Source: Catellatospora sp. KI3 (GTDB lineage: Bacteria > Actinomycetota > Actinomycetes > Mycobacteriales > Micromonosporaceae). From it: a stretch of DNA of 64,000 nt. The notes beneath the pieces were generated by a model. The model worked only from the letters and a program-made list of their open reading frames with translations. It was not told where the DNA came from and did no database searches. Positions 1 through 64,000 of this stretch are shown here, one piece after another. The DNA is taken from contig NZ_JASAMB010000004.1 of assembly GCF_029948125.1 (NCBI RefSeq), positions 186,001 through 250,000 of the forward strand, in the 5' to 3' direction. Numbering within the stretch: the first letter of the stretch is position 1; every line of letters starts with the position of its first letter. The position numbers were made by a program, and so were the translations under genes.

Positions 1-1
1 A

Positions 2-64
2 CTGGCGCGCCGCACGATGGTCCGCGCCCTCGAAACCGTGACCGCGCGAGGGGGCACACCATGA
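2..64 (+). CDS. C-terminal end of a molybdenum hydroxylase FAD-binding subunit (partial)
   Basis: Only the last 20 codons are in the window, reading LARRTMVRALETVTARGGTP and ending in a TGA that overlaps the next ATG as ATGA. The pattern LARRxxVRAL is like the extreme C-terminus of YagS/CoxM-type FAD-binding subunits, and the overlap with a molybdopterin subunit fits the usual gene order of these three-subunit enzymes. The assignment rests on this short tail plus context, so it is tentative. The frame is open to the window edge. Confidence 0.5.
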   Translation: MARRTMVRALETVTARGGTP

Positions 65-2289
65 CCACCGCGATCGGACGACCGATCGACCGCGTCGACG
101 GCCCGGCGAAGGTCACCGGCGCGGGCCGCTACTCCGCCGACGTACCGCTGCCGGGCCTGGTCCATGCGGTGGTCGTCGGATCGCGGATCCCGGCCGGGCG
201 CATCATCTCGATCGACACCCGCGCCGCCGAGCAGGCCAACGGGGTGCTGGCCGTGCTCACCCACCTCAACCTGCCCAAGGGCGGCTCGGTGCCGCCACTG
301 GTGCCGTCGCTGGCCGGGGCCGCCGCGACCGGGCAGACGTTCTTCCCCATGCAGGACGAGGTGATCCACTACGCGGGCCAGCACGTCGCCGTGGTCGTCG
401 CCGAGACGCTGGAGCAGGCCGAGCACGCCGCGACACTGCTGCGGATCGACTACGCCGCCGCACCGTTCGTCACCACGGTCGAGCAGGGGCGCGAGCAGGC
501 GTACGAAGCGCGGCGGATCTTCGGCGGGTTCCTGCCCGGCCGGGTGGAGCGCGGCGACGTCGACGCCGGGCTGGCCGAGGCGGCGGTCACCGTCGACCTG
601 GGCTACCGGTACGCGGCCAACCACCACAATCCGATCGAGTGCTCAGCCACCACCGCGGTGTGGCAGGGCGACCGGCTCACCGTGTACGACGCCACCCAAG
701 GCCCCAACGCCACCCTGCACACCCTCGCCGAGCTGCTCAACGTCATGCCCTCGCACATCCGGGTGGTGACCGACTTCGTCGGCGGCAGCTTCGGCTGCAA
801 GGCGATGATCTGGGACCACCCCGCGCTGGCCGCGCTGGCCGCCCGCCACGTGGGGCGCCCGGTGCGCCTGGCGCTGTCGCGCGAGCAGATGTTCAGCTCG
901 GTCGGGCACCGCGAGCAGCAGGAGCAGCAGCTGACGCTCGGCGCGGACGCGCAGGGGCGGCTCACCGCCGTACGCCATCACAAGCTCTCCCCCACCTCGC
1001 ACTTCGACGACTGGGCCGAGCCGTCCCTCGGGGTGGCCTCGCAGCTCTACGCCTGCCCGAACTACCAGGGGGTGTACCGGCTGATCCGTGCCAACACCAT
1101 GACGCCGACGTTCACCCGCTGCCCCGGCGAGGCGTCGGGCATGTTCGCCCTGGAGACCGCCCTGGACGAGCTCGCCGAGCGGCTCGGCCTGGACCCGCTG
1201 GAGATCAGGCTGCGCAACTACGCCGAGACGACGCCGGGCGACGGGACGCCGTGGTCGAGCAAGAAGCTGCGCGAGTGCTACCGGCGCGGCGCGGAGCTGG
1301 CGGGCTGGGACCGCCGCGACCCGCGCGTCGGCGCGCTGCGCGACGGCGACACCCTGCTCGGCTGGGGTATGGCCACCAGCGCCTACCCCTGCTACCAGCC
1401 CGGCAACCCGCAGCGCGCCCGCGCCCGCCTCTACGCCGACGGCAGCGCCGTGGTGCAGGCCAGCATCTCCGACATCGGCACCGGCTCGGCCACCGCGATG
1501 ACCCAGGTCGCCGCCGACGGCCTGGGTGTACAGCTGGAACGCGTCCGCTTCCAGTACGGCGACAGCGACCTGCCCAACACCGCCGCCGCCGTCGGCTCGG
1601 CCGGCGCCGGGATGGTCAGCGCCGCCGTGCACGTCGCGACCACCGCCCTGCGCGACCAGCTCATCGCCCAGGCGCTCGCCGACCCGGGATCGCCCCTGCA
1701 CGGCGCCGATCCGCGGCAGGTCACCGTGGCGGAGGGCCGGATGGCGCTGCGTGAACGGCCCGACGTCGGCGAGACCTACGCCGCGCTGCTGCAGCGGGCG
1801 TTCATGGCCGACGCCGAGGCCGTGGGCACCTGGAACCCGCCGCCCGACACCAGCGGCGGCTCGATGACCTTCGGCGCCCAGTTCGCCCAGGTGGCCGTCG
1901 ATCCGGACCTGGGCCTGGTCCGGGTACGCAGACTGATCGGCGTCTTCGACGCCGGCCGGATCCTCAACCGCAAGACCGCGCACAGCCAGCTGATGGGCGG
2001 CATGATCTGGGGTATGAGCCACGCGCTGCTCGAAGGCACCCGGATGGGTCCGGACGGGCGCTGGGCCAACGCCAGCCTCGGCGAGTACCTGGTGCCGGTC
2101 AACGCCGACGCGCCCGAGGTGGTCGTCGAGACGGTCGAGTCGACCGACACGGTGGTCAACCCGCTGGGCGTCAAGGGCGTCGGCGAGGTCGGCATGGTGG
2201 GCACCGCCGCCGCGATCGCCAACGCGATCCACCACGCCACCGGCAAGCGGCTGCACCGACTGCCGATCACCATCGAAGACCTGCTCTGA
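61..2289 (+). CDS. xanthine dehydrogenase/CO dehydrogenase-family molybdopterin-binding subunit
   Basis: A 742-residue catalytic subunit of a molybdenum hydroxylase, expected to oxidise an aldehyde or N-heterocycle in a complex with 2Fe-2S and FAD subunits. The N-terminal a/b hammerhead domain (about residues 15-120) begins with GRPIDRVDGPAKVTG. A molybdenum-cofactor contact motif GGSFGCK lies near residue 240, and the C-terminal GVKGVGEVG places the catalytic Glu at about residue 709. Length is normal for the YagR/XdhA type. It starts in an ATGA overlap with the preceding subunit gene, indicating translational coupling. The substrate cannot be read from sequence. Confidence 0.9.
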   Translation: MTTAIGRPIDRVDGPAKVTGAGRYSADVPLPGLVHAVVVGSRIPAGRIISIDTRAAEQANGVLAVLTHLNLPKGGSVPPLVPSLAGAAATGQTFFPMQDEVIHYAGQHVAVVVAETLEQAEHAATLLRIDYAAAPFVTTVEQGREQAYEARRIFGGFLPGRVERGDVDAGLAEAAVTVDLGYRYAANHHNPIECSATTAVWQGDRLTVYDATQGPNATLHTLAELLNVMPSHIRVVTDFVGGSFGCKAMIWDHPALAALAARHVGRPVRLALSREQMFSSVGHREQQEQQLTLGADAQGRLTAVRHHKLSPTSHFDDWAEPSLGVASQLYACPNYQGVYRLIRANTMTPTFTRCPGEASGMFALETALDELAERLGLDPLEIRLRNYAETTPGDGTPWSSKKLRECYRRGAELAGWDRRDPRVGALRDGDTLLGWGMATSAYPCYQPGNPQRARARLYADGSAVVQASISDIGTGSATAMTQVAADGLGVQLERVRFQYGDSDLPNTAAAVGSAGAGMVSAAVHVATTALRDQLIAQALADPGSPLHGADPRQVTVAEGRMALRERPDVGETYAALLQRAFMADAEAVGTWNPPPDTSGGSMTFGAQFAQVAVDPDLGLVRVRRLIGVFDAGRILNRKTAHSQLMGGMIWGMSHALLEGTRMGPDGRWANASLGEYLVPVNADAPEVVVETVESTDTVVNPLGVKGVGEVGMVGTAAAIANAIHHATGKRLHRLPITIEDLL

Positions 2290-2301
2290 CCGGGAACCGC
2301 G

Positions 2302-2862
2302 GTGGCGCCCTCGGCAGACTCGGAGCCGGTGTCGGTGCTGTTCACGTTCGACGTGGTGCCCGGCCGGGAGTCCGACTTCGAACACTGGCTGGGCCTGGTC
2401 AACGCCGAGTCGGCGAAGTTCCCCGGCCACCAGGGTGTGACCTGGCTGCGGCCGACCACCCCGGACCGGCACTACCACGCGGTCCTGCGCTTCGACAACG
2501 GCACGCACCTGAGCGCGTGGCTGACCTCGCCGCAGCGCGTGGAGTGCGTACGCCACCTCGACGGCATCGCCGAGGAGGCCGCGCCCCGGGAGACCACCAC
2601 CGGCATGGAGACCTGGTTCAGCCTGCCCGGACGGCCGGTGCTGCCGCCGCCGAAGTGGAAGATGGCGCTGGTGTCGTTCCTCGGCGTGTATCCGCTGGTG
2701 GTGCTGTTCCAACTGGTCGGCGCACCGCACGTCGCGGCCCTGCCGCTGCCCCTGCTCCTGCGCGCGGCGATCCTGCCCCTGATGCTGTCCCCGCTGCTCA
2801 CCTACGTGGTCATGCCCCTGCTCAGCCGCCTGCTACGCCGCTTCCTCTACTCGGGGTCGTGA
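2302..2862 (+). CDS. antibiotic biosynthesis monooxygenase (ABM)-domain membrane protein
   Basis: A 186-residue protein with GTG start 12 bases after the molybdenum subunit, probably in the same operon. Residues about 10-105 look like an ABM/dimeric ferredoxin-like domain (SVLFTFDVVPGRESDFEHWL at its start). After a proline-rich hinge, residues about 118-138 and 145-175 are hydrophobic and form two likely membrane helices, ending in a basic tail. This ABM-plus-two-helix layout is a known uncharacterised family in bacteria. Its function is unknown, and a link to the oxidoreductase is only positional. Confidence 0.7.
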   Translation: MAPSADSEPVSVLFTFDVVPGRESDFEHWLGLVNAESAKFPGHQGVTWLRPTTPDRHYHAVLRFDNGTHLSAWLTSPQRVECVRHLDGIAEEAAPRETTTGMETWFSLPGRPVLPPPKWKMALVSFLGVYPLVVLFQLVGAPHVAALPLPLLLRAAILPLMLSPLLTYVVMPLLSRLLRRFLYSGS

Positions 2863-2865
2863 CGG

Positions 2866-2924
2866 GCAGTTTCGGGGAAACTGCTGGATTGGCGGCCGGT
2901 ATTCGTGCAGTTTCCCCGGAACAG
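2866..2924. repeat. 60-bp dispersed palindromic repeat, copy 1
   Basis: The left arm is GCAGTTTCGGGGAAACTGC. About 22 bases later comes the right arm, starting GCAGTTTCCCCGGAAC. The arms are inverted complements of each other, and each arm also contains a smaller palindrome. Related copies lie at 31851-31912, 52019-52076 and 52721-52782. It sits directly after the stop codon of the ABM-domain gene. Confidence 0.85.
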
Positions 2925-3135
2925 CGGCCTGTGCTAGCGTCGGGTCGCGCCCCAGATGGGCCTACCCCCGGAGGTTCTGGCTACTTCAGCCGCCACGCCG
3001 AGAACGACGCGACATCCGCGTCCGCTCGCGTGGGATCCGGGGCGTCGGTGCTCTCGGGGCCTTGCCATCGGTGCGGCTGATGGATGCTGCGGGCTTCCGG
3101 TCGGGTCTTCGGATCGACCGGGAAGACGGTTCAAC

Positions 3136-3513
3136 ATGACAGTCACGTTCAACCACACGATCATCGCGGCCAAGGACCGGCACGCTTCGGCCGCGTTCTA
3201 CCGGGAGCTGTTCGAGCTGCCGGAGGCGCCGTCGTGGGGGCTGTTCACCAATGTGCTGCTGGACGACGGGGTGCTGCTCCAGTTCGCCGAGCCGCCGTTC
3301 GACATCCAGATGCAGCACTACGCGTTCCTGGTCGACGACGAGCGGTTCGACCGGTGCCGCCGGTTCATCGCCGAGCGCGGCATCACGTACTGGGCCGACC
3401 CGCAGATGAAGCGGCCGGGCGAGGTCAACAGCGAGCACGGCGGGCAGGGCTTCTACTTCAAGGACCCGGCGGGGCACGCGATCGAGATCATCACCCGGCC
3501 GTACCTGAGCTGA
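3136..3513 (+). CDS. VOC-family (glyoxalase/dioxygenase fold) protein
   Basis: A 125-residue single-domain vicinal-oxygen-chelate protein. It begins MTVTFNHTIIAAKDRHASAA, typical of the first beta strand carrying the metal-binding His. A second His-containing strand (MQHYAFLV) and a C-terminal FKDPAGHAIEIIT supply the usual metal-site residues. The open frame extends 60 codons upstream, but that part is unlike the family and the ATG at 3136 gives the standard VOC N-terminus. The enzyme activity (lyase, dioxygenase or resistance protein) is not predictable. Confidence 0.85.
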   Translation: MTVTFNHTIIAAKDRHASAAFYRELFELPEAPSWGLFTNVLLDDGVLLQFAEPPFDIQMQHYAFLVDDERFDRCRRFIAERGITYWADPQMKRPGEVNSEHGGQGFYFKDPAGHAIEIITRPYLS

Positions 3514-3523
3514 CCGCACCCCG

Positions 3524-3560
3524 CCAGGGAGCGCGTGCCCGGCCAGGCCGCGCTCCCTGG
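3524..3560. terminator. bidirectional hairpin terminator
   Basis: A perfect 12-bp stem, CCAGGGAGCGCG with CGCGCTCCCTGG, around a 13-base loop. It lies between the convergent VOC gene and aroA, so it can serve both strands. Confidence 0.75.
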
Positions 3561-3574
3561 TGCTGAACCGGGGG

Positions 3575-4897
3575 TCAGTTGGCCGAGAGCTTGCCGCCGA
3601 GCGCCTCCACGTCGGACCAGAAGGCCGGATAGGTCTTCTCCACCGCGTCGGCGTTGTCGACGACGATGTCGTCGACCGCGGCACCGAGTGAGGCGAAAGC
3701 CATCGCCAGCCGGTGGTCGTGATGGCTGTAGAGGGACGCGCCCGGCCGGGCGGTGCCGCCCTCGACGAAGACGTCATCGCGCGTACTCGTGACGGTGACG
3801 CCGACCTTGGCCAGCTCCGTCTCCAGCGAGGCGATGCGGTCGGTCTCGTGGAACCGGGTGATGCCCACGCCGCGGATCACCGAGCGGCCCTCGGCCAGGG
3901 CCGCCAGGACGGCGATGTTCGGCAGCTGGTCGGGCGTCTGCGACAGGTCCGCCTCGACCGGCCGGAGCCGCTGCGGACCGCTCACCGTGATCGACCCGTC
4001 CGGGTCGTGGGTGACGGTGCAGCCGAAGTCCGCCAGCACCTGCAGGATCCGCATGTCGGGCTGCATGGTGGCACCGGCGAGCTTCTCGACGGTGATCGTG
4101 CCGCCGGTCGCGGCCGCGAGGGTGAACACGTGGCTCGCCGCGCTGGCGTCCCCGGCCACGTCCTCGTCGATCGCGGCGTAGCCGTGGCCGCCGGGCGGGA
4201 TGACCAGCCGCATGCCGTCGCGCTCCACCGCCACGCCGCGCCGCCGCAGCATCTCCAGCGTCATGTCGAAGTAGCCGGGAGCGCCCAGGCCGGACAGCTC
4301 GAGGACCAGGCCGTCCGGGAAGAACGGGGCGGCCAGCAGCAACGCCGAAGCGAACTGGCTGGACCTGCTGGAGTCGACCGTCGCCGCCCCGCCGCGCGGG
4401 AGTCCGGGATGGACGACCACCGGCGGGAAGTCCCCGTTCGCCGACACCTCGGCACCGAGCTGTTCGAGCACCTTCAGCAGCTCTCCGACGGGCCGGGTCA
4501 GCAGCGTCGGCCGGCCGGTGAGCGTGGTCTGATGCGGGGCCAGCGTGGCTGCGGCGGTGAGGAAGCGCATGACGGTACCGGCGAAACCGGAGTCGATCGT
4601 CACCGGTCCGACATCCGGCAGGGCGCCGCCGCTGCCGGTCACCCGCCACTGCTCACCGGCGTCGTCGAGCGCCTCGACCGCGATGCCCAGCGCCCGCAGG
4701 CCGTGCACCATGTGGCGCGAGTCGTCGGCCACCAGCGCGCCGGTGATGCGCGACTCGCCGGCGCCGAGCGCGGCGAGCACGAAGGCCCGGGCGGTCTGGC
4801 TCTTGCTACCGGGCACCCGTACCCGGCCGGACAGCGGGCCGCTGCGGGTGATCGCGACGGACGCTGGAGCGCGGTGGAATGCGCGTTCTTCACTCAT
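3575..4897 (-). CDS. aroA: 3-phosphoshikimate 1-carboxyvinyltransferase (EPSP synthase)
   Basis: A 440-residue cytoplasmic enzyme of the shikimate pathway, joining phosphoenolpyruvate to shikimate 3-phosphate. The sequence shows SKSQTAR at residues 31-37, SGFAGTVMRF near 105, the TPDQLP segment expected to hold the catalytic Asp, and HETDRI near the C-terminus. The first motif has Ala where the family normally has Asn (SKSxxNR), which touches the active site. An AroH-type chorismate mutase lies just upstream on the same strand, so the pair would act at consecutive or near-consecutive steps to prephenate. A paralogue serving secondary metabolism is possible. Confidence 0.92.
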   Translation of the reverse strand: MSEERAFHRAPASVAITRSGPLSGRVRVPGSKSQTARAFVLAALGAGESRITGALVADDSRHMVHGLRALGIAVEALDDAGEQWRVTGSGGALPDVGPVTIDSGFAGTVMRFLTAAATLAPHQTTLTGRPTLLTRPVGELLKVLEQLGAEVSANGDFPPVVVHPGLPRGGAATVDSSRSSQFASALLLAAPFFPDGLVLELSGLGAPGYFDMTLEMLRRRGVAVERDGMRLVIPPGGHGYAAIDEDVAGDASAASHVFTLAAATGGTITVEKLAGATMQPDMRILQVLADFGCTVTHDPDGSITVSGPQRLRPVEADLSQTPDQLPNIAVLAALAEGRSVIRGVGITRFHETDRIASLETELAKVGVTVTSTRDDVFVEGGTARPGASLYSHHDHRLAMAFASLGAAVDDIVVDNADAVEKTYPAFWSDVEALGGKLSAN

Positions 4898-5050
4898 GAG
4901 GCCGGTCTCCGTAGCTCATCGAGAATCACGACGTGTATTGGCGAGACGGCGTCGTCCTCGACCATTGTCGTTTCTACGGCGATCAGGCCTGCTCCGGCCA
5001 GCAGGTTGCCCAGTCCGTGGTCACCGGGGCGCGTGTCCGAACGGGACCGG

Positions 5051-5446
5051 TCAGCCCTGGGTCGACTCGTCGGACTTGGCGTACACGTGGGTCAGGTCGC
5101 GGCGCAGGGTCGCGGCACCGTGCAGGTACACGTGGGTGACCTGGTCGCGGGCCAGGTCGGTCTCGACGTGGGCCATCAGGCGGATCACCCGGGGCATGGC
5201 ACCGGCGATGTCCAGCTCCTGGGCGCAGATCAGCGGCACGTCGGCCATCCCCATCAGGCGGGCCGCGTACGCCGGGAACTCCGAGTGGATGTCCGGGGTC
5301 GCGGTGAAGATCGCGCTGACGAAGTCCTCGTCGGAGAGGTCGTTGGCGTGCAGCACTGCCTTGACGAGTTCGGCGACCCGCTCCAGCAGGTGCTCGCGCT
5401 CGTCGACCTCGAGCTGGGTGGCGCCGCGTACGGCCCTGATCGGCAC
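5051..5446 (-). CDS. aroH: chorismate mutase, AroH type
   Basis: A 131-residue monofunctional chorismate mutase of the trimeric AroH class, converting chorismate to prephenate. It starts MPIRAVRGATQ, the family signature with the conserved RGA, followed by SAIFTATPDI and GAMPRVIRLMAHVETD, which carry the active-site Arg and Glu residues. The GTG start at 5446 gives the normal N-terminus. It is the upstream partner of aroA on the minus strand, about 150 bases away. Confidence is high from full-length similarity to the class. Confidence 0.93.
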   Translation of the reverse strand: MPIRAVRGATQLEVDEREHLLERVAELVKAVLHANDLSDEDFVSAIFTATPDIHSEFPAYAARLMGMADVPLICAQELDIAGAMPRVIRLMAHVETDLARDQVTHVYLHGAATLRRDLTHVYAKSDESTQG

Positions 5447-5506
5447 GGTTTCAGTGTAGGCGCCGCCCCGGCGGCGGGCGCGCAGGGGATCACCGCATCG
5501 CGCGGG

Positions 5507-6466
5507 TCAGTCCACCGCCGTACCGGCGCCCTCCACCCGCAGCCAGTCCTGGTAGTGCGGGCGGCGGCTCGCGTACGCCCAGTACGCCTGCCGGGCCAGC
5601 CGCACCAGCGCGTCGAACAGGTGCGCCACCGGCCCCTCGCCGCGGCACACCAGCAGGTGCCGCATCTTGACCGGATCCCCGGTCAGCGGCTTCACCACGA
5701 CCCCGCCGCCGCTGTCGAAGACCGCCTGGCAGGCGGCGATGGCCCGGCGCGTGGCGACCAGCTCGCGCAGCGGCTGCGCGTCGGCGACCGTGTACAGCAC
5801 CCGGGGCGCGAAACCGGCCCGGTCGCAGGCGACCAGGAAGCAGTCGGGCCAGCCCGACCCGTCCGGCGGGCTCAGCGCCCAGGGTTCGTCGGCCAGTTCG
5901 GCCAGGTCCACCGAGGCCCGGCCGGCCAGCCGGTGCTGCTGCGACATCGCCACGAACACCGGCTCCACCGCGACCACCTCCGCCAGCACCGACACCGGCT
6001 GCCGCAGCAGGAACCCGGGGTAGTCGACCATGGCCACCGCGTCCAGCCGGTCGGCCAGCAGCAGCTCCCACAGCAGGCGCGGCGAGTACTCCGTGGTGAG
6101 CCGGACCTCGGCTTCGGGCAGCAGGTCGCTGAGCCGGTCGGCCAGGCCGACGGAGACGGCCCCGGCGATGCCGCCGAGCCGGATCACCGGCCGCTCCGCC
6201 GGTGCGTGCTGCCGGGCGCTGCGGCGCAGCTCCTCCACCGCCAGCAGCACGCCCCGGGACCGCGTCAGCAGGTACTGGCCCAGCGGGGTCGGGGTCACCC
6301 CGCGCCTGCCGCGTACGAAGACCTGCGCGCCGAGCTCACGCTCCACCCGCTGCAGCTGCGCGGTCAGCGCCGGTTGCGAGACGCCGAGCAGCGTCGCCGC
6401 CTTGGTCAGGCTCCCGGCATCGGCGATCACACACAGAGAATGCAAATGCCGCAATTCGAGCTCCAC
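5507..6466 (-). CDS. LysR-family transcriptional regulator
   Basis: A 319-residue LysR regulator. Residues 1-60 form the winged HTH (LRHLHSLCVIADAGSLTKAA, then LLGVSQPALTAQLQRVE), and the rest is the two-lobed effector-binding domain. The GTG start gives the usual N-terminus without a long tail. It is upstream of the chorismate mutase and aroA genes on the same strand, and divergent from the M64 peptidase gene, so either neighbour could be a target. The effector is unknown. Confidence 0.88.
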   Translation of the reverse strand: MELELRHLHSLCVIADAGSLTKAATLLGVSQPALTAQLQRVERELGAQVFVRGRRGVTPTPLGQYLLTRSRGVLLAVEELRRSARQHAPAERPVIRLGGIAGAVSVGLADRLSDLLPEAEVRLTTEYSPRLLWELLLADRLDAVAMVDYPGFLLRQPVSVLAEVVAVEPVFVAMSQQHRLAGRASVDLAELADEPWALSPPDGSGWPDCFLVACDRAGFAPRVLYTVADAQPLRELVATRRAIAACQAVFDSGGGVVVKPLTGDPVKMRHLLVCRGEGPVAHLFDALVRLARQAYWAYASRRPHYQDWLRVEGAGTAVD

Positions 6467-6675
6467 AGCGGCACGCTATGCCACCCGGCCCGTACGCGGA
6501 AGGCGCTCGCGCGCCTTATTCACGCGCAGCCATCACGCGCCGGTTATGGCGAGCCGGGATTGCCGCAGCCCCGCCCCCGACCGGCAGAGTGGGACGCCAG
6601 CCACGCACGGTCATCGATGTCTTGGGCTCGGCGACCGGCGGGCGCGCCCGTACCCCTTCGTCATAGGAGGCGCCC

Positions 6676-7953
6676 ATGCGCCGACGTCCCCTGACTCTCG
6701 CCGCCGCGCTGCTGTCGGCGGCCACGATCCTCGCCGCCGCCCCGGCCGCGGCCGCACCGGAACGCCCGGAGCAGCAGTGGCGGGAGGTGTTCTCCGCCGA
6801 CGGGACCATCACCCCGATGCTGCTGCCCGCGGAGCGCACCGGCGCGCAGAGCGCCGACAGCCGGGCCGCCGCCGCGGCCGCCGCCGTGGTCGCGATCCAG
6901 AACACCGGGCCGTCCAGCGAACGGTTCGACCTGGTCATCGTCGGCGACGGCTACACCTCGTCGGAGATGGCCCTGCTCCGGCAGCACGCCCAGGCCAAAT
7001 GGGACACGATCGCCGCCACCGCGCCGTGGAGCACCTACCGCGACTCGGTCAACGTGTGGCTGGTCGAGGTGGTGTCCGCGCAGTCCGGCGTGGACAACGA
7101 CCCGACCCAGGGGATCAGCAAGAACACCGCGCTGGACATGTACTTCTGGTGCGGCAACATCGAGCGGCTGCTGTGCCTCAACGAGACCAAGGCCAAGTCG
7201 TACGCCGCCCAGGCCCCGGCTGTCGACGCCATCGTCGCGGTCGGCAACACCACCAAGTACGGCGGCGCGGGCTACCCGAGCCTGGCGACCGTCTCCGGCG
7301 GCAACGCCCAGGCCGGGCAGATCGCCATCCACGAACTCGGCCACTCGGTCGGCGGCCTGGCCGACGAGTACTGGACCGCGGGCACCACCTACACCGGCAG
7401 CGAGCCGAGCGAGCCGAACGTCACCAAGTCGTCCAGCTGCGCCAAGTGGGCCTCCTACGCCGGCCGGGCCACCCCCGACGGCGGCGTCATCGGCTGCTTC
7501 CAGGGCGGCCACCAGTACGCCAACGGCATCTACCGGCCGTCGCAGGACTCGCTGATGCGTACCCTCGGCAAGCCGTTCAACCTGGTCGGCCTCGACGTCA
7601 TGGACCGGGCCATCCGCGCGAAGATCGGCGGCGGCGGCACGACGTGCACCGGCTACCAGAACACCCGCACCGGCAGCCTGAGCAGCGGCGGTTCGGTGTA
7701 CCAGCCGGACGGCACCTACTACTACTCGGCCGCGTCCGGCACCCACCGCGCCTGCCTGGACGGCCCCGCCGGGGTCGAGTTCAACCTGCAGCTGCAGAAG
7801 TGGAACGGCTCCGCCTGGGCCACCGTCGCCACCGCCGCCACCAGCGGCCCCGACGAGACCCTCAGCTACAGCGGCACCGCCGGCTACTACACCTACCTCC
7901 TCCAGTCCGCCTCCGGCGCAGGCTCCTACACCTTCGCCTACTCGGCCCCTTGA
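6676..7953 (+). CDS. secreted M64-family metallopeptidase
   Basis: A 425-residue exported zinc peptidase (IgA-protease-like family M64). A Sec signal peptide occupies residues 1-28 (cut near APAAAA). The zinc motif HELGH is at residues 219-223, followed by SVGGLADEYW as in the family. A QDSLMRTLGKPFNLVG segment supplies the downstream Met-turn region. Residues about 325-425 form a beta-rich domain resembling the pre-peptidase C-terminal (PPC) type. AGGAGG five bases before the ATG fixes the start. It would degrade proteins outside the cell. Confidence 0.9.
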   Translation: MRRRPLTLAAALLSAATILAAAPAAAAPERPEQQWREVFSADGTITPMLLPAERTGAQSADSRAAAAAAAVVAIQNTGPSSERFDLVIVGDGYTSSEMALLRQHAQAKWDTIAATAPWSTYRDSVNVWLVEVVSAQSGVDNDPTQGISKNTALDMYFWCGNIERLLCLNETKAKSYAAQAPAVDAIVAVGNTTKYGGAGYPSLATVSGGNAQAGQIAIHELGHSVGGLADEYWTAGTTYTGSEPSEPNVTKSSSCAKWASYAGRATPDGGVIGCFQGGHQYANGIYRPSQDSLMRTLGKPFNLVGLDVMDRAIRAKIGGGGTTCTGYQNTRTGSLSSGGSVYQPDGTYYYSAASGTHRACLDGPAGVEFNLQLQKWNGSAWATVATAATSGPDETLSYSGTAGYYTYLLQSASGAGSYTFAYSAP

Positions 7954-7960
7954 CCCCGTC

Positions 7961-7982
7961 GGGGCGCCCTCCGGGGCGCCCC
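7961..7982. terminator. hairpin terminator after the M64 peptidase
   Basis: GGGGCGCC pairs with GGCGCCCC across a six-base loop, 7 bases after the stop codon. Confidence 0.6.
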
Positions 7983-8097
7983 GCGGTCCCGGTCGATCAT
8001 GAACCTATGGCACGGTTCGGCGGCGTGTCGCGGGCACGGTTTCCTGATCGACAAGGGCTGTGGCGACAGCCGGGCGCGCTCGGGCATGATGACCGGT

Positions 8098-8847
8098 GTG
8101 ACAGGGCGCGCGGTGCTGGTGACGGGGGCTTCCCGGGGAATCGGACGGGCTGTGGCGGAGGCGTTCGCCGGCAGCGGGGACCGGGTGGCGATCCACTGCC
8201 GGGAGTCGGTGGCGGCCGCGCAGCGGCTGCGCGACGAGCTGCCCGGCGAAGGCCATGTCGTGGTACAGGCCGACCTGGCCGACCCCGAAGCGGTCCGCAC
8301 CATGGTCGACGGCGCCGCCGAGGCGCTCGGCGGGCTGGACGTGCTGGTAAACAATGCCGGCGTCTACACCGCACACCCGATCCTGGACACCTCGTACGAA
8401 GACTGGCAGCGCCACTGGCGGCTCACCCTCGACACCAACCTGGTCGGCGCGGCCAACGTGATCTGGTGCGCCGCGCGGCACCTGCGCGACCGGGGTGGAC
8501 GGATCGTCAACGTCTCCTCCCGCGGGGCGTTCCGCGGCGAACCGCGGCACGCGGCCTACGGCGCGAGCAAGGCGGGGCTCAACTCGCTCACCCAGTCGCT
8601 GGCGGTCGCGCTCGCCCCGTACGGCATCGCGGTCACCGCCGTGGCGCCGGGTTTCGTCGAGACCGACATGACCAGCGAGCAGCTCGGCGGCGTACGCGGC
8701 GACGAGATCCGGGCCCAGAGCCCGTTCAACCGGGTCGCCCGGTCCGAGGAGATCGCCGCCGCCGTCCTGTGGCTCGCCTCGCCGGAGGCCGAGTGGTCCT
8801 CGGGCACGATCGTGGACCTCAACGGCGCGTCGTACCTGCGCAGCTGA
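8098..8847 (+). CDS. short-chain dehydrogenase/reductase (FabG-like)
   Basis: A 249-residue classical SDR using NAD(P)(H). It shows TGASRGIG at residues 9-16, NNAG in the middle, the catalytic Ser in NVSSRG, and YGASK for the Tyr-Lys pair. The open frame extends upstream, but the GTG at 8098 gives MTGRAVLVTGAS, the standard SDR N-terminus. ATG codons at 8086 and 8089 would add only three or four residues and cannot be excluded. No operon partner points to a substrate. Confidence 0.9.
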   Translation: MTGRAVLVTGASRGIGRAVAEAFAGSGDRVAIHCRESVAAAQRLRDELPGEGHVVVQADLADPEAVRTMVDGAAEALGGLDVLVNNAGVYTAHPILDTSYEDWQRHWRLTLDTNLVGAANVIWCAARHLRDRGGRIVNVSSRGAFRGEPRHAAYGASKAGLNSLTQSLAVALAPYGIAVTAVAPGFVETDMTSEQLGGVRGDEIRAQSPFNRVARSEEIAAAVLWLASPEAEWSSGTIVDLNGASYLRS

Positions 8848-8938
8848 CCCGCCCGGTCACGGCTGGGGCCGACGGAGAAAAGCGATCACGCCGCCGGGGC
8901 GCTGAGGCTATAGTCCGTGCCGGAACGGGAGGACGATC

Positions 8939-9409
8939 ATGAAGCTTGCCGAGGCGCTGGCCGAGCGCGCCGATGCCGTACGCCGGGTGGAGCAGTTGCG
9001 CAGCCGGATCACCGCCAACGCCCGCCACCAGGAGGGCGAGGAGCCGTCGGAGAACGCGGCCGAGCTGCTGACCGAGGTCGAGGCGGTGCTCGACCGGCTG
9101 GAGACGCTCATCGCCCGGATCAACCGCACCAACTCCGCCACCTCCGTCGGCACGACCACGCTCACGCAGGCACTGGCCCGACGTGACGTGCTGCGCCTGC
9201 GGCACTCCGTGGTCACCGACGCGGCCGACGCGGCCGCCGGGCGCGACCAGCGGGGCTACGCCGTACGCCAACTGCGCTCGGAACTGAAGTTCCTGTCCAC
9301 GCTGCCGGTCGCCGACCTGCGCGGGCAGGCCGACCAGCTCGCCCGGGAGCTGCGCGAACTCGACACGGACATCCAGCGGACGAACTGGGAGGTCGACCTG
9401 CTGGACTGA
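8939..9409 (+). CDS. DIP1984-family (septicolysin-like) coiled-coil protein
   Basis: A 156-residue protein starting MKLAEALAERADAVRRVEQL, the typical opening of the DIP1984 family. It is almost entirely helical with heptad-like Leu/Ala spacing, plus the conserved central segment RINRTNSATSVGTTTLTQAL and a closing IQRTNWEVDLL. There is no signal peptide or membrane segment. GGGAGGA lies before the ATG. The family has no established function, and the septicolysin name is historical. It is a single gene between unrelated neighbours. Confidence 0.85.
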   Translation: MKLAEALAERADAVRRVEQLRSRITANARHQEGEEPSENAAELLTEVEAVLDRLETLIARINRTNSATSVGTTTLTQALARRDVLRLRHSVVTDAADAAAGRDQRGYAVRQLRSELKFLSTLPVADLRGQADQLARELRELDTDIQRTNWEVDLLD

Positions 9410-9742
9410 GCGTGGAGCAGGTAGTCGTCCTGGAGGCGCGCACGAGCCGCGCCGGCGGTCAAACCGGCACCTTTCTCCGGCGCGCGGAGGGCAGCGCGGG
9501 GTTCAAATCCCTGATACATCGCAGCTCCGCACCGTGCACAGGTGACAGGTAATCGCGCACGGCACACCACCGCTGTGCGGATCCGAGACGGCGAGGGCGG
9601 GTACGGGGTACTCCACGCAAGATTTGTTTGCTGATCCGGCAAGGAAGGTTGCCGAATCGGCGAGAGCCAGGCATGGTCGACCCGACCACGAAACGACCGC
9701 CGACCAGTATGAACGGTCGGCGTCGCTGTGAGAGGAGTCGGG
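9410..9742. other. intergenic region without a convincing gene
   Basis: No open frame here has coding-like codon use. At 9497-9513 there is a perfect 5-bp tRNA-like T arm (CGGGG, loop TTCAAAT, CCCTG), but no matching acceptor or D arm is visible upstream, so it is at most a relic. GC content is lower around 9600-9720 than in neighbouring genes. Confidence 0.5.
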
Positions 9743-10366
9743 GTGTCCGGGGAATTCGACGAGGCGTACTGGGAAGATCGATACCGCGACCACGCCGGGC
9801 CGGGCGCCGGACATCCGAACCCGCAGCTGGCCGCTGAGGTCGCCGGGCTCGCGCCCGGAACAGCGCTGGAAGCCGGTTGCGGCGAGGGCGCGGACGCCGT
9901 CTGGCTGGCCGCGCGCGGCTGGCGGGTGGACGCGGTCGACATCTCCCCTACCGCACTCGACCGGGCCCGCGCCCGCGCCGAGGCCGTCGGTGCCGACCTC
10001 GCGGCCCGCGTGGCGTGGACCCGCGCGGACCTGGCCAACTGGACGCCCAACCGTGAATACGACCTGGTCTGCACCGGTTACGTGCACACGCCCGGCTCGC
10101 CCCTGGACCTGTACGCCCGACTCGCCGCTGCCGTCGCACCCGGCGGCACCCTGCTGATCGTCGGGCACCACCCGGCCGACCACCACTCCCACGGCGCGCA
10201 CGGCGCCACCCACCAGGTCCACGTCACGCCGGAGCAGGTGGCCGCCGCCCTCGACCCAGCCCGGTGGGACGTCGTGGTGGCCGAGACGCGGCAGCGCGCC
10301 GTCGTCGGTCACGGTGGCGAGATCATGCTGCACGACACCGTCGTACGCGCCCGCAGGCGGGCCTGA
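9743..10366 (+). CDS. class I SAM-dependent methyltransferase
   Basis: A 207-residue Rossmann-fold methyltransferase. Motif I reads ALEAGCGEGADAVWLA, followed by an acidic motif II (VDAVDIS) that binds the SAM ribose, and motif IV-like VCTGYVHTPGSP. AGGAG at 9733-9737 fixes the GTG at 9743, although the frame opens slightly earlier. The family includes thiopurine, tellurite and small-molecule methyltransferases, and nothing in the neighbourhood identifies the acceptor. Confidence 0.85.
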   Translation: MSGEFDEAYWEDRYRDHAGPGAGHPNPQLAAEVAGLAPGTALEAGCGEGADAVWLAARGWRVDAVDISPTALDRARARAEAVGADLAARVAWTRADLANWTPNREYDLVCTGYVHTPGSPLDLYARLAAAVAPGGTLLIVGHHPADHHSHGAHGATHQVHVTPEQVAAALDPARWDVVVAETRQRAVVGHGGEIMLHDTVVRARRRA

Positions 10367-10402
10367 GCCCGAACTGTCGGTCGGACGGCCTACGGTGCAG
10401 GC

Positions 10403-10981
10403 ATGATCGACGACGACACCCCGTGGGAGCCGCCGCTGGCGGGCAGCGAGGCCGAGCATCTGACCGGCGCCCTCGACCGGCTGCGCACCACGTTCCGGTT
10501 CAAGGCCGACGACCTGGACTCGGCCGGGCTGCAGACCCGCGTCGGCGCGTCCACGCTGACGCTCGGCGGCCTGCTGAAGCACCTCGCTCTGGTGGAGAGC
10601 TACACCTTCGCCAAGAAGCTGAGCGGCGAGCCGATCGGCGCGCCATGGGACACACTGCACGACGGCACTGACGACTGGGAGTTCACCACGGCCGCCGCCG
10701 ACTCCCCCGAGCAGCTGTACGCCCTGTGGGACGACGCGGTCGAGCGGTCCCGCGCGAGACTGGCGGCGGCGCTGGCCGAGGGCGGTCTGGACCAGCTGGT
10801 GCACGCCGCGCATCCGGACGGCCGCCGCGCCAGCCTGCGGCGACTCGTCTGCGACCTGATCGAGGAGTACGGCCGCCACACCGGCCAGGCCGACCTGATC
10901 CGTGAGGCCGTCGACGGCCGGGTCGGCGAGGACCCGCCCGCGGGCTGGCGCCCCCGCTCCGGGGCCTACCGCATCCGCTGA
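10403..10981 (+). CDS. DinB-superfamily (DUF664) protein
   Basis: A 192-residue four-helix-bundle protein of the DinB/mycothiol-transferase-like superfamily. The first metal-ligand segment is LGGLLKHLALVESYTF and the last is LVCDLIEEYGRHTGQADLI, with the HTGQADLIRE signature of DUF664 proteins at about residues 160-170. Members may be thiol-dependent transferases, which suits mycothiol-producing actinomycetes, but the substrate is unknown. It follows the methyltransferase by 36 bases and may be co-transcribed. Confidence 0.82.
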   Translation: MIDDDTPWEPPLAGSEAEHLTGALDRLRTTFRFKADDLDSAGLQTRVGASTLTLGGLLKHLALVESYTFAKKLSGEPIGAPWDTLHDGTDDWEFTTAAADSPEQLYALWDDAVERSRARLAAALAEGGLDQLVHAAHPDGRRASLRRLVCDLIEEYGRHTGQADLIREAVDGRVGEDPPAGWRPRSGAYRIR

Positions 10982-11008
10982 GTTCCGCCGTCGGGCCGCT
11001 CGCCCGTT

Positions 11009-11056
11009 AGGAAGGGTCCCTTGTACTACAGATTCCGATAAGAAGGGGCCCTTCCT
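11009..11056. repeat. 48-bp AGGAAGGG inverted-repeat element
   Basis: AGGAAGGGTCCCTT (11009-11022) is the inverted complement of AAGGGGCCCTTCCT (11043-11056) at 13 of 14 positions, with a 20-base centre. It is intergenic. Similar AGGAAGGGGCCCTT palindromes are common between genes in Micromonospora relatives (recalled, not searched). Confidence 0.7.
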
Positions 11057-11233
11057 TTCCCCGGGGCGGGGCGGTGATGGGGCAGGTCACAGGGTGTGGG
11101 GGTGGTCACGGGGGTTCTGTCGGCTGCTGGTGGTGCGGGTGTCGCGTTCGCGGCTCAGCCGGGCTTGCGGCGGTGGTCGAATCGTCGGCGAACACAGCGG
11201 ACGGTCCGTCCGCGACTGACGAGGGGAACACCC

Positions 11234-12076
11234 ATGCGGCTCCACCGAGCCACCGCACTGCTCGCGTCCGCCATCACGTTCGCGTCCCTGGCCCTGGCGC
11301 CCACCGCCGCCGGGGCCGACCCCGACCTGTTCTACTCGTCGTACGGCATCGCCAAGGCGCACGAGGTCAAGAACAACCTGAACCTGATCGGCTGGCCGGG
11401 CGAGAACGCGTACAACTACTACCCGGGCAAGAACGGGCACCCCAGCAGCAGCACCAACTCGGTGGTGTGGGGGACGCCCGGCTCGCCGTACACGTACGAG
11501 GCGAAGACCACCTGCGCGCCGTTCGTGACCCTGTCGCTCAAGGCCGCCTACGGCTGGGCCGACGACACCTACTTCAGCACCTACCTGGGCAGCACCAGCC
11601 CGACCTCGGCGCAGTACTACGCCAAGTTCACCGCCGGCACGGTGCCCAACCTGGACCGGCGCACCAAGGTCACCGAGCTGGTCCCCGGCGACCTCATCGC
11701 CATCAAGTACAGCGGCAGCGACTCCAGCGCCGGCGACCCGACCGGGCACACCGCGTTCTACGCGGGCCGCACCCAGGTCGAGCGGGACGGCGACGCCGCG
11801 ACCGTGGAGTGGGCCGTCAGCGTCGTGGACTCGACCAGCAACCCGCACGGCGTCGCCAGCACCAACCCGGCCTCGCCGTACCTGAACTTCCCGGACACCC
11901 GCGCCGTCGGCGCGACCGAGTACGACGGCGTGGGCCAGGGCTACCTGGTCATCCAGGCCGACGCGACCGGCACGGTGCTCGGCTACTGGTGGGGCATCAA
12001 CGAGAACCTGACCTCTCAGTTCCACGCGGTGGCCGACCGGCCGATCGCGTTCGCGCACATCGTCGCCGCGGCGTGA
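11234..12076 (+). CDS. secreted NlpC/P60-like protein
   Basis: A 280-residue exported protein with a clear signal peptide (residues 1-30, cut near AGA/DPD). The mature part has TTCAPFVTLSLKAAYG, then LVPGDLIAIKY and GHTAFYAG. This Cys, loop and His spacing is that of papain-like NlpC/P60 or amidase folds, so it may be a cell-wall peptidase or amidase. Overall similarity to known members is weak, and a C-terminal part (YLVIQADATGTVLGYWWGIN) is unlike the core family. The start is the ATG after GAGGGG, though the frame is open earlier. Confidence 0.72.
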   Translation: MRLHRATALLASAITFASLALAPTAAGADPDLFYSSYGIAKAHEVKNNLNLIGWPGENAYNYYPGKNGHPSSSTNSVVWGTPGSPYTYEAKTTCAPFVTLSLKAAYGWADDTYFSTYLGSTSPTSAQYYAKFTAGTVPNLDRRTKVTELVPGDLIAIKYSGSDSSAGDPTGHTAFYAGRTQVERDGDAATVEWAVSVVDSTSNPHGVASTNPASPYLNFPDTRAVGATEYDGVGQGYLVIQADATGTVLGYWWGINENLTSQFHAVADRPIAFAHIVAAA

Positions 12077-12094
12077 CCCGCCCATCGTGACGAC

Positions 12095-12136
12095 GCGGTG
12101 CCGCACGCTCCCGAGATCCGGGGCGTGCGGCACCGC
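12095..12136. terminator. bidirectional hairpin terminator
   Basis: A perfect 14-bp stem, GCGGTGCCGCACGC with GCGTGCGGCACCGC, and a 14-base loop, between the convergent NlpC-like gene and the minus-strand remnant. Confidence 0.75.
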
Positions 12137-12142
12137 CGCGTC

Positions 12143-12530
12143 TCAGCGCTGCCGCGGCGTCCAGTCCGCCCGGCGGCCGAGGTAGGCCAGCAGCGCCTCG
12201 ACCGGGTCGGCGGCCGCGGCGACGGGCAGCTCGGGCGCGTAGGCCCCGTACGCCCGCAGCGGCTCGACGATCTCGCGTGCCACGGCCAGCAGCTGTGCTG
12301 CGGCCTGGTCGCTCAGCGGCGACGCGGCGCCGACCGCGACGGCGATGTCCCAGGCGTGTACGGCGGCGTCAAGCGCCGCCGCTCCGGCCGCGATCCACAG
12401 TGGCAGCGGCCCCTGCGGCAGCGGGACGGGCACCTGCCGCGCGTCCGCGTCGACGGTCGTGAAGGCGGCGGCCGACGCGTCCAGCGCCCGCCGCATCGCG
12501 TCCACCGTGTCGGCGGCGAGCAGGCCAGAC
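12143..12530 (-). pseudogene. C-terminal remnant of a TIGR03086/maleylpyruvate isomerase-like protein
   Basis: The last ~128 codons read as the C-terminal half of a TIGR03086-type metal-binding DinB protein: ADTVDAMRRALDAS, AALDAAVHAWDIAVA and LLAYLGRRADWTPR. The N-terminal helix with the first metal-binding His is absent. The frame stays open to 12703, but codons beyond about 12530 lose the strong G/C third-position bias and match no family pattern. Plus-strand reading of that part is coding-like instead. I conclude the gene is cut at about 12530-12540. Confidence 0.6.
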
Positions 12531-12538
12531 GGCGGCTC

Positions 12539-12721
12539 ACCGAGTGGGACGGCGGCTCCGGCAGCTGGCGGCCGATCGAAGAGGACCCCGAACCCGGCGA
12601 ATTCCAGACCCTGGAAGGACCGGACAGCCCGACGGGGACGACCATCGGCCGCGGTTACGGCCTGTGGGTCTTCTCCTGCCCGACGTCCTTCGACCACCCG
12701 CACCGCACCGCGATGCAGTGA
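12539..12721 (+). pseudogene. C-terminal fragment of an unknown protein
   Basis: The last 60 codons before a TGA read TEWDGGSGSWRPIEEDPEPG and end YGLWVFSCPTSFDHPHRTAM plus a final Gln. Codon use is mostly G/C-ending, and composition (W, P, D, E, aromatic residues) is that of a real protein, followed by a strong terminator in the correct direction. Upstream of about 12539 the same frame is only the antisense of the TIGR03086 remnant, and no start codon with an RBS is seen. It is best explained as the 3' end of a broken gene. I do not recognise the family. Confidence 0.5.
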
Positions 12722-12727
12722 CCTCTG

Positions 12728-12767
12728 CCGGACAGCCCGGCGCTCGGCTGAGCGCCGGGCTGTCCGG
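12728..12767. terminator. strong bidirectional terminator
   Basis: A perfect 18-bp stem (12728-12745 with 12750-12767) and a GGCT loop, followed on the plus strand by TCGTTGTTA. It also lies just beyond the stop of the minus-strand AA10 gene. Confidence 0.85.
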
Positions 12768-12779
12768 TCGTTGTTACGG

Positions 12780-13898
12780 TCAGACCGGCGAGCAGGTCAG
12801 GGTCGGCGCGCCGTTGCTGCTCTGCGGCGCGTTGCCCAGGAATCCGAACGTGGTGCTGGCCCCGGCGGCGAGGCTGCCGTTGTACGAGACGTTCTTGGCG
12901 GTGGTCGTCGATCCGCTGGTGGTGATCGTCGCACCCCATACCTGGGTGATCGTCTGGCCGTTGGCGAAGGTGACGGTGACGGTCCACTTGGTGATGGCGG
13001 CCGATCCGGCCGTCACCTTGACCTCACCCTGGAACCCGCCCGGCCACTGGCCGGTCAGCGCGTACGTGGCCGAGCAGCCGCCCGGCAGCGGCGACGGCGA
13101 CGCCGACCGCGAGGGCGACGGGGACGGGCTGGCCGAACGCGACGGCGACGGGGAGGGGGACGCCGACCGGGACGGCGAGACCGACGGCGACGGGCTGTTC
13201 GTGCCGCCGAAGTTCACGTCGCTGCAGAAGTAGTACGACTGGTCCAGGTGGCTGGCCTGCCAGATGGTGAACAGCATGCCCCGCCCGCTGCGGCCGGGGG
13301 CGCTGCCGTTGACCATGATCGACACACCGCCGCCGCTCTCCGGGGTCCACTGCGCGGCCGGGGTGTTGCCGATCTGGCCGACAAGCTCCAGGTCACTCCA
13401 CTTCAGCGCCTGGGTGACCGGGTTGAAGCCCTGCTTGGTGGCGTACACCCAGATGTAGTCGGCGCCGTGGAGAGCGCCGTCGAACAGCTTGATCCGGAAG
13501 TTGGTGCTGATGTTCTGCGCCTTCCAGTCCCCGACCGTGTCCATCGAGGAGTAGAAGCCGTTCTGGGTGCGCCCGGCGCTGCACAGCTGGCCGTCGGGGA
13601 TGGCGCCCTGGTGGTTGCCCGCGACACCCTCCCGGAACAGCGAGTTCCAGTTCCACATGGCGTTCGGGTTGGCCTGCCAGGCCTGCCAGCACATCGGGTC
13701 GAGGGTGGCCATCTGGGGGTTCTGGAAGTCGCTGCCCCAGCGGGCCCAGCAGCCGTAGTTGCGCGAGGCCGGGTCGACCACGTTCCCGTGCGCGTCGGCG
13801 ACCTTGGCCAGGGCCGTGGTGAGCAGCAGGATCGAGGTCAGGGCCACGACCAGGGACGAGATGATCAGTTTGCCGCGGGTTGCGGCGAGTGAGGACAT
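12780..13898 (-). CDS. AA10 lytic polysaccharide monooxygenase with CBM2
   Basis: A 372-residue exported copper enzyme that oxidatively cleaves chitin or cellulose. The signal peptide ends ADA, so the mature protein starts with His37 (HGNVVDPASR), the first half of the copper histidine brace. His144 in FDGALHGADYIW is the likely second ligand, and SYYFCSDVNF carries the axial aromatic. Residues about 238-275 are a PSPSRSAS-type linker, then a C-terminal CBM2 (CSATYALTGQWPGGFQGEVK). The long form with SRNYGCWARWG resembles cellulose-active members. The carbohydrate theme is shared with the xylanase at 19257. Confidence 0.93.
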   Translation of the reverse strand: MSSLAATRGKLIISSLVVALTSILLLTTALAKVADAHGNVVDPASRNYGCWARWGSDFQNPQMATLDPMCWQAWQANPNAMWNWNSLFREGVAGNHQGAIPDGQLCSAGRTQNGFYSSMDTVGDWKAQNISTNFRIKLFDGALHGADYIWVYATKQGFNPVTQALKWSDLELVGQIGNTPAAQWTPESGGGVSIMVNGSAPGRSGRGMLFTIWQASHLDQSYYFCSDVNFGGTNSPSPSVSPSRSASPSPSPSRSASPSPSPSRSASPSPLPGGCSATYALTGQWPGGFQGEVKVTAGSAAITKWTVTVTFANGQTITQVWGATITTSGSTTTAKNVSYNGSLAAGASTTFGFLGNAPQSSNGAPTLTCSPV

Positions 13899-14075
13899 GA
13901 TGGCTCCAAGACATCGGAGGTACGGATGTCACGCGCGCTGGAGTGGCGCGGGCCCGGTCCGCAGGCGCTGGCGCGCGTGCTGGACACCGACGTGATCGGT
14001 CGTCGGCGATGCGATGGTCGGATGCGTGCCCGGCATCCATACCGGCTGCGTGGCTCCCGCAGCATGCCCGGCTAA

Positions 14076-14103
14076 ACTTTACACATTCCAATAAATGTGT
14101 CAA
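14076..14103 (-). promoter_or_regulatory. sigma70-like promoter with an inverted repeat in its spacer, for the AA10 gene
   Basis: On the minus strand, TTGACA (14103-14098) is separated by 16 bases from TAAAGT (14081-14076). The spacer holds an ACACATT/AATGTGT inverted repeat (14081-14100) that a repressor could occupy. The predicted 5' leader to the AA10 start is about 170 bases. The A/T richness contrasts with the surroundings. Confidence 0.55.
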
Positions 14104-14149
14104 TGAATGCCCGCATCGGCACGGTTCCGCCAGCCGATACGCTGGCCGG

Positions 14150-15079
14150 ATGGACCGCGCCGCGTCATTCGATCTGCTCCCGCCGGACCTGCCCGTCGTG
14201 ACTCAGCTCAGCCGTATCGCCGACGCCCGGGGCTGGCTGGCCGAGCTGCCCGAACTGATCGCCCAGGTGCGTGAGCGCTTCCAGCTCACCCTGTCCCCGC
14301 CGCTGCGCGGCGGCAGCTGCAGCTGGGTCGCGCCCGCCACGCTGCCCGACGGCACCGGCGTCATCGTGAAGATCGCCTGGCCGCACCCCGAGATGTACGG
14401 CGAACCCGCCGCGCTGCGGCTGTGGCAGGGCGACGGCGCCGTCCGGCTGCTCGCCCACGACCCTCGGCACCACGCGCTGCTGCTGGAGCGCTGCGATCCC
14501 GGCCTGCCGCTGGGCGACTCCACCGCGCCCGCCGACGAACGGCTGCGGCAGGGTGCGCGCGTGCTGCGACGGCTGTGGCGGGCGGCCCCGACCGGCGGGT
14601 TCGACCCGCTGGACAGGGTGACCGCCCACTGGGCCGACCTGGTCGACGAGCGCATGGCCCGGCTGCGGCCCGGCTACGACCCCGACCTGGTCGCCTACGG
14701 CGCCCGGCTGCTGCGGGAGCTGCCCGCGACCGCCGACCGCCGGGTGCTGCTACACGGCGACTTCAACCCCAACAACGTCCTGTCCTGCGGCGACGGCCGC
14801 TGGCTCGCGATCGACCCCAAGCCGATGGCGGGCGATCCCGCGTACGACCCGTGGCCGCTGCTGGAGCAGGTCGACGACCCGTTCGCGCACCCGGACCCGG
14901 CCGCGGTCCTGGCCGCACGGCGCGACCTGCTCGCCGCCGAGCTGTCCGTCGACCCGCAGCGGATCGTACGCTGGGCGGTGGCCCGCCGGGTCGAGACGGC
15001 GCTGTGGCTCGCCCATCACGGCGACACGCCGGGCGGCGCGGCGGTGATGGGCGAAGCGCGGACGCTGGCCGAGTTGTGA
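14150..15079 (+). CDS. APH(6)/hydroxyurea-resistance-family small-molecule kinase
   Basis: A 309-residue kinase-fold phosphotransferase of the streptomycin 6-kinase/Hur family. It shows the nucleotide-positioning segment VIVKIAWPHPEMYGEPAALR, the catalytic HGDFNPNN at about residues 202-209, and the metal-binding IDPKPMAGDPAYDPW, all typical of the family. No Shine-Dalgarno is seen. TACGCT lies six bases before the ATG, so a leaderless mRNA is likely. It could modify an aminoglycoside, but housekeeping or unknown substrates are common, and resistance should not be assumed. Confidence 0.87.
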   Translation: MDRAASFDLLPPDLPVVTQLSRIADARGWLAELPELIAQVRERFQLTLSPPLRGGSCSWVAPATLPDGTGVIVKIAWPHPEMYGEPAALRLWQGDGAVRLLAHDPRHHALLLERCDPGLPLGDSTAPADERLRQGARVLRRLWRAAPTGGFDPLDRVTAHWADLVDERMARLRPGYDPDLVAYGARLLRELPATADRRVLLHGDFNPNNVLSCGDGRWLAIDPKPMAGDPAYDPWPLLEQVDDPFAHPDPAAVLAARRDLLAAELSVDPQRIVRWAVARRVETALWLAHHGDTPGGAAVMGEARTLAEL

Positions 15080-15080
15080 A

Positions 15081-15109
15081 CGGCCGCGGGCGGCGACCAC
15101 CCGCGGCCG
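15081..15109. terminator. bidirectional hairpin terminator
   Basis: CGGCCGCGGG pairs with CCCGCGGCCG around a nine-base loop, between the convergent kinase gene and the exported CPTCWG protein gene. Confidence 0.7.
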
Positions 15110-15112
15110 CGA

Positions 15113-15649
15113 TCAGCCCCAGCAGGTCGGGCAGTTGGGGCCCTGGTCGACCATCCCGTACTCGATCGAGATGGCCGCGGGCCTGTCGACCAGCGGGGAG
15201 TCGACCGGTATCTGCGCGCCGACCTCCTTCATCCGTCCGTCGCCGGGCGTGACGGTGACGGTGACCGAGCGGCAGTCCAGGCGCACGTTCGGCGCGGCCA
15301 GCAGGCACACCGCCTGCGTCTCATCCGGTGCGCCGACCTTCGCCTCGAAGAGCGGCGGCAGCGGCGCGCCGCCCCAGTACGTCGTCGCGGTGCCGTAGGT
15401 GTGGCCGTTGGAGAGGTAGACGGCCAGTGCGAACACCTCGTACTGGGTGGGCGGGTGGCACGTCTGGAAGCGGCCGTGCAGCATCAGACTGCCGTCGTAG
15501 TTCATCGCGCCGTCGTCGATGTGGCCGGTGGTGGCGGTGCCGGCGGCACAGCTCATCCACTTGAACCGGTCGGTGGCCGCGTGCGCGGGTGCGCCAAGGG
15601 CCAGCAGCACCGCCAGCACCGAGATCAGCGCGGCAAGTCGACGTCTCAT
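15113..15649 (-). CDS. exported protein with C-terminal CPTCWG motif, copy A
   Basis: A 178-residue secreted protein of unknown function. The signal peptide (MRRRLAALISVLAVLLALG) is cut near AHA. The mature part has Cys in WMSC, QTCHPP, AVCLL and LDCRS, and ends GPNCPTCWG with a CxxC pair. It is 30-40 percent similar by eye to the product at 18160-18711, including ETQAVCLL/DTTAVCLL and the identical tail. AGAGGAG precedes the ATG, which lies two bases after the stop of the LuxR-type regulator, so the two are translationally coupled. No domain is recognised. Confidence 0.85.
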   Translation of the reverse strand: MRRRLAALISVLAVLLALGAPAHAATDRFKWMSCAAGTATTGHIDDGAMNYDGSLMLHGRFQTCHPPTQYEVFALAVYLSNGHTYGTATTYWGGAPLPPLFEAKVGAPDETQAVCLLAAPNVRLDCRSVTVTVTPGDGRMKEVGAQIPVDSPLVDRPAAISIEYGMVDQGPNCPTCWG

Positions 15650-15651
15650 GA

Positions 15652-16692
15652 TCACTCCTCTTCCGGTTCGCCCGGATCCGCGACGCGGTCGGATCCGGGA
15701 TCGTCTCCGGCCCCGAGCACGAGGCCGAGCTGAAACCTGTTGATGACGTGGTACCGCTCCATCAGGCCGCTGATCGTGTACGCCACGGTGCGCAGGCTGA
15801 TCTCGAGCTTCGCCGCCACGGCGGCGTCGGTGAATCCCTTGGCCAGCAGCGCTAGCACCGCTTGCTCCCGAGGGGTGAGGTCCATGGGTGGTTTCCAATC
15901 CCGTATCGGATCCCGGGCGCGGTCCCAATGCTCGTGGAAGAACGCGACCAGCTGTTCCACCACGGTTGGGGCGGTGATCTCCCAGGCGCCCGCCGCGAGG
16001 CGGTCCGGATCGATCGGAAGGATCGCGCAGCGACGATCGATGAGCATGATTTTCGACGGGAGGCTGGGCAGTTGCCGGAAGGCGAGGCCGTAGGCGTTGA
16101 GCTCGTCGGTGTGCCAACCCGACTCGTCCTCGGCCGTGGGCGGCACCCCCAGCGTGCGCACCTGCATGCCTCGGGCGTGCAGCGCGCGGTTGAGCGGAGC
16201 AGCCGCCTTGACCGTCTCGGCGCTGAACGCCGGCTCCGGGTTCATCGCCAGGTGCTCGCGGCGCGCCCCGTTGATCAGCTGCGCCAGGCGGTCACGAACC
16301 CCTGCCACGGTGAACAGCGGCCGTACGTCGCGGGCCGCCATGCGGTGCGGGTCGGGCACGAACTCCGGATTGATCAAGTGGGTGAGCCGCTCGCGCAGCC
16401 GGTGCCGGGCCGCGGCCTCCACCTGGCTGCGCCGTCGCAGCCCGGCGACGACCTCGGTGGCGGACCGCGCCGTCCACTGGCGACCGTCTCCGGTCCCCAA
16501 CGGCAGCGCGGCCACCGCACCGATGGCGAGCAGTTCGTCGAGCGCTCCGCGCACCCGCTGGTTCTTCCATCCCAGCGAGGCTCCGGTCTGGTCGACCGAC
16601 CAGGGACCGAAGGCGGCGAGCGTCCGGAAGACGAGATCCGCCCCCGCCGACACCCCCCACCGCGACAGCGACGGCACGACCTGCGTCTGCAC
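15652..16692 (-). CDS. LuxR-type HTH regulator with TrmB/PLD-like sensor domain
   Basis: A 346-residue regulator. Residues about 10-85 look like a winged helix (WSVDQTGASLGW, then RVRGALDELLAIGAV). Residues about 115-275 resemble the phospholipase-D-like sensor of TrmB-type regulators, and the last ~60 residues are a LuxR HTH (LTPREQAVLALLAKGFTDAA). GTG at 16692 follows an AGGGGGGA ribosome site, although the frame is open to 16836. Its own leader holds two palindromes, and it is co-transcribed with copy A of the CPTCWG protein, which suggests autoregulation and control of that protein. Confidence 0.85.
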   Translation of the reverse strand: MQTQVVPSLSRWGVSAGADLVFRTLAAFGPWSVDQTGASLGWKNQRVRGALDELLAIGAVAALPLGTGDGRQWTARSATEVVAGLRRRSQVEAAARHRLRERLTHLINPEFVPDPHRMAARDVRPLFTVAGVRDRLAQLINGARREHLAMNPEPAFSAETVKAAAPLNRALHARGMQVRTLGVPPTAEDESGWHTDELNAYGLAFRQLPSLPSKIMLIDRRCAILPIDPDRLAAGAWEITAPTVVEQLVAFFHEHWDRARDPIRDWKPPMDLTPREQAVLALLAKGFTDAAVAAKLEISLRTVAYTISGLMERYHVINRFQLGLVLGAGDDPGSDRVADPGEPEEE

Positions 16693-16709
16693 TGGTGTAT
16701 CCCCCCTGA

Positions 16710-16744
16710 AAACGATGCCATCCCCCGTCGAGCTGACATCGTTT
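16710..16744 (-). promoter_or_regulatory. operator-like inverted repeat just upstream of the LuxR regulator start (module copy 1)
   Basis: AAACGATG and CATCGTTT flank a 19-base centre that contains CCATCCCCCGTCG. It lies 18 bases upstream of the start, directly next to the ribosome site. The same element recurs at 18903-18930 with the outer pair changed from C-G to T-A. Confidence 0.6.
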
Positions 16745-16830
16745 CCGAGCGGGACGCTGCCAGCCCCGGCCGGGCTGGCGGGACTCACGGTAAAGACTCC
16801 GACCTGGCCCAGCCAGGATGTCGCCGCGCA

Positions 16831-16846
16831 TTGCACTTTTGTGCAA
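16831..16846. promoter_or_regulatory. 16-bp palindrome TTGCACTTTTGTGCAA (module copy 1)
   Basis: A perfect 6-4-6 inverted repeat 138 bases before the regulator start. An identical 16-mer occurs at 19023-19038 at nearly the same distance from the equivalent start codon, so it is a strong candidate binding site for the adjacent LuxR-type regulator. Confidence 0.65.
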
Positions 16847-16874
16847 GCGTCGGCGGCGGGCGACCGCTACCGGC

Positions 16875-18053
16875 TCAGGCGGTCGCCTCGACGGTTTCGC
16901 CCGAGACCGCCTCGGTCCGGCCGCCGTGCCAGGCCAGCACGCCGCACGCGGCAGCGGCCACGGCGCACACCGGCCACAGGGCGGCGGGCGCGAGGCCGTA
17001 CAGGGCGGCGCCCAGCGGGGCGGCGAGCATGGTGCCGCTGGTCGCGGCGGCGGTGTAGAGACCCTGGTAGCGACCGGTCAGCCCGTCCGGGGCCCGGTCG
17101 AGCACGTACGCGGTCGCGGTGGTCTTGTAGAGGATCTCGCCCGCGGTGAGCACCACCATCGCGGCGATCACCAGCGCCGCGCCGGTGCCGAGGCCGAACA
17201 GCGCCATGCCGGCGCCGACCAGGGCGTAACCGGTGCCGAGGATCCTGGGGGCCGGCCGGTGCCGCAGCAGCATGGTCACCGGGATCTCCAGCAGCAGGAT
17301 CAGCCCGGAACCGACCGCGATGAGCGTGGCGTACAGGGTGAGCCCCTGCCCGTGGTCGCGCAGGTGCACCGGCAGGGTGGTGTACAGCTGCCGGTACACG
17401 ACGTCCACGACCACGATCGCGGGCAGCAGCGCCAGCAGGGTCCGGTCGGCGCGCACACTGGACCACAGCCCGGACGACCGCGCGGCCGGGGCGGTGGCGG
17501 CCACCGGCTCGGCGCGCAGCAGCGCGGCGGTGACGGCCCGTACCGCCAGGACGACCAGTCCGTCGATCACGAACAGCGCGGTGAAGTGCTCCACCGCCAG
17601 CAGCGCACCCAGTGGCGGGCCGATGACGCAGCCCGCGTTGAACGCCGCCCGGCCGATCGCGACGGCCCGGCGCCGGTCACCGGGCGCCACGGCCAGCGCG
17701 GTGAGCGCGCCCTGGGCGGTGCCCGCCGTGGCGCCGCTGTAGCCGAGCACGGCGGTCGACACCGCGAGCAGCGCCACCGGCGTCCACGGTATGAGCAGGG
17801 TGACGACCCCGGCGACGGTCGAGGCGGCCAGCAGGACGCGGCGGTGGCCGTACCGGTCGCCGAACCCGCCGCCGGTCAGGTTGCCCGCGAGCAGGCCCAC
17901 GCCCAGTGCCCCGCTGACCAGGCCGGCCTGGGCCAGCGGCAGGGCACGCGGTCCGGTCAGGTACAGGAACAGGAAGGTGAAGACGAAGGACCCGGCGGCG
18001 TTGACGAAGCGGCCGACGGCGAGGATCCACACGATCCGGGGGATGTCGCGCAC
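16875..18053 (-). CDS. MFS transporter, DHA1-like
   Basis: A 392-residue inner-membrane protein with about 12 hydrophobic helices. The loop 2-3 motif GGGFGDRYGHRRVLL follows helix 2, as in drug:H+ antiporter (DHA1) family transporters. The N-terminus RIVWILAVGRFVNAAGSFVF is typical of small actinobacterial efflux or sugar permeases. It lies between the two copies of the CPTCWG module on the same strand, but has its own spacing to each neighbour. The substrate is unknown. Confidence 0.88.
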   Translation of the reverse strand: MRDIPRIVWILAVGRFVNAAGSFVFTFLFLYLTGPRALPLAQAGLVSGALGVGLLAGNLTGGGFGDRYGHRRVLLAASTVAGVVTLLIPWTPVALLAVSTAVLGYSGATAGTAQGALTALAVAPGDRRRAVAIGRAAFNAGCVIGPPLGALLAVEHFTALFVIDGLVVLAVRAVTAALLRAEPVAATAPAARSSGLWSSVRADRTLLALLPAIVVVDVVYRQLYTTLPVHLRDHGQGLTLYATLIAVGSGLILLLEIPVTMLLRHRPAPRILGTGYALVGAGMALFGLGTGAALVIAAMVVLTAGEILYKTTATAYVLDRAPDGLTGRYQGLYTAAATSGTMLAAPLGAALYGLAPAALWPVCAVAAAACGVLAWHGGRTEAVSGETVEATA

Positions 18054-18122
18054 GCGGGCACCCTATGCCCATGATCACTCTCGCGCAAAGCCATTAGGCC
18101 ACCCCGCCCGGCCCGATCTGTG

Positions 18123-18154
18123 GACGCGGTGCCGGGTCGACCCGGCACCGCGTC
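18123..18154. terminator. hairpin terminator after CPTCWG copy B
   Basis: GACGCGGTGCCGGG pairs perfectly with CCCGGCACCGCGTC around a TCGA loop, 5 bases beyond the minus-strand stop. Confidence 0.75.
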
Positions 18155-18159
18155 GGATG

Positions 18160-18711
18160 TCATCCCCAGCAGGTCGGGCAGTTCGGCCCGCCGCCGCCGG
18201 GGTCGTCGCTGTACTTCAGCGGGACCGTGACCGGCCGGGCGACCGACGGCGCGTCCGTGGGCACAGGATCTCCAAGTCGGGGCACGGCCTGCCCGTTCAC
18301 CACCTCGAACACGATCGCGCGGCAGTCCAGGCGCGTGGTCGGGCTGACCAGCAGGCATACGGCGGTCGTGTCCGAGGGCAGTCCCACGTTGACCGCGAAC
18401 GACGGCGCCGCCGGACTCACCGACCGCAGGTAGGGGTGGGCCCAGCCCCGCACCTCGGAGGGCCGGTAGAACACGATCGAGAAGATCTCGAAGGTCTCGA
18501 TGTCCGAGCAGGCCACGAGCTGGCCGCGGAAGACCGAGGACACGCCCGGCACGACCGTGAGACTGTCGATCTGCCCGGTGACCACCGTCGGCGGGCAGTA
18601 CGTGCTCATCCACGAGTAGGCGTCGCCGGTGAAGCCCCCGGCATGCGCCGAACCGGGCGAGCCGAGAGCCAGCAGCAGCGCCGTCGCGGCGGCTAGAAAG
18701 GAACGTCGCAT
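18160..18711 (-). CDS. exported protein with C-terminal CPTCWG motif, copy B
   Basis: A 183-residue secreted paralogue of the protein at 15113-15649. The signal peptide (MRRSFLAAATALLLALG) is cut near AHA. The mature part shares WMS, a TGxID segment, TTAVCLL, RLDCRA and the identical GPNCPTCWG end. Starts at 18711 or 18714 (adjacent ATG codons) are both possible. The frame is open back to a GTG at 18882, which corresponds to the start of a deleted regulator, but the signal peptide argues for the internal start. Function is unknown. Conserved Cys pairs suggest a disulfide-stabilised extracytoplasmic protein. Confidence 0.8.
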   Translation of the reverse strand: MRRSFLAAATALLLALGSPGSAHAGGFTGDAYSWMSTYCPPTVVTGQIDSLTVVPGVSSVFRGQLVACSDIETFEIFSIVFYRPSEVRGWAHPYLRSVSPAAPSFAVNVGLPSDTTAVCLLVSPTTRLDCRAIVFEVVNGQAVPRLGDPVPTDAPSVARPVTVPLKYSDDPGGGGPNCPTCWG

Positions 18712-18848
18712 CATCCACCTGTCTGCGGTCGATCTATACTCCGAACACCGGGCGGCCTTCTCAGGACGCCGGTGGCAGCACGGAACCGCACAGCACCGAG
18801 CACTTCGTCGAGCCCGCCGACCCCTCGTCGGCTCGCGGTGACACTCTG

Positions 18849-18882
18849 ACCGCGACATCGACGGCGCGACCCGCATCCGCAC
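18849..18882 (-). pseudogene. 5' remnant of a second LuxR-type regulator gene
   Basis: On the minus strand the first 34 bases from GTG at 18882 match the first 34 bases of the regulator at 16692 at about 28 positions, encoding MRMRVAPSMSR against MQTQVVPSLSR. After that the similarity stops, and 137 bases later the CPTCWG copy B begins. The rest of the regulator has been deleted. Upstream palindromes matching copy 1 confirm the homology. Confidence 0.65.
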
Positions 18883-18902
18883 TCGGTGCCTCCGCTGCCT
18901 CC

Positions 18903-18930
18903 TGATGCCATCCCCCGTCGGCTGACATCA
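18903..18930 (-). promoter_or_regulatory. operator-like inverted repeat, module copy 2
   Basis: TGATG and CATCA flank a centre containing CCATCCCCCGTCGGCTGA, nearly identical to 16710-16744. The outer C-G pair of copy 1 is T-A here on both arms, so symmetry is preserved. This is the pattern expected of a selected site. Confidence 0.55.
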
Positions 18931-19022
18931 TTCCGCGTCGGATCTTGCCGTGCGGTCCCGTGCCGCTCCGGTGGACTCAACATAAAGATCGCGACGCACG
19001 GACGCCAGGATCGCGACCGCCG

Positions 19023-19038
19023 TTGCACTTTTGTGCAA
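19023..19038. promoter_or_regulatory. 16-bp palindrome TTGCACTTTTGTGCAA, module copy 2
   Basis: Identical to the palindrome at 16831-16846, and here extended by CCG/CGG on both sides into a 22-bp inverted repeat. It lies 140 bases from the remnant GTG and about 220 bases upstream of the divergent xylanase gene, so it might also influence that gene. Confidence 0.65.
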
Positions 19039-19256
19039 CGGCGGCGGCGCGGTGGCGCGACGCACCGGGGACCGTTTGACGCCCCGCAGGCCCGGCTCAT
19101 AGCATCGACCCGGATCGCCTTCCGGGCAGACCGTCGCACCGCGACGGTCGGCACGCCTTTCGGGAGTCGGCGGGTCACAGGCGTCCGCAGCCCGCGCGAC
19201 CGGCCGTACCCCTGGGCAGGGTGCGCGGCGGCGCGCACGCCCGTTGAGGACCCCAC

Positions 19257-21296
19257 GTGTCTCCACTGTCCTGGAAACGCCTGCATGCCGGTCTCGGCAT
19301 GCTCCTGCTGGCCGCCACGCTGCCTGTCGCGGTCATCGCCCTGTCCCCCGAGCCGGTCCGCGCCGCGGACCCGGTCACCGTCCTCACCAGTGACTTCGAG
19401 GACGGCACCACCCAGAGCTGGGCCATGCGCGGCACCGCCGAGGTCGTGGCCAGCAGCACCGCCGCCGCGCACGCCGGCACCCGCAGCCTGCTCACCAGCG
19501 GCCGCACCGCCGCCTGGAACGGCCCGAGCCGCAGCCTGCTGTCCACCGTCACCAAGGGCGTGCGCTACACGTACTCGGTGTGGGCGCGGACGGCGACCGG
19601 GGCGGGCACCGCGCAGCTGCGGATGAGCGTCGAGCGGCGACTGGGCACCACGACCAACTATGAGCAGGTCGTCAACAGCACCAACGTGTCCGAATCCGGC
19701 TGGACCCAGCTGACCGGCTCGTACACGCTGGCCAACGACGCCGACTTCTTCGCCGTGTACGTCGAGACGGTCAGCGGCACGGCCTCGTTCCACATCGACG
19801 ACTTCACCCTGTCGTACGTCCCGGCGAGCCCGATCCAGACCGGCATCCCGTCGCTGAAGACCGTCTTCGCCAACGACTTTCCGATCGGGGCGGCCGTCGG
19901 CCGCTCGGAGCTGCTGGCCGAGCACGGCCAGCTGCTGGCCAAGCACTTCAACTCGCTCACGCCCGGCAACGCGCTCAAGTGGGACGCGACCGAGCCCACC
20001 GAGGGCGTGTTCAACTACACCGACGCCGATGCGATCGTCGCGTTCGCCAAGGCCAACGGCATCAAGGTGCGCGGGCACACGTTCGTGTGGCACCAGCAGA
20101 CGCCCGCGTGGGTGTTCAACGACGCGGCCGGGCAGCCGATGACCGCCACCGCGGCGAACAAGACGCTGCTGCTGGCGCGGCTGGAGGCGCACATCCGCGC
20201 CGTCGGCACCCGCTACGCCAACGACATCTACGCCTGGGACGTCGTCAACGAGGTCATCGACGAGAACCAGTCCGACGGGCTGCGCCGCAGCACCTGGTTC
20301 AACATCACCGGGCTGGACTTCATCCGGACCGCGTTCCGGGTGGCGCGCCAGGTGGCGCCGAACGCGAAGCTGTACATCAACGACTACAACACCAACGTGG
20401 CGGCCAAGCGCGACAAGCTCTACGCCCTGGTCAGCCAGCTGAAGGCCGAGGGTGTGCCGATCGACGGGGTCGGGCACCAGATGCACGGCAACGTCGACTG
20501 GCCGACCGGCGCCGACGTCGACGCGATGATCGCCAAGTTCATCCCGCTGGGGGTGGAGCAGCAGATCACCGAGATGGACACCAGCATCTACACCAGCTCC
20601 TCGGAGAGCTTCACCACCCCGCCCGCCGAGCGGCTGACCCGCCAGGCCGCCCGGTACAAGGCCTGGTTCGACGTGTACCGCAAGTACAAGGCGAACATCA
20701 CCTCGGTGACGCTGTGGGGTCTGGCCGACGACAACACCTGGCTGGACAGCTACCCGGTCAGCCGCAAGGACTTCCCGCTGCTGTTCGACGTGTCGCTGCA
20801 GGCCAAGGAGGCGTACTGGGCGATCGTCGGCACCACCTCGCCGTCGGCGTCCGCCTCGGCCTCGCCGTCGCCGAGCAGGTCGGCCAGTCCGAGCCCGTCG
20901 GCCAGCGCGTCGCCCAGCGCCTCGCCGAGCCCGTCGCGTAGCGCGTCGCCGTCGCCGACGGCGAGCACGCAGCCGGTGGGCTGCCGGGTGACGTACACGA
21001 TCACCAACCAGTGGAACAACGGGTTCCAGGGTGACGTGGTGATCACGAACATGGGCGCCGCGCCGGTCAGCGGCTGGACGCTGCGGTGGACGTTCGCCAA
21101 CGGCCAGGTGATCAACCAGGCCTGGAACGGCAACTACACCCAGACCGGGGCCAGCGCGGCCGTCACCAACGCGAGCTGGAACGGCACCATCGCGCCGGGG
21201 ACCAGCCAGGGCTTCGGCTTCCTCAGCAGCTGGAGCGGCACCAACAGCAAGCCGACGCTGTTCAGCCTCAACGGCACCAACTGCACGGTCGCCTGA
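19257..21296 (+). CDS. GH10 endo-1,4-beta-xylanase with N-terminal CBM and C-terminal CBM2
   Basis: A 679-residue exported xylanase hydrolysing the xylan backbone. Signal peptide residues 1-38; residues about 42-190 form a CBM4_9/CBM22-type beta-sandwich (VLTSDFEDGTTQSW). The GH10 barrel spans about 195-525 with acid/base Glu332 in WDVVNE and nucleophile Glu439 in ITEMD. A Ser/Pro/Ala linker follows, then CBM2 (CRVTYTITNQWNNGFQGDVV). GTG follows TGAGGA. The linker and CBM2 resemble those of the AA10 enzyme, suggesting both act together on plant biomass. Confidence 0.95.
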   Translation: MSPLSWKRLHAGLGMLLLAATLPVAVIALSPEPVRAADPVTVLTSDFEDGTTQSWAMRGTAEVVASSTAAAHAGTRSLLTSGRTAAWNGPSRSLLSTVTKGVRYTYSVWARTATGAGTAQLRMSVERRLGTTTNYEQVVNSTNVSESGWTQLTGSYTLANDADFFAVYVETVSGTASFHIDDFTLSYVPASPIQTGIPSLKTVFANDFPIGAAVGRSELLAEHGQLLAKHFNSLTPGNALKWDATEPTEGVFNYTDADAIVAFAKANGIKVRGHTFVWHQQTPAWVFNDAAGQPMTATAANKTLLLARLEAHIRAVGTRYANDIYAWDVVNEVIDENQSDGLRRSTWFNITGLDFIRTAFRVARQVAPNAKLYINDYNTNVAAKRDKLYALVSQLKAEGVPIDGVGHQMHGNVDWPTGADVDAMIAKFIPLGVEQQITEMDTSIYTSSSESFTTPPAERLTRQAARYKAWFDVYRKYKANITSVTLWGLADDNTWLDSYPVSRKDFPLLFDVSLQAKEAYWAIVGTTSPSASASASPSPSRSASPSPSASASPSASPSPSRSASPSPTASTQPVGCRVTYTITNQWNNGFQGDVVITNMGAAPVSGWTLRWTFANGQVINQAWNGNYTQTGASAAVTNASWNGTIAPGTSQGFGFLSSWSGTNSKPTLFSLNGTNCTVA

Positions 21297-21302
21297 CCGG
21301 AC

Positions 21303-21335
21303 GGGTGCGGGTGCCCTCGCCGGGCACCCGCACCC
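21303..21335. terminator. bidirectional hairpin terminator
   Basis: GGGTGCGGGTGCCC pairs perfectly with GGGCACCCGCACCC around a five-base loop, between the convergent xylanase and DUF1906 genes. Confidence 0.8.
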
Positions 21336-21345
21336 GCCTCGCGGG

Positions 21346-22617
21346 TCAGACCCGGGTGATGCGTACCGCGTCGGCCACCACGTAGCCGGTGCCGCTGGTC
21401 CAGCGGCTGACGCCGATCTTGTTACCCGGCCCGGCCGGGAGCGTGAACGTGCCGATGGACACCCACTGGCCGCCGTTGGCCTGCTGGTTGACGTACACGG
21501 ACTGGTTGCCGCCGGTCGTGGCCACGATGAAGGGCGTCAGATTGTTGTAGCCGGGGTCGGCCGGATACCAGACCGAGACCTGGTAGGCGCCGGTGGTCGG
21601 CAGGTCGGCCTGGAACCAGGCGACGTCGCTGGAGTTCACCGGGGTGGCGAACCGGTAGTCGGCCCCGTTGCGCTGCGGCGAGTAGGACGAGGTGCCCCAG
21701 TTGGCGCTGGCGGTGAAGCCGCCCGCCGCGGCGTTGTCGACGGTCGTGCTCCACTGCTGCGGTGCGCCCGGCGCGACGAGGTCGAGGTAGTCGTGGTCGA
21801 TGTTCATCGTCACGCCGCCCCAGGTCTCGTTGCCGCCGCCGGTGTACTGGTGCACCCGCTGGTGGTCCGCCCAGTACGCGTCGGGGCAGTAGGTGCCCGC
21901 GTCGGTGTCGGCCACCCCGTTCCACCAGGCGATCCACAGCTGGTCGACCTGGGTGTAGGCCGGGTTGCCGTACTCGGCGCACACGTCCTTGATGCCGGAG
22001 TTGCCGCTGGAGTACATGCCGGACACGTAGCCGAGTTCGTGCAGGCGCTCGGTCCAGCCGGACAGGAACGACAGCACCGCCGCCTTGCAGGAGGCGCTCG
22101 TCGGGTACGCCTCCATGTCGTTGAAGATGGTGCTGCCGGCGCCGATGCCCAGCGCCTTGGCGGCGGTGGTGGAGCTGTTGGCGGCGGTGCGGCCCTGGGA
22201 GCGGGCCGTGGTCGGGTCAGCCGACATCTTCGGGGCGCGGGTGCCGCAGGGGGCCTGGTAGCCCAGCTCGATCGGCATCAGGTGCCAGCCGTTGGCGACC
22301 TGGTTGGCGACCCAGGTGGCGGTGAGGTTCGGCTGGGAGCAGGAGCGGCTGCCGCCGCTGATGTAGATGCCGACGGCCCGGTACGGCGAGCTGCTGCGCC
22401 AGGCGTTCATGTTGGACTGCGACGGGGCGGCGCAGGTCTCGAAGCCCTTGCCGGTGTAGGTACCCGGCTGCGGGGCGACCGCGAGCGGCGCGGCGGCCGC
22501 CGCCAGGGGTGTCGGCCCAGCCCCGGCGGTCGCGGCCGGTGCGGCCGCCCAGGTCGCGGCCACCACGAGTATCGCCGCCGCGGCCGTACCACCGATGCGG
22601 GCCAGTGCTCTTCCCAT
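21346..22617 (-). CDS. secreted DUF1906 glycoside hydrolase-like protein with golvesin-type domain
   Basis: A 423-residue exported protein. After the signal peptide comes a DUF1906 (GH25-like TIM barrel) domain, about residues 55-270, with GIYISGGSRSCSQ, IFNDMEAYP (the acidic D-E pair expected in the active site) and DHQRVHQYTGG. The last ~130 residues form a golvesin C-terminal-like beta domain (FTASANWGTSSYSPQRNGAD, ending YVVADAVRI). AAGGAGG fixes the ATG at 22617. It probably acts on peptidoglycan or another extracellular glycan, but no activity is established for DUF1906. Confidence 0.87.
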   Translation of the reverse strand: MGRALARIGGTAAAAILVVAATWAAAPAATAGAGPTPLAAAAAPLAVAPQPGTYTGKGFETCAAPSQSNMNAWRSSSPYRAVGIYISGGSRSCSQPNLTATWVANQVANGWHLMPIELGYQAPCGTRAPKMSADPTTARSQGRTAANSSTTAAKALGIGAGSTIFNDMEAYPTSASCKAAVLSFLSGWTERLHELGYVSGMYSSGNSGIKDVCAEYGNPAYTQVDQLWIAWWNGVADTDAGTYCPDAYWADHQRVHQYTGGGNETWGGVTMNIDHDYLDLVAPGAPQQWSTTVDNAAAGGFTASANWGTSSYSPQRNGADYRFATPVNSSDVAWFQADLPTTGAYQVSVWYPADPGYNNLTPFIVATTGGNQSVYVNQQANGGQWVSIGTFTLPAGPGNKIGVSRWTSGTGYVVADAVRITRV

Positions 22618-22709
22618 CCGCGCCTCCTTGAAGATTTCTTGCATTCCTCCGTCGTGAATAGAAAGCTTTTACCACACATCGAGCGCCGTCGGTAGGCCGC
22701 GCTTACCGG

Positions 22710-25001
22710 TCAGCTCGGCTCGGCCCGGACCTGCCGCGCGGTGGCCCGCAGCTTGCGGCGCAGATCCCCGGTCAGCGGATGCCCGACGGCGTTGAGGATG
22801 CGGTACGCGGTCAGCCAGTGCTCGCGCGCGGTCTCCAGGTCGCCGACCGCCTCCACCGCGTCGCCGAGATGGGTGAGCAGCTGCGCCTGCAGCACCTGGT
22901 CGTCCAGCTCCCGGGCCAGCCGCAGCCCCCGCTCGAACTGCCGCACCGCCTGCGCGTGGTCGCCCAGGTGCTGGTACACCAGCCCCAGCCAGTCCCAGCC
23001 GACCGCCTCGTTGGCGCGGTCGCCGCAGCGCCGCAGCGCGTCGATCGCCGCGAGGTGGTACGGCACCGCCTCCCGGTGCTCGCCCGCCATGTCGAGGTAC
23101 AGGCCGACCGCCAGCCCCGACTTGCCCACCCAGTACCCGTCCCGCAGCTCGGTGTACAGGGCGAGGGCCTGCTGCGCCTGTTCGAGCGCGCGGACCAGGT
23201 CGCCCTGCAGCCAGTACACGTAGGACAGCACGTAGTGGGCCTCGCCCGCGCCGGCCCGGTCGCCGACCGCCCGGCTCAGCGCGACGGCCTGGCTCATGTG
23301 CCGGTGGGCGTCGTCGAACCGGGCCAGGCGGCCCTGCACGGCACCGAGGAACCGGTGCGCGTGGGCGGCCGCGGGCTGGTCGGTCATCGCGGCCGCCGCG
23401 CGCAGCGCTACCGCCCAGGCGGCGCCCTCCTCACGCCAGAGCCGCCGCTCGTGCAGGAACGTGTCCAGCGCCCAGGTGAGCTGCCACGCCTGCATGTGCA
23501 GCCCCGCGTCGGCGGCCTGCCGCAGCGTCGCGAGCAGGACCCGGTGCTCGTTCTGCAGCCAGCGCACGGCCGCGTCGAGGCTGTTGTAGGCCCGGTGCGC
23601 GCCGGGACGGACCGCCAGCACCAGCGGGATCGGCGGCCGGACCGGGTTCAGCACCAGATCGGCCTGGTAGGCGGCGTGGGTGTAGTGGTCGAGCAGCCGG
23701 GTCAGCGCCGCCCGCCGCGACTCGTCCGACTCCTGCGCGCGGACCAGCTCGGCGGCGTACGCCCGCAGCAGGTCGTGCAGCTGGTAGCGGCCCGGCACGT
23801 GCTCGGTCACCAGGCTCGCGTCGGCCAGCTCCCGCAGCGTACGCCGCACCTGCGGAACGGGCAGCCCGGCCAGCGCGGCGACCGCCGCCACCGCGATGTC
23901 GGGCCCGGCCGCCAGGCCCAGCAGCCGGAACAGCGCGGCGGCGGCCGGGCTCAGCGCCCGGTACGACCACGAGAACACCGCCCGCACGCCCTGCCCGTCG
24001 CCGTCGGCCAGCACCTCCAGCTGCCCTCGGGTGCGGCGCAGCTCCAGCGCGAGGGTGACCGGCGAGAACCCGGTCAGCCGGGCCCTGGCTCCGGCCAGCG
24101 CGAGGGCCAGCGGCAGCCGCCCGCACGCGGCCGCGATGGCGGTGACGGCGTCCCGGTCGCCCGGCTCGGTGCCCATCCGGCGGGCCAGCAGCTCCACCGC
24201 CTCGGCGACGGGCGGCACGTCCAGCGGCACCGCCAGGGCGCCGGTGTGCGCGATCAGCGTCGCCAGGCGGCGCCTGCTGGTGACCACGGTGCGGGTGGCC
24301 GCGCCGCTGGGCACCAGCGGGCGCACCTGATCTGCGTCGCGCGCGTTGTCCAGCACCACCAGCAGCCTGCGGTCGGCCGTCAGGCTGCGGTACAGCGCCA
24401 CCTGCGCCTGCGGGTCGGTCGGCACCCGGTCGGGCGCGACACCGAGCGCGTCCAGGAAGCCCCGCACGGCCGCGACCGGGTCCACCGCCTCGTCGCTGTC
24501 GTCGAAGCCGCGCAGGTTCAGGTACAGCTGGCCGTCGGCGTACCCGGCGGCGACCCGGTGCGCCCAGTGCACCGCGAGCGCGGTCTTGCCGACCCCGGCC
24601 ACCCCGGAGATCACCACCAGGCCCGGCGGCGCCTGGTCGAGGGCGGCGAGTTCGCCGTCGCGGCCGGTGAACCCGGTGACGTCGGCGGGCAGCTGCGCGG
24701 GCGTCAGCAGATCGGGGGCGTCCGAGGGCGGCGGTTCGACCCGCTCGGCGTCGTCCGCGCGGTCGCCGGACTGCTGCGGCTCCGGCTCGGCGGGCAGGGC
24801 GGACTGCTGGAAGCGCTCGCGGTCCTCCGGCGACAGGGCCAGCGCGTCGGCCAGCGCCCGGACGCTGCTCGGCCGCGGTGCCGCGACCCGCCCCGCCTCC
24901 AGCTCGCGGATCTGGCGCACGCTCAGCCCCGACGACGCGGCCAGTTCCTCCTGCGTGAGCAGCGCCTGCGTACGCAGGGCCCTCAGCGTGCTGCCGAACA
25001 C
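22710..25001 (-). CDS. XRE/NB-ARC/TPR (STAND) transcriptional regulator
   Basis: A 763-residue regulator. An XRE HTH (residues about 5-60: LRALRTQALLTQEELAASSG) is followed by a Pro/Asp-rich linker. An NB-ARC ATPase comes next with Walker A GVAGVGKTAL and Walker B LLVVLDNARD, then a winged helix region and about six TPR units to the end. GGAGGAG five bases before the GTG at 25001 sets the start, and the 44 codons further upstream are not family-like. STAND proteins of this type usually control secondary metabolism or development. A palindrome lies in the divergent region. Confidence 0.88.
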   Translation of the reverse strand: MFGSTLRALRTQALLTQEELAASSGLSVRQIRELEAGRVAAPRPSSVRALADALALSPEDRERFQQSALPAEPEPQQSGDRADDAERVEPPPSDAPDLLTPAQLPADVTGFTGRDGELAALDQAPPGLVVISGVAGVGKTALAVHWAHRVAAGYADGQLYLNLRGFDDSDEAVDPVAAVRGFLDALGVAPDRVPTDPQAQVALYRSLTADRRLLVVLDNARDADQVRPLVPSGAATRTVVTSRRRLATLIAHTGALAVPLDVPPVAEAVELLARRMGTEPGDRDAVTAIAAACGRLPLALALAGARARLTGFSPVTLALELRRTRGQLEVLADGDGQGVRAVFSWSYRALSPAAAALFRLLGLAAGPDIAVAAVAALAGLPVPQVRRTLRELADASLVTEHVPGRYQLHDLLRAYAAELVRAQESDESRRAALTRLLDHYTHAAYQADLVLNPVRPPIPLVLAVRPGAHRAYNSLDAAVRWLQNEHRVLLATLRQAADAGLHMQAWQLTWALDTFLHERRLWREEGAAWAVALRAAAAMTDQPAAAHAHRFLGAVQGRLARFDDAHRHMSQAVALSRAVGDRAGAGEAHYVLSYVYWLQGDLVRALEQAQQALALYTELRDGYWVGKSGLAVGLYLDMAGEHREAVPYHLAAIDALRRCGDRANEAVGWDWLGLVYQHLGDHAQAVRQFERGLRLARELDDQVLQAQLLTHLGDAVEAVGDLETAREHWLTAYRILNAVGHPLTGDLRRKLRATARQVRAEPS

Positions 25002-25189
25002 GGCGCTCCTCCCCCAGCTGCGGCACCCCGTCTGCTGCGTCCGCCACCGGCAACCGCCGGTAAGCCGCCGGTGTGCCGCCGCCGCACCGCCCGCGGCGGC
25101 TCGTGCGGCAGGTCTCGCCCGAGGGGCGACCACTGACGACGAAACACCAGGTCGGGCGCTTGCGGCGGAACGGATCAGGCCTCGTCCGA

Positions 25190-25206
25190 TAGTCGCCGGG
25201 CGACTA
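25190..25206. promoter_or_regulatory. 17-bp palindrome in a divergent intergenic region
   Basis: TAGTCGCCGGGCGACTA is perfectly symmetrical about its central G. It lies in the 355-base region between the STAND regulator (minus) and the I36 inhibitor gene (plus), where no gene is visible, so an operator for one of them is plausible. A second hairpin (CGGCGCC/GGCGCCG, 25319-25338) lies just before the inhibitor's ribosome site. Confidence 0.4.
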
Positions 25207-25356
25207 GCCGATCATCCAATCCGTACGCACCGGTCGAGGCTAGCAAAGCGGCAAAACGCCGATCAACCGCAGGCGCGACGCCTGTCCTCCGACCCGGGGT
25301 CCGAACAAGACTGATCACGGCGCCGAGAACCGGCGCCGGATTCCCTTGGAGGAAGC

Positions 25357-25779
25357 ATGTCCCTGAAGAAGTTCGTGGGACGGGCCGCGCTCATGGTGGC
25401 AGCCGCCACCGCGATGCTCGTCCCCACCACGACCGCCGCCCACGCGGGTGACTACACCGTCTGTCCCGAGGAGTACGTGTGCGCCTGGGTGGACCGCGAC
25501 TTCACCGGCCCGATGAAGCAGATGAAGTACGACAACCCGAGCTGGAACTGGACGCAGTCCTCCTGCGGCAGCGGCACCTGGATGAACTGCGCCTCGTCGG
25601 TCTACAACCACGGCAAGAACTGCGACGTGTGGCTGTGGTCGGGGACCAACTACACCGGCCAGGCCCTGTACCTGTACAAGACCAGCCGGCTGGCGTTCCT
25701 GAACTCCAACCCCGGCCCCAGCCCGGTGGGCTCGTGGGAGGACATCATCAAGTCCAACCACTGGTGCTCCTCGCGGTGA
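25357..25779 (+). CDS. secreted peptidase inhibitor family I36 protein
   Basis: A 140-residue exported protein with a signal peptide (MSLKKFVGRAALMVAAATAM, cut near AHA). The mature ~110 residues carry the I36/beta-gamma-crystallin-like pattern: CPEEYVCAWVDRDFTGPMKQ, then SVYNHGKNCDVWLWSGTNY and a terminal Trp-Cys. This resembles the Streptomyces metalloproteinase inhibitor SMI and its many actinobacterial relatives, in which inhibition has rarely been tested. TTGGAGGAAGC precedes the ATG. The next gene starts four bases after its stop, so the two are probably co-transcribed. Confidence 0.85.
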   Translation: MSLKKFVGRAALMVAAATAMLVPTTTAAHAGDYTVCPEEYVCAWVDRDFTGPMKQMKYDNPSWNWTQSSCGSGTWMNCASSVYNHGKNCDVWLWSGTNYTGQALYLYKTSRLAFLNSNPGPSPVGSWEDIIKSNHWCSSR

Positions 25780-25783
25780 CCTG

Positions 25784-26752
25784 GTGAACCTCCGCAGCGG
25801 ACCGGTCAACCCGGTCGACCGAAGGGCACTCACCCTGGGGCTGTCGGCGGTTCTGCTGGTGGCGGCGCTCGGCGGATGCGGCACGGCCGCACCGGCGGGC
25901 GTCGCCCCGCCCGCAGCCGCGGGCGCACCGGCCCCGACCTGGGCCGCCGCGCCGAGCCCGGCCGCGCAGGATCTGGTGACCTGGTCCGGAACGTTTCCGC
26001 AGCACCGGTACCTGGTGACACTGGCCGAGAACGAGCTGACCAGGCGGTGCATGAGCGATCGCGGGTTCGCGTGGTCGGGCTACACACCCGACCAGCCGAC
26101 GGGGGCGACCGACGAGCAGCGCCTGCTGGACCTCGACCGGCGCCGCCGTGAGGGCTACGGCATGGCGGCCGGCGGCGACGACGCCGAGCCCGCGACGGCC
26201 GCCGACCCGGCCGAGAGCACGCCCGCCTACCGGCTGGCGCTGTTCGGCGACGAGAAGCGGACCGGCTCGGTCGAGGTGCCGGGGCTGGGCACGATCACGT
26301 ACGCGCTGGACGGGTGCATCGCGCAGGGCTACGCGGGGGTGTTCGGCGATCTGGACAGCTGGGCCCGGGTGGCGTACCTGCCGCAGGGGCTCAACCGGAC
26401 CGCGGCCCGCCAGGCGGCCGCCGATCCCCGCTACACCGCCGCCCTGGACGGGTGGCGCCGCTGCATGGCCGCGCACGGGCACGCCTACCAGACGCCCGAC
26501 GCCATCCGGGTGGCCCTGGGCACGGCCTACGAGCAGAGCACCGAGCCCGCCGAGACCCGGCTGCGCACCGAGATCGCCCTGGCCGTGCAGGACGGGCAGT
26601 GCGACGTGCAGGCCGGGCTGTCGCGCACCGAGCTGCGGCTGCGGCGGGAGTCGGTGCTGGCGCTGGACACGGCCCAGCGCGCCGAGGTGGCCGACCTGGC
26701 CGTCCGGTTCGCCGCCGCGGTGGGCCGGGCGCATGCCCTGCTCGGGAGATGA
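25784..26752 (+). CDS. putative lipoprotein of unknown function
   Basis: A 322-residue protein whose N-terminus is a lipoprotein signal with lipobox LGGC (Cys at about residue 32), so it should be anchored on the outer face of the membrane. The mature region has four further Cys in RRCMSDRG, LDGCIAQGY, RRCMAAHG and GQCDVQ, evenly spaced and probably forming two disulfides. It is mostly helical. Similar actinobacterial lipoproteins are annotated only as hypothetical. GTG start four bases after the I36 inhibitor gene. Confidence 0.75.
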   Translation: MNLRSGPVNPVDRRALTLGLSAVLLVAALGGCGTAAPAGVAPPAAAGAPAPTWAAAPSPAAQDLVTWSGTFPQHRYLVTLAENELTRRCMSDRGFAWSGYTPDQPTGATDEQRLLDLDRRRREGYGMAAGGDDAEPATAADPAESTPAYRLALFGDEKRTGSVEVPGLGTITYALDGCIAQGYAGVFGDLDSWARVAYLPQGLNRTAARQAAADPRYTAALDGWRRCMAAHGHAYQTPDAIRVALGTAYEQSTEPAETRLRTEIALAVQDGQCDVQAGLSRTELRLRRESVLALDTAQRAEVADLAVRFAAAVGRAHALLGR

Positions 26753-26761
26753 GCGGCGTGC

Positions 26762-26810
26762 GGCGCCGGGCGGGTCGAGGTGAGGGGCAGACCCCGAACC
26801 GCCCGGCGCC
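26762..26810. terminator. bidirectional hairpin terminator
   Basis: GGCGCCGGGCGG (26762-26773) pairs with CCGCCCGGCGCC (26799-26810) between the convergent lipoprotein and phosphatase genes. The long loop has further internal pairing. Confidence 0.65.
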
Positions 26811-26813
26811 CAG

Positions 26814-28385
26814 CTAGACGGTGCGGACGATCGTGAGCGCGACGTCGTCCTCAAGGTCGTCGCCGAAGTGCTTCAGGATCTCGTCGCACAGCTCGTCGGC
26901 GGACAGCTGCTGCCGCTGGGCGACCACGTCGAGCAGGCACTCGGGCGCGGCGCTGCGCTCGGCCTCGCGGCGTTCGATGAGTCCGTCGGTGAACAGCACC
27001 AGCGACGACCCGGGCGGCAGCTCGACCGTGTGGTCGGCGCGGGTGGTGGTGCTGAGGAACCCCAGCAGCGGCTCCGGCGGCGGTGTCAGCAGCCGGGCCT
27101 GGCCTGTGGGCAGCAGCAGCACCGGGGGCGGATGCCCGGCGTTGGACCAGCGCAGCAGGTGGCCGCCCGCAGGGCGGGGCGGCAGGGTGAGCTGGGCCAG
27201 CAGCACCGTGGCCAGCGTACTGGGGCCGAGGGTGGCCATCGCCCGGTCCAGGGCGGACAGGATGGCCGAGGGCGGCGACTGGACGGTGAACGCGATGCCG
27301 CGCAGCAGGTTGCGGATCTGGGCCATGTCGGCGGCGGCCCGGCGGTCGTGCCCGCTGACGTCGCCGATCGCCACGGTCAGGCAACCGCCGGGCAGGACGA
27401 ACGAGTCGTACCAGTCGCCGCCAACGTGGGCCTGCTCGGCCGCCGGGCGGTACCGGACGGCGATCTGCACCCGGTCGTCCTCCACCGGCGGGGTCAGCAG
27501 GCTCAGCTGCAGGGCCTCGGACATCCGGCGCTCCAGCGCGGCGGCGCGGCGCTCGGCCTGGTGCGCGGCGACGCGGGCGATCGCCTCGGCGGTGGTGGAC
27601 CCGACCAGCCGCAGGAAGGTGCGGTACGCCTCGTCGACGACGAGCGCGTCGTTGAGCCGCGCGGTGAGCAGGAACTCCACCGGCGGGTCGGCCAGCGACG
27701 CCAGCGGGATGCGCACCAGCGGACCGTCGGCGGTCTGGGCGATGGTCAGGTCCTCGCGGGCCACGCCGTCGTGGTCGTGCAGCCGGTGCAGCCGCACCTG
27801 CGACAGGTCCGACGCGGCGGGTCGCAGCGCCGCCGCGACCTTGTCGGCCAGGTGGTCGAGGTCCTCCAGCACGGCCAGCGCCTGCGCCAGGCGGCCCAGC
27901 GCCTCGATGCGGCGGCGGGTGACTATGCGCGGGGTCGCCTCCTCGGTGATGTCGATGACGCCCTCGATCGCGTTGCCGGCGCCGCGCACCGCCGAGTACG
28001 CGAAGGTGAAGTAGCACTCCTCCAGGAAGCCGTTGCGGTGCAGGTCCAGCCGCAGGTCCTGCATGAGCACCGAGCCGTCGCCCCGGCGTACGGAGTCCAG
28101 CAGCGGGCCGATGACGTCCCAGATCTCCGGGAACACCTCCTCGGCGGGGCGGCCCAGCGCGGCGGGGTGCTTGCCCGCGATCAGCTCGACGTACGCCTCG
28201 TTGTAGAGCAGCACGTAGCGGGGGCCCCACAGCAGCGTCACCGGGAACCTGGTGTTCAGGGTGATGCTGAGCGACGCCCGCAGCGTCGGGCTCCACGAGT
28301 CCGGCGGACCCACCGCCGTCGCCGCCCAGTCCACCTGCTCGTAGGCGCCCCGCAGGCTGCCCGCATCACCGAATGCGGCGATCAT
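26814..28385 (-). CDS. PAS/GAF-linked PP2C (SpoIIE-type) serine phosphatase
   Basis: A 523-residue cytoplasmic sensor phosphatase. Residues about 1-130 form a PAS-like domain (DWAATAVGPPDSWSPTLRAS, LLYNEAYVELIAGKHPAALG). The middle part resembles a degenerate GAF domain followed by a coiled coil (HQAERRAAALERRMSEALQ). The C-terminal ~220 residues are a PP2C/SpoIIE catalytic domain with metal-site GGDWYDSF, VAIGDVSGHD and LVLFTDGLIERR. It would dephosphorylate a STAS anti-sigma antagonist, and one is encoded divergently 102 bases away. The exact start is uncertain because no strong ribosome site is seen. Confidence 0.88.
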   Translation of the reverse strand: MIAAFGDAGSLRGAYEQVDWAATAVGPPDSWSPTLRASLSITLNTRFPVTLLWGPRYVLLYNEAYVELIAGKHPAALGRPAEEVFPEIWDVIGPLLDSVRRGDGSVLMQDLRLDLHRNGFLEECYFTFAYSAVRGAGNAIEGVIDITEEATPRIVTRRRIEALGRLAQALAVLEDLDHLADKVAAALRPAASDLSQVRLHRLHDHDGVAREDLTIAQTADGPLVRIPLASLADPPVEFLLTARLNDALVVDEAYRTFLRLVGSTTAEAIARVAAHQAERRAAALERRMSEALQLSLLTPPVEDDRVQIAVRYRPAAEQAHVGGDWYDSFVLPGGCLTVAIGDVSGHDRRAAADMAQIRNLLRGIAFTVQSPPSAILSALDRAMATLGPSTLATVLLAQLTLPPRPAGGHLLRWSNAGHPPPVLLLPTGQARLLTPPPEPLLGFLSTTTRADHTVELPPGSSLVLFTDGLIERREAERSAAPECLLDVVAQRQQLSADELCDEILKHFGDDLEDDVALTIVRTV

Positions 28386-28487
28386 CGGGTACAGACCCTC
28401 ACGAATGGTGATCCTATAGAGGCGCGGCACGACCGCCCAGCGCACCGGGAAAAGTCGTCTGCCGCCGCGACGACGCCAGGGAGTTCC

Positions 28488-28796
28488 ATGCCGATTTCGC
28501 ATACGGTGTCGGAAACCGCCGACGCGTGCACGGTCCACCTCGTCGGCGAGCTCGACATGGCCGAGATCGAGGCGGTCACCGGCTGGCTGAAGCAGGTCGT
28601 GGACGCCTGCACCCACCCGGTGGTCGAGGTCGACCTGGCCGAGACGATCTTCCTGGACTCGACCGGCCTGTCCGGCCTGATCCGCGTCTACCAGTACGCC
28701 CACGGGCGCGGCGTCGAGCTGCGCTGCGTCAACCCCCGCCCGTGGCTGCGCCGCATCTTCGACCTGGCCGGGGTGTCGCCGTACTTCGGGCTCTAG
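28488..28796 (+). CDS. STAS-domain anti-sigma factor antagonist
   Basis: A 102-residue single STAS domain. It starts MPISHTVSETADACTVHLVG and has the phosphorylation-site helix start FLDSTGLSGLIRV, in which the Ser of DSTGL is the residue switched by RsbW-type kinases. CCAGGGAG precedes the ATG. It is divergent from the PP2C phosphatase, making a probable partner-switching pair for a stress sigma factor. Its last four bases overlap the end of the convergent TetR gene. Confidence 0.9.
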   Translation: MPISHTVSETADACTVHLVGELDMAEIEAVTGWLKQVVDACTHPVVEVDLAETIFLDSTGLSGLIRVYQYAHGRGVELRCVNPRPWLRRIFDLAGVSPYFGL

Positions 28797-29383
28797 GCGT
28801 CGGGGCGCAGCGAGTCCAGCAGCGGGGCGAACCGCTGGGAGGCGTCGAACAGGGCCTCCGGGCCGAGCCGGTTGGCGTGCAGGTGCGACAGCAGCTCCAT
28901 GCCCAGGTACATGGCGACCGCGGCGGTGGCCAGCTCCCGGACCGGGATCACCTCGGCCAGCGGCGTGCCCGCGAGCAGCCCTTCGATCGCCTCGGCGGCG
29001 AAGTCCTGCCAGACGGCGGTCTGCACGCGCACCTGCTCGGCCAGGCGCGGGTTGCTGTTGGCCGCCGCGACCAGCTCCTGCACCGCCGCGATGTGCCCCT
29101 CGGCGCCGTCCTCCTCGTAGAGCCGCCGCAGCCGCTCCAGCACGTCGGCGAAGCCGCCGACCCCGGCCAGCTCGGCCCGGTAGCGGGCCAGGCGGGCGTC
29201 GCTGGTGAACTGGGCGGTCGCCACGAGCAGGTCGTCGAGGTCGGCGAAGTGGTAGTAGATGACACCGGGGGCGAAGCCCCCGGTGCGGGCGATGGCGCGG
29301 GCGGTGGTGCGCCCGTACCCCTCGGTGGCCAATGTCGTGACGGCCGCCTGCAGGACCCGGGCGCGGGTGTCGGCGCGGGGCAC
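28793..29383 (-). CDS. TetR-family transcriptional regulator
   Basis: A 196-residue TetR repressor. The HTH occupies residues about 8-55: ARVLQAAVTTLATEGYGRTT, then ARTGGFAPGVIYYHFADLDD. The remaining all-helical domain would bind a ligand. The GTG start lies one base after the stop of the upstream desaturase gene, so it is the last gene of a three-gene operon with a CrtI-like oxidoreductase and a desaturase. It probably regulates them. Confidence 0.9.
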   Translation of the reverse strand: MPRADTRARVLQAAVTTLATEGYGRTTARAIARTGGFAPGVIYYHFADLDDLLVATAQFTSDARLARYRAELAGVGGFADVLERLRRLYEEDGAEGHIAAVQELVAAANSNPRLAEQVRVQTAVWQDFAAEAIEGLLAGTPLAEVIPVRELATAAVAMYLGMELLSHLHANRLGPEALFDASQRFAPLLDSLRPDA

Positions 29384-29384
29384 G

Positions 29385-30242
29385 TCAGATCACCCGGACC
29401 GGCCTGACCCCGGCGCGGGCGAGGTGCGGGTCGAGGCGGCGGGCCAGTTCGGGCAGGCGGTGGCTGGGGATCTGCGGGTACAGGTGGTGCTCCAGGTGGT
29501 AGGTCAGTTCGAGGAAGACGGCGGGGATGATCCTGCCGCGCAGCGTACGCGTCTGGGTGAGCGGGTCGTCGCCGTACCGGTGGTGCGGCAGGTAGACGGT
29601 CAGCAGCGGGTAGACCCAGCTGCCGACGATCGCCATCACCGCGTACGCCAGCAGCGCCGGGCTGTGCGGCCACAGCAGCACCCCGCCGGCCACCGCCGCG
29701 AACGGCACCGCCGCCTCGGCCAGCAGCCACGCCCGGCGCCGCCGGTCGCCCTTCGCCCGCCCGAACGCCCACCACCACAGCCTGCCCAGGAACACCGGCC
29801 CGTAGGCGACCGCGCCGAGCAGCGTCAGCTTGGCCGGGTAGCCCTCCGGGTCGTCGTCGGACGGGAACAGGCGGTGGTGCTGCAGGTGGGTGTCGCGGTA
29901 GGCGTGGCCGCTCTCCAGCAGCACCACGCCCATCGCGAACAGGGCCCACTCGGTCTGCCGCGGGCTCAGCCCGAGGCTGCGGTGCACCACGTCGTGGGTG
30001 ACGGTGACGACCGCGACGAAGATCCCGAAGACCAGCGGCGGCGTCAGCCACCACCAGCCGCGCCAGGCCGCGACGGCGAAGAGCACGATTCCCGCGTACG
30101 GCCGCAGCAGCGCCAGCCACCGCCGCCGCCCCGACACCGGCAGCAGGTCCGCCCCGACCTCGGCCAGGCTCGGCAGCCCGGCGGCGCTCACAGTGCCGCC
30201 CGGGTTCGTGCCTGCGGGCCTCGCATCGCTGCGTCCTCGCAC
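29385..30242 (-). CDS. fatty acid desaturase/carotenoid oxygenase-type di-iron membrane protein
   Basis: A 285-residue membrane enzyme with the three His boxes of the desaturase/hydroxylase superfamily: HDVVH, HLQHH and HLEHH, the last followed by LYPQIPSHRLPEL. Four or five hydrophobic helices surround them. The GTG start is one base after the stop of the CrtI-like gene, so translation is coupled. That partner makes carotenoid ketolation or hydroxylation (CrtW/CrtR-like) as likely as acyl-chain desaturation. An alternative GTG at 30191 would give a shorter N-terminus. Confidence 0.82.
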   Translation of the reverse strand: MRGRSDARPAGTNPGGTVSAAGLPSLAEVGADLLPVSGRRRWLALLRPYAGIVLFAVAAWRGWWWLTPPLVFGIFVAVVTVTHDVVHRSLGLSPRQTEWALFAMGVVLLESGHAYRDTHLQHHRLFPSDDDPEGYPAKLTLLGAVAYGPVFLGRLWWWAFGRAKGDRRRRAWLLAEAAVPFAAVAGGVLLWPHSPALLAYAVMAIVGSWVYPLLTVYLPHHRYGDDPLTQTRTLRGRIIPAVFLELTYHLEHHLYPQIPSHRLPELARRLDPHLARAGVRPVRVI

Positions 30243-30243
30243 T

Positions 30244-31800
30244 TCACGAGAGCACCGCCGCGCGGGTGTGCCGGCGGACGTCGGCGGCGACGATGCGGCT
30301 TCCCAGCACGCAGGCGACGGTGCCGAGGCCGGGCCAGGTGCTGTCGCCGACGAGCCAGAACCCCGGCTGGGCGCTGCGGTGGCCCAGGGCGTGCTGGTTG
30401 GTGTTGCGCGGCGTCTGCCGCACGCCCCCGACCGCCCCGCCCGGCCGGCCCGTGAACCGCTGGTAGCTGCGCGGCGTGCCGACCTGGCACACCACCGCCC
30501 GCTCCGCCAGCCGCGGGTACGCCTGCCGGGCGTACCCGATCAGCCGCCGTCCGATCTCGTCCTTGCGCGCCGTGTAGTCCGCCTCGGACAGTCCGGCCCA
30601 GCCGCCCAGCTCGGTGTGCGTCGAGATCATCACCGCGCGGTGCCCCGCCGGGGCGCTGTCGAGGTCGCCGGGGTCGGACACGGACACGAACATGTTGTTG
30701 CCCTCCCCCAGCGGCCGCGCGTAGTCCTGCAGCAGCTGGTGGTGGGTGAACTCCTGCCCGGACACCTCCTCCTCGGGCACGCCCAGGAACACCGCCACCG
30801 CCCCGCCCAGGTCCGGCTCGTCGCGCCGCAGGTACGGCGCCAGCCCGGCGGCCACCGCGCCGGGCGCGATCGCGGCGGTGAGCTGCGCCGGGATCGCGCT
30901 GACCACGCTCGCCGCGCTGACGGTGCCGCGCGGGGTGTGCACGGCGAACGCGCCCGCCCGGCCGGTGACCTGCTCGACCCGGCAGCCGGTGCGCAGGTCG
31001 CCGCCGAGGCCGCGGTAGTGGGTGACCAGGCGGCGCCAGAACCCGTGCATGCCGCCCCGGTGGCGGCTGAGCCCCGCGCCCCGGATGGTCACCCCGAGCG
31101 CGGCGTTGATCAGCGGCGCCCGGTCGACGCTGCTGTGCACCGTGTCCTCCACCAGCATCCCGAGCAGCGCGGCGAGGCTGTCCTGCCCGCGCAGGCCGTG
31201 GCGGCGCAGCTCGTCGCCCAGCGTCCGGTTCAGGTGCCGGGCGAGCGGGAGGTGGCGCGGGCCGAGGGCGCGCAGGTCGTGCAGGGCGTCGCCCGGGGTG
31301 CGCACGGGCAGGCGGATGCCGGTGCGGCTGGCCGCCCAGAACACCTGCGCGAGGTGGTCGAGGGTCGCCCAGAAGCGGCGGTGGGCGCGGGTGTCGCCCA
31401 GGGTGCGCAGCCGCTCGGCGTGCCAGCGGTCCGGGTCGCGGTGCAGGGTGACGGTGCGGTCGGGCAGCCAGGCGACGTAGCCGGGCAGGTCGTGGGCGTC
31501 GAGGCCGGTCAGGCCGGTGGCGTCGAGCAGCTCGGCGCCCACCCCGCCCGGGGTGAAGTCGACCAGGGTGGTGGCGCCGACGTCGAAGGAGAAGCCGCGG
31601 TGCCGGTAGTAGCCCGCGCACCCGCCCGCGTGGCCGTGCGCCTCGAAGACGACGGTGGCCAGTCCTTGGGCCTGTAGGCGCAGGGCGGTGGCCAGCCCGG
31701 CCATGCCGCCGCCGATGATCGCGACGTCGCACCGCCGCGGCAGCGCGCGCGGTGGGCGGGTGCCCACCGGTACCTGGTTCTGAACATCCGTTCTGAACAT
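30244..31800 (-). CDS. CrtI/CrtO-type FAD-dependent desaturase or oxidoreductase
   Basis: A 518-residue flavoprotein of the phytoene desaturase family. The N-terminal dinucleotide site reads CDVAIIGGGMAGLATALRLQ, followed by GHAGGCAGYYRHRGFSFDVG. The C-terminal FAD segment is GFWLVGDSTWPGLGTVACVL. The Cys in GGCAGY and the family context point to CrtD/CrtO-like or bacterial retinol-saturase-like enzymes rather than a primary CrtI, and no phytoene synthase is nearby. It is the first gene of the operon with the di-iron enzyme and TetR. The substrate is unknown. Confidence 0.85.
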   Translation of the reverse strand: MFRTDVQNQVPVGTRPPRALPRRCDVAIIGGGMAGLATALRLQAQGLATVVFEAHGHAGGCAGYYRHRGFSFDVGATTLVDFTPGGVGAELLDATGLTGLDAHDLPGYVAWLPDRTVTLHRDPDRWHAERLRTLGDTRAHRRFWATLDHLAQVFWAASRTGIRLPVRTPGDALHDLRALGPRHLPLARHLNRTLGDELRRHGLRGQDSLAALLGMLVEDTVHSSVDRAPLINAALGVTIRGAGLSRHRGGMHGFWRRLVTHYRGLGGDLRTGCRVEQVTGRAGAFAVHTPRGTVSAASVVSAIPAQLTAAIAPGAVAAGLAPYLRRDEPDLGGAVAVFLGVPEEEVSGQEFTHHQLLQDYARPLGEGNNMFVSVSDPGDLDSAPAGHRAVMISTHTELGGWAGLSEADYTARKDEIGRRLIGYARQAYPRLAERAVVCQVGTPRSYQRFTGRPGGAVGGVRQTPRNTNQHALGHRSAQPGFWLVGDSTWPGLGTVACVLGSRIVAADVRRHTRAAVLS

Positions 31801-31850
31801 GTGTTCAAATTAGAGGCGCGCGCGCGTCACGTCAATGTCGTTGGCAGGGG

Positions 31851-31912
31851 CCAGTTTCGGCGAAAGTGCAGGAATCTTGGCGGGCATTCGTGCACTTTCC
31901 CCGAAACTGCAG
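31851..31912. repeat. 60-bp dispersed palindromic repeat, copy 2
   Basis: Both arms are present: CCAGTTTCGGCGAAAGTGCA at the left and GCACTTTCCCCGAAACTGC at the right, with GGAATCTTGGCGGGCATTC between them. It lies between the CrtI-like gene start and the BASS transporter stop. Confidence 0.9.
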
Positions 31913-31929
31913 CCAAAACGGCGCGGTGT

Positions 31930-32829
31930 CTACGCGGCGGCGTCGCCGCGGGCGGCGGCCAGGGCACGGGTGCGGGCGGGGCGGGCGGCGACCAGGCCGA
32001 ACAGCGCCGCGGTGAGGAACATCAGCGAGCCGTAGATCACCGACGGCATGCCGATCACCTGGTTGTTCAGCAGCGACGGGCTCAGCGCCAGGGTGATCGC
32101 CAAGGTCGCGTTGTGGACCCCCACCTCGAACGACGAGGCGACCGACTCGCGGTGGGCCACCCGCAGCAGGCGCGGGGCGGCGTACCCGATGGCGAGGCTG
32201 AGCAGGTTGAACGCGACGACGGTGACGCCGACCGCCTGGATCGCGGGCCCGAGCTGGTCACGTACGCCCAGGACGGCGCCGGTGAGGACGAACACGAGCA
32301 CCGCGACGGACAGGATGCGGACCGGCCGCTGCATCCGCTCGGCGAAGGCGGTGAACCGGCCGCGCACCCACATGCCGACCCCGATCGGGACCAGCACCAT
32401 CGCGAACACCTGGAGGACCTTGTCGAACTGCAGGCCGAGCGTGGTGTCAGACCCCATGAACGCCGCGATCGACCAGTTGACGATCAGCGGCAGCGTGAAC
32501 GCGGCGAGCACCGAGTTCACGGCGGTGAGGCTGATGTTGAGCGCCACGTTGCCGCGGAACAGGTGGCTGTAGAGGCTGGCGGTGCTGCCGCCCGGTGACG
32601 CGGCGAGCAGCATCATGCCCACGGCGAGTTCCGGACGCAGATCGGCGAGGGTGACCAGGCCCAGGCAGACCGCCGGCAGCACCACCATCTGGCAGACCAG
32701 GCACGCGACGACGGCTTTCGGATAGGCCAGCACCCGGCGGAAGTCGCCGACGGTGAGCGTGAGACCCAGGCCGAGCATCACGATGCCCAGCGCGACGGGA
32801 AAGAGAACTATCGATACGACACTGTCCAT
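31930..32829 (-). CDS. bile acid:sodium symporter (BASS)-family transporter
   Basis: A 299-residue integral membrane protein with about nine or ten hydrophobic helices. The two signature segments are present: VGMMLLAASPGGSTASLYSH near residue 75 and VASSFEVGVHNATLAITLAL near 225, the helices that cross to form the sodium sites. It matches the MtnU/YocS branch of the family. Despite the name, bacterial members move diverse organic anions (pantoate, sulfur compounds, pyruvate). A single gene, with a 60-bp palindrome just after its stop. Confidence 0.88.
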   Translation of the reverse strand: MDSVVSIVLFPVALGIVMLGLGLTLTVGDFRRVLAYPKAVVACLVCQMVVLPAVCLGLVTLADLRPELAVGMMLLAASPGGSTASLYSHLFRGNVALNISLTAVNSVLAAFTLPLIVNWSIAAFMGSDTTLGLQFDKVLQVFAMVLVPIGVGMWVRGRFTAFAERMQRPVRILSVAVLVFVLTGAVLGVRDQLGPAIQAVGVTVVAFNLLSLAIGYAAPRLLRVAHRESVASSFEVGVHNATLAITLALSPSLLNNQVIGMPSVIYGSLMFLTAALFGLVAARPARTRALAAARGDAAA

Positions 32830-32896
32830 CTCAGAATGGTCGGGCCGGGTGGGTCGCGGCTCATCTCCGAGAATGTCGTACCTGCGCCGATCCGGA

Positions 32897-33433
32897 CTAT
32901 TCGCGACACCAGACTTCAGCGTCGGCGAGGAAGGCGGTGGAGGACACCCGGGGCTCGCGGGTCACCCGCGGCGTCCCCGCCACGGCGGCGCCGTCCAGGG
33001 TGAGCACGCCCTCGGCGCAGGGAATGTACACCGTGGACAGCAGGTGCGGTACGCCCCCGAGGTCGAAGCCCGGCGCCTGGATCAGCCGGCGGTCCAGCGG
33101 ACCGGTGATCTCTACCGTGGCCCCCGCAGCGCGGGCGCGCACGCCCGCCGACAGGTCGTAGTCGAGCTCGACCGGTGCCCGCACGACCGCCGGAGCGGGC
33201 CAGGGCAGGCCGGACACCTCCGGGAAGTGACGGGTGAAGTCGGCCGCCAGCCACTCGCCGAGCGGCGCGTCCTCGGTCACGACCCGTACGGCACCGTCGT
33301 GCCACACCACCAGCGCGCTCCCCGAACCCCGCTCGGACCAGTCCACCCGCCACACCGAGGCGAACGCGGTGCGTGCCCCGGACTCGTCGAACAGGGTCAG
33401 GCCCGGGTTGGCGCCCATGAGACGTACCGACAC
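32897..33433 (-). CDS. conserved hypothetical protein
   Basis: A 178-residue soluble protein without signal peptide or membrane segment. It is beta-rich, opens MSVRLMGANPGLTLFDESGA, and has a central WPAPAVVRAPVELDYDLSAG followed by VEITGPLDRRLIQAPGFDLG. Codon use is typical of genuine genes here. I do not recognise a family. Similar short proteins in actinomycetes are hypothetical. It lies between two minus-strand metabolic genes with 45-70 base gaps. Confidence 0.7.
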   Translation of the reverse strand: MSVRLMGANPGLTLFDESGARTAFASVWRVDWSERGSGSALVVWHDGAVRVVTEDAPLGEWLAADFTRHFPEVSGLPWPAPAVVRAPVELDYDLSAGVRARAAGATVEITGPLDRRLIQAPGFDLGGVPHLLSTVYIPCAEGVLTLDGAAVAGTPRVTREPRVSSTAFLADAEVWCRE

Positions 33434-33478
33434 GCGTGCTCCGTTCGATCGACCGGGAGTCCGCGAACGTAGCAGACG

Positions 33479-34651
33479 TCAGTCGTGCGCCACGGTGCCC
33501 GGATACTTGATGCCCGCACCGGTGTTGAGCACCACGACCTCGTCGGTCGCCGACAGCCAGCCGCGTTCGCGCAGCAGCCGGGCCGCGGTCAGGCACGCCG
33601 CACCCTCCGGGCACAGCAGCAGCCCTTCGGTACGCCCGAACTCGCGCAGGTCGGCGAGGATGTCGGCGTCGTCGACCGCGATCGCGGTGCCGCCGCTGTC
33701 CGCCAGGGCGTCCAGGATCAGCTCGTCGCCCAGCGGGGCGGGCACCGTGATGCCGAACGCGACCGTCCGCGCGTCCGGCCATTGCCGCACCCGCCGCTCG
33801 CCGCGCTCGAAGGCGGCGACCACGGGTGCGCAGCCGGTGGACTGCACCGCCACCAGGCGCGGTGCCGGACCGGTCAGCCAGCCGAGTTCGCGCAGCTCGA
33901 CAAGTGCCTTTTGGATGCCGATGAGACCCACGCCGCCGCCGGTCGGGTAGAGGATGACGTCAGGCGCCCGCCAGCCGAGCTGCTCGACGATCTCGTACCC
34001 CATCGTCTTCTTGCCCTCGAGCCGGTAGGGCTCCTTGAGCGTGGAGGCGTCGAAGATCCGCCCGTCCGACGCCGCGATCAGCCCGGCGATCAGCTTCCCG
34101 GCGTCGCTGATGAGACCGTCCACCAGGTGCAGCTCGGCGCCGGCGGCGACCACCTCCTGCCGGGTGATCAGGGGCGCGGCCAGCGGCATCGCGATGGTCG
34201 CGCCGATGCCGGCGCGCGCGGCGTACGTCGCCCAGGCCGCGCCCGCGTTGCCGTTGGTGGGCATCGCCACGTGCCGCGCGCCCAGCTCGACGGCGCGCGA
34301 CACCCCGACGGCCGCGCCGCGCGCCTTGAACGACCCGGTCGGGATCAGGCCCTCGTCCTTGACCAGCAGGCGCTCCAGCCCGATCAGCGCACCGTATGCG
34401 GGCGCGTGCCACAGCGGCGTCCAGCCCTCGCCCAGCGTGGTCACATGCCGGTCCTCCCGCACGGGCAGCAGCTCGCGGTAGCGCCACAGGTCGGCGCCGC
34501 GGCCGGCCAGCGCGGCCGGTTCGACGGCGCGCGCGACGGCGGCCAGGTCGTAGCGGGCCAGCAGCGGCGAGCCGCAGGAGCACAGGTTCTGCAGCCGGTG
34601 CGCGTCGTGCTGGGCGCCGCAGCGGGGGCAGTCCAGGTGGGTCAGGAACAT
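33479..34651 (-). CDS. threonine synthase-like PLP enzyme
   Basis: A 390-residue fold-type II PLP enzyme. An N-terminal zinc-ribbon-like segment (CPRCG, then CSCG) precedes the catalytic domain, as in many archaeal and actinobacterial ThrC proteins. The PLP Lys lies in IPTGSFKARGAAVGVSRA, the phosphate-binding loop is TGGGVGLIGIQKAL, and a C-terminal VVLNTGAGIKYP follows. The ATG at 34651 starts the protein right before the zinc ribbon. It would convert O-phosphohomoserine to threonine or act on a similar amino acid. It is possibly a paralogue, since no hom/thrB lies nearby. Confidence 0.85.
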   Translation of the reverse strand: MFLTHLDCPRCGAQHDAHRLQNLCSCGSPLLARYDLAAVARAVEPAALAGRGADLWRYRELLPVREDRHVTTLGEGWTPLWHAPAYGALIGLERLLVKDEGLIPTGSFKARGAAVGVSRAVELGARHVAMPTNGNAGAAWATYAARAGIGATIAMPLAAPLITRQEVVAAGAELHLVDGLISDAGKLIAGLIAASDGRIFDASTLKEPYRLEGKKTMGYEIVEQLGWRAPDVILYPTGGGVGLIGIQKALVELRELGWLTGPAPRLVAVQSTGCAPVVAAFERGERRVRQWPDARTVAFGITVPAPLGDELILDALADSGGTAIAVDDADILADLREFGRTEGLLLCPEGAACLTAARLLRERGWLSATDEVVVLNTGAGIKYPGTVAHD

Positions 34652-34729
34652 GGGCGCTCGGCTCCTCCGTGTGCGATGGTGCACTCTCGATGATGCGCCG
34701 CCGCTACCCGCAGCCGGTGGCCTGACCGC

Positions 34730-35245
34730 TCAGTCGAGTTCGACCTCGGACCAGTCCAGCCCGTCCAGGTTGACCACGATCGCCTCCTGGGTGGTCCGGG
34801 CGATCACCACCACCGCCTCGGTGTCGGGATCGGGGTTCTCCTCCCGGTGCGGCACGTACGGCGGGACGAAGATGTAGTCGCCGGGGCCGGTCTGCACGGC
34901 GGTCTCCACCGGCTCCTCCCCCTCCAGGTCGAGGAAGACGAACACCGGGGTCCCGGAGACCACGAAGATCGCGGTCTCGGAGGCGCCGTGGTGGTGGTTG
35001 GCCGACTTCGTGTGGCCCGGGACGTGCGTCTGCCCCATCCACAGGCTGCGGGCGCCCACGGTCTTGCCGCTGACCGCCTCCAGCCGCTTCATCCCGGGCG
35101 TCTGCGTGGTCTGCGACACCAGCCCGTCCGGGGCGACCCGGTGCAGGCGCCGGTGGAACGGGTCGATGTCGGCGGGCAGCAGCACCCCGCTGGGCGTACG
35201 CACCGGGCCGCCGGACGTTCCGGCGGGCACGTGCAGGACGTTCAT
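34730..35245 (-). CDS. cupin-domain protein
   Basis: A 171-residue protein with a C-terminal cupin (about residues 60-155). The metal-binding motif reads KSANHHHGASETAIFVVSG, followed by PGDYIFVPPYVPHREENP with the second His. AAGGAG four bases before the ATG at 35245 sets the start, and this ATG overlaps the stop of the upstream LysR gene as ATGA. Coupling suggests the LysR protein controls it. The function could be isomerase or dioxygenase, or ligand sensing. Confidence 0.85.
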   Translation of the reverse strand: MNVLHVPAGTSGGPVRTPSGVLLPADIDPFHRRLHRVAPDGLVSQTTQTPGMKRLEAVSGKTVGARSLWMGQTHVPGHTKSANHHHGASETAIFVVSGTPVFVFLDLEGEEPVETAVQTGPGDYIFVPPYVPHREENPDPDTEAVVVIARTTQEAIVVNLDGLDWSEVELD

Positions 35246-36132
35246 GATGCTCCTTGTGCAGTTAGTACGCGCGGGGCCTCGCCCGCGGGTGACAGGACGC
35301 GGCGCAGCGACTCGGCCGCGCCCTCGACGAGATCGGGGCGCAGCCCCCGCCGCGACCACACCGACAGCGGCAGCGGCAGGGCAGGCGGCAGGTCGTCGCG
35401 GGTGACCAGCCCCTGCGGCGTCTGGCCGAGGGTGGCCATCAGCCCCACGCCCAGGCCCGCCTGCACCGCCGCCTGCACCCCGGCCAGGTGCGGGGCCTCG
35501 CAGCCGACCTCGGCCGGCAGGTCGGCCCCGGCCAAAGTGTCCAGCGCGCGGGTACGCAGCGCGCACGGCGCGTCGAAGGCCACCAGCGGGATCGGCTCAC
35601 CGGAGCGCGGCGGGCGCCAGCCCGGCGCCGAGTACCAGGTCAGCTCCAGCTCACCGACGGTCAGCGCGTCGGGGTCGTCGGCGGGCCCGAACAGCAGGGC
35701 CAGGTCGATCCGGCCGTCGGCCAGGCCGGTACGCAGCTGCGCACCGCGGTCGATGCGGAACCGCACCCGCCAGTCCGGGAAGGTGCCCGCAAGCGCACCC
35801 GCCAGCTCCGGCAGCAGCTGCGCCGCCGCGTGCTCGGTCGACCCGATGACCAGTGCCTGCTCGGTGTCGATGCCGAACCCGCGCAGCACCTCGTCGTGCA
35901 GGGCCAGGATGCGCCGCGCCTGCAGCAGCAGGGTCTCGCCGGCCGCCGTGAACCGCGAGCCGCGGCCCTGCCGGGCCACCAGTGGGCGCCCGACGGCCGC
36001 CTCCAGGCGGCGCACGTGCTGGCTGACCGCGCCCTGGCTCAGGTACAGGGCGGTGGCCGCGCGCTGGAAGCCGCCGCAGTCCGCGACAGCGACGAAGCTG
36101 CGCAGCGGGGCGATGTCCAGGATGCGGTTCAT
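35242..36132 (-). CDS. LysR-family transcriptional regulator
   Basis: A 296-residue LysR protein. The HTH lies at residues about 5-65 (LRSFVAVADCGGFQRAATAL, YLSQGAVSQHVRRLEAAVGR), then the periplasmic-binding-protein-like effector domain. GGAAGGA precedes the ATG. It is translationally coupled to the cupin gene downstream. The left end of a tnpB element lies immediately upstream (from about 36150), so the native promoter may have been displaced or replaced by the insertion. Confidence 0.9.
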   Translation of the reverse strand: MNRILDIAPLRSFVAVADCGGFQRAATALYLSQGAVSQHVRRLEAAVGRPLVARQGRGSRFTAAGETLLLQARRILALHDEVLRGFGIDTEQALVIGSTEHAAAQLLPELAGALAGTFPDWRVRFRIDRGAQLRTGLADGRIDLALLFGPADDPDALTVGELELTWYSAPGWRPPRSGEPIPLVAFDAPCALRTRALDTLAGADLPAEVGCEAPHLAGVQAAVQAGLGVGLMATLGQTPQGLVTRDDLPPALPLPLSVWSRRGLRPDLVEGAAESLRRVLSPAGEAPRVLTAQGAS

Positions 36133-36149
36133 CAGATTCCTTCCGTGGA

Positions 36150-37510
36150 TACTCCGGCGTTCAGGCCGGGGAGGAAACGGAGCCCCTGTGGAGCAGGACA
36201 GGCAGAGCCGGTCCGCGGCCAGGGCGGACCGGTGTCCGCCCGCACCTCGACCTGAGGTCGGCCGTCTGTCCTGTTAGGATGTTCGGTGTGACCGGGGCGG
36301 TGAAGCGGGCGTTCAAGTTCCGCTTCTACCCCACCGACGCGCAGGCCGCGCAGTTGTCGCGGACGTTCGGGTGCGTCCGGCTGGTCTACAACATGGCCTT
36401 GCAGGCCAGGACCGAGGCCTGGACCCTGCGCCGGGAACGGATCAACTACAACGCCACCTCGGCGCTGCTCACCGCGTGGAAGAAGACCGACGACCTGGCG
36501 TTCCTCAACGAGGTCTCGTCCGTGCCGCTGCAGCAGGCGCTGCGGCACCTGCAGACCGCGTTCACCAACTTCTGGGCCAAACGCGCGAAGTATCCGAGGT
36601 TCAAGTCCAGGAAGCGCTCGCGCCGGTCGGCGGAGTACACCACCAGCGCGTTCCGGTGGCGCGACGGCACCTTGACCCTGGCGAAGATGACCGAACCCCT
36701 CGACGTCGTGTGGTCGCGGCCCCTGCCGCAGGGCTGCACGCCGTCGACGGTGACCGTGTCGCAGGACCCGGCCGGACGCTGGTTCGTGTCCCTGCTCTGC
36801 GACGACACGATCACCCCCACCCCCGCCTGCGGCGCGGTCGGGATCGACGCCGGCCTGGACAGCCTGCTCACCCTGTCCACCGGCGAGAAGATCGCCAACC
36901 CCCGGCATGAGCGCGCCGACAGCAAGCGGCTGGCCCGCGCCCAACGCGACCTGGCCCGCAAGCAGAAAGGCTCGGCCAACCGGGCCAAAGCCCGGATCAA
37001 ACTCGCCCGCATCCACGCCCGCATCACCGACCGCAGACATGACCACCTGCACAAACTGACGACTCGGCTCGTTCGTGAGACGCAAACGATCGTGATCGAG
37101 GACCTCGCCGTGCGCAACATGGTCAAGAACCACCGCCTGGCCCGCGCGATCTCGGACGCGGCCTGGCGGCAGCTGCGCACCATGCTGGAGTACAAGACGG
37201 CCTGGCACGGCCGCACCCTGATCGCCGTGGACCGCTGGTTCCCCTCGACCCGACTCTGCTCGACCTGCGGCGCACTCGCGCAACCGATGCCACTGGGCGT
37301 ACGGGAGTGGACGTGCCCATGCGGGGCCGTCCACGACCGCGACGTCAACGCCGCACGCAACATCCTGGCCGCCGGACTGGCGGTGACAGCCTGCGGAGAC
37401 GATGTAAGACCTCAACGAGGAACCTCTCGGACGGGGCAGTCGTCGGCGAGACAGGAACACCCGAGGGCGACCAAGGGAATCCCCGTCCTTTAGGGCGGGG
37501 AGGATGTCAA
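36150..37510 (+). mobile_element. IS200/IS605-group (IS1341-type) tnpB-only element
   Basis: tnpB is flanked by subterminal hairpins: CCGGC/GCCGG at 36154-36169 on the left and CCCCGTCC/GGGCGGGG at 37481-37500 on the right. Both hairpins are followed by GGGGAGGA. The right end closes with TCAA (37507-37510), the tetranucleotide at IS608-type right ends. No tnpA (Y1 transposase) is present, so mobility would need one in trans. The exact left boundary is not resolved. Confidence 0.65.
36279..37493 (+). CDS. tnpB: TnpB RNA-guided endonuclease of an IS605-group element
   Basis: A 404-residue OrfB/TnpB protein. The N-terminal HTH_OrfB_IS605 part (AFKFRFYPTDAQAAQLSRTF) leads into the RuvC-like nuclease with Asp190 (GIDAGLD), Glu274 (VIEDLAV) and Asp355 (HDRDVNAARN). 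All three catalytic acids are present, and the zinc finger CSTCG and CPCG between the last two is intact. Length is full, so it is probably active. It is known from other systems that TnpB uses an omega RNA from the right end. The C-terminal tail overlaps that region here. Confidence 0.92.
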   Translation: MFGVTGAVKRAFKFRFYPTDAQAAQLSRTFGCVRLVYNMALQARTEAWTLRRERINYNATSALLTAWKKTDDLAFLNEVSSVPLQQALRHLQTAFTNFWAKRAKYPRFKSRKRSRRSAEYTTSAFRWRDGTLTLAKMTEPLDVVWSRPLPQGCTPSTVTVSQDPAGRWFVSLLCDDTITPTPACGAVGIDAGLDSLLTLSTGEKIANPRHERADSKRLARAQRDLARKQKGSANRAKARIKLARIHARITDRRHDHLHKLTTRLVRETQTIVIEDLAVRNMVKNHRLARAISDAAWRQLRTMLEYKTAWHGRTLIAVDRWFPSTRLCSTCGALAQPMPLGVREWTCPCGAVHDRDVNAARNILAAGLAVTACGDDVRPQRGTSRTGQSSARQEHPRATKGIPVL

Positions 37511-37530
37511 GACCTTGAGCGTAGGAGCAG
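37380..37530 (+). ncRNA. candidate TnpB omega RNA with guide
   Basis: By analogy with ISDra2 and similar elements, the transcript overlapping the 3' end of tnpB and the right end would fold into the scaffold (with the 37481-37500 hairpin) and end with a guide read from the flank, 37511-37530. The position and hairpin are seen; transcription and exact ends are inference. Confidence 0.4.
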
Positions 37531-37575
37531 GTTGAGCACGGAATGTGAACGCCGTTTCACGGGTTTCGAACACCC

Positions 37576-37606
37576 ATCACGAATCGTGATCGATCGCCAT
37601 CACGAT
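37576..37606. promoter_or_regulatory. overlapping ATCACGAT palindromes upstream of the organosulfur locus
   Basis: ATCACGAATCGTGAT (37576-37590) is a perfect palindrome, and its right half also pairs with ATCACGAT at 37599-37606 across eight bases. Three half-sites in 31 bp make an operator likely. It lies 45 bases before the leader peptide ATG in a 430-base stretch that otherwise holds only the IS right end and the leader. Confidence 0.5.
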
Positions 37607-37650
37607 CCATTGTTGGACATCGGCCCTGCTCGGCGGCCAGACTCATCGCC

Positions 37651-37731
37651 ATGAGCCGCCCAGTCGCCGTGTACCTGACACGCCGCCGCTGGCTCGACAA
37701 CGCACGGACCCGCACGACGCTCTGTCGCTGA
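37651..37731 (+). CDS. putative cysteine-responsive leader peptide
   Basis: A 26-codon ORF beginning MSRPVAVYLTRRRWLD and ending TTLCR before TGA. It fits the actinobacterial leader-peptide pattern LTRRRxxDxxRxxTxxCR, known upstream of sulfur-assimilation and sulfonate genes, in which a near-terminal Cys codon senses cysteinyl-tRNA. It precedes the flavin monooxygenase start by 192 bases, within which attenuation could occur. It is too short for ordinary gene calling. Confidence comes from the pattern plus the sulfur context. Confidence 0.65.
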   Translation: MSRPVAVYLTRRRWLDNARTRTTLCR

Positions 37732-37923
37732 CGCGGTGAAGGCGCTGTTCGAGCGCCAGCCCGCCGTGCACCCGTGCCGCCCGCACCGCCGCGGGTATCC
37801 CACCTGATTTCCAGCCCTCACCCCAGCCTGCCCGCATGCTCCGCGGTCACCGGCTGCCACCCGTGCACGCCCATCGCGGCGGGCACGTCTGTCTGCGCAC
37901 CCTCCTGCCCGAAAGGCATACCC

Positions 37924-39294
37924 GTGACTCAACGCACCCTGAAACTGGGCGCCGTACTGCTCGGCGTCGGCGGCCCCGGCCAGCACCACACCTGGCTGAG
38001 CCCCGAGATACCGGGCGACGCCAGCGTCGACATCCGCTGGTACATCGCCCGCGCCCAGCAGGCCGAGGCGGCCGGGTTCGACCTGGCGTTCATCGTGGAC
38101 AGCCAGTTCATCACGCCGGACTCGCCGCACCACTACCTCAACCGGCTGGAGCCGCTGACGCTGCTGTCGGCGATCGCGGTGCACACCAGCCACATCGGCC
38201 TGGTCGGCACGCTGACCACCTCCTACAACGACCCGTTCAACATCGCCCGCAGGCTCGCCTCGCTCGACCTGATCAGCGGCGGCCGGGCGGGCTGGAACGT
38301 GGTGGCCACCGGCGACGGCGGCACGGCCGGCAACTACGGCCGCGACGAGCACTACGACTACGCCACCCGCTACGGCCGGGCGCTGGAGCACGTACGCGTG
38401 GTGCAGGGCCTGTGGCAGTCGTACGAGGACGACGCCTTCCCGCGCGACAAGCAGCGCGGCGTCTTCTTCGACCGCAGCCGCCAGCACCGGCTCGACCACG
38501 TCGGCGAGCACTTCTCCGTGGTGGGGCCGCTCAACATCCAGCGCTCGCCGCAGGGCCAGCCGGTGATCTTCCAGGCCGGCGACTCCGGCGAGGGCCGCGA
38601 CCTGGGCGCGAACATCGCCGACGCGATCTTCACGCACGCCCAGACGGTCGAGCAGGGGCAGGCGTTCGCCCGCGACATCCGGGCCCGCGCCGCCGCCCTG
38701 GGCCGCGACCCCGACCAGATCGTCATCTTCCCCGGCATCAGCACGATCATCGCCGACACCGACGCGCAGGCCCGGGAGAAGGAGCAGGAGATCCTGGGCG
38801 GCAAGAGCTTCGACCGGGCGCTGGCCGAGCTGGGCCGCCCGTTCGGCTGGCACGACCTGTCGCAGTACGACCTGGACGCGCCGTTCCCGGACCTGGGCGA
38901 CCTCGGCGACCGCAGCTTCAAGACCCAGGCCGAGAAGATCAAGAAGCTGGCCAGGGACAACGGGTTCACGCTGCGCCAGGTCGTGCAGCACCAGCTCGAC
39001 TCGCGCCGCTCGCCGTTCGTCGGGTCGGCCGCGACGGTGGCCGCCGAGATCGAGCGCTGGTTCCGCGCCGGGGCGTTCGACGGGGTCAACATCACCGTCA
39101 CCGTGCCCAGCGAGTTCGCCCGCTTCACCGACGAGGTGCTGCCGATCCTGCGCGAACGCGGCGTGGTCCGCACCGGCTACGCCGCCACCACGCTGCGCGG
39201 CAACCTCGGCCTGCCCATCCCCGAGAACACCCACACCGTGGCCCGGCGCACCGCCGCGCAGCAGCCCGCCCGCACCCCCAGCCTCGTCGCGTGA
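37924..39294 (+). CDS. LLM flavin-dependent monooxygenase, NtaA/SnaA/DszA/DmoA type
   Basis: A 456-residue reduced-FMN monooxygenase of the bacterial luciferase-like family. It opens LKLGAVLLGVGGPGQHHTWL. RLASLDLISGGRAGWNVVAT and GNYGRDEHYDYATRYGRALE are the FMN-contact segments diagnostic of the NtaA/DszA group. Family members open aminopolycarboxylates or cleave C-S bonds of sulfones and dimethyl sulfide. GTG follows GAAAGG and begins MTQRTLKLG; the frame opens 50 codons earlier but without family similarity. It is the first structural gene of the organosulfur locus and needs a flavin reductase from elsewhere. Confidence 0.9.
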   Translation: MTQRTLKLGAVLLGVGGPGQHHTWLSPEIPGDASVDIRWYIARAQQAEAAGFDLAFIVDSQFITPDSPHHYLNRLEPLTLLSAIAVHTSHIGLVGTLTTSYNDPFNIARRLASLDLISGGRAGWNVVATGDGGTAGNYGRDEHYDYATRYGRALEHVRVVQGLWQSYEDDAFPRDKQRGVFFDRSRQHRLDHVGEHFSVVGPLNIQRSPQGQPVIFQAGDSGEGRDLGANIADAIFTHAQTVEQGQAFARDIRARAAALGRDPDQIVIFPGISTIIADTDAQAREKEQEILGGKSFDRALAELGRPFGWHDLSQYDLDAPFPDLGDLGDRSFKTQAEKIKKLARDNGFTLRQVVQHQLDSRRSPFVGSAATVAAEIERWFRAGAFDGVNITVTVPSEFARFTDEVLPILRERGVVRTGYAATTLRGNLGLPIPENTHTVARRTAAQQPARTPSLVA

Positions 39295-39323
39295 CGCGCA
39301 CGACCTTTCCGAAGGGCACCACG

Positions 39324-40841
39324 ATGAAACTGGCACGACGTACCAGACAGCTGGCCGCAGCCGCGGCCGCACTGCTCGCCCTGGCCACGACCGGCTGCGG
39401 TGCGGACGCCGGAGCCGCCTCCGGCGAGTCGACCCTGCGCTGGGCGGTCGCCCTGCCCGCGCACTGGGACCCGGTGGTCAGCGGCAGCGGCGCCCAGTTC
39501 CGGATCCTGTCGCTGGCGTACGCGTCGCTGACCGAGATCGACGAGCAGGGCAAGGCGGTGCCGAGCCTGGCCAGGGGCTGGGACTACAACAGCACCGGCG
39601 ACCAGGTCACCTTCCACCTGCGGCCCGGCCTCAAGTTCACCGACGGCGAGCCGCTCGACGCCCGGGCGGTCAAGCTCTACCTGGAGCGGGCCAAGACGCA
39701 GAAGAACTCGGCCCTGTTCGGCGACCTCACCTCGATCAAGGAGATCACCGCCGACGGCGACCTCGACGTGGTGATCAACCTGACCCAGGTCGACTACCAG
39801 ATCCCGCTGCTGCTCGGCGAGCGCGTCGCGCAGATCACCAGCCCGAAGGCGGCGCAGGACCCGGTCAAGCTGGACCAGAACCCGGTCGGCGCCGGACCGT
39901 TCGTGGTGACCGAGTTCGTCCCCGGCTCGCACGTGTACTTCAAGAAGAACGCCGACTACTGGGACGCGGCCAACATCCACATCGACAGGGTGGAGCTGCA
40001 CGCCGCACCGGACAGCGCCACCATCGTGTCCAGCCTCAAGACCGGCGTCTACGACCTGGCCTACCTGGACGCCTCGCAGGTGAAGGCCGCCAAGGCGTCC
40101 GGTCTGGACGTGGTGCTGCAGCCGGGCTTCAACGCCTCCAACATCAGCATCAACGTCAACAAGAAGCCGTTCGACAACCCGAAGGTGGTCGACGCGGTCC
40201 GCTACGCGGTCAACCGGCAGGAGTTCGTCGACAAGGTCACCTTCGGCTACGGCAAGGCCACCGACCAGCCGTTCCCGCCGGGCTACCTCGCCTACGACGA
40301 GAAGTCGGCCGGGCAGTTCGGCTACGACCCGGCCAAGGCCAGGCAGCTGCTGGCCGAGGCCGGATACCAGCCGGGCCAGATCAAGCTCGACCTGGTCATC
40401 CCGGCCCAGTCCACGGCTGCCGAGATCGTGCAGGCGCAGCTGGACGCGATCGGCATCACCGTCAGCATCAAGGTCGACCCGAACTGGTCCACGCCGTTCT
40501 TCGCCAAGGACCTGACCCTGTCGCTGTACGGCACCACCGGCCGCGAGTCGCCCGTGCAGACCCTGACCGCGCACTTCGGACCCAACGGCCCGCTGAACCT
40601 GAGCACGCCGTACCAGCCGGAGGGCTTCGAGGCGGCGATCGCCCTGGCCCGCCAGACGCCGCTGGACTCCCCCGACTACGCCGCGAACCTGCAGGCGGCG
40701 ACCCGGGCGGGCCTGGCCAGCCGGGCGCTGGTGTTCACGCACGCGCCGACGAACATCTTCGTCAAGAGCACCCGCGTCTCGGCGCTGCCCGCGATCCCCG
40801 GCCAGATCCACTGGACCGGCGTCACCGTGGCCGCGTCATGA
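39324..40841 (+). CDS. ABC transporter substrate-binding lipoprotein, Opp/Dpp family
   Basis: A 505-residue family-5 solute-binding lipoprotein. The lipobox ATTGC puts the lipid-modified Cys at about residue 25. The family signature is present: SLARGWDYNSTGDQVTFHLR, PGLKFTDGEPLDARAVKLYL and QNPVGAGPFVVTEFVPGSHV. GAAGGG precedes the ATG. It overlaps the permease gene as ATGA. In this context it may bind an organosulfur compound such as a thioether, sulfonated peptide or glutathione-like molecule. The ligand itself is not deducible. Confidence 0.92.
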   Translation: MKLARRTRQLAAAAAALLALATTGCGADAGAASGESTLRWAVALPAHWDPVVSGSGAQFRILSLAYASLTEIDEQGKAVPSLARGWDYNSTGDQVTFHLRPGLKFTDGEPLDARAVKLYLERAKTQKNSALFGDLTSIKEITADGDLDVVINLTQVDYQIPLLLGERVAQITSPKAAQDPVKLDQNPVGAGPFVVTEFVPGSHVYFKKNADYWDAANIHIDRVELHAAPDSATIVSSLKTGVYDLAYLDASQVKAAKASGLDVVLQPGFNASNISINVNKKPFDNPKVVDAVRYAVNRQEFVDKVTFGYGKATDQPFPPGYLAYDEKSAGQFGYDPAKARQLLAEAGYQPGQIKLDLVIPAQSTAAEIVQAQLDAIGITVSIKVDPNWSTPFFAKDLTLSLYGTTGRESPVQTLTAHFGPNGPLNLSTPYQPEGFEAAIALARQTPLDSPDYAANLQAATRAGLASRALVFTHAPTNIFVKSTRVSALPAIPGQIHWTGVTVAAS

Positions 40842-41836
40842 GCGGCGCCGGGCTGGGCACCGCCCGGCTGCGCCGGGCCGCCGCGCGCACCGCATCCGTG
40901 GCGGCCCGCTCGATCGCGATCTTCGTACCGGTGTTCCTGGTCGCGACGTTCGTGACGTTCGCGCTGCGTTCGCTGAGCGGGCTCAGCCCGGCGCACCTGC
41001 AACTGGGCGAGTCGGCGACGCCGGAGTCGCTGGCCCGCATCGAGCACGAGTGGGGCCTGGACCGGCCGTTCCTGACCCAGTACCTGGACTGGTTCGGCAA
41101 GGTCCTCTCCGGTGACCTGGGCACCAGCTGGTACAACGGCGCCGACATCTCGCGCCTGCTCACCGAGGGCGCCGTGATCAGCCTGTCGGTGGCCGGGCTG
41201 GCCCTGCTGATCGGTGTGGTGTTCGGGTTCGGCTTCGGCATCCTGGCCGCGCTGCGGCGTACCACCTGGGTCGACCGGGTCATCACCGGGGCGATGACGT
41301 TCATCTCGGTGATGCCCTCGTTCGTGGTCGGCATCGCATTGGTGGCCGTGTTCGCGGTGAGCCTCGACTGGCTGCCCTCGGCCGGGTGGGTCCCGGCCGA
41401 GCGCGGGTTCGGCCTGTGGCTGGCGCACATCACCCTGCCCGCGATCGCGCTCAGCTTCGACACCGTCTCCGACGTCGCCCGGCAGCTGCGGGCCGGGCTG
41501 GTCGCGGCGTACCGGGAGAACTACGTGACCGGGGCCCTGGTGCGCGGCCTCGGCCCGCGCCGGATCTTCTTCCGGCACGTGCTGCGCAACGGCATCGGAC
41601 CGGCGCTGACCGTGCTGGGCCTGAAGTTCCCGAACCTGCTCGGCGGCGCCGTCGTCACCGAGGCGGTCTTCGGGATGCCGGGCTTCGGCCAGTTCGCCGC
41701 CGCCTCGGCCCAGCGCGGCGACGTACCTGCGGTGCAGGGCGTGCTGGTCGTCTCCATCGTGCTGGTCGTCGTCTTCAACCTGCTGGTCAACCTGATCCTG
41801 GCCCGCCTGACGCCCGCCTCGGCCCGAGGAGTCTGA
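40838..41836 (+). CDS. ABC transporter permease, DppB/OppB type
   Basis: A 332-residue inner-membrane permease with six hydrophobic helices. The inner-membrane BPD signature is visible as RQLRAGLVAAYRENYVTGAL and the conserved G in RGLGPRRIFFRHVLRNG contacts the ATPase. The periplasmic loop between helices 1 and 2 (LGLDRPFLTQYL-like segment) is typical of DppB. It starts in a four-base overlap with the binding-protein gene and pairs with the next permease. Confidence 0.92.
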   Translation: MSGAGLGTARLRRAAARTASVAARSIAIFVPVFLVATFVTFALRSLSGLSPAHLQLGESATPESLARIEHEWGLDRPFLTQYLDWFGKVLSGDLGTSWYNGADISRLLTEGAVISLSVAGLALLIGVVFGFGFGILAALRRTTWVDRVITGAMTFISVMPSFVVGIALVAVFAVSLDWLPSAGWVPAERGFGLWLAHITLPAIALSFDTVSDVARQLRAGLVAAYRENYVTGALVRGLGPRRIFFRHVLRNGIGPALTVLGLKFPNLLGGAVVTEAVFGMPGFGQFAAASAQRGDVPAVQGVLVVSIVLVVVFNLLVNLILARLTPASARGV

Positions 41837-41837
41837 C

Positions 41838-42710
41838 GTGGTACGCCGCCTGCTCGCCCTGACCTCCGGCCGCATCGCCGCGGTCATCCTCGCCCTCATC
41901 GCGCTGCTGGCCCTGCTCGGGCCGCTGCTGTCCCCGCAGGACCCGCTCGCGGGCAGCGCCGACATCCTCGCCGACCCCGGCCCGCACCACTGGCTGGGCA
42001 CCGACTACCTGGGTCGCGACGTGCTCAGCCGGCTGCTGGCCGGGTCCCGGCTCAGCGTGCTCGGCGCGCTCCAGGTGACCGTGATGGCGCTGCTGGTCGG
42101 CGTCATCCCCGGCATCCTGTCGGTCTACCTGGGCCGCGCCTTCGAATGGGTCACGCTGCGGCTGGCCGACACCCTGATCGCGCTGCCGTTCCTGGTCTTC
42201 GCCGTCGCCGTCACCGCGCTGCTGGGCAACGGCATCCCGCAGGCCATGCTCACCGTCGGCATCATGGTCTCGCCGCTGTTCTTCCGGGTGTCGCGCGCGG
42301 CCACCCTGTCCGTGGCGCGATCGCAGTACGTCGAGGCGGCGATCATCGCCGGGGCGTCGGTCGGCTGGATCGTGCGCAGGCACGTCTGGACGAAGGTGCT
42401 GCCGCCGATCGCCATCGCCCTGGCCCACACTGCGGGCGTCGGCTTCGTGGTCGTGTCCAGCCTGACCTTCCTCGGCATCGGCGTACGCCCGCCCGCGCCG
42501 ACGTGGGGCGGCATCCTCGCCTCCGACCTGGGCTTCCTCAGCTACCGGCCGTGGGCGCCGCTGCTGCCCACCGCCCTGATCATGGCCACCGTCTGGGCCT
42601 GCAACCTGCTCGCCGACGCGATCCGCGACGTCTCCGGCGAAGCGGGCCGCGCCCTGCTCGACAACAGGAAGCTGCGCGGCCGCCTGGCTGTCGCCGGAAG
42701 GGGTGCCTGA
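41838..42710 (+). CDS. ABC transporter permease, DppC/OppC type
   Basis: A 290-residue permease with a short cytoplasmic N-terminus. The DppC-type segment GPHHWLGTDYLGRDVLSRLL follows helix 1. The EAA-like loop is VEAAIIAGASVGWIVRRHVW, and five further hydrophobic helices follow. GTG start one base after the preceding stop, and TGATG overlap with the next gene, so the importer genes form a tightly coupled operon. Confidence 0.92.
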   Translation: MVRRLLALTSGRIAAVILALIALLALLGPLLSPQDPLAGSADILADPGPHHWLGTDYLGRDVLSRLLAGSRLSVLGALQVTVMALLVGVIPGILSVYLGRAFEWVTLRLADTLIALPFLVFAVAVTALLGNGIPQAMLTVGIMVSPLFFRVSRAATLSVARSQYVEAAIIAGASVGWIVRRHVWTKVLPPIAIALAHTAGVGFVVVSSLTFLGIGVRPPAPTWGGILASDLGFLSYRPWAPLLPTALIMATVWACNLLADAIRDVSGEAGRALLDNRKLRGRLAVAGRGA

Positions 42711-43555
42711 TGAGCGACGCCGCACTGCGCCTGACCGACGTCCGGATCCACGACGCGGTGGGCGACCGGGACATCGTCCACGGCGTCTCGTTCGAGCTGA
42801 CCCCGGGCAAGGTCGTCGGCATCGTCGGGGAGTCCGGCAGCGGCAAGACGCTGACCTGCCGGGCGGTGCTGGGCATCCTGCCGCGGCACTTCTCCGTCAC
42901 CGGCGGCACGATCGAGCTGGCCGGACGCGACACGTCCGGGCTCACCCAGCGCGAGTGGACCGGGCTGCGCGGCACGACGGTCGGGGCCGTGTTCCAGGAC
43001 CCCGCCTCCTACCTCAACCCGTCCATCCGCATCGGGGCGCAGCTCGCCGAGGTCGTCCGGGTCAAGAAGGGGCTGACCCGCCGCGAGGCCCGCCGCCGGG
43101 CCCTGGACCTGCTCAGCTCGGTACGGCTGCGCGAGCCTGACCTCGTCTACCGGCAGTACCCGCACGAGCTGTCCGGCGGCATGCTGCAGCGGGTCCTGAT
43201 CGCCGCCGCGATCGCCGCCGACCCGCAGCTGCTCATCGCCGACGAGGCGACCACCGCCCTCGACGTCACCGTGCAGGCCGAGATCCTGGACCTGCTCACC
43301 GAGCTGCGCGAACGCACCGGCATGGCCCTGATCGTCGTGTCGCACGACCTCGCCGTGGTCGCGCAGCTGTGCGACGAGGTGCTGGTCATGCGCGACGGGA
43401 TCGTCGTCGAGCAGGGCCCGACCGCCCGCGTGCTCTACGACCCTCGCCACGACTACACCCGCCTGCTCATCGCCGAGCACGAGCAGTACGGCCTGGACCG
43501 CTTCCGCGACGCCGCCGAACCCGCCCTGAGCAAGGAGCTCGACCATGTCGGCTGA
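42710..43555 (+). CDS. ABC transporter ATP-binding protein, DppD/OppD type
   Basis: A 281-residue ATPase. It has Walker A GESGSGKTLT, the ABC signature LSGGMLQRVLIA, Walker B LLIADEATTALD and the switch His in VSHDLAV. The D-type annotation follows from order and from the MLQR signature. The C-terminus lacks the oligopeptide-transporter iron-sulfur-like Cys region, so it is a short form. It starts in a one-base overlap with the permease gene and overlaps the next ATPase by 11 bases. Confidence 0.92.
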   Translation: MSDAALRLTDVRIHDAVGDRDIVHGVSFELTPGKVVGIVGESGSGKTLTCRAVLGILPRHFSVTGGTIELAGRDTSGLTQREWTGLRGTTVGAVFQDPASYLNPSIRIGAQLAEVVRVKKGLTRREARRRALDLLSSVRLREPDLVYRQYPHELSGGMLQRVLIAAAIAADPQLLIADEATTALDVTVQAEILDLLTELRERTGMALIVVSHDLAVVAQLCDEVLVMRDGIVVEQGPTARVLYDPRHDYTRLLIAEHEQYGLDRFRDAAEPALSKELDHVG

Positions 43556-44378
43556 CGCCCGCCCGGTCCTGCGCGTGACCGACCTGGACGTGCACTACCG
43601 CCGCGGCACCGGCCGCCTGCACGCGCTGCGCGGCGCGAGCCTGACCGTGGCGCCCGGCGAGACCGTGGGCGTGATCGGCGAGACCGGCTCCGGCAAGTCC
43701 ACCCTGGCCCGCGCGGTGCTCGGCCTGGTCCGCCCGTCGGGGGGCCGGATCGAGATCGCGGGCGGGGACGTAACCGGTCACTCGACCCGGCAGTGGCGCG
43801 CCCTGCGCCGCCGCGGCGTGCTCCAGTACGTCTTCCAGGACCCGCTGCGCAGCCTGGACCCCGACCTGACCGTCGCCGAGTCGCTCATCGAACCGCTGCT
43901 CGTCCAGGGCCGCCCGCGCCGCGAGGCGACCGAGCTGGCGCGGGCGTACCTGGACCGGGTGCACCTGGACGAGGAGCTGCTGCACCGGCTGCCGGGCGAG
44001 CTGTCCGGCGGCCAGCGCCAGCGGGTGGCGGTCGCCCGGGCCCTGGTCACCGACCCGGAACTGATCATCCTCGACGAGCCGGTGAGCGCGCTGGACTCGG
44101 CCAACCGGGTCCGGGCGCTGGAGCTGCTCAAGCAGCTGCGCGACTCCGGTGCGGCGCTGGTGTTCATCTCGCACGACCTGGGCTCGGTGGCCGGGATCGC
44201 CGACCGGATCGCGGTGCTCTACCAGGGCCGCGTCGTCGAGACGGCGCCGGCCCGGGAACTGGTCAACGCGCCGCGGCACCCGTACACCCGCCTGCTCGTC
44301 AGCTCCGCGCCGACGCTGTCCTCGGCGGCGGGCGACCGTGCCCGCCGCGAGGCGCTGCGCGAGCTCCTGCACGTCTGA
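43545..44378 (+). CDS. ABC transporter ATP-binding protein, DppF/OppF type
   Basis: A 277-residue ATPase forming the heterodimer with the previous gene product. It has Walker A GETGSGKSTLAR, signature LSGGQRQRVAVARAL, Walker B LIILDEPVSALD and the switch His in ISHDLGS. The C-terminal PRHPYTRLLVSSAP is the conserved family ending that contacts the solute-binding domain region. GAGGAAGAG and 18 bases separate it from the FAD monooxygenase gene, so the operon continues. Confidence 0.92.
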   Translation: MSADARPVLRVTDLDVHYRRGTGRLHALRGASLTVAPGETVGVIGETGSGKSTLARAVLGLVRPSGGRIEIAGGDVTGHSTRQWRALRRRGVLQYVFQDPLRSLDPDLTVAESLIEPLLVQGRPRREATELARAYLDRVHLDEELLHRLPGELSGGQRQRVAVARALVTDPELIILDEPVSALDSANRVRALELLKQLRDSGAALVFISHDLGSVAGIADRIAVLYQGRVVETAPARELVNAPRHPYTRLLVSSAPTLSSAAGDRARREALRELLHV

Positions 44379-44396
44379 ACCGAGAGGAAGAGAGCC

Positions 44397-46844
44397 ATGG
44401 TCCGTCAACCCGCAGCCGACGTCCACTTTCCCACCGCCGCACCGCCCGCCGAGACCGACGTGCTGATCGTCGGCGCCGGCCCGGTGGGCCTGTCGGCCGC
44501 CGTCGAGCTGACCGCGCGCGGGGTCTCGGTCGCCGTCGTCGACGCCGCCACCGGGGCGACCCTGGTCCGCGCCGGGGCGATGGGGCACTCGCCGCGCGTG
44601 GTCGAGCACTTCCGGCGCTGGGGCGTGCTGCAGCGCATCCGTACCGGCTGGACGTTCCCGCCGGAGTGGAACCGGGGCATCCGGCTGGCCACGTCGCTGA
44701 CCGGGCACGACCTGATCCCGGACGGCGAGCGGCGCCAGCCGTCGGGCGCCTCGCTGGCCCGGCCGATCCGCCGCCCGCAGACCGCCCTCCAGCAGGCGTT
44801 CCTGGACCACCTGGGCCTGCACGGGGTGCCGGTCAGCGGCGGCTGGCGCGTCACCGGACTGGACGACACCGGCGACGGCGTACGCACGACCGTCACCGCC
44901 GACGGCCAGACCCGCACCATCGCCTCCCGGTACGTCATCGGCGCCGACGGGGGCAGCAGCACCGTGCGCCGGCTGGCCGGAATCGAGCGGGTGGGCGAGC
45001 ACGCCACCGAGCGGCTGTTCCGCCTGATCGTCCGGCACGCGCCGGGCGCGCTCGGGGCGGCGCCCAGCGGCACCAACATCGTCTACAACCAGCGGGCGTC
45101 GGGGTTCCTGGCCGCGATCAGCCCGACCGAGTGGCGCGTGTACGCGGGGCCGTACCCGCTGGACGTCGAGCCGGCCGCCGACGAGCTGCTGGACATCGCG
45201 CGGTCGGCGTTCGGGGTGCCCGACCTGGAGCTGGAGCTGGCGTCGAAGACGACGTACTACCAGGCGACGCGGATCGCCGAGACGTTCCGCAAGGGGCGGG
45301 TGCTGCTCGCCGGGGACGCCGCGCACGTGCGCACCCCGGGCGGCAACCTGGGCGAGGGCTTCGGCGACGTGGCGAACCTGGGCTGGAAGCTGGCGGCGGT
45401 GCTGGCCGGGCACGGCGGCGAAGCGCTGCTGGACTCGTACGACGCCGAGCGCCGCCCGCACAACCAGCGGGTCGCCGACCACGCGCTGGACTCGGCGCGG
45501 CGCTCGCGGGCGCTGCTGGCGCGCATCCGCGCCGACGGGGTGCCCGACGACGCCGACGACAGCGCACGGGCGCGGCGGCGCCGGGGCGAGATCGCCGAGC
45601 TGCTGGGCGCCGAACCGCGCGGCGAGGCGATCGGCGTGCTGTTCGACGAGCGCTACGACGCCTCGGGCGTGGTCTGGTACGAGCCCGGCCAGCAGGAGAC
45701 CGACCAGCCGTGGCGCGCGGCGGTCTACACCGACGATCCGCGCCCCGGCCACCGGGCCCCCGACGCGTACGTGGACCCGTGGGGCGACACCCTCTACGAC
45801 CGGCTCGGCCTGGACTTCGGACTGCTGCTGAGCGAGCCGGACGCCGAGCTGGCCGAGGCGTTCACCGCGGCGGCGGCCGAGCGGGGCCTGGGGCTGGCGG
45901 TGGTGCACCTGCCCGAAGGACCGGCCCGCGAGCACTACCCCGAGGGCGCGGTGCTGGTGCGGCCCGATCAGCACGTCGCCTGGCGGGGCCGGGCGCTGCC
46001 GCCGGGCGGGGCCGCCGCCGTCCTCGACCACGTCCTCGGCGTGCGCGCCGCGACCGTACCCGCGAAAGGCACCACCATGTCGTACTTCCTCGACTTCACC
46101 GGCCCGGCCGAGCTGCGCACCCGGGGCACCGTCCTGATCGTCCCCGGCCGCGGCGAGAGCGCCTCCGGGTACGTCCGCCTCGGCAGCCGCCTGGCCGCCG
46201 ACGCGTACCGGGTGCGGGTGGTACCGGCTCCGGCGCTGGACGAGTCCGACGTCGAGGGCTCGCTCGACCGGTTCGCGGCGGTGCTGACCGAGGCCGTCAA
46301 GGGCCTCGGTGACGAGCCCGTGACACCGCTGGTCCTGCTCGGCGCGGACACCGGCGCCGCCACCGTGGCGAGCCTGGTGGCCCGGTCCGGCCCGGAGGTG
46401 CCGTGGTGGCCCGCGGCCGTGGTGCTGGCGGGGCTGCCGGGCTACGCCGAGCACCGGACTGAGGGCTGGGAGGCGGAGCTGGACGGGCGTACGCACTGCC
46501 CGGCGCACCGGGGCGTGCTCGGCAACGATCCGACGGTGGTGCCGGGCGCGCTGGCCGGGCCGGTGCCCACGCGGCTGCTCGACGGCGCCTACGCGAGCAA
46601 GGCGGAGGTGCCGCACCTGATCCTGACCGGCGACACCGACCCGTACGCCGACCGCGAGCGGCTGGCGCAGCTGGCCGGGATCCTGCCGACGGCCCGGCTC
46701 GCGGTGGTGCGCGGCGCCCACCACGACGTCCTGAACGACCTCCAGCACCGCTCGGTCGCCGCCGAGGTGGTGTCCTTCCTGGAGGCCGTGCGGGCGGAGC
46801 AGCCGCTGGAGCGCGTCGTCCAGGTCGAGCACAGCACCTGGTGA
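44397..46844 (+). CDS. FAD-dependent monooxygenase fused to an alpha/beta hydrolase-like domain
   Basis: An 815-residue two-domain protein. Residues about 20-550 form a class A aromatic-type FAD monooxygenase with GAGPVG at 26-31 and GDAAHVRTPGGNLGEG near 305-320. Residues 561-815 look like an alpha/beta hydrolase: nucleophile-elbow GADTG (Asp651 in place of Ser), an acid in TGDTDPY and His in GAHHDV. Met561 is preceded by GAAAGG at SD distance, so a separate hydrolase may also be made. The role in the sulfur locus (oxidising then cleaving an organosulfur compound) is inferred from context. Confidence 0.85.
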   Translation: MVRQPAADVHFPTAAPPAETDVLIVGAGPVGLSAAVELTARGVSVAVVDAATGATLVRAGAMGHSPRVVEHFRRWGVLQRIRTGWTFPPEWNRGIRLATSLTGHDLIPDGERRQPSGASLARPIRRPQTALQQAFLDHLGLHGVPVSGGWRVTGLDDTGDGVRTTVTADGQTRTIASRYVIGADGGSSTVRRLAGIERVGEHATERLFRLIVRHAPGALGAAPSGTNIVYNQRASGFLAAISPTEWRVYAGPYPLDVEPAADELLDIARSAFGVPDLELELASKTTYYQATRIAETFRKGRVLLAGDAAHVRTPGGNLGEGFGDVANLGWKLAAVLAGHGGEALLDSYDAERRPHNQRVADHALDSARRSRALLARIRADGVPDDADDSARARRRRGEIAELLGAEPRGEAIGVLFDERYDASGVVWYEPGQQETDQPWRAAVYTDDPRPGHRAPDAYVDPWGDTLYDRLGLDFGLLLSEPDAELAEAFTAAAAERGLGLAVVHLPEGPAREHYPEGAVLVRPDQHVAWRGRALPPGGAAAVLDHVLGVRAATVPAKGTTMSYFLDFTGPAELRTRGTVLIVPGRGESASGYVRLGSRLAADAYRVRVVPAPALDESDVEGSLDRFAAVLTEAVKGLGDEPVTPLVLLGADTGAATVASLVARSGPEVPWWPAAVVLAGLPGYAEHRTEGWEAELDGRTHCPAHRGVLGNDPTVVPGALAGPVPTRLLDGAYASKAEVPHLILTGDTDPYADRERLAQLAGILPTARLAVVRGAHHDVLNDLQHRSVAAEVVSFLEAVRAEQPLERVVQVEHSTW

Positions 46845-46911
46845 ACGGGGTCGCGTCCCAACATGTAATCCCTACTTGACCGATAGGAGATGTAGGTAGC
46901 AAGCTCCCTGC

Positions 46912-47733
46912 GTGCCCGATCACAGCAACACCTCCGCGACGACCTCGCGCCGCCTGCGCACCACCGGCCTGCGGCTCGGGGCCGTCGCGCTGCTCATCGC
47001 CGCCTGGTGGGCGGTCGCGGCGGCCGAGATCTGGCCGCCGGTGTTCGTGCCGTCGCCGCAGTCGGTGTGGCAGCAGTTCCTGGACACCGCCGGACTGAGC
47101 GGCGCCGCCCGACCCGGCTGGGCCGGCTACTCGCTGAGCGAGCACCTGCTCGCCAGCCTGCGGCGGATGGCCCTGGGCTGCGCGTACGGCATCAGCGGCG
47201 GCCTGGTCCTCGGCCTGCTGGTCGGCCTGATCCCGGCCGTGTCCACGGTGCTCGGTCCGGCCATCACGTTCCTGCGCACCCTCCCGCCGCTGGCCTACCT
47301 CAGCCTGCTGGTCATCTGGTTCGGCATCGACGAGGCGCCCAAGGTGTGGCTGCTGCTGCTGGCGGCGCTGCCGCCGGTCGCGGTCGCCACCGCCGACGCG
47401 GTGCGCGGGGTGCCCGCCGACTACCTGCACGCCGCCCGCTCCCTGGGCACCGGCCGGGCGATGCTGCCGTGGCGGGTGCTGCTGCCCGCCGCCGCGCCGG
47501 AGATCCTCACCGGCATCCGGCTCGCGGTCGGCGTCGCGTACACCACCGTGGTCGCCGCCGAGACGATCAACGGCGTGCCCGGCGTCGGCGGCATGATCCG
47601 CGACGCCCAGCGCTACAACCAGACCGACGTCGTCGTACTCGGCATCATCCTGATCGGCCTGTCCGGCCTGGCCTTCGACGGCCTCCTCCAGCTCGCCCAG
47701 CGCCGCCTCACCCCGTGGCGCGGGCGTGTGTGA
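46912..47733 (+). CDS. ABC transporter permease, SsuC/TauC type
   Basis: A 273-residue permease of the nitrate/sulfonate/taurine family with six helices. The N-terminal PVFVPSPQSVWQQFLD and the EAA loop DYLHAARSLGTGRAMLPWRV are typical of SsuC/TauC. The GTG start follows a 67-base gap that contains a CCTAC/GTAGG inverted pair and TTGACC, so a new promoter is possible. It forms an importer with the next two genes and probably carries sulfonates or sulfate esters. Confidence 0.9.
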   Translation: MPDHSNTSATTSRRLRTTGLRLGAVALLIAAWWAVAAAEIWPPVFVPSPQSVWQQFLDTAGLSGAARPGWAGYSLSEHLLASLRRMALGCAYGISGGLVLGLLVGLIPAVSTVLGPAITFLRTLPPLAYLSLLVIWFGIDEAPKVWLLLLAALPPVAVATADAVRGVPADYLHAARSLGTGRAMLPWRVLLPAAAPEILTGIRLAVGVAYTTVVAAETINGVPGVGGMIRDAQRYNQTDVVVLGIILIGLSGLAFDGLLQLAQRRLTPWRGRV

Positions 47734-47759
47734 CCCCCGAAAATGATGGAAGGAATCCT

Positions 47760-48818
47760 GTGAACCACTCCGTAGACCGCCGCCGACTGCTGCTGGGAGC
47801 CCTGGGGCTGGCCGCCGCGCCGGTGCTGGCGGCCTGCACCGGCGACGCCGACCCCGCCCCGGCGGGCAGCGGCGGCACCGCCGCCCCCAAGCAGCTGCGC
47901 ATCGGCTACCAGCTGATCCCGAACGGCGACCTGATCGTCAAGGACCTCGGCTGGCTGGAGGAGGCGCTGCCCGGCACCAAGGTGGTGTGGAGCAAGTTCG
48001 ACTCCGGCGGCGACGTCAACACCGCCATCCTGGCGGGCAGCCTCGACATCGGCCTGGCCGGCAGCAGCCCGGTCGCCCGGGGCCTGGCCGCGCCGCTGAA
48101 CATCCCGTACGCCGTGCCGTGGATCTTCGACGTCATCGGCGACAACGAGTCGCTGGCGGTCAAGCCGGAGATCGCCGACGTGGCGGGGCTGGCAGGCAAG
48201 AAGGTGGCCACCCCGTTCTCGTCCACCTCGCACTACAGCCTGCTCGCCGCGCTGGCCGACGCGGGCGTGCCCGAGAACAGCGTGAAGATCATCGACCTGG
48301 AGCCGCCGGAGATCCAGGCCGCCTGGCAGCGCGGCGACATCGACGGCGCCTACGTGTGGACGCCTGTGCTCGCCGAGCTGCGCAAGACCGGCAAGGTGCT
48401 GGTCACCAGCCGCCAGCTGGCGGCCAAGGGCAAGCTCACCGCCGACCTGGCCGTGGTGCGCACGGAGTTCCTCCAGCAGTACCCGGCCGTGGTCAAGACC
48501 TGGATCCAGCAGCAGGACCGGGCCGTCAAGCTCGTCCGCGGCGACAAGACCGCCGCCGCGCAGGCCATCGGACGCCAGCTCAACCTCGACGCCGACGAGG
48601 CCGGGGCGCAGCTGTCCGAACTGGTGCTGCTCGACGCGTCCGAGCAGGCCGGACCGGACTACCTGGGCACCCCGGCCGCGCCGGGCAAGCTCGCCGACAA
48701 CCTGCACTCGGCCGCCGAGTTCCTGACCGCGCAGGGCAAGCTCACCGCCGCGCCGAGCCTGGACGCGTACCGCAAGGGCCTGGCCACGCAGGCGCTCGCC
48801 GATGCCGCCAAGGCCTGA
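47760..48818 (+). CDS. ABC transporter substrate-binding protein, SsuA/TauA type
   Basis: A 352-residue lipoprotein of the taurine/sulfonate-binding family. The N-terminus DRRRLLLGALGLAAAPVLAA with Cys as the next residue combines a Tat-like twin-Arg and a lipobox. LRIGYQLIPNGDLIVKDLGW and the SFDSGGDVNTAILAGSLDIG-like segment match TauA, including the Gly-rich loop that binds the sulfonate. GGAAGGAAT precedes the GTG. The gene lies 26 bases after the permease gene and overlaps the ATPase gene by 17 bases. Confidence 0.9.
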   Translation: MNHSVDRRRLLLGALGLAAAPVLAACTGDADPAPAGSGGTAAPKQLRIGYQLIPNGDLIVKDLGWLEEALPGTKVVWSKFDSGGDVNTAILAGSLDIGLAGSSPVARGLAAPLNIPYAVPWIFDVIGDNESLAVKPEIADVAGLAGKKVATPFSSTSHYSLLAALADAGVPENSVKIIDLEPPEIQAAWQRGDIDGAYVWTPVLAELRKTGKVLVTSRQLAAKGKLTADLAVVRTEFLQQYPAVVKTWIQQQDRAVKLVRGDKTAAAQAIGRQLNLDADEAGAQLSELVLLDASEQAGPDYLGTPAAPGKLADNLHSAAEFLTAQGKLTAAPSLDAYRKGLATQALADAAKA

Positions 48819-49626
48819 GCAGGCCGTCCCGGACAGTGCCGCCGCCGCGGCGGTGGCACTGTCCGGGGTGCGGCACCAGTACCGCGCCCGCGGCCGCGGC
48901 GTCCTCGCCCTGGACGGGATCGACCTGCTCGTCGAGCCCGGCGAGGCGCTGGCCGTGGTCGGCCCGTCCGGCTGCGGCAAGAGCACGCTGCTGCGCATGA
49001 TCGCCGGGTTCCTGCGCCCCACGCACGGCCGGATCACCGTCGGCGGAACGCCGGTGACCAGGCCGGGTCCGGACCGTGGCGTGGTGTTCCAGCAGCCGCG
49101 GCTGTTCCCGTGGCTGTCGGTGCGCGCCAACGTGGCGTACGGGCTGCGCGAGGCCGGAGTGCCGCGCCGGTCCCGGCTCCCGCGCGTGGAGGAGCTGCTG
49201 GACCTCGTCGGGCTGGGCGACGTCGGCGGGCTGCGGCCGTACGAGCTGTCCGGCGGGATGCAGCAGCGGGCGGCGATCGCGCGGGCGCTGGCCCCGGACC
49301 CGGGCATCCTGCTGCTGGACGAGCCGTTCGCCGCGCTCGACGCGCTGACCCGCGAGCGGCTGCAGGACGAGCTGCGCCGGATCTGGCTGCGTACCGGCAA
49401 GACGCTGGTCCTGGTCACGCACAGCGTGGACGAGGCGGCGCTGCTCGGCAGCCGGATCGTCGTGCTGAGCCCCCGGCCCGGCACGGTGGTGCTGGACCAG
49501 CGGTCCGAGCTGCCGCGCGCCGAGCACCCCCGCACCGAACCGGAGTTCGCGCGGCGGCGGGAGCAGATCCTCGCGGCGGTGCGCGGCGACGCCCGCCCGG
49601 CCGACCCGGCACCGGTTCACATTTAA
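48802..49626 (+). CDS. ABC transporter ATP-binding protein, SsuB/TauB type
   Basis: A 274-residue ATPase. It has Walker A GPSGCGKSTLLR, the conserved Q-loop VVFQQPRLFPWLSV, signature LSGGMQQRAAIARAL, Walker B ILLLDEPFAALD and switch His VTHSVDEA. The PRLFPW segment is typical of the nitrate/sulfonate/taurine group. It completes the second importer of the locus. The sulfatase gene follows after about 100 bases that are unusually A/T-rich at 49620-49650. Confidence 0.92.
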   Translation: MPPRPEQAVPDSAAAAAVALSGVRHQYRARGRGVLALDGIDLLVEPGEALAVVGPSGCGKSTLLRMIAGFLRPTHGRITVGGTPVTRPGPDRGVVFQQPRLFPWLSVRANVAYGLREAGVPRRSRLPRVEELLDLVGLGDVGGLRPYELSGGMQQRAAIARALAPDPGILLLDEPFAALDALTRERLQDELRRIWLRTGKTLVLVTHSVDEAALLGSRIVVLSPRPGTVVLDQRSELPRAEHPRTEPEFARRREQILAAVRGDARPADPAPVHI

Positions 49627-49728
49627 ATAAACACATCTCAATCAATCACTCGTTGCCGGAGGAATACCCTCGCCGTACGGTCGCCTGTGCGGCGCCTCCG
49701 ACAACCGTCGCGGAACGAGGTAACGGAC

Positions 49729-51720
49729 ATGGCCGACATCATCGACCGGCGAGGCGTGCTGCGCGCGCTCGGCGCCGCAGGGCTCGGCGCCGCCGCCGGC
49801 TGGGCGGTCGGCGCGGGACCGGCCGAGGGCGCCGCGCCGCCGAACGTGATCGTCGTGCTCATCGACGACCTGGCCCGGCGCGAGATGGGCTGCTACGGCA
49901 ACACCTTCAACGAGACGCCGCACATGGACCGGCTGGCCGCCGACGGCACCCGGTTCACCCACGGCTACTCGGCCGCGCCGGTCTGCTCCCCCACCCGGGC
50001 CAGCATCGTGACCGGCCAGTACCCGGCCCGGGTCGGCATCACCGAGTTCCTCGGCCCGTCCGGCGACGACCACCTGCCGACCAGCTTCCAGACGCTGCCG
50101 GAGACGCTGCGCGGGGCCGGGTACCGCACCGGCCTGATCGGCAAGTGGCACCTGTCCGAGACGTACACCGGAGAGGTCCGCAACCGGCCCGGCAACCCGT
50201 GGTCGCACGGGTTCACCGACGTGATCGCCTCGGAGCAGAAGTACATCGCCGACGGCGACTACTTCTACCCGTACTTCATGCTGCCCGACCTGCCGCAGCG
50301 CAAGCCGGACGAGTACCTCACCGACCGGCTGAACCTGGAGGCGGTCGACTTCATCACGTCGTCGCACCAGCAGGGCACCCCCTTCTACCTGCAGCTGTGC
50401 CACTACGGCACCCATGCCGCGCTGGCCGCCCCCCAGGCCCTGGTCGACAAGTACGCCGCCAAGCCCAACGCGGGCCAGCCCGGCCGCAACGCGAAGCTGG
50501 CCGCGATGCTGGAGGTGATCGACGACGGCGTGGGCGCCATCCGGGCCACCCTGAGCAGCCTCGGCATCGCCGGGAACACGGTGATCCTGCTGCTGTCCGA
50601 CAACGGCGGTGACGGCGCCGTCGCACCCAGCACGCCGCTGCGCGGCGCCAAGGCCACGCTGTACGAGGGCGGCGTGCGCGTGCCGATGCTCGCCTACCAC
50701 CCCGCCGGGCCGAGCGGCCGCGTCGTGGACACCCCGTTCAGCACGGTCGACTTCATGCCGACCCTGCTCGACACGGCCGGAGTGGCCCGTCCGGCGGGCG
50801 TCAGGCTGGACGGCGTCAGCTTCGCGGGGCTGCTCACCGGCGGTGCGGCCCCGGCGCGCGACACCCTGTTCTGGGTGTACCCGCACTGGCACAACCCCGG
50901 TGCGCCGACCGCGTCGGTCCGCCGGGGCAGCCACAAGCTGCTGCGCTACCTGCACGACAACCGCGTGGAGCTGTACGACCTGGCCGCCGACCCCGGCGAG
51001 GCGACGAACCTCGCCGCCACACAACCCGCCAAGGTGCAGGAACTCCAGGCGGCCCTGGACGCGCACCTGCGCGACGTCGACTTCTTCCCGCCCGAGCCGT
51101 CGCCGGCCAACCTGCCCACGCTCGTGCTGGAGCAGGAGTTCGACAGCGGGCTGGGCGGCTTCACCGTGCTGGCCGCCGCGCCGGAGCAGCGCGCGGGCAC
51201 GGTTCAGGCAGCGGGCGGCCTGCTGAGCGTCTCGGCCGACGGGGCACCGGCGTTCGCGCTGCTGCGCTCAAACGTGGCCGCCACGCACACCGACGTGGCC
51301 GCGATCGTCAGCCAGCGCACGTACGCCAACGCGGCCACGACCGACCAGGACACGCTGTTCGCGGGGCTGATCAAGGACGCGAACAACTACTTCCTGGTCT
51401 GGTACAACCACCGGCAGAAGCGGGTCGGCTGGGACGTGCGCGTCAACGGGACGCTGACCGGCAACCGCGTCACCCAGCTCGACTCGAAGGTGAACTACCC
51501 GGGCCCGAACGCCCGGCTGGCCTGCCAGCTGCACGACGACCAGCTCACCGCGTACGCCGTCGGCATCAGCGGCGGGTGGCAGTACCTGTTCACCGCCGAC
51601 GTCGGCCGGTTCGCCCGGCTGGACGACCCGGCCGTGCGCGGCCAGTACAAGTACGGCTTCGGCGTACGGCTCGACGGCGGCACCATCGCCGTGGAGCGCT
51701 TCGCCGTCCGCCGCCGCTGA
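49729..51720 (+). CDS. Tat-exported sulfatase
   Basis: A 663-residue type I sulfatase cleaving sulfate esters. The Tat signal contains DRRGVLRALGAAGLG. The catalytic Cys86 lies in CSPTRASIVTG, the formylglycine site CxPxR. Metal ligands are in VVLIDDLARR and LLSDNGG. Residues about 460-663 form a beta-sandwich domain (FDSGLGGFTVLAAAPEQRAG) like laminin/concanavalin folds. The ATG at 49729 follows CGAGG; the frame opens 14 codons earlier. It would release sulfate outside the cell for the adjacent uptake system, and needs a formylglycine-generating enzyme encoded elsewhere. Confidence 0.9.
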   Translation: MADIIDRRGVLRALGAAGLGAAAGWAVGAGPAEGAAPPNVIVVLIDDLARREMGCYGNTFNETPHMDRLAADGTRFTHGYSAAPVCSPTRASIVTGQYPARVGITEFLGPSGDDHLPTSFQTLPETLRGAGYRTGLIGKWHLSETYTGEVRNRPGNPWSHGFTDVIASEQKYIADGDYFYPYFMLPDLPQRKPDEYLTDRLNLEAVDFITSSHQQGTPFYLQLCHYGTHAALAAPQALVDKYAAKPNAGQPGRNAKLAAMLEVIDDGVGAIRATLSSLGIAGNTVILLLSDNGGDGAVAPSTPLRGAKATLYEGGVRVPMLAYHPAGPSGRVVDTPFSTVDFMPTLLDTAGVARPAGVRLDGVSFAGLLTGGAAPARDTLFWVYPHWHNPGAPTASVRRGSHKLLRYLHDNRVELYDLAADPGEATNLAATQPAKVQELQAALDAHLRDVDFFPPEPSPANLPTLVLEQEFDSGLGGFTVLAAAPEQRAGTVQAAGGLLSVSADGAPAFALLRSNVAATHTDVAAIVSQRTYANAATTDQDTLFAGLIKDANNYFLVWYNHRQKRVGWDVRVNGTLTGNRVTQLDSKVNYPGPNARLACQLHDDQLTAYAVGISGGWQYLFTADVGRFARLDDPAVRGQYKYGFGVRLDGGTIAVERFAVRRR

Positions 51721-51723
51721 ACG

Positions 51724-51761
51724 CCGGTCGGCCAGGGCGGAGGACCGCCCTGGCCGACCGG
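51724..51761. terminator. strong bidirectional terminator at the end of the sulfur locus
   Basis: A perfect 17-bp stem (51724-51740 with 51745-51761) and an AGGA loop, between the convergent sulfatase gene and the truncated small-protein gene. Confidence 0.85.
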
Positions 51762-51765
51762 TCCG

Positions 51766-52017
51766 TCAGTGCCGGGTCATGTCGACGTTGGCCGCCCCGG
51801 AACCGCTCAGGCAGCGCGTGTAGTAGCTGCGTCCGCACTTGTCCGACGTGACGACCAGCGGCAGGTTGTAATACCCGTCCACCACCCGGTAGAACCTGCC
51901 CTCGTCGTAGAACCGCCAGCGGATGGTGCTGGAGGACGCCGCATAGGGGCAGGCCTCGCCTGAGACTCCGCAGCCGCAGCCGCAGCCGACATGGGACGAG
52001 GGCCGGCCCCTCCACAC
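51766..52017 (-). pseudogene. 5'-truncated small secreted-protein gene
   Basis: The last ~65 codons (ACPYAASSSTIRWRFYDEGR, VVTSDKCGRSYYTRCLSGSG) look like the mature part of a small disulfide-bearing exported protein and resemble the intact protein at 52809-53111 in Cys, RW-YD and SG spacing. No signal peptide exists upstream. The frame instead runs into copy 3 of the 60-bp palindrome at 52019. The only nearby start, GTG at 52017, would give 83 residues without export signal, so the gene is probably broken. Confidence 0.5.
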
Positions 52018-52018
52018 C

Positions 52019-52076
52019 TTCGGGGAAACTGCACCAATCTTGGGCCTCTCAACAGCAGTTTCCCCGAAAATGTGGC
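52019..52076. repeat. 60-bp dispersed palindromic repeat, copy 3
   Basis: CTTCGGGGAAACTGCACCAA on the left and GCAGTTTCCCCGAAAATG on the right, with ATCTTGGGCC between. The outermost bases of the left arm have changed. It lies exactly at the upstream edge of the truncated gene. Confidence 0.85.
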
Positions 52077-52212
52077 CCAGTGCGGCACCGCTGGCGCCCG
52101 GCACCACGCTCACGACCCGGCTACACCTGCCTGGCGGCGATCCTCTCCCCGGGGCGGCTCTCCTCGTGGGCCGCGCCACCCCGGGGACGACCCGCGATCC
52201 GATTCGACGCCC

Positions 52213-52665
52213 TCAGCCGAGGTCCAGGACGCCGACGGTCTGGCCGCCGCTCTGCTCGCCGGTCGTCCGGAAGCCCAGCTTCAGGTAGAACTCCTCCGGG
52301 CCGCCGGTGCGCGGGTTCCAGCTGACGTAAGTCCGGGTGCCGCCGCGGGCACGGATCTCCTCGGACACGGCCCCGACGGCGAAGCGGCCGTATCCGTGCC
52401 CCTGCGCGTCGGCCGCGATGTTCAGCCGCCAGAGGCCGGAGCGCAGGTCGGCGGGGTCGTCGTTCCACTTGATGTCGAAGAAGGCCATCACGAAGCCGAC
52501 CAGGCGGTCGCCGTCGTAGATCAGCCTGGGCCAGGCGTGGTCGGGGTAGACGTACGCCTCGGCCAGCGACTTCACCACCGGAGCGACCAGGTCGCCCTGA
52601 TCGGGGTGCACGGACAGCGCGAGAGCCGCCGCGTAGTTCGTGGGGGTGACCTTCTCCAACCGCAT
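52213..52665 (-). CDS. GNAT acetyltransferase, spermidine acetyltransferase-like
   Basis: A 150-residue N-acetyltransferase. It opens MRLEKVTPTNYAAALALSVH, with LVGFVMAFFDIKWNDDP and the acetyl-CoA loop LNIAADAQGHGYGRFAVGAV. The closing EEFYLKLGFRTTGEQSGGQT is typical of GNAT. The whole resembles BltD/PaiA-like polyamine acetyltransferases, though the substrate is unproven. The frame is open for another 155 codons upstream, but those cross a palindromic repeat and another gene and are not real. It lies between repeat copies 3 and 4. Confidence 0.85.
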   Translation of the reverse strand: MRLEKVTPTNYAAALALSVHPDQGDLVAPVVKSLAEAYVYPDHAWPRLIYDGDRLVGFVMAFFDIKWNDDPADLRSGLWRLNIAADAQGHGYGRFAVGAVSEEIRARGGTRTYVSWNPRTGGPEEFYLKLGFRTTGEQSGGQTVGVLDLG

Positions 52666-52720
52666 GCCGACGACCCTAACCCGCCCACCTCCGCCGCCCT
52701 CTCGGGCGAGGCGACTGGGC

Positions 52721-52782
52721 TGCAGTTTCGGGGAAACTGCACGAATCTTGGCAGCCTTTGCGGCACCTTCCCCGAAACTGCA
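52721..52782. repeat. 60-bp dispersed palindromic repeat, copy 4
   Basis: Left arm TGCAGTTTCGGGGAAACTGC, then ACGAATCTTGGCAGCC, right arm CCTTCCCCGAAACTGCA. It is only about 640 bases from copy 3, so the two flank the GNAT gene. Confidence 0.9.
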
Positions 52783-52808
52783 CCCGTCGGCGCTCGACCC
52801 GGTGCGGG

Positions 52809-53111
52809 TCAGCGGCAGGTGAAGTTGGTGCTGGAGCTGCCGCCGGAGAAGGTGACGCGCATGCCGTGGCGGGTGCCGGGCACGCAGGTGCCGCCGGCCG
52901 AGGACAGGTTGTTCGCGCCGGACAGCAGCACGCCGTCGTAGTACCAGCGCTGGGAGTAGTACCCGCTGGGCAGGTAGCAGTCGAAGTAGCCGGACTCGCT
53001 CTCGCACACGACGAGCGAGGCGGCGTTCGCCGCGGGAGCCGCGAGGACGACGGCGGCGGCAGCGGTGGCCACGACGGCCAGGAGGGAGGACATCATCTTC
53101 ATGGACGTCAC
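52809..53111 (-). CDS. small secreted protein of unknown function
   Basis: A 100-residue exported protein. The signal peptide MTSMKMMSSLLAVVATAAAA is cut near ANA. The ~70-residue mature part has four Cys (VVCESESGYFDC, GGTCVPG, terminal NFTC) likely in two disulfides, and aromatic-rich QRWYYDGVLLSGANN. GAAGGA lies eight bases before the GTG; ATG codons three and five codons later are alternatives. The truncated gene at 51766 is a paralogue. I recognise no named family. Confidence 0.75.
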   Translation of the reverse strand: MTSMKMMSSLLAVVATAAAAVVLAAPAANAASLVVCESESGYFDCYLPSGYYSQRWYYDGVLLSGANNLSSAGGTCVPGTRHGMRVTFSGGSSSTNFTCR

Positions 53112-53162
53112 TGTAGAAATCCTTCGTCACCTATACAAGATGCGAAGGAAAAAGCCAGGCAC

Positions 53163-53735
53163 TCAGGCCGGCCAGGCGGCGCCGGCGGGGATCTTGGCGG
53201 TGACGACGGTGCCCAGCGGGCCGGAGTCGATGGTGAGCCGCTCCGAGAAGCAGCGGGCGATCCACAGGCCGTAACCGCCGGACTGGTCCTCGGTCGGCGG
53301 CTGCCAGCCCGCGGTGCAGGGGCGGCTCATCCCCGGGCCGCTGTCGGCCACCAGGCAGAACACCCAGCCCGGATAACGGGACAGGTGCAGGCGGCCCTGC
53401 CCGTCGGCGTAGCGCACCACGTTGACCACGAGCTCGGTGGCCACCGCACCCAGCGCGAACACCGTCGCGTCGTCGAGTCGCCACGGCGTGGCCAGCTGCT
53501 GGATCCGCACCCGCAGGCCGCTCAGGGACTGGCGGGTGAAGGGTCCGGACACCCGCAGGTGCTCCTGCGGCCGCGGCGGCCCCTCCTCCGCGGGCAGCTC
53601 CTCCGCGGGCAGGTCCGGCAGCCCACCGGCCACCAGGCGCAGTTCGGCGGCACCGCGCGCACCCGCGACGGCGTCGCGGTGCACGCCATGCAGGCGTAGG
53701 CGGCTCGCTCTCAGGCGGCGGATGTCGGGCGTCAT
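53163..53735 (-). CDS. RsbW-like histidine-kinase-fold ATP-binding protein
   Basis: A 190-residue protein. The last ~125 residues are a HATPase_c_2 domain: N-box ALGAVATELVVNVVRYADGQ, G1 VADSGPGM and G2 GGYGLWIARCFSERL. This is the anti-sigma/regulatory ATPase type common in actinomycetes, distinct from full sensor kinases. GGAG precedes the ATG at 53735; upstream in-frame ATGs at 53759 and 53813 are less likely. The N-terminal ~65 residues are Arg/Ala-rich and unclassified. Its STAS or sigma partner is not adjacent, but the STAS protein at 28488 is a candidate. Confidence 0.82.
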   Translation of the reverse strand: MTPDIRRLRASRLRLHGVHRDAVAGARGAAELRLVAGGLPDLPAEELPAEEGPPRPQEHLRVSGPFTRQSLSGLRVRIQQLATPWRLDDATVFALGAVATELVVNVVRYADGQGRLHLSRYPGWVFCLVADSGPGMSRPCTAGWQPPTEDQSGGYGLWIARCFSERLTIDSGPLGTVVTAKIPAGAAWPA

Positions 53736-53840
53736 CGTCACTCCGTCGGCAGGTGGCATCACCGCGCCGTATACCCAAGTACAGCCGTTCCGATCTCCTT
53801 TCCGCAAGATCACTCGGAAACCGGCGCCGGAAGCAGCGAG

Positions 53841-53874
53841 CGGGCGCGATACTCATCGATGAGTATCGCGCCCG
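53841..53874. terminator. perfect 34-bp palindrome, probable terminator
   Basis: CGGGCGCGATACTCATC (53841-53857) is followed directly by its inverted complement. It lies 12 bases beyond the stop of the minus-strand secreted-protein gene and upstream of the RsbW-like gene, so it fits a terminator, or a site for a dimeric repressor. Confidence 0.6.
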
Positions 53875-53885
53875 CCGGACTGGCC

Positions 53886-54683
53886 TCAGGCGGCTGGGCG
53901 CTGCCGTACGCCCGACACCTCGAAGTCGTAGACGGTGTTGTTGATCCGCAGGCCGTCGACGGCACCGATCCACATGAAGTCGCGGCCCTTGCCCACGGCG
54001 GCGGTGTAGACGGTCGCCGGTTCGCCGCCGTCGGCGTCGAGTCTGGCCTTCACCTCGGCGAAGGTGCACTGGACGGTCAGGTTGCAGTTGGTGGCGGTGC
54101 CCGCGGCGCCGGTGAGGAACCAGGTGCCGGAGGTGGCGGCGTCCAGGTACCCGCTCCAGCGGTTCGTCACCGGGGCGGCGGCGGGCGCCCACACCAGGGT
54201 GGAGTACTCGGTGGTCGGCAGCGCGGCCAGGTTCGGGTCGATCTCGAACCTGATGTTGGGCATGTTGCGCGAACCGCCGTACGTGATGTTCTCGCCGGTC
54301 TGGAACACGTGGAAGCCGACCTGCGTCAGGCCCGACACCGGCCGCCCGAAGAAGTCGACCTCGTTGCCGAAGTCCACCTTCTCCGCGGGAGGAGTGAGGG
54401 CGGTGGCGCCGTCGGCCACTTCGATCCCGAGGCTGCCCTGGCCGTACGGCGGCCGGGACTCGGGCCCGAACACGCCGAACGAGCCGAACGGGCCGTTGCG
54501 CAGGTCGGCGACGGGCGAGCCGATCGTGTTGCGGGTGATGATCCCCCAGTGGTCACGGTCGTCGCGATGCCCGCCGTCGCCGTCCGGTGACGCCTGGCCG
54601 GGGCCGGCCGCGGCGACGACGGCGAGCAGCGGCGCGGCGAGCAGTACCGCCGCCAGGCGTCGGATGCCGATGCGAGTCTTCAC
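53886..54683 (-). CDS. secreted hypothetical protein
   Basis: A 265-residue exported protein. The signal peptide starts MKTRIGIRRLAAVLLAAPLL and is cut near GQA. The start at GTG 54683 is chosen because AAGGAG lies five bases before it; the GTG at 54689 would overlap that site. The mature part has EKVDFGNEVDFFGRPVSGLT and a Cys pair in NCNLTVQC. It looks beta-rich and is related to actinobacterial proteins of unknown function. It is divergent from the Bcr/CflA transporter. Confidence 0.75.
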   Translation of the reverse strand: MKTRIGIRRLAAVLLAAPLLAVVAAAGPGQASPDGDGGHRDDRDHWGIITRNTIGSPVADLRNGPFGSFGVFGPESRPPYGQGSLGIEVADGATALTPPAEKVDFGNEVDFFGRPVSGLTQVGFHVFQTGENITYGGSRNMPNIRFEIDPNLAALPTTEYSTLVWAPAAAPVTNRWSGYLDAATSGTWFLTGAAGTATNCNLTVQCTFAEVKARLDADGGEPATVYTAAVGKGRDFMWIGAVDGLRINNTVYDFEVSGVRQRPAA

Positions 54684-54924
54684 ACGCACTCCTTGCGATT
54701 GTCGGGTGCCAGAGTGTGGTCACCGTAACTCACTGTTAGTAATTGGATGATCACGCCATGCGGTGATCGGGGCCGGGCAGCCCGTCACCAGCCCCGGGTC
54801 CGGGTTCACGTGAGCCGGACCACGTCCGGGTGAACCGGGAATGCGGCGGTGCCGCGTCGATTTGATGTTCACAGCGGCACATGATCGGCGTGCCGAACCG
54901 CCACCGCTGAAGCGAAGAGGTCTC

Positions 54925-56190
54925 ATGCACACGAACGCCGACGAGGCCGCCCCACCCGCCGAGGCGCCCCTGCCCGGCGAGCTGATGACCGGCGGCCAGC
55001 GCGCACGGCTCGTCATCGTGCTCGGCTCGCTGATCGCCATCGGCCCGCTGACCATCGACATGTACCTGCCGGCCCTGCCCAACATCACCACGAACCTGCA
55101 CACCACCTCGGCGGCGGTACAGCTCACCCTCACCGGCACCCTGCTCGGCCTCGCCATCGGACAGCTGCTCATCGGGCCCGTGTCCGACGCGGTCGGCCGC
55201 CGCGTACCGCTGCTGGCCGGGCTCGTGCTGCACGTGGTCGCCTCGGTGCTCTGCGTCGTCGCCCCGAACATCGCCGCGCTCGGCGCCCTGCGGGTGCTGC
55301 AGGGTCTCGGCGTCGCGGCGGCCTCGGTCGTGGCGATGGCCATCGTGCGGGACCTGTTCAGCGGCTCGGCCTTCGCCAGCCTCTTCTCCCGGCTGATGCT
55401 CGTCATGGGCGCCGCGCCGATCCTGGCCCCGACACTGGGCAGCTGGCTGCTGCGGTGGACCGACTGGCGCGGCGTGTTCGTGGCGCTGGCGCTGCTCGGG
55501 ACCGCCCTCATCGTTGTCGGCCTGGTCGGCCTGAAGGAGACCCTGCCCCCGGCGCAGCGCCGCTCCGGCGGTGTCGGCGCCACCCTCGGCGTCTACGGCG
55601 CACTGCTGCGCGACCGCACCTTCGTCGGCCTGGTCGTGGTGGCCGGACTGGCCATGGCCTCGCTGTTCTCCTACGTCGCCGGCTCCTCGTTCGTCCTGCA
55701 GGAGCAGTACGGCCTCGACGAGCAGCAGTTCGGCTTCGCCTTCGGCGCCAACGCGTTCGGGCTGATCCTGGCCACCCAGTTCAACGTCCGGCTGCTGCGC
55801 CGCTACAGCCCGCAGCAGATCCTCGTCACCGCGCTCGTCGCGGGCAGCGTGGCGGGCATCGCCCTGCTCGCCTTCGCCGCCACCGGGATCGGCGGCCTGC
55901 CCGCGATCCTCGCCTCGCTCTGGTTCGTGCTGGCCTCGGCCGGGCTCGCGCTGCCCAACGCGCCCGCACTGGCGATGTCCCGGCACGGCGAGGCCGCGGG
56001 CACGGCGGCGGCGCTGCTCGGCGCGGTCCAGTTCGGCATCGGCGCGGCGGCCGCCCCCCTGGTCGGCGTCCTGGGCAACGACAGCGTCGGCATGGCCGTG
56101 GTCGTGGCGGGCGGCATGATCGCCGCCCTGGCCGCGGTCTTCCTCGTGGTGCAGCCCGCCCGCGCCGGGCTGGGGGCAGCCACCGCATAG
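54925..56190 (+). CDS. Bcr/CflA-family MFS drug efflux transporter
   Basis: A 421-residue membrane protein with 12 helices. The Bcr/CflA signatures are clear: IGPLTIDMYLPALPNITTNL in helix 1 and GQLLIGPVSDAVGRRVPLL in loop 2-3, then LRVLQGLGVAAASVVAMAIV in helix 4. AAGAGG precedes the ATG at 54925, and the 28 codons before it are not family-like. It exports small drugs such as bicyclomycin, chloramphenicol or sulfonamide-type compounds in relatives. The actual substrate here is unknown. Confidence 0.92.
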   Translation: MHTNADEAAPPAEAPLPGELMTGGQRARLVIVLGSLIAIGPLTIDMYLPALPNITTNLHTTSAAVQLTLTGTLLGLAIGQLLIGPVSDAVGRRVPLLAGLVLHVVASVLCVVAPNIAALGALRVLQGLGVAAASVVAMAIVRDLFSGSAFASLFSRLMLVMGAAPILAPTLGSWLLRWTDWRGVFVALALLGTALIVVGLVGLKETLPPAQRRSGGVGATLGVYGALLRDRTFVGLVVVAGLAMASLFSYVAGSSFVLQEQYGLDEQQFGFAFGANAFGLILATQFNVRLLRRYSPQQILVTALVAGSVAGIALLAFAATGIGGLPAILASLWFVLASAGLALPNAPALAMSRHGEAAGTAAALLGAVQFGIGAAAAPLVGVLGNDSVGMAVVVAGGMIAALAAVFLVVQPARAGLGAATA

Positions 56191-56233
56191 ACGGCCGTCT
56201 TGACGACGGCGGGTCGGCCACGGAGACTTGAGC

Positions 56234-56270
56234 CGCGTCCGGAGAGCGCTCTCCCACAGCTTCGGACGCG
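56234..56270. terminator. hairpin with internal GGAGAGCGCTCTCC palindrome
   Basis: CGCGTCCG pairs with CGGACGCG (8 bp), and the loop begins with a perfect 14-bp palindrome at 56241-56254. It follows the MFS gene and could end its transcript. The GAGCGCTC core also resembles LacI-type operators, and it lies 26 bases before the next gene. Confidence 0.5.
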
Positions 56271-56295
56271 CCCTCCTACTCCCTGGAGTCACTCC

Positions 56296-57249
56296 ATGAA
56301 CCGTCGACGGCTCGCGCTGCACCTGGGCGCCGTCACGATCATCGCCACACTGCTCACCGGCACCGGCGCGCCCGCCTCCGCGCTGACGCTGGGCAACACC
56401 GGCAGCGGCCGCCCCGCTCTGGCCCTGGTCGGCACCCGGATGTACATAGCCTGGGCGGGGTCCTCCGGCACCGCCGCCGCCAAGGAACTGGTCGTGGGCT
56501 ACTCGACCAGCGCCGGCCTGCGCATCACCAAGGTGCCCGGCGGCGAGCGGGTGCCGCAGGGCGAAGGCGCGGCGCTCGACGCCGACGGCACCGGCGTGTA
56601 CGTGGCCTGGCCGGCAGGCGACAACGGCAACACGCTGACCGCCGCGTACACCGCCGGGGCGGGGCTGACCTGCCGCACCGCCTTCACCGGCGTCGTCTCC
56701 GGGCACGCGCCCGCGCTGGCCACCGATCCGGCGGGCGTACGGTATCTGGCCTGGACGGACACCTCCGGCCACCTCAACGTCGGCCGCCTGGGCAGCTCCG
56801 CCTGCGCGGGCGGCGGCATCATGACGCTGACCAACCGGGTGGTGCTGCCCGAGACCAGCGTCGCCGGTCCGGCCCTGGTCTACGACGACAGCGGCAGCAG
56901 CAACCTCGGGCTGGTGCTGGCCTGGACCGCCGGAGACGGCGCGCACAGCGTCCAGGTCGGTTCGTTCACCGGGTCGGCGGTGCTGAGCCACCGGTCGCGG
57001 GTGACGGCGGCCTCGGGCAGCACCGCCGCGCCCGGCCTGTCCTCGGCCACCGCCGACCTGTACATCACCTTCCGCGGCGACAACGGCTCGGTCTTCTACG
57101 GCTACTCCGAGGGCTGCATCCCGACCTGCTTCAACGCCAGTGACCTGGGCGAGCAGGCAGCAGCCGGCGTCGGGCAGCCCGCCGACGGCGACTACCACTA
57201 CTACACCTACTTCGACCCCACCGGGCACCTGGTGATCTCGCACCTGTGA
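56296..57249 (+). CDS. secreted beta-propeller-like protein of unknown function
   Basis: A 317-residue exported protein with signal peptide residues 1-30 (MNRRRLALHLGAVTIIATLL). The mature part repeats a pattern of about 50 residues with MYIAWAG, VYVAWPAG, YLAWTDT and VLAWTAG, like the Trp-containing strands of a sialidase-type beta propeller. Asp-box motifs are only partial. A single Cys pair (EGCIPTC) is near the end. No catalytic residues are recognised. It may bind a glycan. Confidence 0.75.
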   Translation: MNRRRLALHLGAVTIIATLLTGTGAPASALTLGNTGSGRPALALVGTRMYIAWAGSSGTAAAKELVVGYSTSAGLRITKVPGGERVPQGEGAALDADGTGVYVAWPAGDNGNTLTAAYTAGAGLTCRTAFTGVVSGHAPALATDPAGVRYLAWTDTSGHLNVGRLGSSACAGGGIMTLTNRVVLPETSVAGPALVYDDSGSSNLGLVLAWTAGDGAHSVQVGSFTGSAVLSHRSRVTAASGSTAAPGLSSATADLYITFRGDNGSVFYGYSEGCIPTCFNASDLGEQAAAGVGQPADGDYHYYTYFDPTGHLVISHL

Positions 57250-57257
57250 ACGGCGGA

Positions 57258-57290
57258 GAGCCCGGCGGCGCCCACCGCGCCGCCGGGCTC
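57258..57290. terminator. bidirectional hairpin terminator
   Basis: GAGCCCGGCGGCGC pairs perfectly with GCGCCGCCGGGCTC around a five-base loop, between convergent genes. Confidence 0.8.
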
Positions 57291-57310
57291 AGCCCTGTCG
57301 GCCGGGCGGC

Positions 57311-57448
57311 TCAGTCGTCCGATTCCGGTTCTTCCAGCAGTCGCAGCCGCTCGCGCAGCCGACGCGCCTCCCGGCCGCGGTAACGCCTCAGCGCGCTGGC
57401 CAGGATCTCGCGCACCTCGGGGTCCTCGTGGTCGGCCAGGTACGCCAC
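57311..57448 (-). CDS. small acidic ORF of unknown function
   Basis: A 45-codon ORF, MAYLADHEDPEVREILASAL at the start and LLEEPESDD at the end. Codons are strongly G/C-ending like real genes, and the composition is amphipathic helical, resembling one HEAT-like repeat. It starts with GTG three bases after the stop of the flavin-binding oxidase-like gene, so translation may be coupled. It could also be the 3' remnant of a longer HEAT-repeat gene. Confidence 0.45.
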   Translation of the reverse strand: MAYLADHEDPEVREILASALRRYRGREARRLRERLRLLEEPESDD

Positions 57449-57451
57449 TGG

Positions 57452-57970
57452 TCAATTCGCCAGGAGCTTGGCCACGTCCGGGGCGTAGACGGTCATCCAG
57501 TGCGGATGGAGCCGGTAGTAGACGACCTCGCGGTCCCAGTCGAAGGCGTTCTCGCCGTAGCAGTCCTTGAAGTAGGCGAGCAGCTCCGGCCAGTCCGCGG
57601 CGGGCTCGGCGCCTTCCGGGTTGAGGATCTCCACGGTGCCGTGGGTGAACACGCCGAGGTCCTCGCCGCGCAGGTGCGCCGCACTGGCGGCGGGCCGGGC
57701 GGCCAGATGCCGGGCCTTGGCCGCGCCGCGGGCGGTGCCGAAGTGCCATTTCCCGTGTATGAAGTGACCGTCCGCACCGCTGACGCGCGGCTCGCCCTTG
57801 GCCGTGACGGTCGACAGCGCCAGCGTGCACATGCCGGTCAGGATCTCGGTCAATTGTGCCGCCGTCACCGTGCGTTCGACGACGATGGAGCGCAGATGCG
57901 CCGTGGACCGGGACAGGGAGGAGTCGAGCAGCGCCTGCAGCTCGGCGAGTTCCTCGCTCGTTTCACGCAT
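57452..57970 (-). CDS. pyridoxamine 5'-phosphate oxidase-family flavin-binding protein
   Basis: A 172-residue split-barrel protein of the PNPOx-like/F420-binding superfamily. The N-terminal ~35 residues form a helix with a Leu-rich pattern. The barrel includes CTLALSTVTAKGEPRVSGAD, IHGKWHFGTARGAAKARHLA and the closing VVYYRLHPHWMTVYAP. Family members use FMN or F420 to reduce or oxidise small molecules. The substrate is not predictable. A small ORF follows in coupled position. Confidence 0.82.
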   Translation of the reverse strand: MRETSEELAELQALLDSSLSRSTAHLRSIVVERTVTAAQLTEILTGMCTLALSTVTAKGEPRVSGADGHFIHGKWHFGTARGAAKARHLAARPAASAAHLRGEDLGVFTHGTVEILNPEGAEPAADWPELLAYFKDCYGENAFDWDREVVYYRLHPHWMTVYAPDVAKLLAN

Positions 57971-57991
57971 CAGACCACCCTAGTGAGAGGC

Positions 57992-58024
57992 GTCGGAGAC
58001 CGCCCGGACCGGACGGCCTCCGAC
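57992..58024. terminator. hairpin terminator downstream of the delta-60-repeat gene
   Basis: GTCGGAG pairs with CTCCGAC, with additional inner CCG/CGG pairing, 8 bases beyond the minus-strand stop. Confidence 0.5.
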
Positions 58025-58031
58025 TCGGCTG

Positions 58032-59464
58032 CTACCGGACCGGCGCCTGCGCGGGGCACGGTGCCGCGACACCGGCGGCGACGTCTTGGCCGGAGCCCGT
58101 ACCGCCCAGGTAGCGGGCCAGCGCGAACCCGCCCTCGGTGAGCGTGGCGTCGAAGGTCGAGCCCGCCACGACCACGCGGCCCTTGCCCTGCAGCACGGCA
58201 CCGGTCGCCCCCGAGTCGGCGCCGATCGCGGTGGTGGTGCGCCCGCAGGTGCCGAACGCCGGGTCGAGGCCGCCGTCGGGCAGGTATCCGGCGAGGGCGA
58301 ACACGGACGGGAAGCCCGCGCTGCCCACCGCCGTGATCCGGCCGTCATGGCGCAGCAGTACGGCGGTCGCGGCGGATTCGCCGCCGGGGAACTCGGTCAG
58401 CACCTTGCCGGTGCCGCCGCCGAAGGACGGGTCGAGCGTGCCGCCGGTCAGGAACCGCATCAGCCCGAACGCCCCTGGCCGGCCGGGGTCTGCCCGAGTC
58501 CGGCCACGACGATCCGCCCCGTGGTGTCGACGGCCACGGCCGCCGCGCCGCCCTTGCCCTGGGACGGCACGTTCTGGGCGACGACGATGCCGGCGTCGCC
58601 GAAGGTCGGGTCGAGCTGGCCGCCGGTGGTGAGCCGGACGAGTCCGAACTGCTGGCCGACGTTGCCCTCGCCGATCGCCGTACCCGCAAGGATGATCTTT
58701 CCGTCCGGTTGCAGAGTCACTGCTGTGGCCATGGCGTCGCCGCCCGGGATGTGCACCAGGGTCGTGCCGCCGGTGCCGAAGTCGGGGTCCGGGGTCCCGT
58801 CCTTCAGGTAGCGGGCGGCGGCGAAGACGGCGTCGCCTGACGCGTCGTTCGCCCCGCCCACCACGACGATCCTGCCGTCGGGCTGGACCACCACGTCACT
58901 GGCCCCGGCGTCGCCACCGGCACCGACCGGGCTCACCACGACGCCGTCGCCGCCGAAGCTCCGGTCCAGTCGGCCGTCGGGCCGGTACCGGACCACCGCG
59001 AAGCCGATCTCGGTGTCCGTACCCAGGCCCGCGGTGCCGACCACGACGATGCGCCGGTCCTTCTGGACGGCGACCGCCTCGGCTCCGCCGGCGCCCTGCA
59101 CGAGGTTGAACGGGGTCACCACCTGGCCGCCGGCGCCGAATGCGCGGTCGAGGCCGCCGTCGGCGCGGTAGCGGGCGAGCAGGAAGTCGGCGTTGCCGTC
59201 CTGCAGCGCGCCGCCGACGGCGATGATCGCGTCACCCTGCAGGGCGATGCCGCTGGCTCCGGCCGCGATGTCCGGGAATCGGGTCACGACGGTGCCGCCG
59301 GTGCCGAAGCCCGGGTCCAGGGTGCCGAGGGCGCCGGGCGGGTGGGGCGCGGGCACCGGCGCGGCCGTGGCGGCCGCCGCGGCGGTCAGCAGCGCGAGCG
59401 CGGACAGCCCGGCTGCCGCGAGCGTCTTGCGTACCGGCGACCACGTCGTCGCGGTTGGTGTCAT
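58032..59464 (-). pseudogene. secreted delta-60-repeat protein interrupted by a frameshift
   Basis: The first part (59464-58460) has a signal peptide and about seven delta-60 repeats of the form GGLDxxFGxGGxVxTxF plus DGRIVVVG. It ends prematurely at TPAGQGRSG. The next frame continues with FGLMRFLTGGTLDPSFGGGT and two more repeats to 58032. The switch lies at a run of four C (58472-58475 on the plus strand); one added base would restore a single ~477-residue protein. Either it is a genuine pseudogene or a sequencing error. AGGAGG precedes the start. Delta-60 proteins are thought to form extracellular propellers. Confidence 0.75.
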
Positions 59465-59599
59465 GTGAAGCCTCCTGTCGGGTCCGCCCCATCGTGCCAA
59501 AACATGGACAAACAGGAACTAGTTCGCCGAAACTAGCCGGGATTGGTCGATCACCGGAACTATGCTGATGCCACTATCAGGATCGGACGGGGGATCTCC

Positions 59600-59893
59600 A
59601 TGGCGGTCGTGCTGATACACGAGGGCCCGACACTGACCCAGGAGCGGTACGACCAGATCGTCCTGCGCCTGACGGGCGGCAGCGGTCGCATGCAGAGCGT
59701 CGCGGACTGGCCCGTCAGCGGCCTGCTGATGCACGTCGCCGGGCAGAGCCCGCACGGCTTCCGGGTGGTCGACGTGTGGGAGTCCGAGGAGGCGTGCCAG
59801 CGGTTCGGCGAGATCCTGAAGCCGATCCTGGCCGAGGTCGGCGTCACCGACCAGGCGCAGGTCTACCCGCCGCACGCGTTCGTCGCCGCCTGA
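59600..59893 (+). CDS. small ABM/ferredoxin-like-fold protein
   Basis: A 97-residue protein starting MAVVLIHEGPTLTQERYDQI and with GFRVVDVWESEEACQRFGEI, a pattern of the dimeric alpha-beta barrel group (ABM and relatives). It has no signal peptide. The frame opens 19 codons earlier, but the ATG at 59600 gives the family-like start. The last 50 bases overlap the end of the convergent trpD. The function is unknown. Confidence 0.75.
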   Translation: MAVVLIHEGPTLTQERYDQIVLRLTGGSGRMQSVADWPVSGLLMHVAGQSPHGFRVVDVWESEEACQRFGEILKPILAEVGVTDQAQVYPPHAFVAA

Positions 59894-60923
59894 GCGAGCC
59901 GGGCGGCACCGGCCTTTCGCACAACCGCGCCAGCACCGCCTCGGCGGCACCGCTGTCGATCGCCCGCGCACAGTCGAGGAGTGCGGCGGCGATCCGCTCC
60001 TCGAGGTCGCCGTCCAGCGTCGTGGCACGGGCGGCCGCCGCGTTCAGCAGCACCACGTCGCGCACCGGGCCGGGCGCGCCCGCCAGCACCGCCCGCACCA
60101 CCGCGGCGTTGGCCGCCGCATCGCCGCCGCGCAGGGCCGCGGGCTCGGCCAGCGGCAGGCCGAAATTGCGCGGATCCAGCACGGTATGCCGGACCGGCCC
60201 CGCTCCGACCTCGATGACCTGGGAGGTCGTGGTGGTGGTGAGCTTGTCCAGGCCGTCGCCGCCCCGGACCACCAGCGCTCTCGTGCCGCGCGCCGCGACC
60301 ACGTCCGCTAGCACCGGCAGGAACCGCGCGTCGGCCACGCCGACCAGCTGGTGCGTCGGGCGTACCGGATTGAGCAGCGGCCCGAGCAGGTTGAAGATCG
60401 TCGGCACGCCCAGCTCCCGCCGGACCGGACCGGCGTGGCGCATGCCGGGGTGCGTCCGCGACGCGAGCAGGTAGGCGACGCCCTTCTCCGCCACGGCGGA
60501 CGCGACCTGATCGGGCGTCAGATCCACCGGGATGCCGAGCGCCTCGATCACGTCGCCGGAGCCCGCCGACGGCGACGACGACGCCCGACCGCCGTGCTTG
60601 ACCACGGTGATGCCGGTCGCCGCCACGACGAGGGCCACCATCGTGGAGATGTTGACGGCGCCGGTGCCGTCACCGCCCGTACCCGCGATGTCCATGACCG
60701 TGCCCGGCACGGTGACCTGGACGGCGTGCGCGAGCAGCCCGTCGGCGGCCGCCGCGACCTCGCCCGCCGACTCGCCCTTGGCGCGCAGCGCGACGAGGAA
60801 GGCGGCCAGCCGGGCCGGGGTCGCGTCGCCGCGCACCACCTCGCCCATCGCCCAGACGACTGCGTCGGAGGTGAGGTCGCGGCCGGCGATCAGCTCGGCG
60901 AGGATGGCGGACCAGTCGTGCAT
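59844..60923 (-). CDS. trpD: anthranilate phosphoribosyltransferase
   Basis: A 359-residue enzyme of tryptophan synthesis that joins anthranilate to phosphoribosyl pyrophosphate. GTGGDG (residues 81-86) binds the diphosphate, followed by NIST and VVKHGGRASS. The loop SSPSAGSGDV has one residue more than the usual SSxCGSADV, a minor deviation near the substrate site. RELGVPTIFNLLGPLLNPVR is diagnostic. GAAGGA precedes the ATG at 60923. Upstream lies a Trp-rich leader peptide and attenuator, so it is regulated by tryptophan supply. No other trp gene is adjacent. Confidence 0.93.
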   Translation of the reverse strand: MHDWSAILAELIAGRDLTSDAVVWAMGEVVRGDATPARLAAFLVALRAKGESAGEVAAAADGLLAHAVQVTVPGTVMDIAGTGGDGTGAVNISTMVALVVAATGITVVKHGGRASSSPSAGSGDVIEALGIPVDLTPDQVASAVAEKGVAYLLASRTHPGMRHAGPVRRELGVPTIFNLLGPLLNPVRPTHQLVGVADARFLPVLADVVAARGTRALVVRGGDGLDKLTTTTTSQVIEVGAGPVRHTVLDPRNFGLPLAEPAALRGGDAAANAAVVRAVLAGAPGPVRDVVLLNAAAARATTLDGDLEERIAAALLDCARAIDSGAAEAVLARLCERPVPPGSLRRRRTRAAGRPAPGR

Positions 60924-60971
60924 AGCCTGTCCTTCGAGGTGGAGCCGACCCTCGGAGGCGGGAACGAACGA

Positions 60972-61002
60972 CATCGGCCGCCTCCGGGAGAGGCGGCCGA
61001 TG
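60972..61002 (-). terminator. trp attenuator: terminator hairpin
   Basis: A perfect 13-bp stem (60972-60984 with 60990-61002) with a five-base loop, followed on the minus strand by TCGTTCGTT. It lies 49 bases before the trpD start. Its 5' strand (60996-60991) can alternatively pair with 61026-61021 as an antiterminator. Confidence 0.75.
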
Positions 61003-61024
61003 GATGCGCATCAGACTGGTCCGC

Positions 61025-61063
61025 CTAGGGGGCGGGCCACCAGCCATCGATGCGTACGGTCAC
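61025..61063 (-). CDS. trpL: trp leader peptide MTVRIDGWWPAP
   Basis: A 12-codon ORF with GTG start, two adjacent Trp codons (61042-61037) and a TAG stop. The Trp codons lie inside a third hairpin (CTGGT and CCGCC pairing with GGCGG and ACCAG, 61043-61016) which overlaps the antiterminator strand. TAGCGT is six bases before the GTG, so the mRNA is probably leaderless and translation starts at the first base. Confidence 0.75.
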   Translation of the reverse strand: MTVRIDGWWPAP

Positions 61064-61200
61064 GCGCGCACGCTACCACGCGCCGAGCCACGGCGTGGTG
61101 ACCGCAACTCGCGATCTCCAGCCTCACTGCGGCCGATGAACAGTGCCTCCGGTCAGAACATGCGACACCAGCCGAGGTTCCGACCTCAGACCGCGATCAT

Positions 61201-61235
61201 CGCGAGCCGCGAGCCGCGAGCCGCGAGCCGCGAGC
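61201..61235. repeat. five tandem copies of CGCGAGC
   Basis: Five perfect heptamer copies in the gap between the trp leader and the TMEM175-like gene stop, about 30 bases from that stop. It can be read through without changing length in frame 7-mer steps only, so it is not coding. The copy number may vary by slippage. Confidence 0.85.
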
Positions 61236-61264
61236 GACGCGCGCCGAGCGAAGAGCGCGGGCGC

Positions 61265-61915
61265 TCAGCCCTGGAGGAGTTCGGCGCCCTCGGGGCGGTG
61301 GCGGTCCATGAAGATGCCGAACGGGACGGAGAGGAACCACACCGCGACGGCGGCGGTCGTGTTCCAGTAGGCCACCGGGATGGACAGTGCGAACAGCACC
61401 ACCGGCGACACCGACGCGACGGTACCCCACCGCAGCACGTCGGGGCCGATCCGCACCCGCAGCAGGCCCGCGCGGTACGCGTGGCGCAGCAGCACCACCT
61501 CCAGGCCGCTCACGACCGCGGCGACGGCGGCGTACACGGTGACGGCCAGGGGGTTGCCGAAGTAGTCGCCGAGCAGCGCGGTCGGGAACGGCAGGAACGC
61601 CACGAAGGCCAGGTAGACCAGGTTGCGCACGATCAGACCCGTGTCGACGCCGCGCAGCAGGCTGAACATCTGGTGGTGGGCGACCCAGTACCGGCCGATG
61701 ACGGCGAAGGACAGGAAGAAGCCGACGAAGTTCGGGATCAGGTCGGCGAGGTCGTCGGCCAGCTCGCGGACGTCGTTCTCGTGCAGCAGTTTCGGCACGC
61801 CGACCTCGACGACCAGCAGCGTCATGGCGATGGCGAACAGGCCGTCACTGAAGTTGATCACGCGACCGAACTCCACGCTGTCGCGCGGAAAGAACCGCTT
61901 CGCGCCCCCGCCCAC
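61265..61915 (-). CDS. TMEM175/DUF1211-family potassium channel-like protein
   Basis: A 216-residue membrane protein with six hydrophobic helices. The first helix carries the family signature RVINFSDGLFAIAMTLLVVE (R-x3-FSDG-x2-A), which forms the pore constriction of bacterial TMEM175 channels. WVAHHQMFSLL after helix 3 is also conserved. It probably conducts K+ as a tetramer. Single gene, no visible regulator. Confidence 0.88.
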   Translation of the reverse strand: MGGGAKRFFPRDSVEFGRVINFSDGLFAIAMTLLVVEVGVPKLLHENDVRELADDLADLIPNFVGFFLSFAVIGRYWVAHHQMFSLLRGVDTGLIVRNLVYLAFVAFLPFPTALLGDYFGNPLAVTVYAAVAAVVSGLEVVLLRHAYRAGLLRVRIGPDVLRWGTVASVSPVVLFALSIPVAYWNTTAAVAVWFLSVPFGIFMDRHRPEGAELLQG

Positions 61916-61963
61916 GAGACCACCCTATGGGCGGGACTCGGCAGCGGGCCGCTTTTCGGCTGG

Positions 61964-62377
61964 TCAGGCCCCTGCGCGTACGCCGATCGTGGTGAACTCG
62001 CTGCCGGTGCCGCCGCCCAGGCGCCGCTGCAGCGACCAGCCCATCCGGGTGGACTGGGTCTTGGCCAGCTCGGCCACCGGGCCGGTGAACAGGTCGTCGA
62101 GAGTGGCGTGCCAGAGCTGGAGCCAGCGCAGGAAGTGGTCGCCGCGCAGCGGGGCCCGCTCGTGCAGCGCCACGTGCACCTGCAGCGTGTTGCCCCGGTA
62201 GCTCTTGGCGTGCAGCAGCACGGTCTCCCAGAAGTCGACCATGGTCGGCAGGTGCGCGGCCAGGTCCATCCGGACGATGTCGACGAAGATCGGGCCGAGC
62301 AGCGGATCGGCGAAGGCGCGCCGGTAGAAGGTCTCCACGAGGGTGGCGATGTCGTCCCGACCGCTGATGTCGCGCAT
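61964..62377 (-). CDS. group III truncated hemoglobin
   Basis: A 137-residue globin of the trHbIII type. It opens MRDISGRDDIATLVETFYRR, followed by DPLLGPIFVDIV and LPTMVDFWETVLL. His in FLRWLQLWHATLDDLFTG is the likely proximal heme ligand. The ATG at 62377 gives the normal N-terminus. It is divergent from the Clp_N/HTH gene with two palindromes between. It may bind oxygen or detoxify NO. Confidence 0.88.
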   Translation of the reverse strand: MRDISGRDDIATLVETFYRRAFADPLLGPIFVDIVRMDLAAHLPTMVDFWETVLLHAKSYRGNTLQVHVALHERAPLRGDHFLRWLQLWHATLDDLFTGPVAELAKTQSTRMGWSLQRRLGGGTGSEFTTIGVRAGA

Positions 62378-62436
62378 GCTTCGACCGTACTGAGGCGAGC
62401 CCTCGCAGTGCCCGGTCCGGCGGTGTGATCTCATCG

Positions 62437-62480
62437 TCAACCTATGGTTGACGCCAAGGACCCGTCAACCTATGGTTGAC
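62437..62480. promoter_or_regulatory. two tandem GTCAACCTATGGTTGAC operators overlapping a promoter
   Basis: The perfect 17-bp palindrome occurs at 62437-62453 and 62464-62480, 27 bases apart. The right half of the first supplies TTGACG (62449-62454) and the centre of the second supplies TATGGT (62471-62476), 16 bases apart, as -35 and -10. The ATG at 62484 would be at the 5' end of the transcript. Symmetry means it could also drive the divergent globin gene. Confidence 0.75.
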
Positions 62481-62483
62481 GGC

Positions 62484-63182
62484 ATGGCTGACACTCCGAG
62501 GCTCGACGACCTCATCACCGTCATCAAGCAGCGGCACCCGGACGGGGACCCGCTGTCGCAGCTCAGCGACGCAGTGCTGCTCGGGCAGCACCTCGGCGAG
62601 CTGGCCGACCACCTCATCGGCCACTTCGTGGACCGGGCCCGCCACTCCGGCGCCTCCTGGACCGACATCGGCCAGAGCATGGGCGTCACCAAGCAGGCCG
62701 CGCAGAAGCGCTTCGTGCCCAAGGAGGGCGGCGAGAGCGACCTGCGGGTCTTCGCCCGCTACGACGACGCCGCCCGCCAGACCCTGGTGCAGGCGCAGGA
62801 GGTGGCCCGCCTGGCCGGGCACGAGCACCTCGGCCCCGAGCACGTCCTGCTCGGGCTGCTGAGCGTGCCCGGCACCCCCGCCATCGCGGCCATCACCGAC
62901 GCGGGCACCACCCCGCAGGCGGTGCAGGCGATGCTCGCCGCACGGTTCCCCTCCACCGGACGGGAATCCACCGGGCCGGTACCGTTCTCCGGAGCGGGCA
63001 AGAAGGCGCTGGAGCTCGGGCACCGAGAGTCGCTGCGCCTCGGCCATGAGCACATCGGAGCGGAGCATCTGCTGCTCGGCGTGCTGGCCATGGACGAAGG
63101 AGAGGCGGTCAGCCTCCTGCACGAGTCCGGGTTGAGCAGCCCGCAGACCGAAGCGGTGGTGCGCCGGGAGTCGGCCGCCTAG
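62484..63182 (+). CDS. Clp_N-domain protein with N-terminal HTH
   Basis: A 232-residue protein. The N-terminal ~75 residues contain a helix-turn-helix-like SWTDIGQSMGVTKQAAQKRF. The rest holds two Clp_N repeats (ARLAGHEHLGPEHVLLGLLS and LRLGHEHIGAEHLLLGVLAM), the fold that recognises substrates in ClpA/C but here without an ATPase. No ribosome site is seen, consistent with a leaderless mRNA. ATG at 62472 is an alternative inside the operator. It probably binds the two palindromes upstream and represses itself, perhaps also the globin. Confidence 0.85.
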   Translation: MADTPRLDDLITVIKQRHPDGDPLSQLSDAVLLGQHLGELADHLIGHFVDRARHSGASWTDIGQSMGVTKQAAQKRFVPKEGGESDLRVFARYDDAARQTLVQAQEVARLAGHEHLGPEHVLLGLLSVPGTPAIAAITDAGTTPQAVQAMLAARFPSTGRESTGPVPFSGAGKKALELGHRESLRLGHEHIGAEHLLLGVLAMDEGEAVSLLHESGLSSPQTEAVVRRESAA

Positions 63183-63195
63183 CTCCCGCCACGGC

Positions 63196-63228
63196 ATCGC
63201 CGCCCGTCGACGCGAGGCGGACGGCGAT
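63196..63228. terminator. hairpin terminator
   Basis: ATCGCCG pairs with CGGCGAT, with extra inner pairing, 13 bases after the Clp_N/HTH gene, before a convergent gene. Confidence 0.45.
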
Positions 63229-63293
63229 ACCTCACGGCAGCTCGGTCACCTGCTGTCCGATTCAGCTCGCCGGCAAGCCCGCACGGCCGGGAC

Positions 63294-63995
63294 CTACTTT
63301 CGAATGGTTACGAGATAGATCGCGCCGAGACCGACCACACCCACCAACGCGGCCACGACCACCGTGCGGAACGGGTCCGCGCTGTCGACACCCTGCACCA
63401 GGCTGGCCAGCCCGACGACGATTCCCAAGGCCGTGGCCACTTCATTGCGGATCCGCGCCGCTCGTTCATGCGGCTCCTCCGGAGCCCGCGCTGCGCCAGC
63501 CAGCCGAGTCGGCTCCGCGGCGGTCGGCATCGCCGACGGCGGTGACTGCCGGGCTCGCTCATCCACCAGCGCGGACGGCGGGCTCTCCAGTCGGGGTCCG
63601 ACGGCCTGCAGCCTCACGTCATCCGGTGACGGCGCCTTCACAGGCGCCGTCCAGGACTGCATGACTGCGGGGTTGGACACTGGAGAACGCTCTGGCGGCA
63701 CGCTGGAGTAGGTCCGTCGAGTGGACGGTGCCTCGATGACCGGAGCGGGCATCACCGGCGGGACAGGCGAGAGATCCGGCAGGGAGGACGGAATCTCCGT
63801 TCCGGGAGCGGTACGCCGGATCAGCGCGCGGACGGGTGCAGCGACAGCCACGACACACAGCAGCCCGGCCGAGGCGATCATGAGGTAGATAGCGACTATT
63901 CCACCCGCATCCAGGGGCGTGCTTGCCGCCTCCGCATCGGGCGACGGACCGGTAAGGCTGATCGCACCCGTCAACAGCCCCGCGATGACGTGCAC
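63294..63995 (-). CDS. membrane protein of unknown function, possibly extending past the window
   Basis: A 233-residue protein with a hydrophobic segment near the N-terminus (GGIVAIYLMIASAGLLCVVA), a Pro/Ser-rich central region of about 100 residues (DLSPVPPVMPAPVIEAPSTR) and two C-terminal hydrophobic segments ending YLVTIRK. The GTG at 63995 is only five bases from the window edge and the frame remains open, so the true start may lie outside. No family is recognised. Confidence 0.6.
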   Translation of the reverse strand: MHVIAGLLTGAISLTGPSPDAEAASTPLDAGGIVAIYLMIASAGLLCVVAVAAPVRALIRRTAPGTEIPSSLPDLSPVPPVMPAPVIEAPSTRRTYSSVPPERSPVSNPAVMQSWTAPVKAPSPDDVRLQAVGPRLESPPSALVDERARQSPPSAMPTAAEPTRLAGAARAPEEPHERAARIRNEVATALGIVVGLASLVQGVDSADPFRTVVVAALVGVVGLGAIYLVTIRK

Positions 63996-64000
63996 GGCGT

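Follow-up and report, generated by a model that had tools for sequence, protein, structure and literature searches.

TrmB is a sugar-responsive regulator of archaea, the receptors of RRNPP quorum sensing have the TPR fold, and ComA, a response regulator, carries a receiver domain and is phosphorylated. The ComA box of Bacillus subtilis is given as two TTGCGG hexamers in inverted orientation, separated by 4 nt (PMC4797271), and RRNPP two-gene quorum sensing is outlined as an intracellular regulator gene adjoining the gene of an exported (pro)peptide (PMC10075063).

Here, we describe a locus within a 64,000-nucleotide stretch (the window) of the genome of the soil bacterium Catellatospora sp. 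KI3. The locus comprises one module of a recurrent, apparently undescribed system of the Micromonosporaceae and a second, regulator-less copy that is probably controlled in trans. Coordinates are those of the window, and features lie on the minus strand unless otherwise stated.

With ComA, the window regulator shares a LuxR/GerE-type helix-turn-helix (HTH) and an inverted repeat with TTGC ends and a 4-nt spacer between hexamers. Some family members, such as L120 and L133, have TTGCGGGATCCCGCAA, an exact TTGCGG-N4-CCGCAA; the window hexamer is TTGCAC, with the geometry and the TTGC/GCAA ends in common. Unlike ComA, the window regulator has a winged helix and a PLD/TrmB-like half and lacks a receiver domain (none in a Pfam scan), and no ComQ-, ComX- or ComP-like genes were found among the neighbours covered by the domain scan. 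Its predicted N-terminal fold has the winged helix and PLD-like parts of TrmB and TrmBL2 (e.g. 5BPD, 2F5T), but the protein adds a C-terminal LuxR HTH, which the operator appears to follow. Like RRNPP systems, the locus has neighbouring genes for a regulator and an exported product, with the small propeptide form present in short partners only. It differs in its PLD/TrmB-LuxR regulator (the Pfam scan gave no TPR match), in its CxxC tail and in that many partners have ~180 aa (178 and 183 aa in the window). Distant TrmB-like LuxR regulators align with the regulator over nearly its full length; those of the same class are 32–35% identical to L151 and those of Streptomyces plasmids up to 32.5%. 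For L204–L206 and the Streptomyces L208, the fetched DNA held no TTGC-N8-GCAA, and no open reading frame with a CxxC tail followed the regulator.

The regulator and its exported partners

The regulator (15652..16692; 346 aa, GTG start) consists of a winged helix, a PLD/TrmB-like domain and a C-terminal LuxR/GerE HTH. The last of these scores 38 bits against Pfam GerE (cutoff 23.5), has ComA as its best solved-structure match and contains a recognition helix that starts at residue 299 and includes Ala304. A Foldseek search with the predicted N-terminal structure (winged helix and PLD-like domain) matched TrmBL2 (E 1.8e-11); Pfam TrmB gave no sequence match at E<=1.

Exported protein 1 (15113..15649; 178 aa) has a signal peptide, a beta-sandwich and a tail ending in PNCPTCWG; a start codon in the same frame, two codons further upstream, gives a 4-nt overlap with the regulator stop. 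Exported protein 2 (18160..18711; 183 aa) ends in the same CPTCWG tail and is 35–39% identical to protein 1, depending on the aligner. In the structure model of the long form, the C-terminal tail is disordered. A Foldseek search with the fold returned nothing at E <= 0.001, and no Pfam or NCBIfam family scored above its curated cutoff.

Two sets of related regulators were compared. The first (n=73) omits tblastn pieces below 100 bits or starting past residue 20, which left out, for example, L110, L140 and HTH-only fragments; most matches of one search under ~135 bits are also outside this set. The held-out set (n=60) keeps all matches above 100 bits; three of its members (L289, L293 and L294) begin at residue 116 or later, and their upstream stretch was placed by extrapolation. 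An exported partner with a C-terminal CxxC directly follows the regulator in 56/73 and 45/60 cases, respectively, and 42 of the 56 partners start with a 4-nt overlap of the regulator stop. Under a stricter partner test, the counts are 51/73 against 27/2920 random positions. In most partners, the tail reads P-x-C-x-x-C and then V, W, P or F. The length distribution of the partners is bimodal, with 13 of the 56 at only 40–93 aa, made up of a signal peptide, a linker and the CxxC tail; the held-out set has 17/45 short partners of 45–94 aa. The exported proteins diverge faster than the regulators, and some genomes hold several regulator–partner pairs, such as the four in G070 (L067 twice, L108 and L109). 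The recurrence of the gene pair across the family, beyond the view of the sequence-only reading of the window, is the larger point.

The predicted operator

The ComA-box-like palindrome (TTGC-N8-GCAA) upstream of the regulator, TTGCACAAAAGTGCAA, lies at 16831..16846, and the second module carries it at 19023..19038; the two are identical in 16/16 positions, as had been read from the sequence. With up to 3 mismatches to the 16-mer, the window contains these two matches only (0.02 expected). The genome search proposed in the sequence-only reading gave the same picture, since TTGCAC-N4-GTGCAA and TTGCA-N6-TGCAA each occur in the 8.2 Mb genome only at these two sites; two additional sites appear when 2 mismatches to TTGCACWWWWGTGCAA are allowed. 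The 11 Catellatospora genomes searched contain 34 TTGCA-N6-TGCAA sites, of which 14 fall outside module loci, about the number given by the reversed-pattern control (12).

Within 350 bp upstream, TTGC-N8-GCAA was found for 36/73 regulators of the first set, where other spacings from 2 to 15 give 0–1, and for 22/60 held-out regulators, where other spacings from 4 to 12 give 0–1; the remaining 37/73 and 38/60 have no exact site within that distance. The exact TTGCA-N6-TGCAA precedes 21/73 regulators and none in 100 single-base shuffles, and boxed regulators of this subfamily occur in several genera. Such conservation upstream of the relatives' regulators disfavours a chance repeat or a terminator of the upstream MFS gene. 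A terminator scan of the region found 2 sites against 0.8 expected, one of them a weak terminator-like site on the plus strand (19013-19026) that runs into the copy-2 palindrome.

The fifth operator base tracks the regulator's own residue 304: Ala304 goes with TTGCA operators, and Ser, Thr, Val or Leu304 with TTGCG. The first set comprises 26 Ala–A, 19 non-Ala–G and one Ser–A combination, and the held-out set 5 Ala–A, 15 non-Ala–G and one Ser–C, together with one box whose helix was unread, so that the rule holds in 45/46 and 20/21 scored cases. On the tree, base 5 changes three times and residue 304 four times, and all three base changes coincide with residue changes (as read off the drawn tree). 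A formal test leaves one independent pair on supported branches, which is concordant but falls far short of what significance would require. In mutual information, residue 208 ranks above residue 304. Together with the conserved operator, the residue–base match supports direct autoregulation, and the earlier proposal that the palindrome is the regulator's operator gains support from both.

The leader

Spacing from palindrome to GTG start is 138 nt in copy 1 and 140 nt in copy 2, exactly as first claimed. A predicted -10 element lies 38 nt past the operator in each copy, TACCGT at 16787..16792 and TATGTT, read from the sequence, at 18979..18984. TAnnnT occurs 38–39 nt past the operator in 11/11 boxed regulators of the window's own clade within Catellatospora and is absent at that distance in L120 and L133, two more distant paralogues of the genus. 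At 33–45 nt, it is present at the 11 boxes of this clade against 1/49 other boxes (that one at 36 nt).

A second inverted repeat follows. In copy 1, AAACGATGTCA...TGGCATCGTTT (16710..16744; arms 16710-16717 and 16737-16744) lies immediately 5' of the ribosome-binding site; its counterpart in copy 2 is TGATGTCA...TGGCATCA (18903..18930; arms 18903-18907 and 18926-18930). The predicted RNA folds have -25.4 kcal/mol (z -3.4) and -22.6 kcal/mol (z -1.8), respectively. The repeat is thus present in both copies, as reported, but its extent was understated: an internal GAUGUCA/UGGCAUC pairing lengthens the hairpin in the RNA. From palindrome to start codon, the copies agree in 16/16 positions of the palindrome and 26/27 of the hairpin block against 51/110 (46%) of the remainder, so both elements stand above the background level of conservation. 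What was noted earlier as a ‘compensatory pair change’ amounts to one double substitution, also present in C. tritici, and hence to a single event. Since the repeat comes after the predicted -10, folds into an RNA hairpin and was not found in nine other aligned Catellatospora leaders, it is more likely an mRNA leader hairpin, and a second DNA operator is disfavoured on the same grounds. Genome-wide, the CCATCCCCCGTCG element has exact ATGNCATCCCCCGTC matches only at the two copies, and its repeated use across the genome is disfavoured; a tolerance of 2 mismatches brings the matches to 21 forward and 23 reverse, compared with 6 and 3 for a reversed-pattern control.

The regulator-less second copy

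The proposed duplication of an operator–regulator–exported protein module, with one regulator lost, is supported. What is left of the second regulator is a 5' remnant of ~34 bases (18849..18882) with a GTG start, encoding MRMRVAPSMSR in frame with exported protein 2; it is real, as 35 nt align at 86% and similarity fades beyond. An MFS transporter gene (16875..18053) separates the modules, as it does in the sister species C. tritici (91% identity), and probably lies outside the module. A GH10 xylanase gene starts divergently at 19257.

In C. tritici, the copy-2 palindrome is degraded; it lies ~33 nt from a 10-N assembly gap. The dN/dS ratio is highest for exported protein 2 (0.63), as expected of relaxing constraint, compared with 0.41 for exported protein 1 and 0.19 for the regulator. 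The reading frame, conserved cysteines and CPTCWG tail of exported protein 2 are unbroken in both species.

Proposed mechanism and alternatives

What was computed is the conservation of operator and gene pair, the residue–base match and the two-site genome census; the mechanism that we infer adds binding, activation, control in trans and any sensing of the exported tail. The regulator would be a one-component transcription factor, its sensor half resembling TrmB/PLD proteins and its LuxR HTH that of ComA; a dimer of this HTH would bind TTGC-N8-GCAA. Within the clade of the window regulator, ~46 nt separate the operator centre from the first base of the putative TAnnnT -10 downstream, which places the centre near -58. 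This is a position expected of an activator, which makes positive autoregulation the likelier sign. The regulator is usually followed by the exported-protein gene, in many cases with 4 nt of overlap. The module was duplicated in the lineage of the window, and of the regulator gene in copy 2 only the first bases are left. As copy 2 kept operator, predicted -10, hairpin and exported gene, the surviving regulator most likely controls both exported proteins in trans. We consider it likely that the adjacent, autoregulated one-component factor uses the palindrome as its operator and governs both exported genes.

Regulatory sites kept after regulator loss had earlier been taken to suggest such cross-regulation, and control in trans is probable and the simplest reading because the genome has only two such sites; the broken palindrome of C. 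tritici and the fast evolution of copy 2 weigh against it. Those two observations, with the regulator already lost, would suit an unlikely alternative that accepts the same operator and autoregulation, in which copy 2 is a decaying remnant whose operator persists in the window species through recent common ancestry or by chance, with no part in regulation. However, exported protein 2 is whole in frame, cysteines and tail in both species, its dN/dS is below 1, and operator and hairpin were kept while the other leader sequence fell to 46% identity. Palindromes are directionless, and the copy-2 site precedes the xylanase start by 218 bp, so it might serve that gene rather than exported protein 2. 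This is most improbable, given that copy 2 mirrors the minus-strand layout of copy 1 down to the 38 nt before the predicted -10, that the xylanase side has its own promoter-like site (19076-19105) and that the C. tritici xylanase is 94% identical yet ~1.4 kb further from copy 2. We also think it very unlikely that another factor binds the palindrome and controls the regulators from outside. The operator role is itself predicted from sequence, and about half of the family regulators have no exact site; against this, several genera carry the site at regulators of this subfamily, base 5 varies with residue 304 in the recognition helix of the adjacent regulator, and spacing and ends fit the box of ComA, whose HTH is the nearest of those with solved structures.

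Operator and trans control apart, the pair may possibly serve peptide signalling. The exported protein would then be a precursor that gives off its CxxC tail as a (disulfide) peptide, and the PLD/TrmB-like domain of the regulator would sense this peptide once it had been taken up, giving positive feedback. We offer this tentatively. It accords with the often overlapping two-gene unit with its self-operator, the short partners of both sets, the disordered tail of the long form, the faster divergence of the exported proteins and the multiple pairs in single genomes such as G070; against it, most partners are longer, the modelled one has a folded domain, and the CxxC motif might just as well serve metal binding, redox chemistry or protein docking. 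More speculatively put, the system could be a new actinobacterial two-gene signalling class, in which an autoregulated TrmB-LuxR receptor acts on a ComA-like box and the C-terminal PxCxxC(V/W/F) tail of the exported precursor is the signal. Paralogous pairs would diversify within genomes, HTH-only mini-proteins would compete for the same boxes, and ‘listener-less’ modules such as copy 2 would add a second signal to a single receptor; this, too, we regard as doubtful.

Distribution and significance

An order-level search gave a match in 4/150 genomes and a class-level search in 4/296, each including the genome studied here; in the class-level search, the other three were of the distant kind without box or partner. 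At family level, with a different query and cutoff, 75/354 genomes had a match. The few matches at order and class level suggest that the system is largely confined to the Micromonosporaceae, within the limits of the queries used. No description of a regulator/exported-CxxC pair was found in open-licence PMC titles and starts of abstracts.

Actinomycetes are major producers of antibiotics, and to our knowledge peptide-based communication among them has been little explored. If the match between residue 304 and base 5 holds, operators would be predictable across the family from protein sequence. The compact, recurrent pair of regulator and exported tail provides an operator and a specificity residue, both predicted, together with a naturally occurring case of trans-regulation, and all three can be tested directly.

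The duplicated module and its predicted operator

The host genome of 8.2 Mb belongs to Catellatospora (Micromonosporaceae). Inspection of the sequence confirmed the arrangement described in the sequence-only reading, with two palindromes, two inverted repeats, a regulator, a regulator remnant and both exported genes all in their claimed places. Both copies lie on the minus strand. Copy 1 comprises a palindrome (16831-16846), a hairpin (16710-16744), a 346-aa regulator (15652-16692) and the exported gene exp1 (15113-15649), and copy 2 a palindrome (19023-19038), a hairpin (18903-18930), the regulator remnant (18849-18882) and exp2 (18160-18711). Searching the whole genome for the palindrome, TTGCA-N6-TGCAA, a check that the reading had proposed, returned two exact sites, both at the two modules. 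Across 11 Catellatospora genomes there are 34 such sites, 20 at module loci and 14 elsewhere; a reversed-pattern control gave 12.

From palindrome to start codon, the copies are identical at 16/16 positions of the palindrome, 26/27 of the hairpin block and 51/110 elsewhere. At the 56% identity outside the palindrome, a 16-base identity would arise by chance with a probability of ∼1e-4. The GTG of the remnant is in frame with exp2 (18160-18882), and this frame stays open over 240 aa in the window. Translation shows it open in the sister species C. tritici NEAU-YM18 as well, so an N-terminally extended exp2 product is possible.

Relatives' regulators were collected from the 53 of 151 genomes matching at E <= 1e-20, keeping those with a tblastn piece that scored 100 bits or more and began within the first 20 residues. 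This yielded 73 regulators in 74 sequences, of which 73 were fetched loci and one was the window stretch; a held-out set of 60 regulators from 58 loci was fetched later. The best upstream 16-mer was an exact TTGCA-N6-TGCAA for 21 of the 73 and in 0/100 single-base shuffles. The relaxed form, TTGC-N8-GCAA, occurs in 36/73, and the same half-sites at other gaps (2-15 except 8) in 0-1. In the held-out set the corresponding figures are 22/60 and 0-1 (gaps 4-12 except 8).

Additional boxes were also seen. In two different genera, TTGCAGGAA(T/C)GTGCAA lies at most ∼35 bp past the exported-gene stop (loci L181:5672 and L064:5119). HTH-only stretches, which match regulator residues ∼261-345 (the C-terminal HTH only), adjoin many modules: at L055, L057, L060, L061, L063, L066, L128, L131 and L147 (several of these being the same as L179-L197), and further at L194, L195, L198 (Virgisporangium), L199 and L200 (both Streptomyces). 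None was found in window stretch 10001-24000. A box precedes the HTH-only stretch in L055, L057, L060, L061, L063 and L147, with a third box 5' of that one, to which no gene is assigned, in two Catellatospora species (L063, 8309; L057, 7901). The HTH-only proteins are possible competitors for the operator. Some genomes carry several regulators of the window's kind, with seven matches in G070 and six each in G084 and G750.

Recognition helix and putative promoter

Among the 46 first-set regulators with an exact or one-mismatch box, recognition-helix residue 304 agrees with operator base 5 by a simple rule: Ala304 goes with A, and other residues go with G. The counts were Ala-A 26, Ser/Thr/Val/Leu-G 19 and Ser-A 1, the sole exception having a hybrid box, TTGCACAAAGTCGCAA. 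The held-out set gave Ala-A 5, non-Ala-G 15, one Ser with C and one helix without a reading. Kinship matters for such a match, and a tree was built from the part of the regulator before the HTH. On it the base changes three times and the residue four, the extra residue change being the exception; as read from the drawn tree, all three base changes coincide with residue changes. A formal test had one usable pair on supported branches, concordant and far too few for significance, and mutual information placed residue 208 slightly above 304. Overall, the evidence for binding of the regulator to its own promoter is good without being conclusive.

In the window's own Catellatospora clade, 11 boxed regulators, the window's included, have TAnnnT 38 nt (8) or 39 nt (3) past the box, and window copy 2 reads TATGTT likewise at 38 nt. 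If TAnnnT is the -10 element, the box centre would lie near -58, a typical activator position. Over all boxes TAnnnT occurs at 33-45 nt in 12/60 versus 4.6 in shuffles. This putative promoter is local to the clade, since only one of 49 boxes outside it has TAnnnT in that range (at 36) and L120 and L133, more distantly related paralogues from Catellatospora, lack it at that distance.

The exported partner

We defined the partner as an ORF directly 3' of the regulator whose N-terminus is hydrophobic and whose last 34 residues contain a CxxC. It follows 56/73 regulators, and 42 first-set partners have a start overlapping the regulator stop by 4 nt. A stricter test gave 51/73 versus 27/2920 random positions. 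Among the 56, Pro stands two residues ahead of CxxC in 40 and exactly one residue follows it in 28; the residue after CxxC is V in 20, W in 16, P in 7, F in 5 and others in 8. Lengths form two groups, 13 at 40-93 aa and 43 at 155-224 aa; the held-out set has 45/60 partners, 17 at 45-94 aa and 28 at 166-370 aa. The minimal partners of 40-94 aa hint at a possible peptide-signal role.

The window partners have 178 aa (protein 1) and 183 aa (protein 2). For protein 1 the structure prediction gives a beta-sandwich of eight strands at a mean pLDDT of 80, and a tail of low order with block means of 58 and 43. A search of solved structures gave no confident relative. C115, C126, C173 and C176 are invariant in 18 aligned members.

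The modules sit amid polysaccharide-degradation genes. Domain scans identified an LPMO with CBM2 (12780-13898) and a GH10 xylanase with CBM2 and CBM_4_9 (19257-21296), and a secreted protein at 21346-22644 is a putative GH25 by the look of its sequence; all three also lie near the C. tritici modules. An APH_6_hur gene (aminoglycoside/hydroxyurea kinase-like, 13943-15079, opposite strand) adjoins copy 1.

History of copy 2

The module was probably duplicated within the lineage that the window species shares with C. tritici, because exp1 and exp2 group together in the tree (moderate support, 82/88) and the hairpin is found in both window leaders and is absent from nine other aligned Catellatospora leaders. 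Adjacent pairs of complete modules exist at L067 and L061 (= L179), which makes loss of the second regulator the simpler account of copy 2, as the sequence-only reading had proposed.

Its claim that the operator was retained stands for the window, with all 16 palindrome bases, and is in doubt for C. tritici, where the copy-2 palindrome (L054/L178) is not intact. Either real loss or poor assembly is possible there, as a 10-N gap lies ∼33 nt away and the stretch from copy 2 to the xylanase is ∼1.4 kb longer than in the window. Between the two species dN/dS rises from 0.19 (regulator) through 0.41 (exp1) to 0.63 (exp2). This high value for exp2 and the state of the C. tritici palindrome speak most strongly against copy 2 being firmly retained.

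Relation to known systems

ComA is the best match among solved structures for the regulator HTH. In the ComA box, two TTGCGG hexamers face each other in inverted orientation across a 4-nt spacer (PMC4797271), and some relatives' operators are an exact ComA-type box, TTGCGGGATCCCGCAA. The module is neither a ComA-type response regulator nor an RRNPP system, because its regulator lacks the receiver domain of the former and the TPR of the latter. The claim that no such system had been described holds for the combination and not for the parts: LuxR HTH, TrmB/PLD fold and ComA-like box are known kinds, and their combination with an exported partner has no description in the portions of the open-licence PMC literature covered. 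Four more distant regulators examined in fetched DNA (L204-L206, L208) lack both the box and the partner, so the pairing appears to be a mark of the window regulator's subfamily.

Most likely, a ligand would switch the PLD/TrmB-like half, and the switched regulator would bind its own operator and activate both its own gene and the exported gene coupled to it. The copy-1 regulator probably drives exp2 in trans, because its only two exact sites in the genome are at the two modules. From these patterns we infer direct binding, activation rather than repression, control of exp2 in trans and, if it occurs, sensing of the exported tail. There is a real chance that the module represents a new signalling class.
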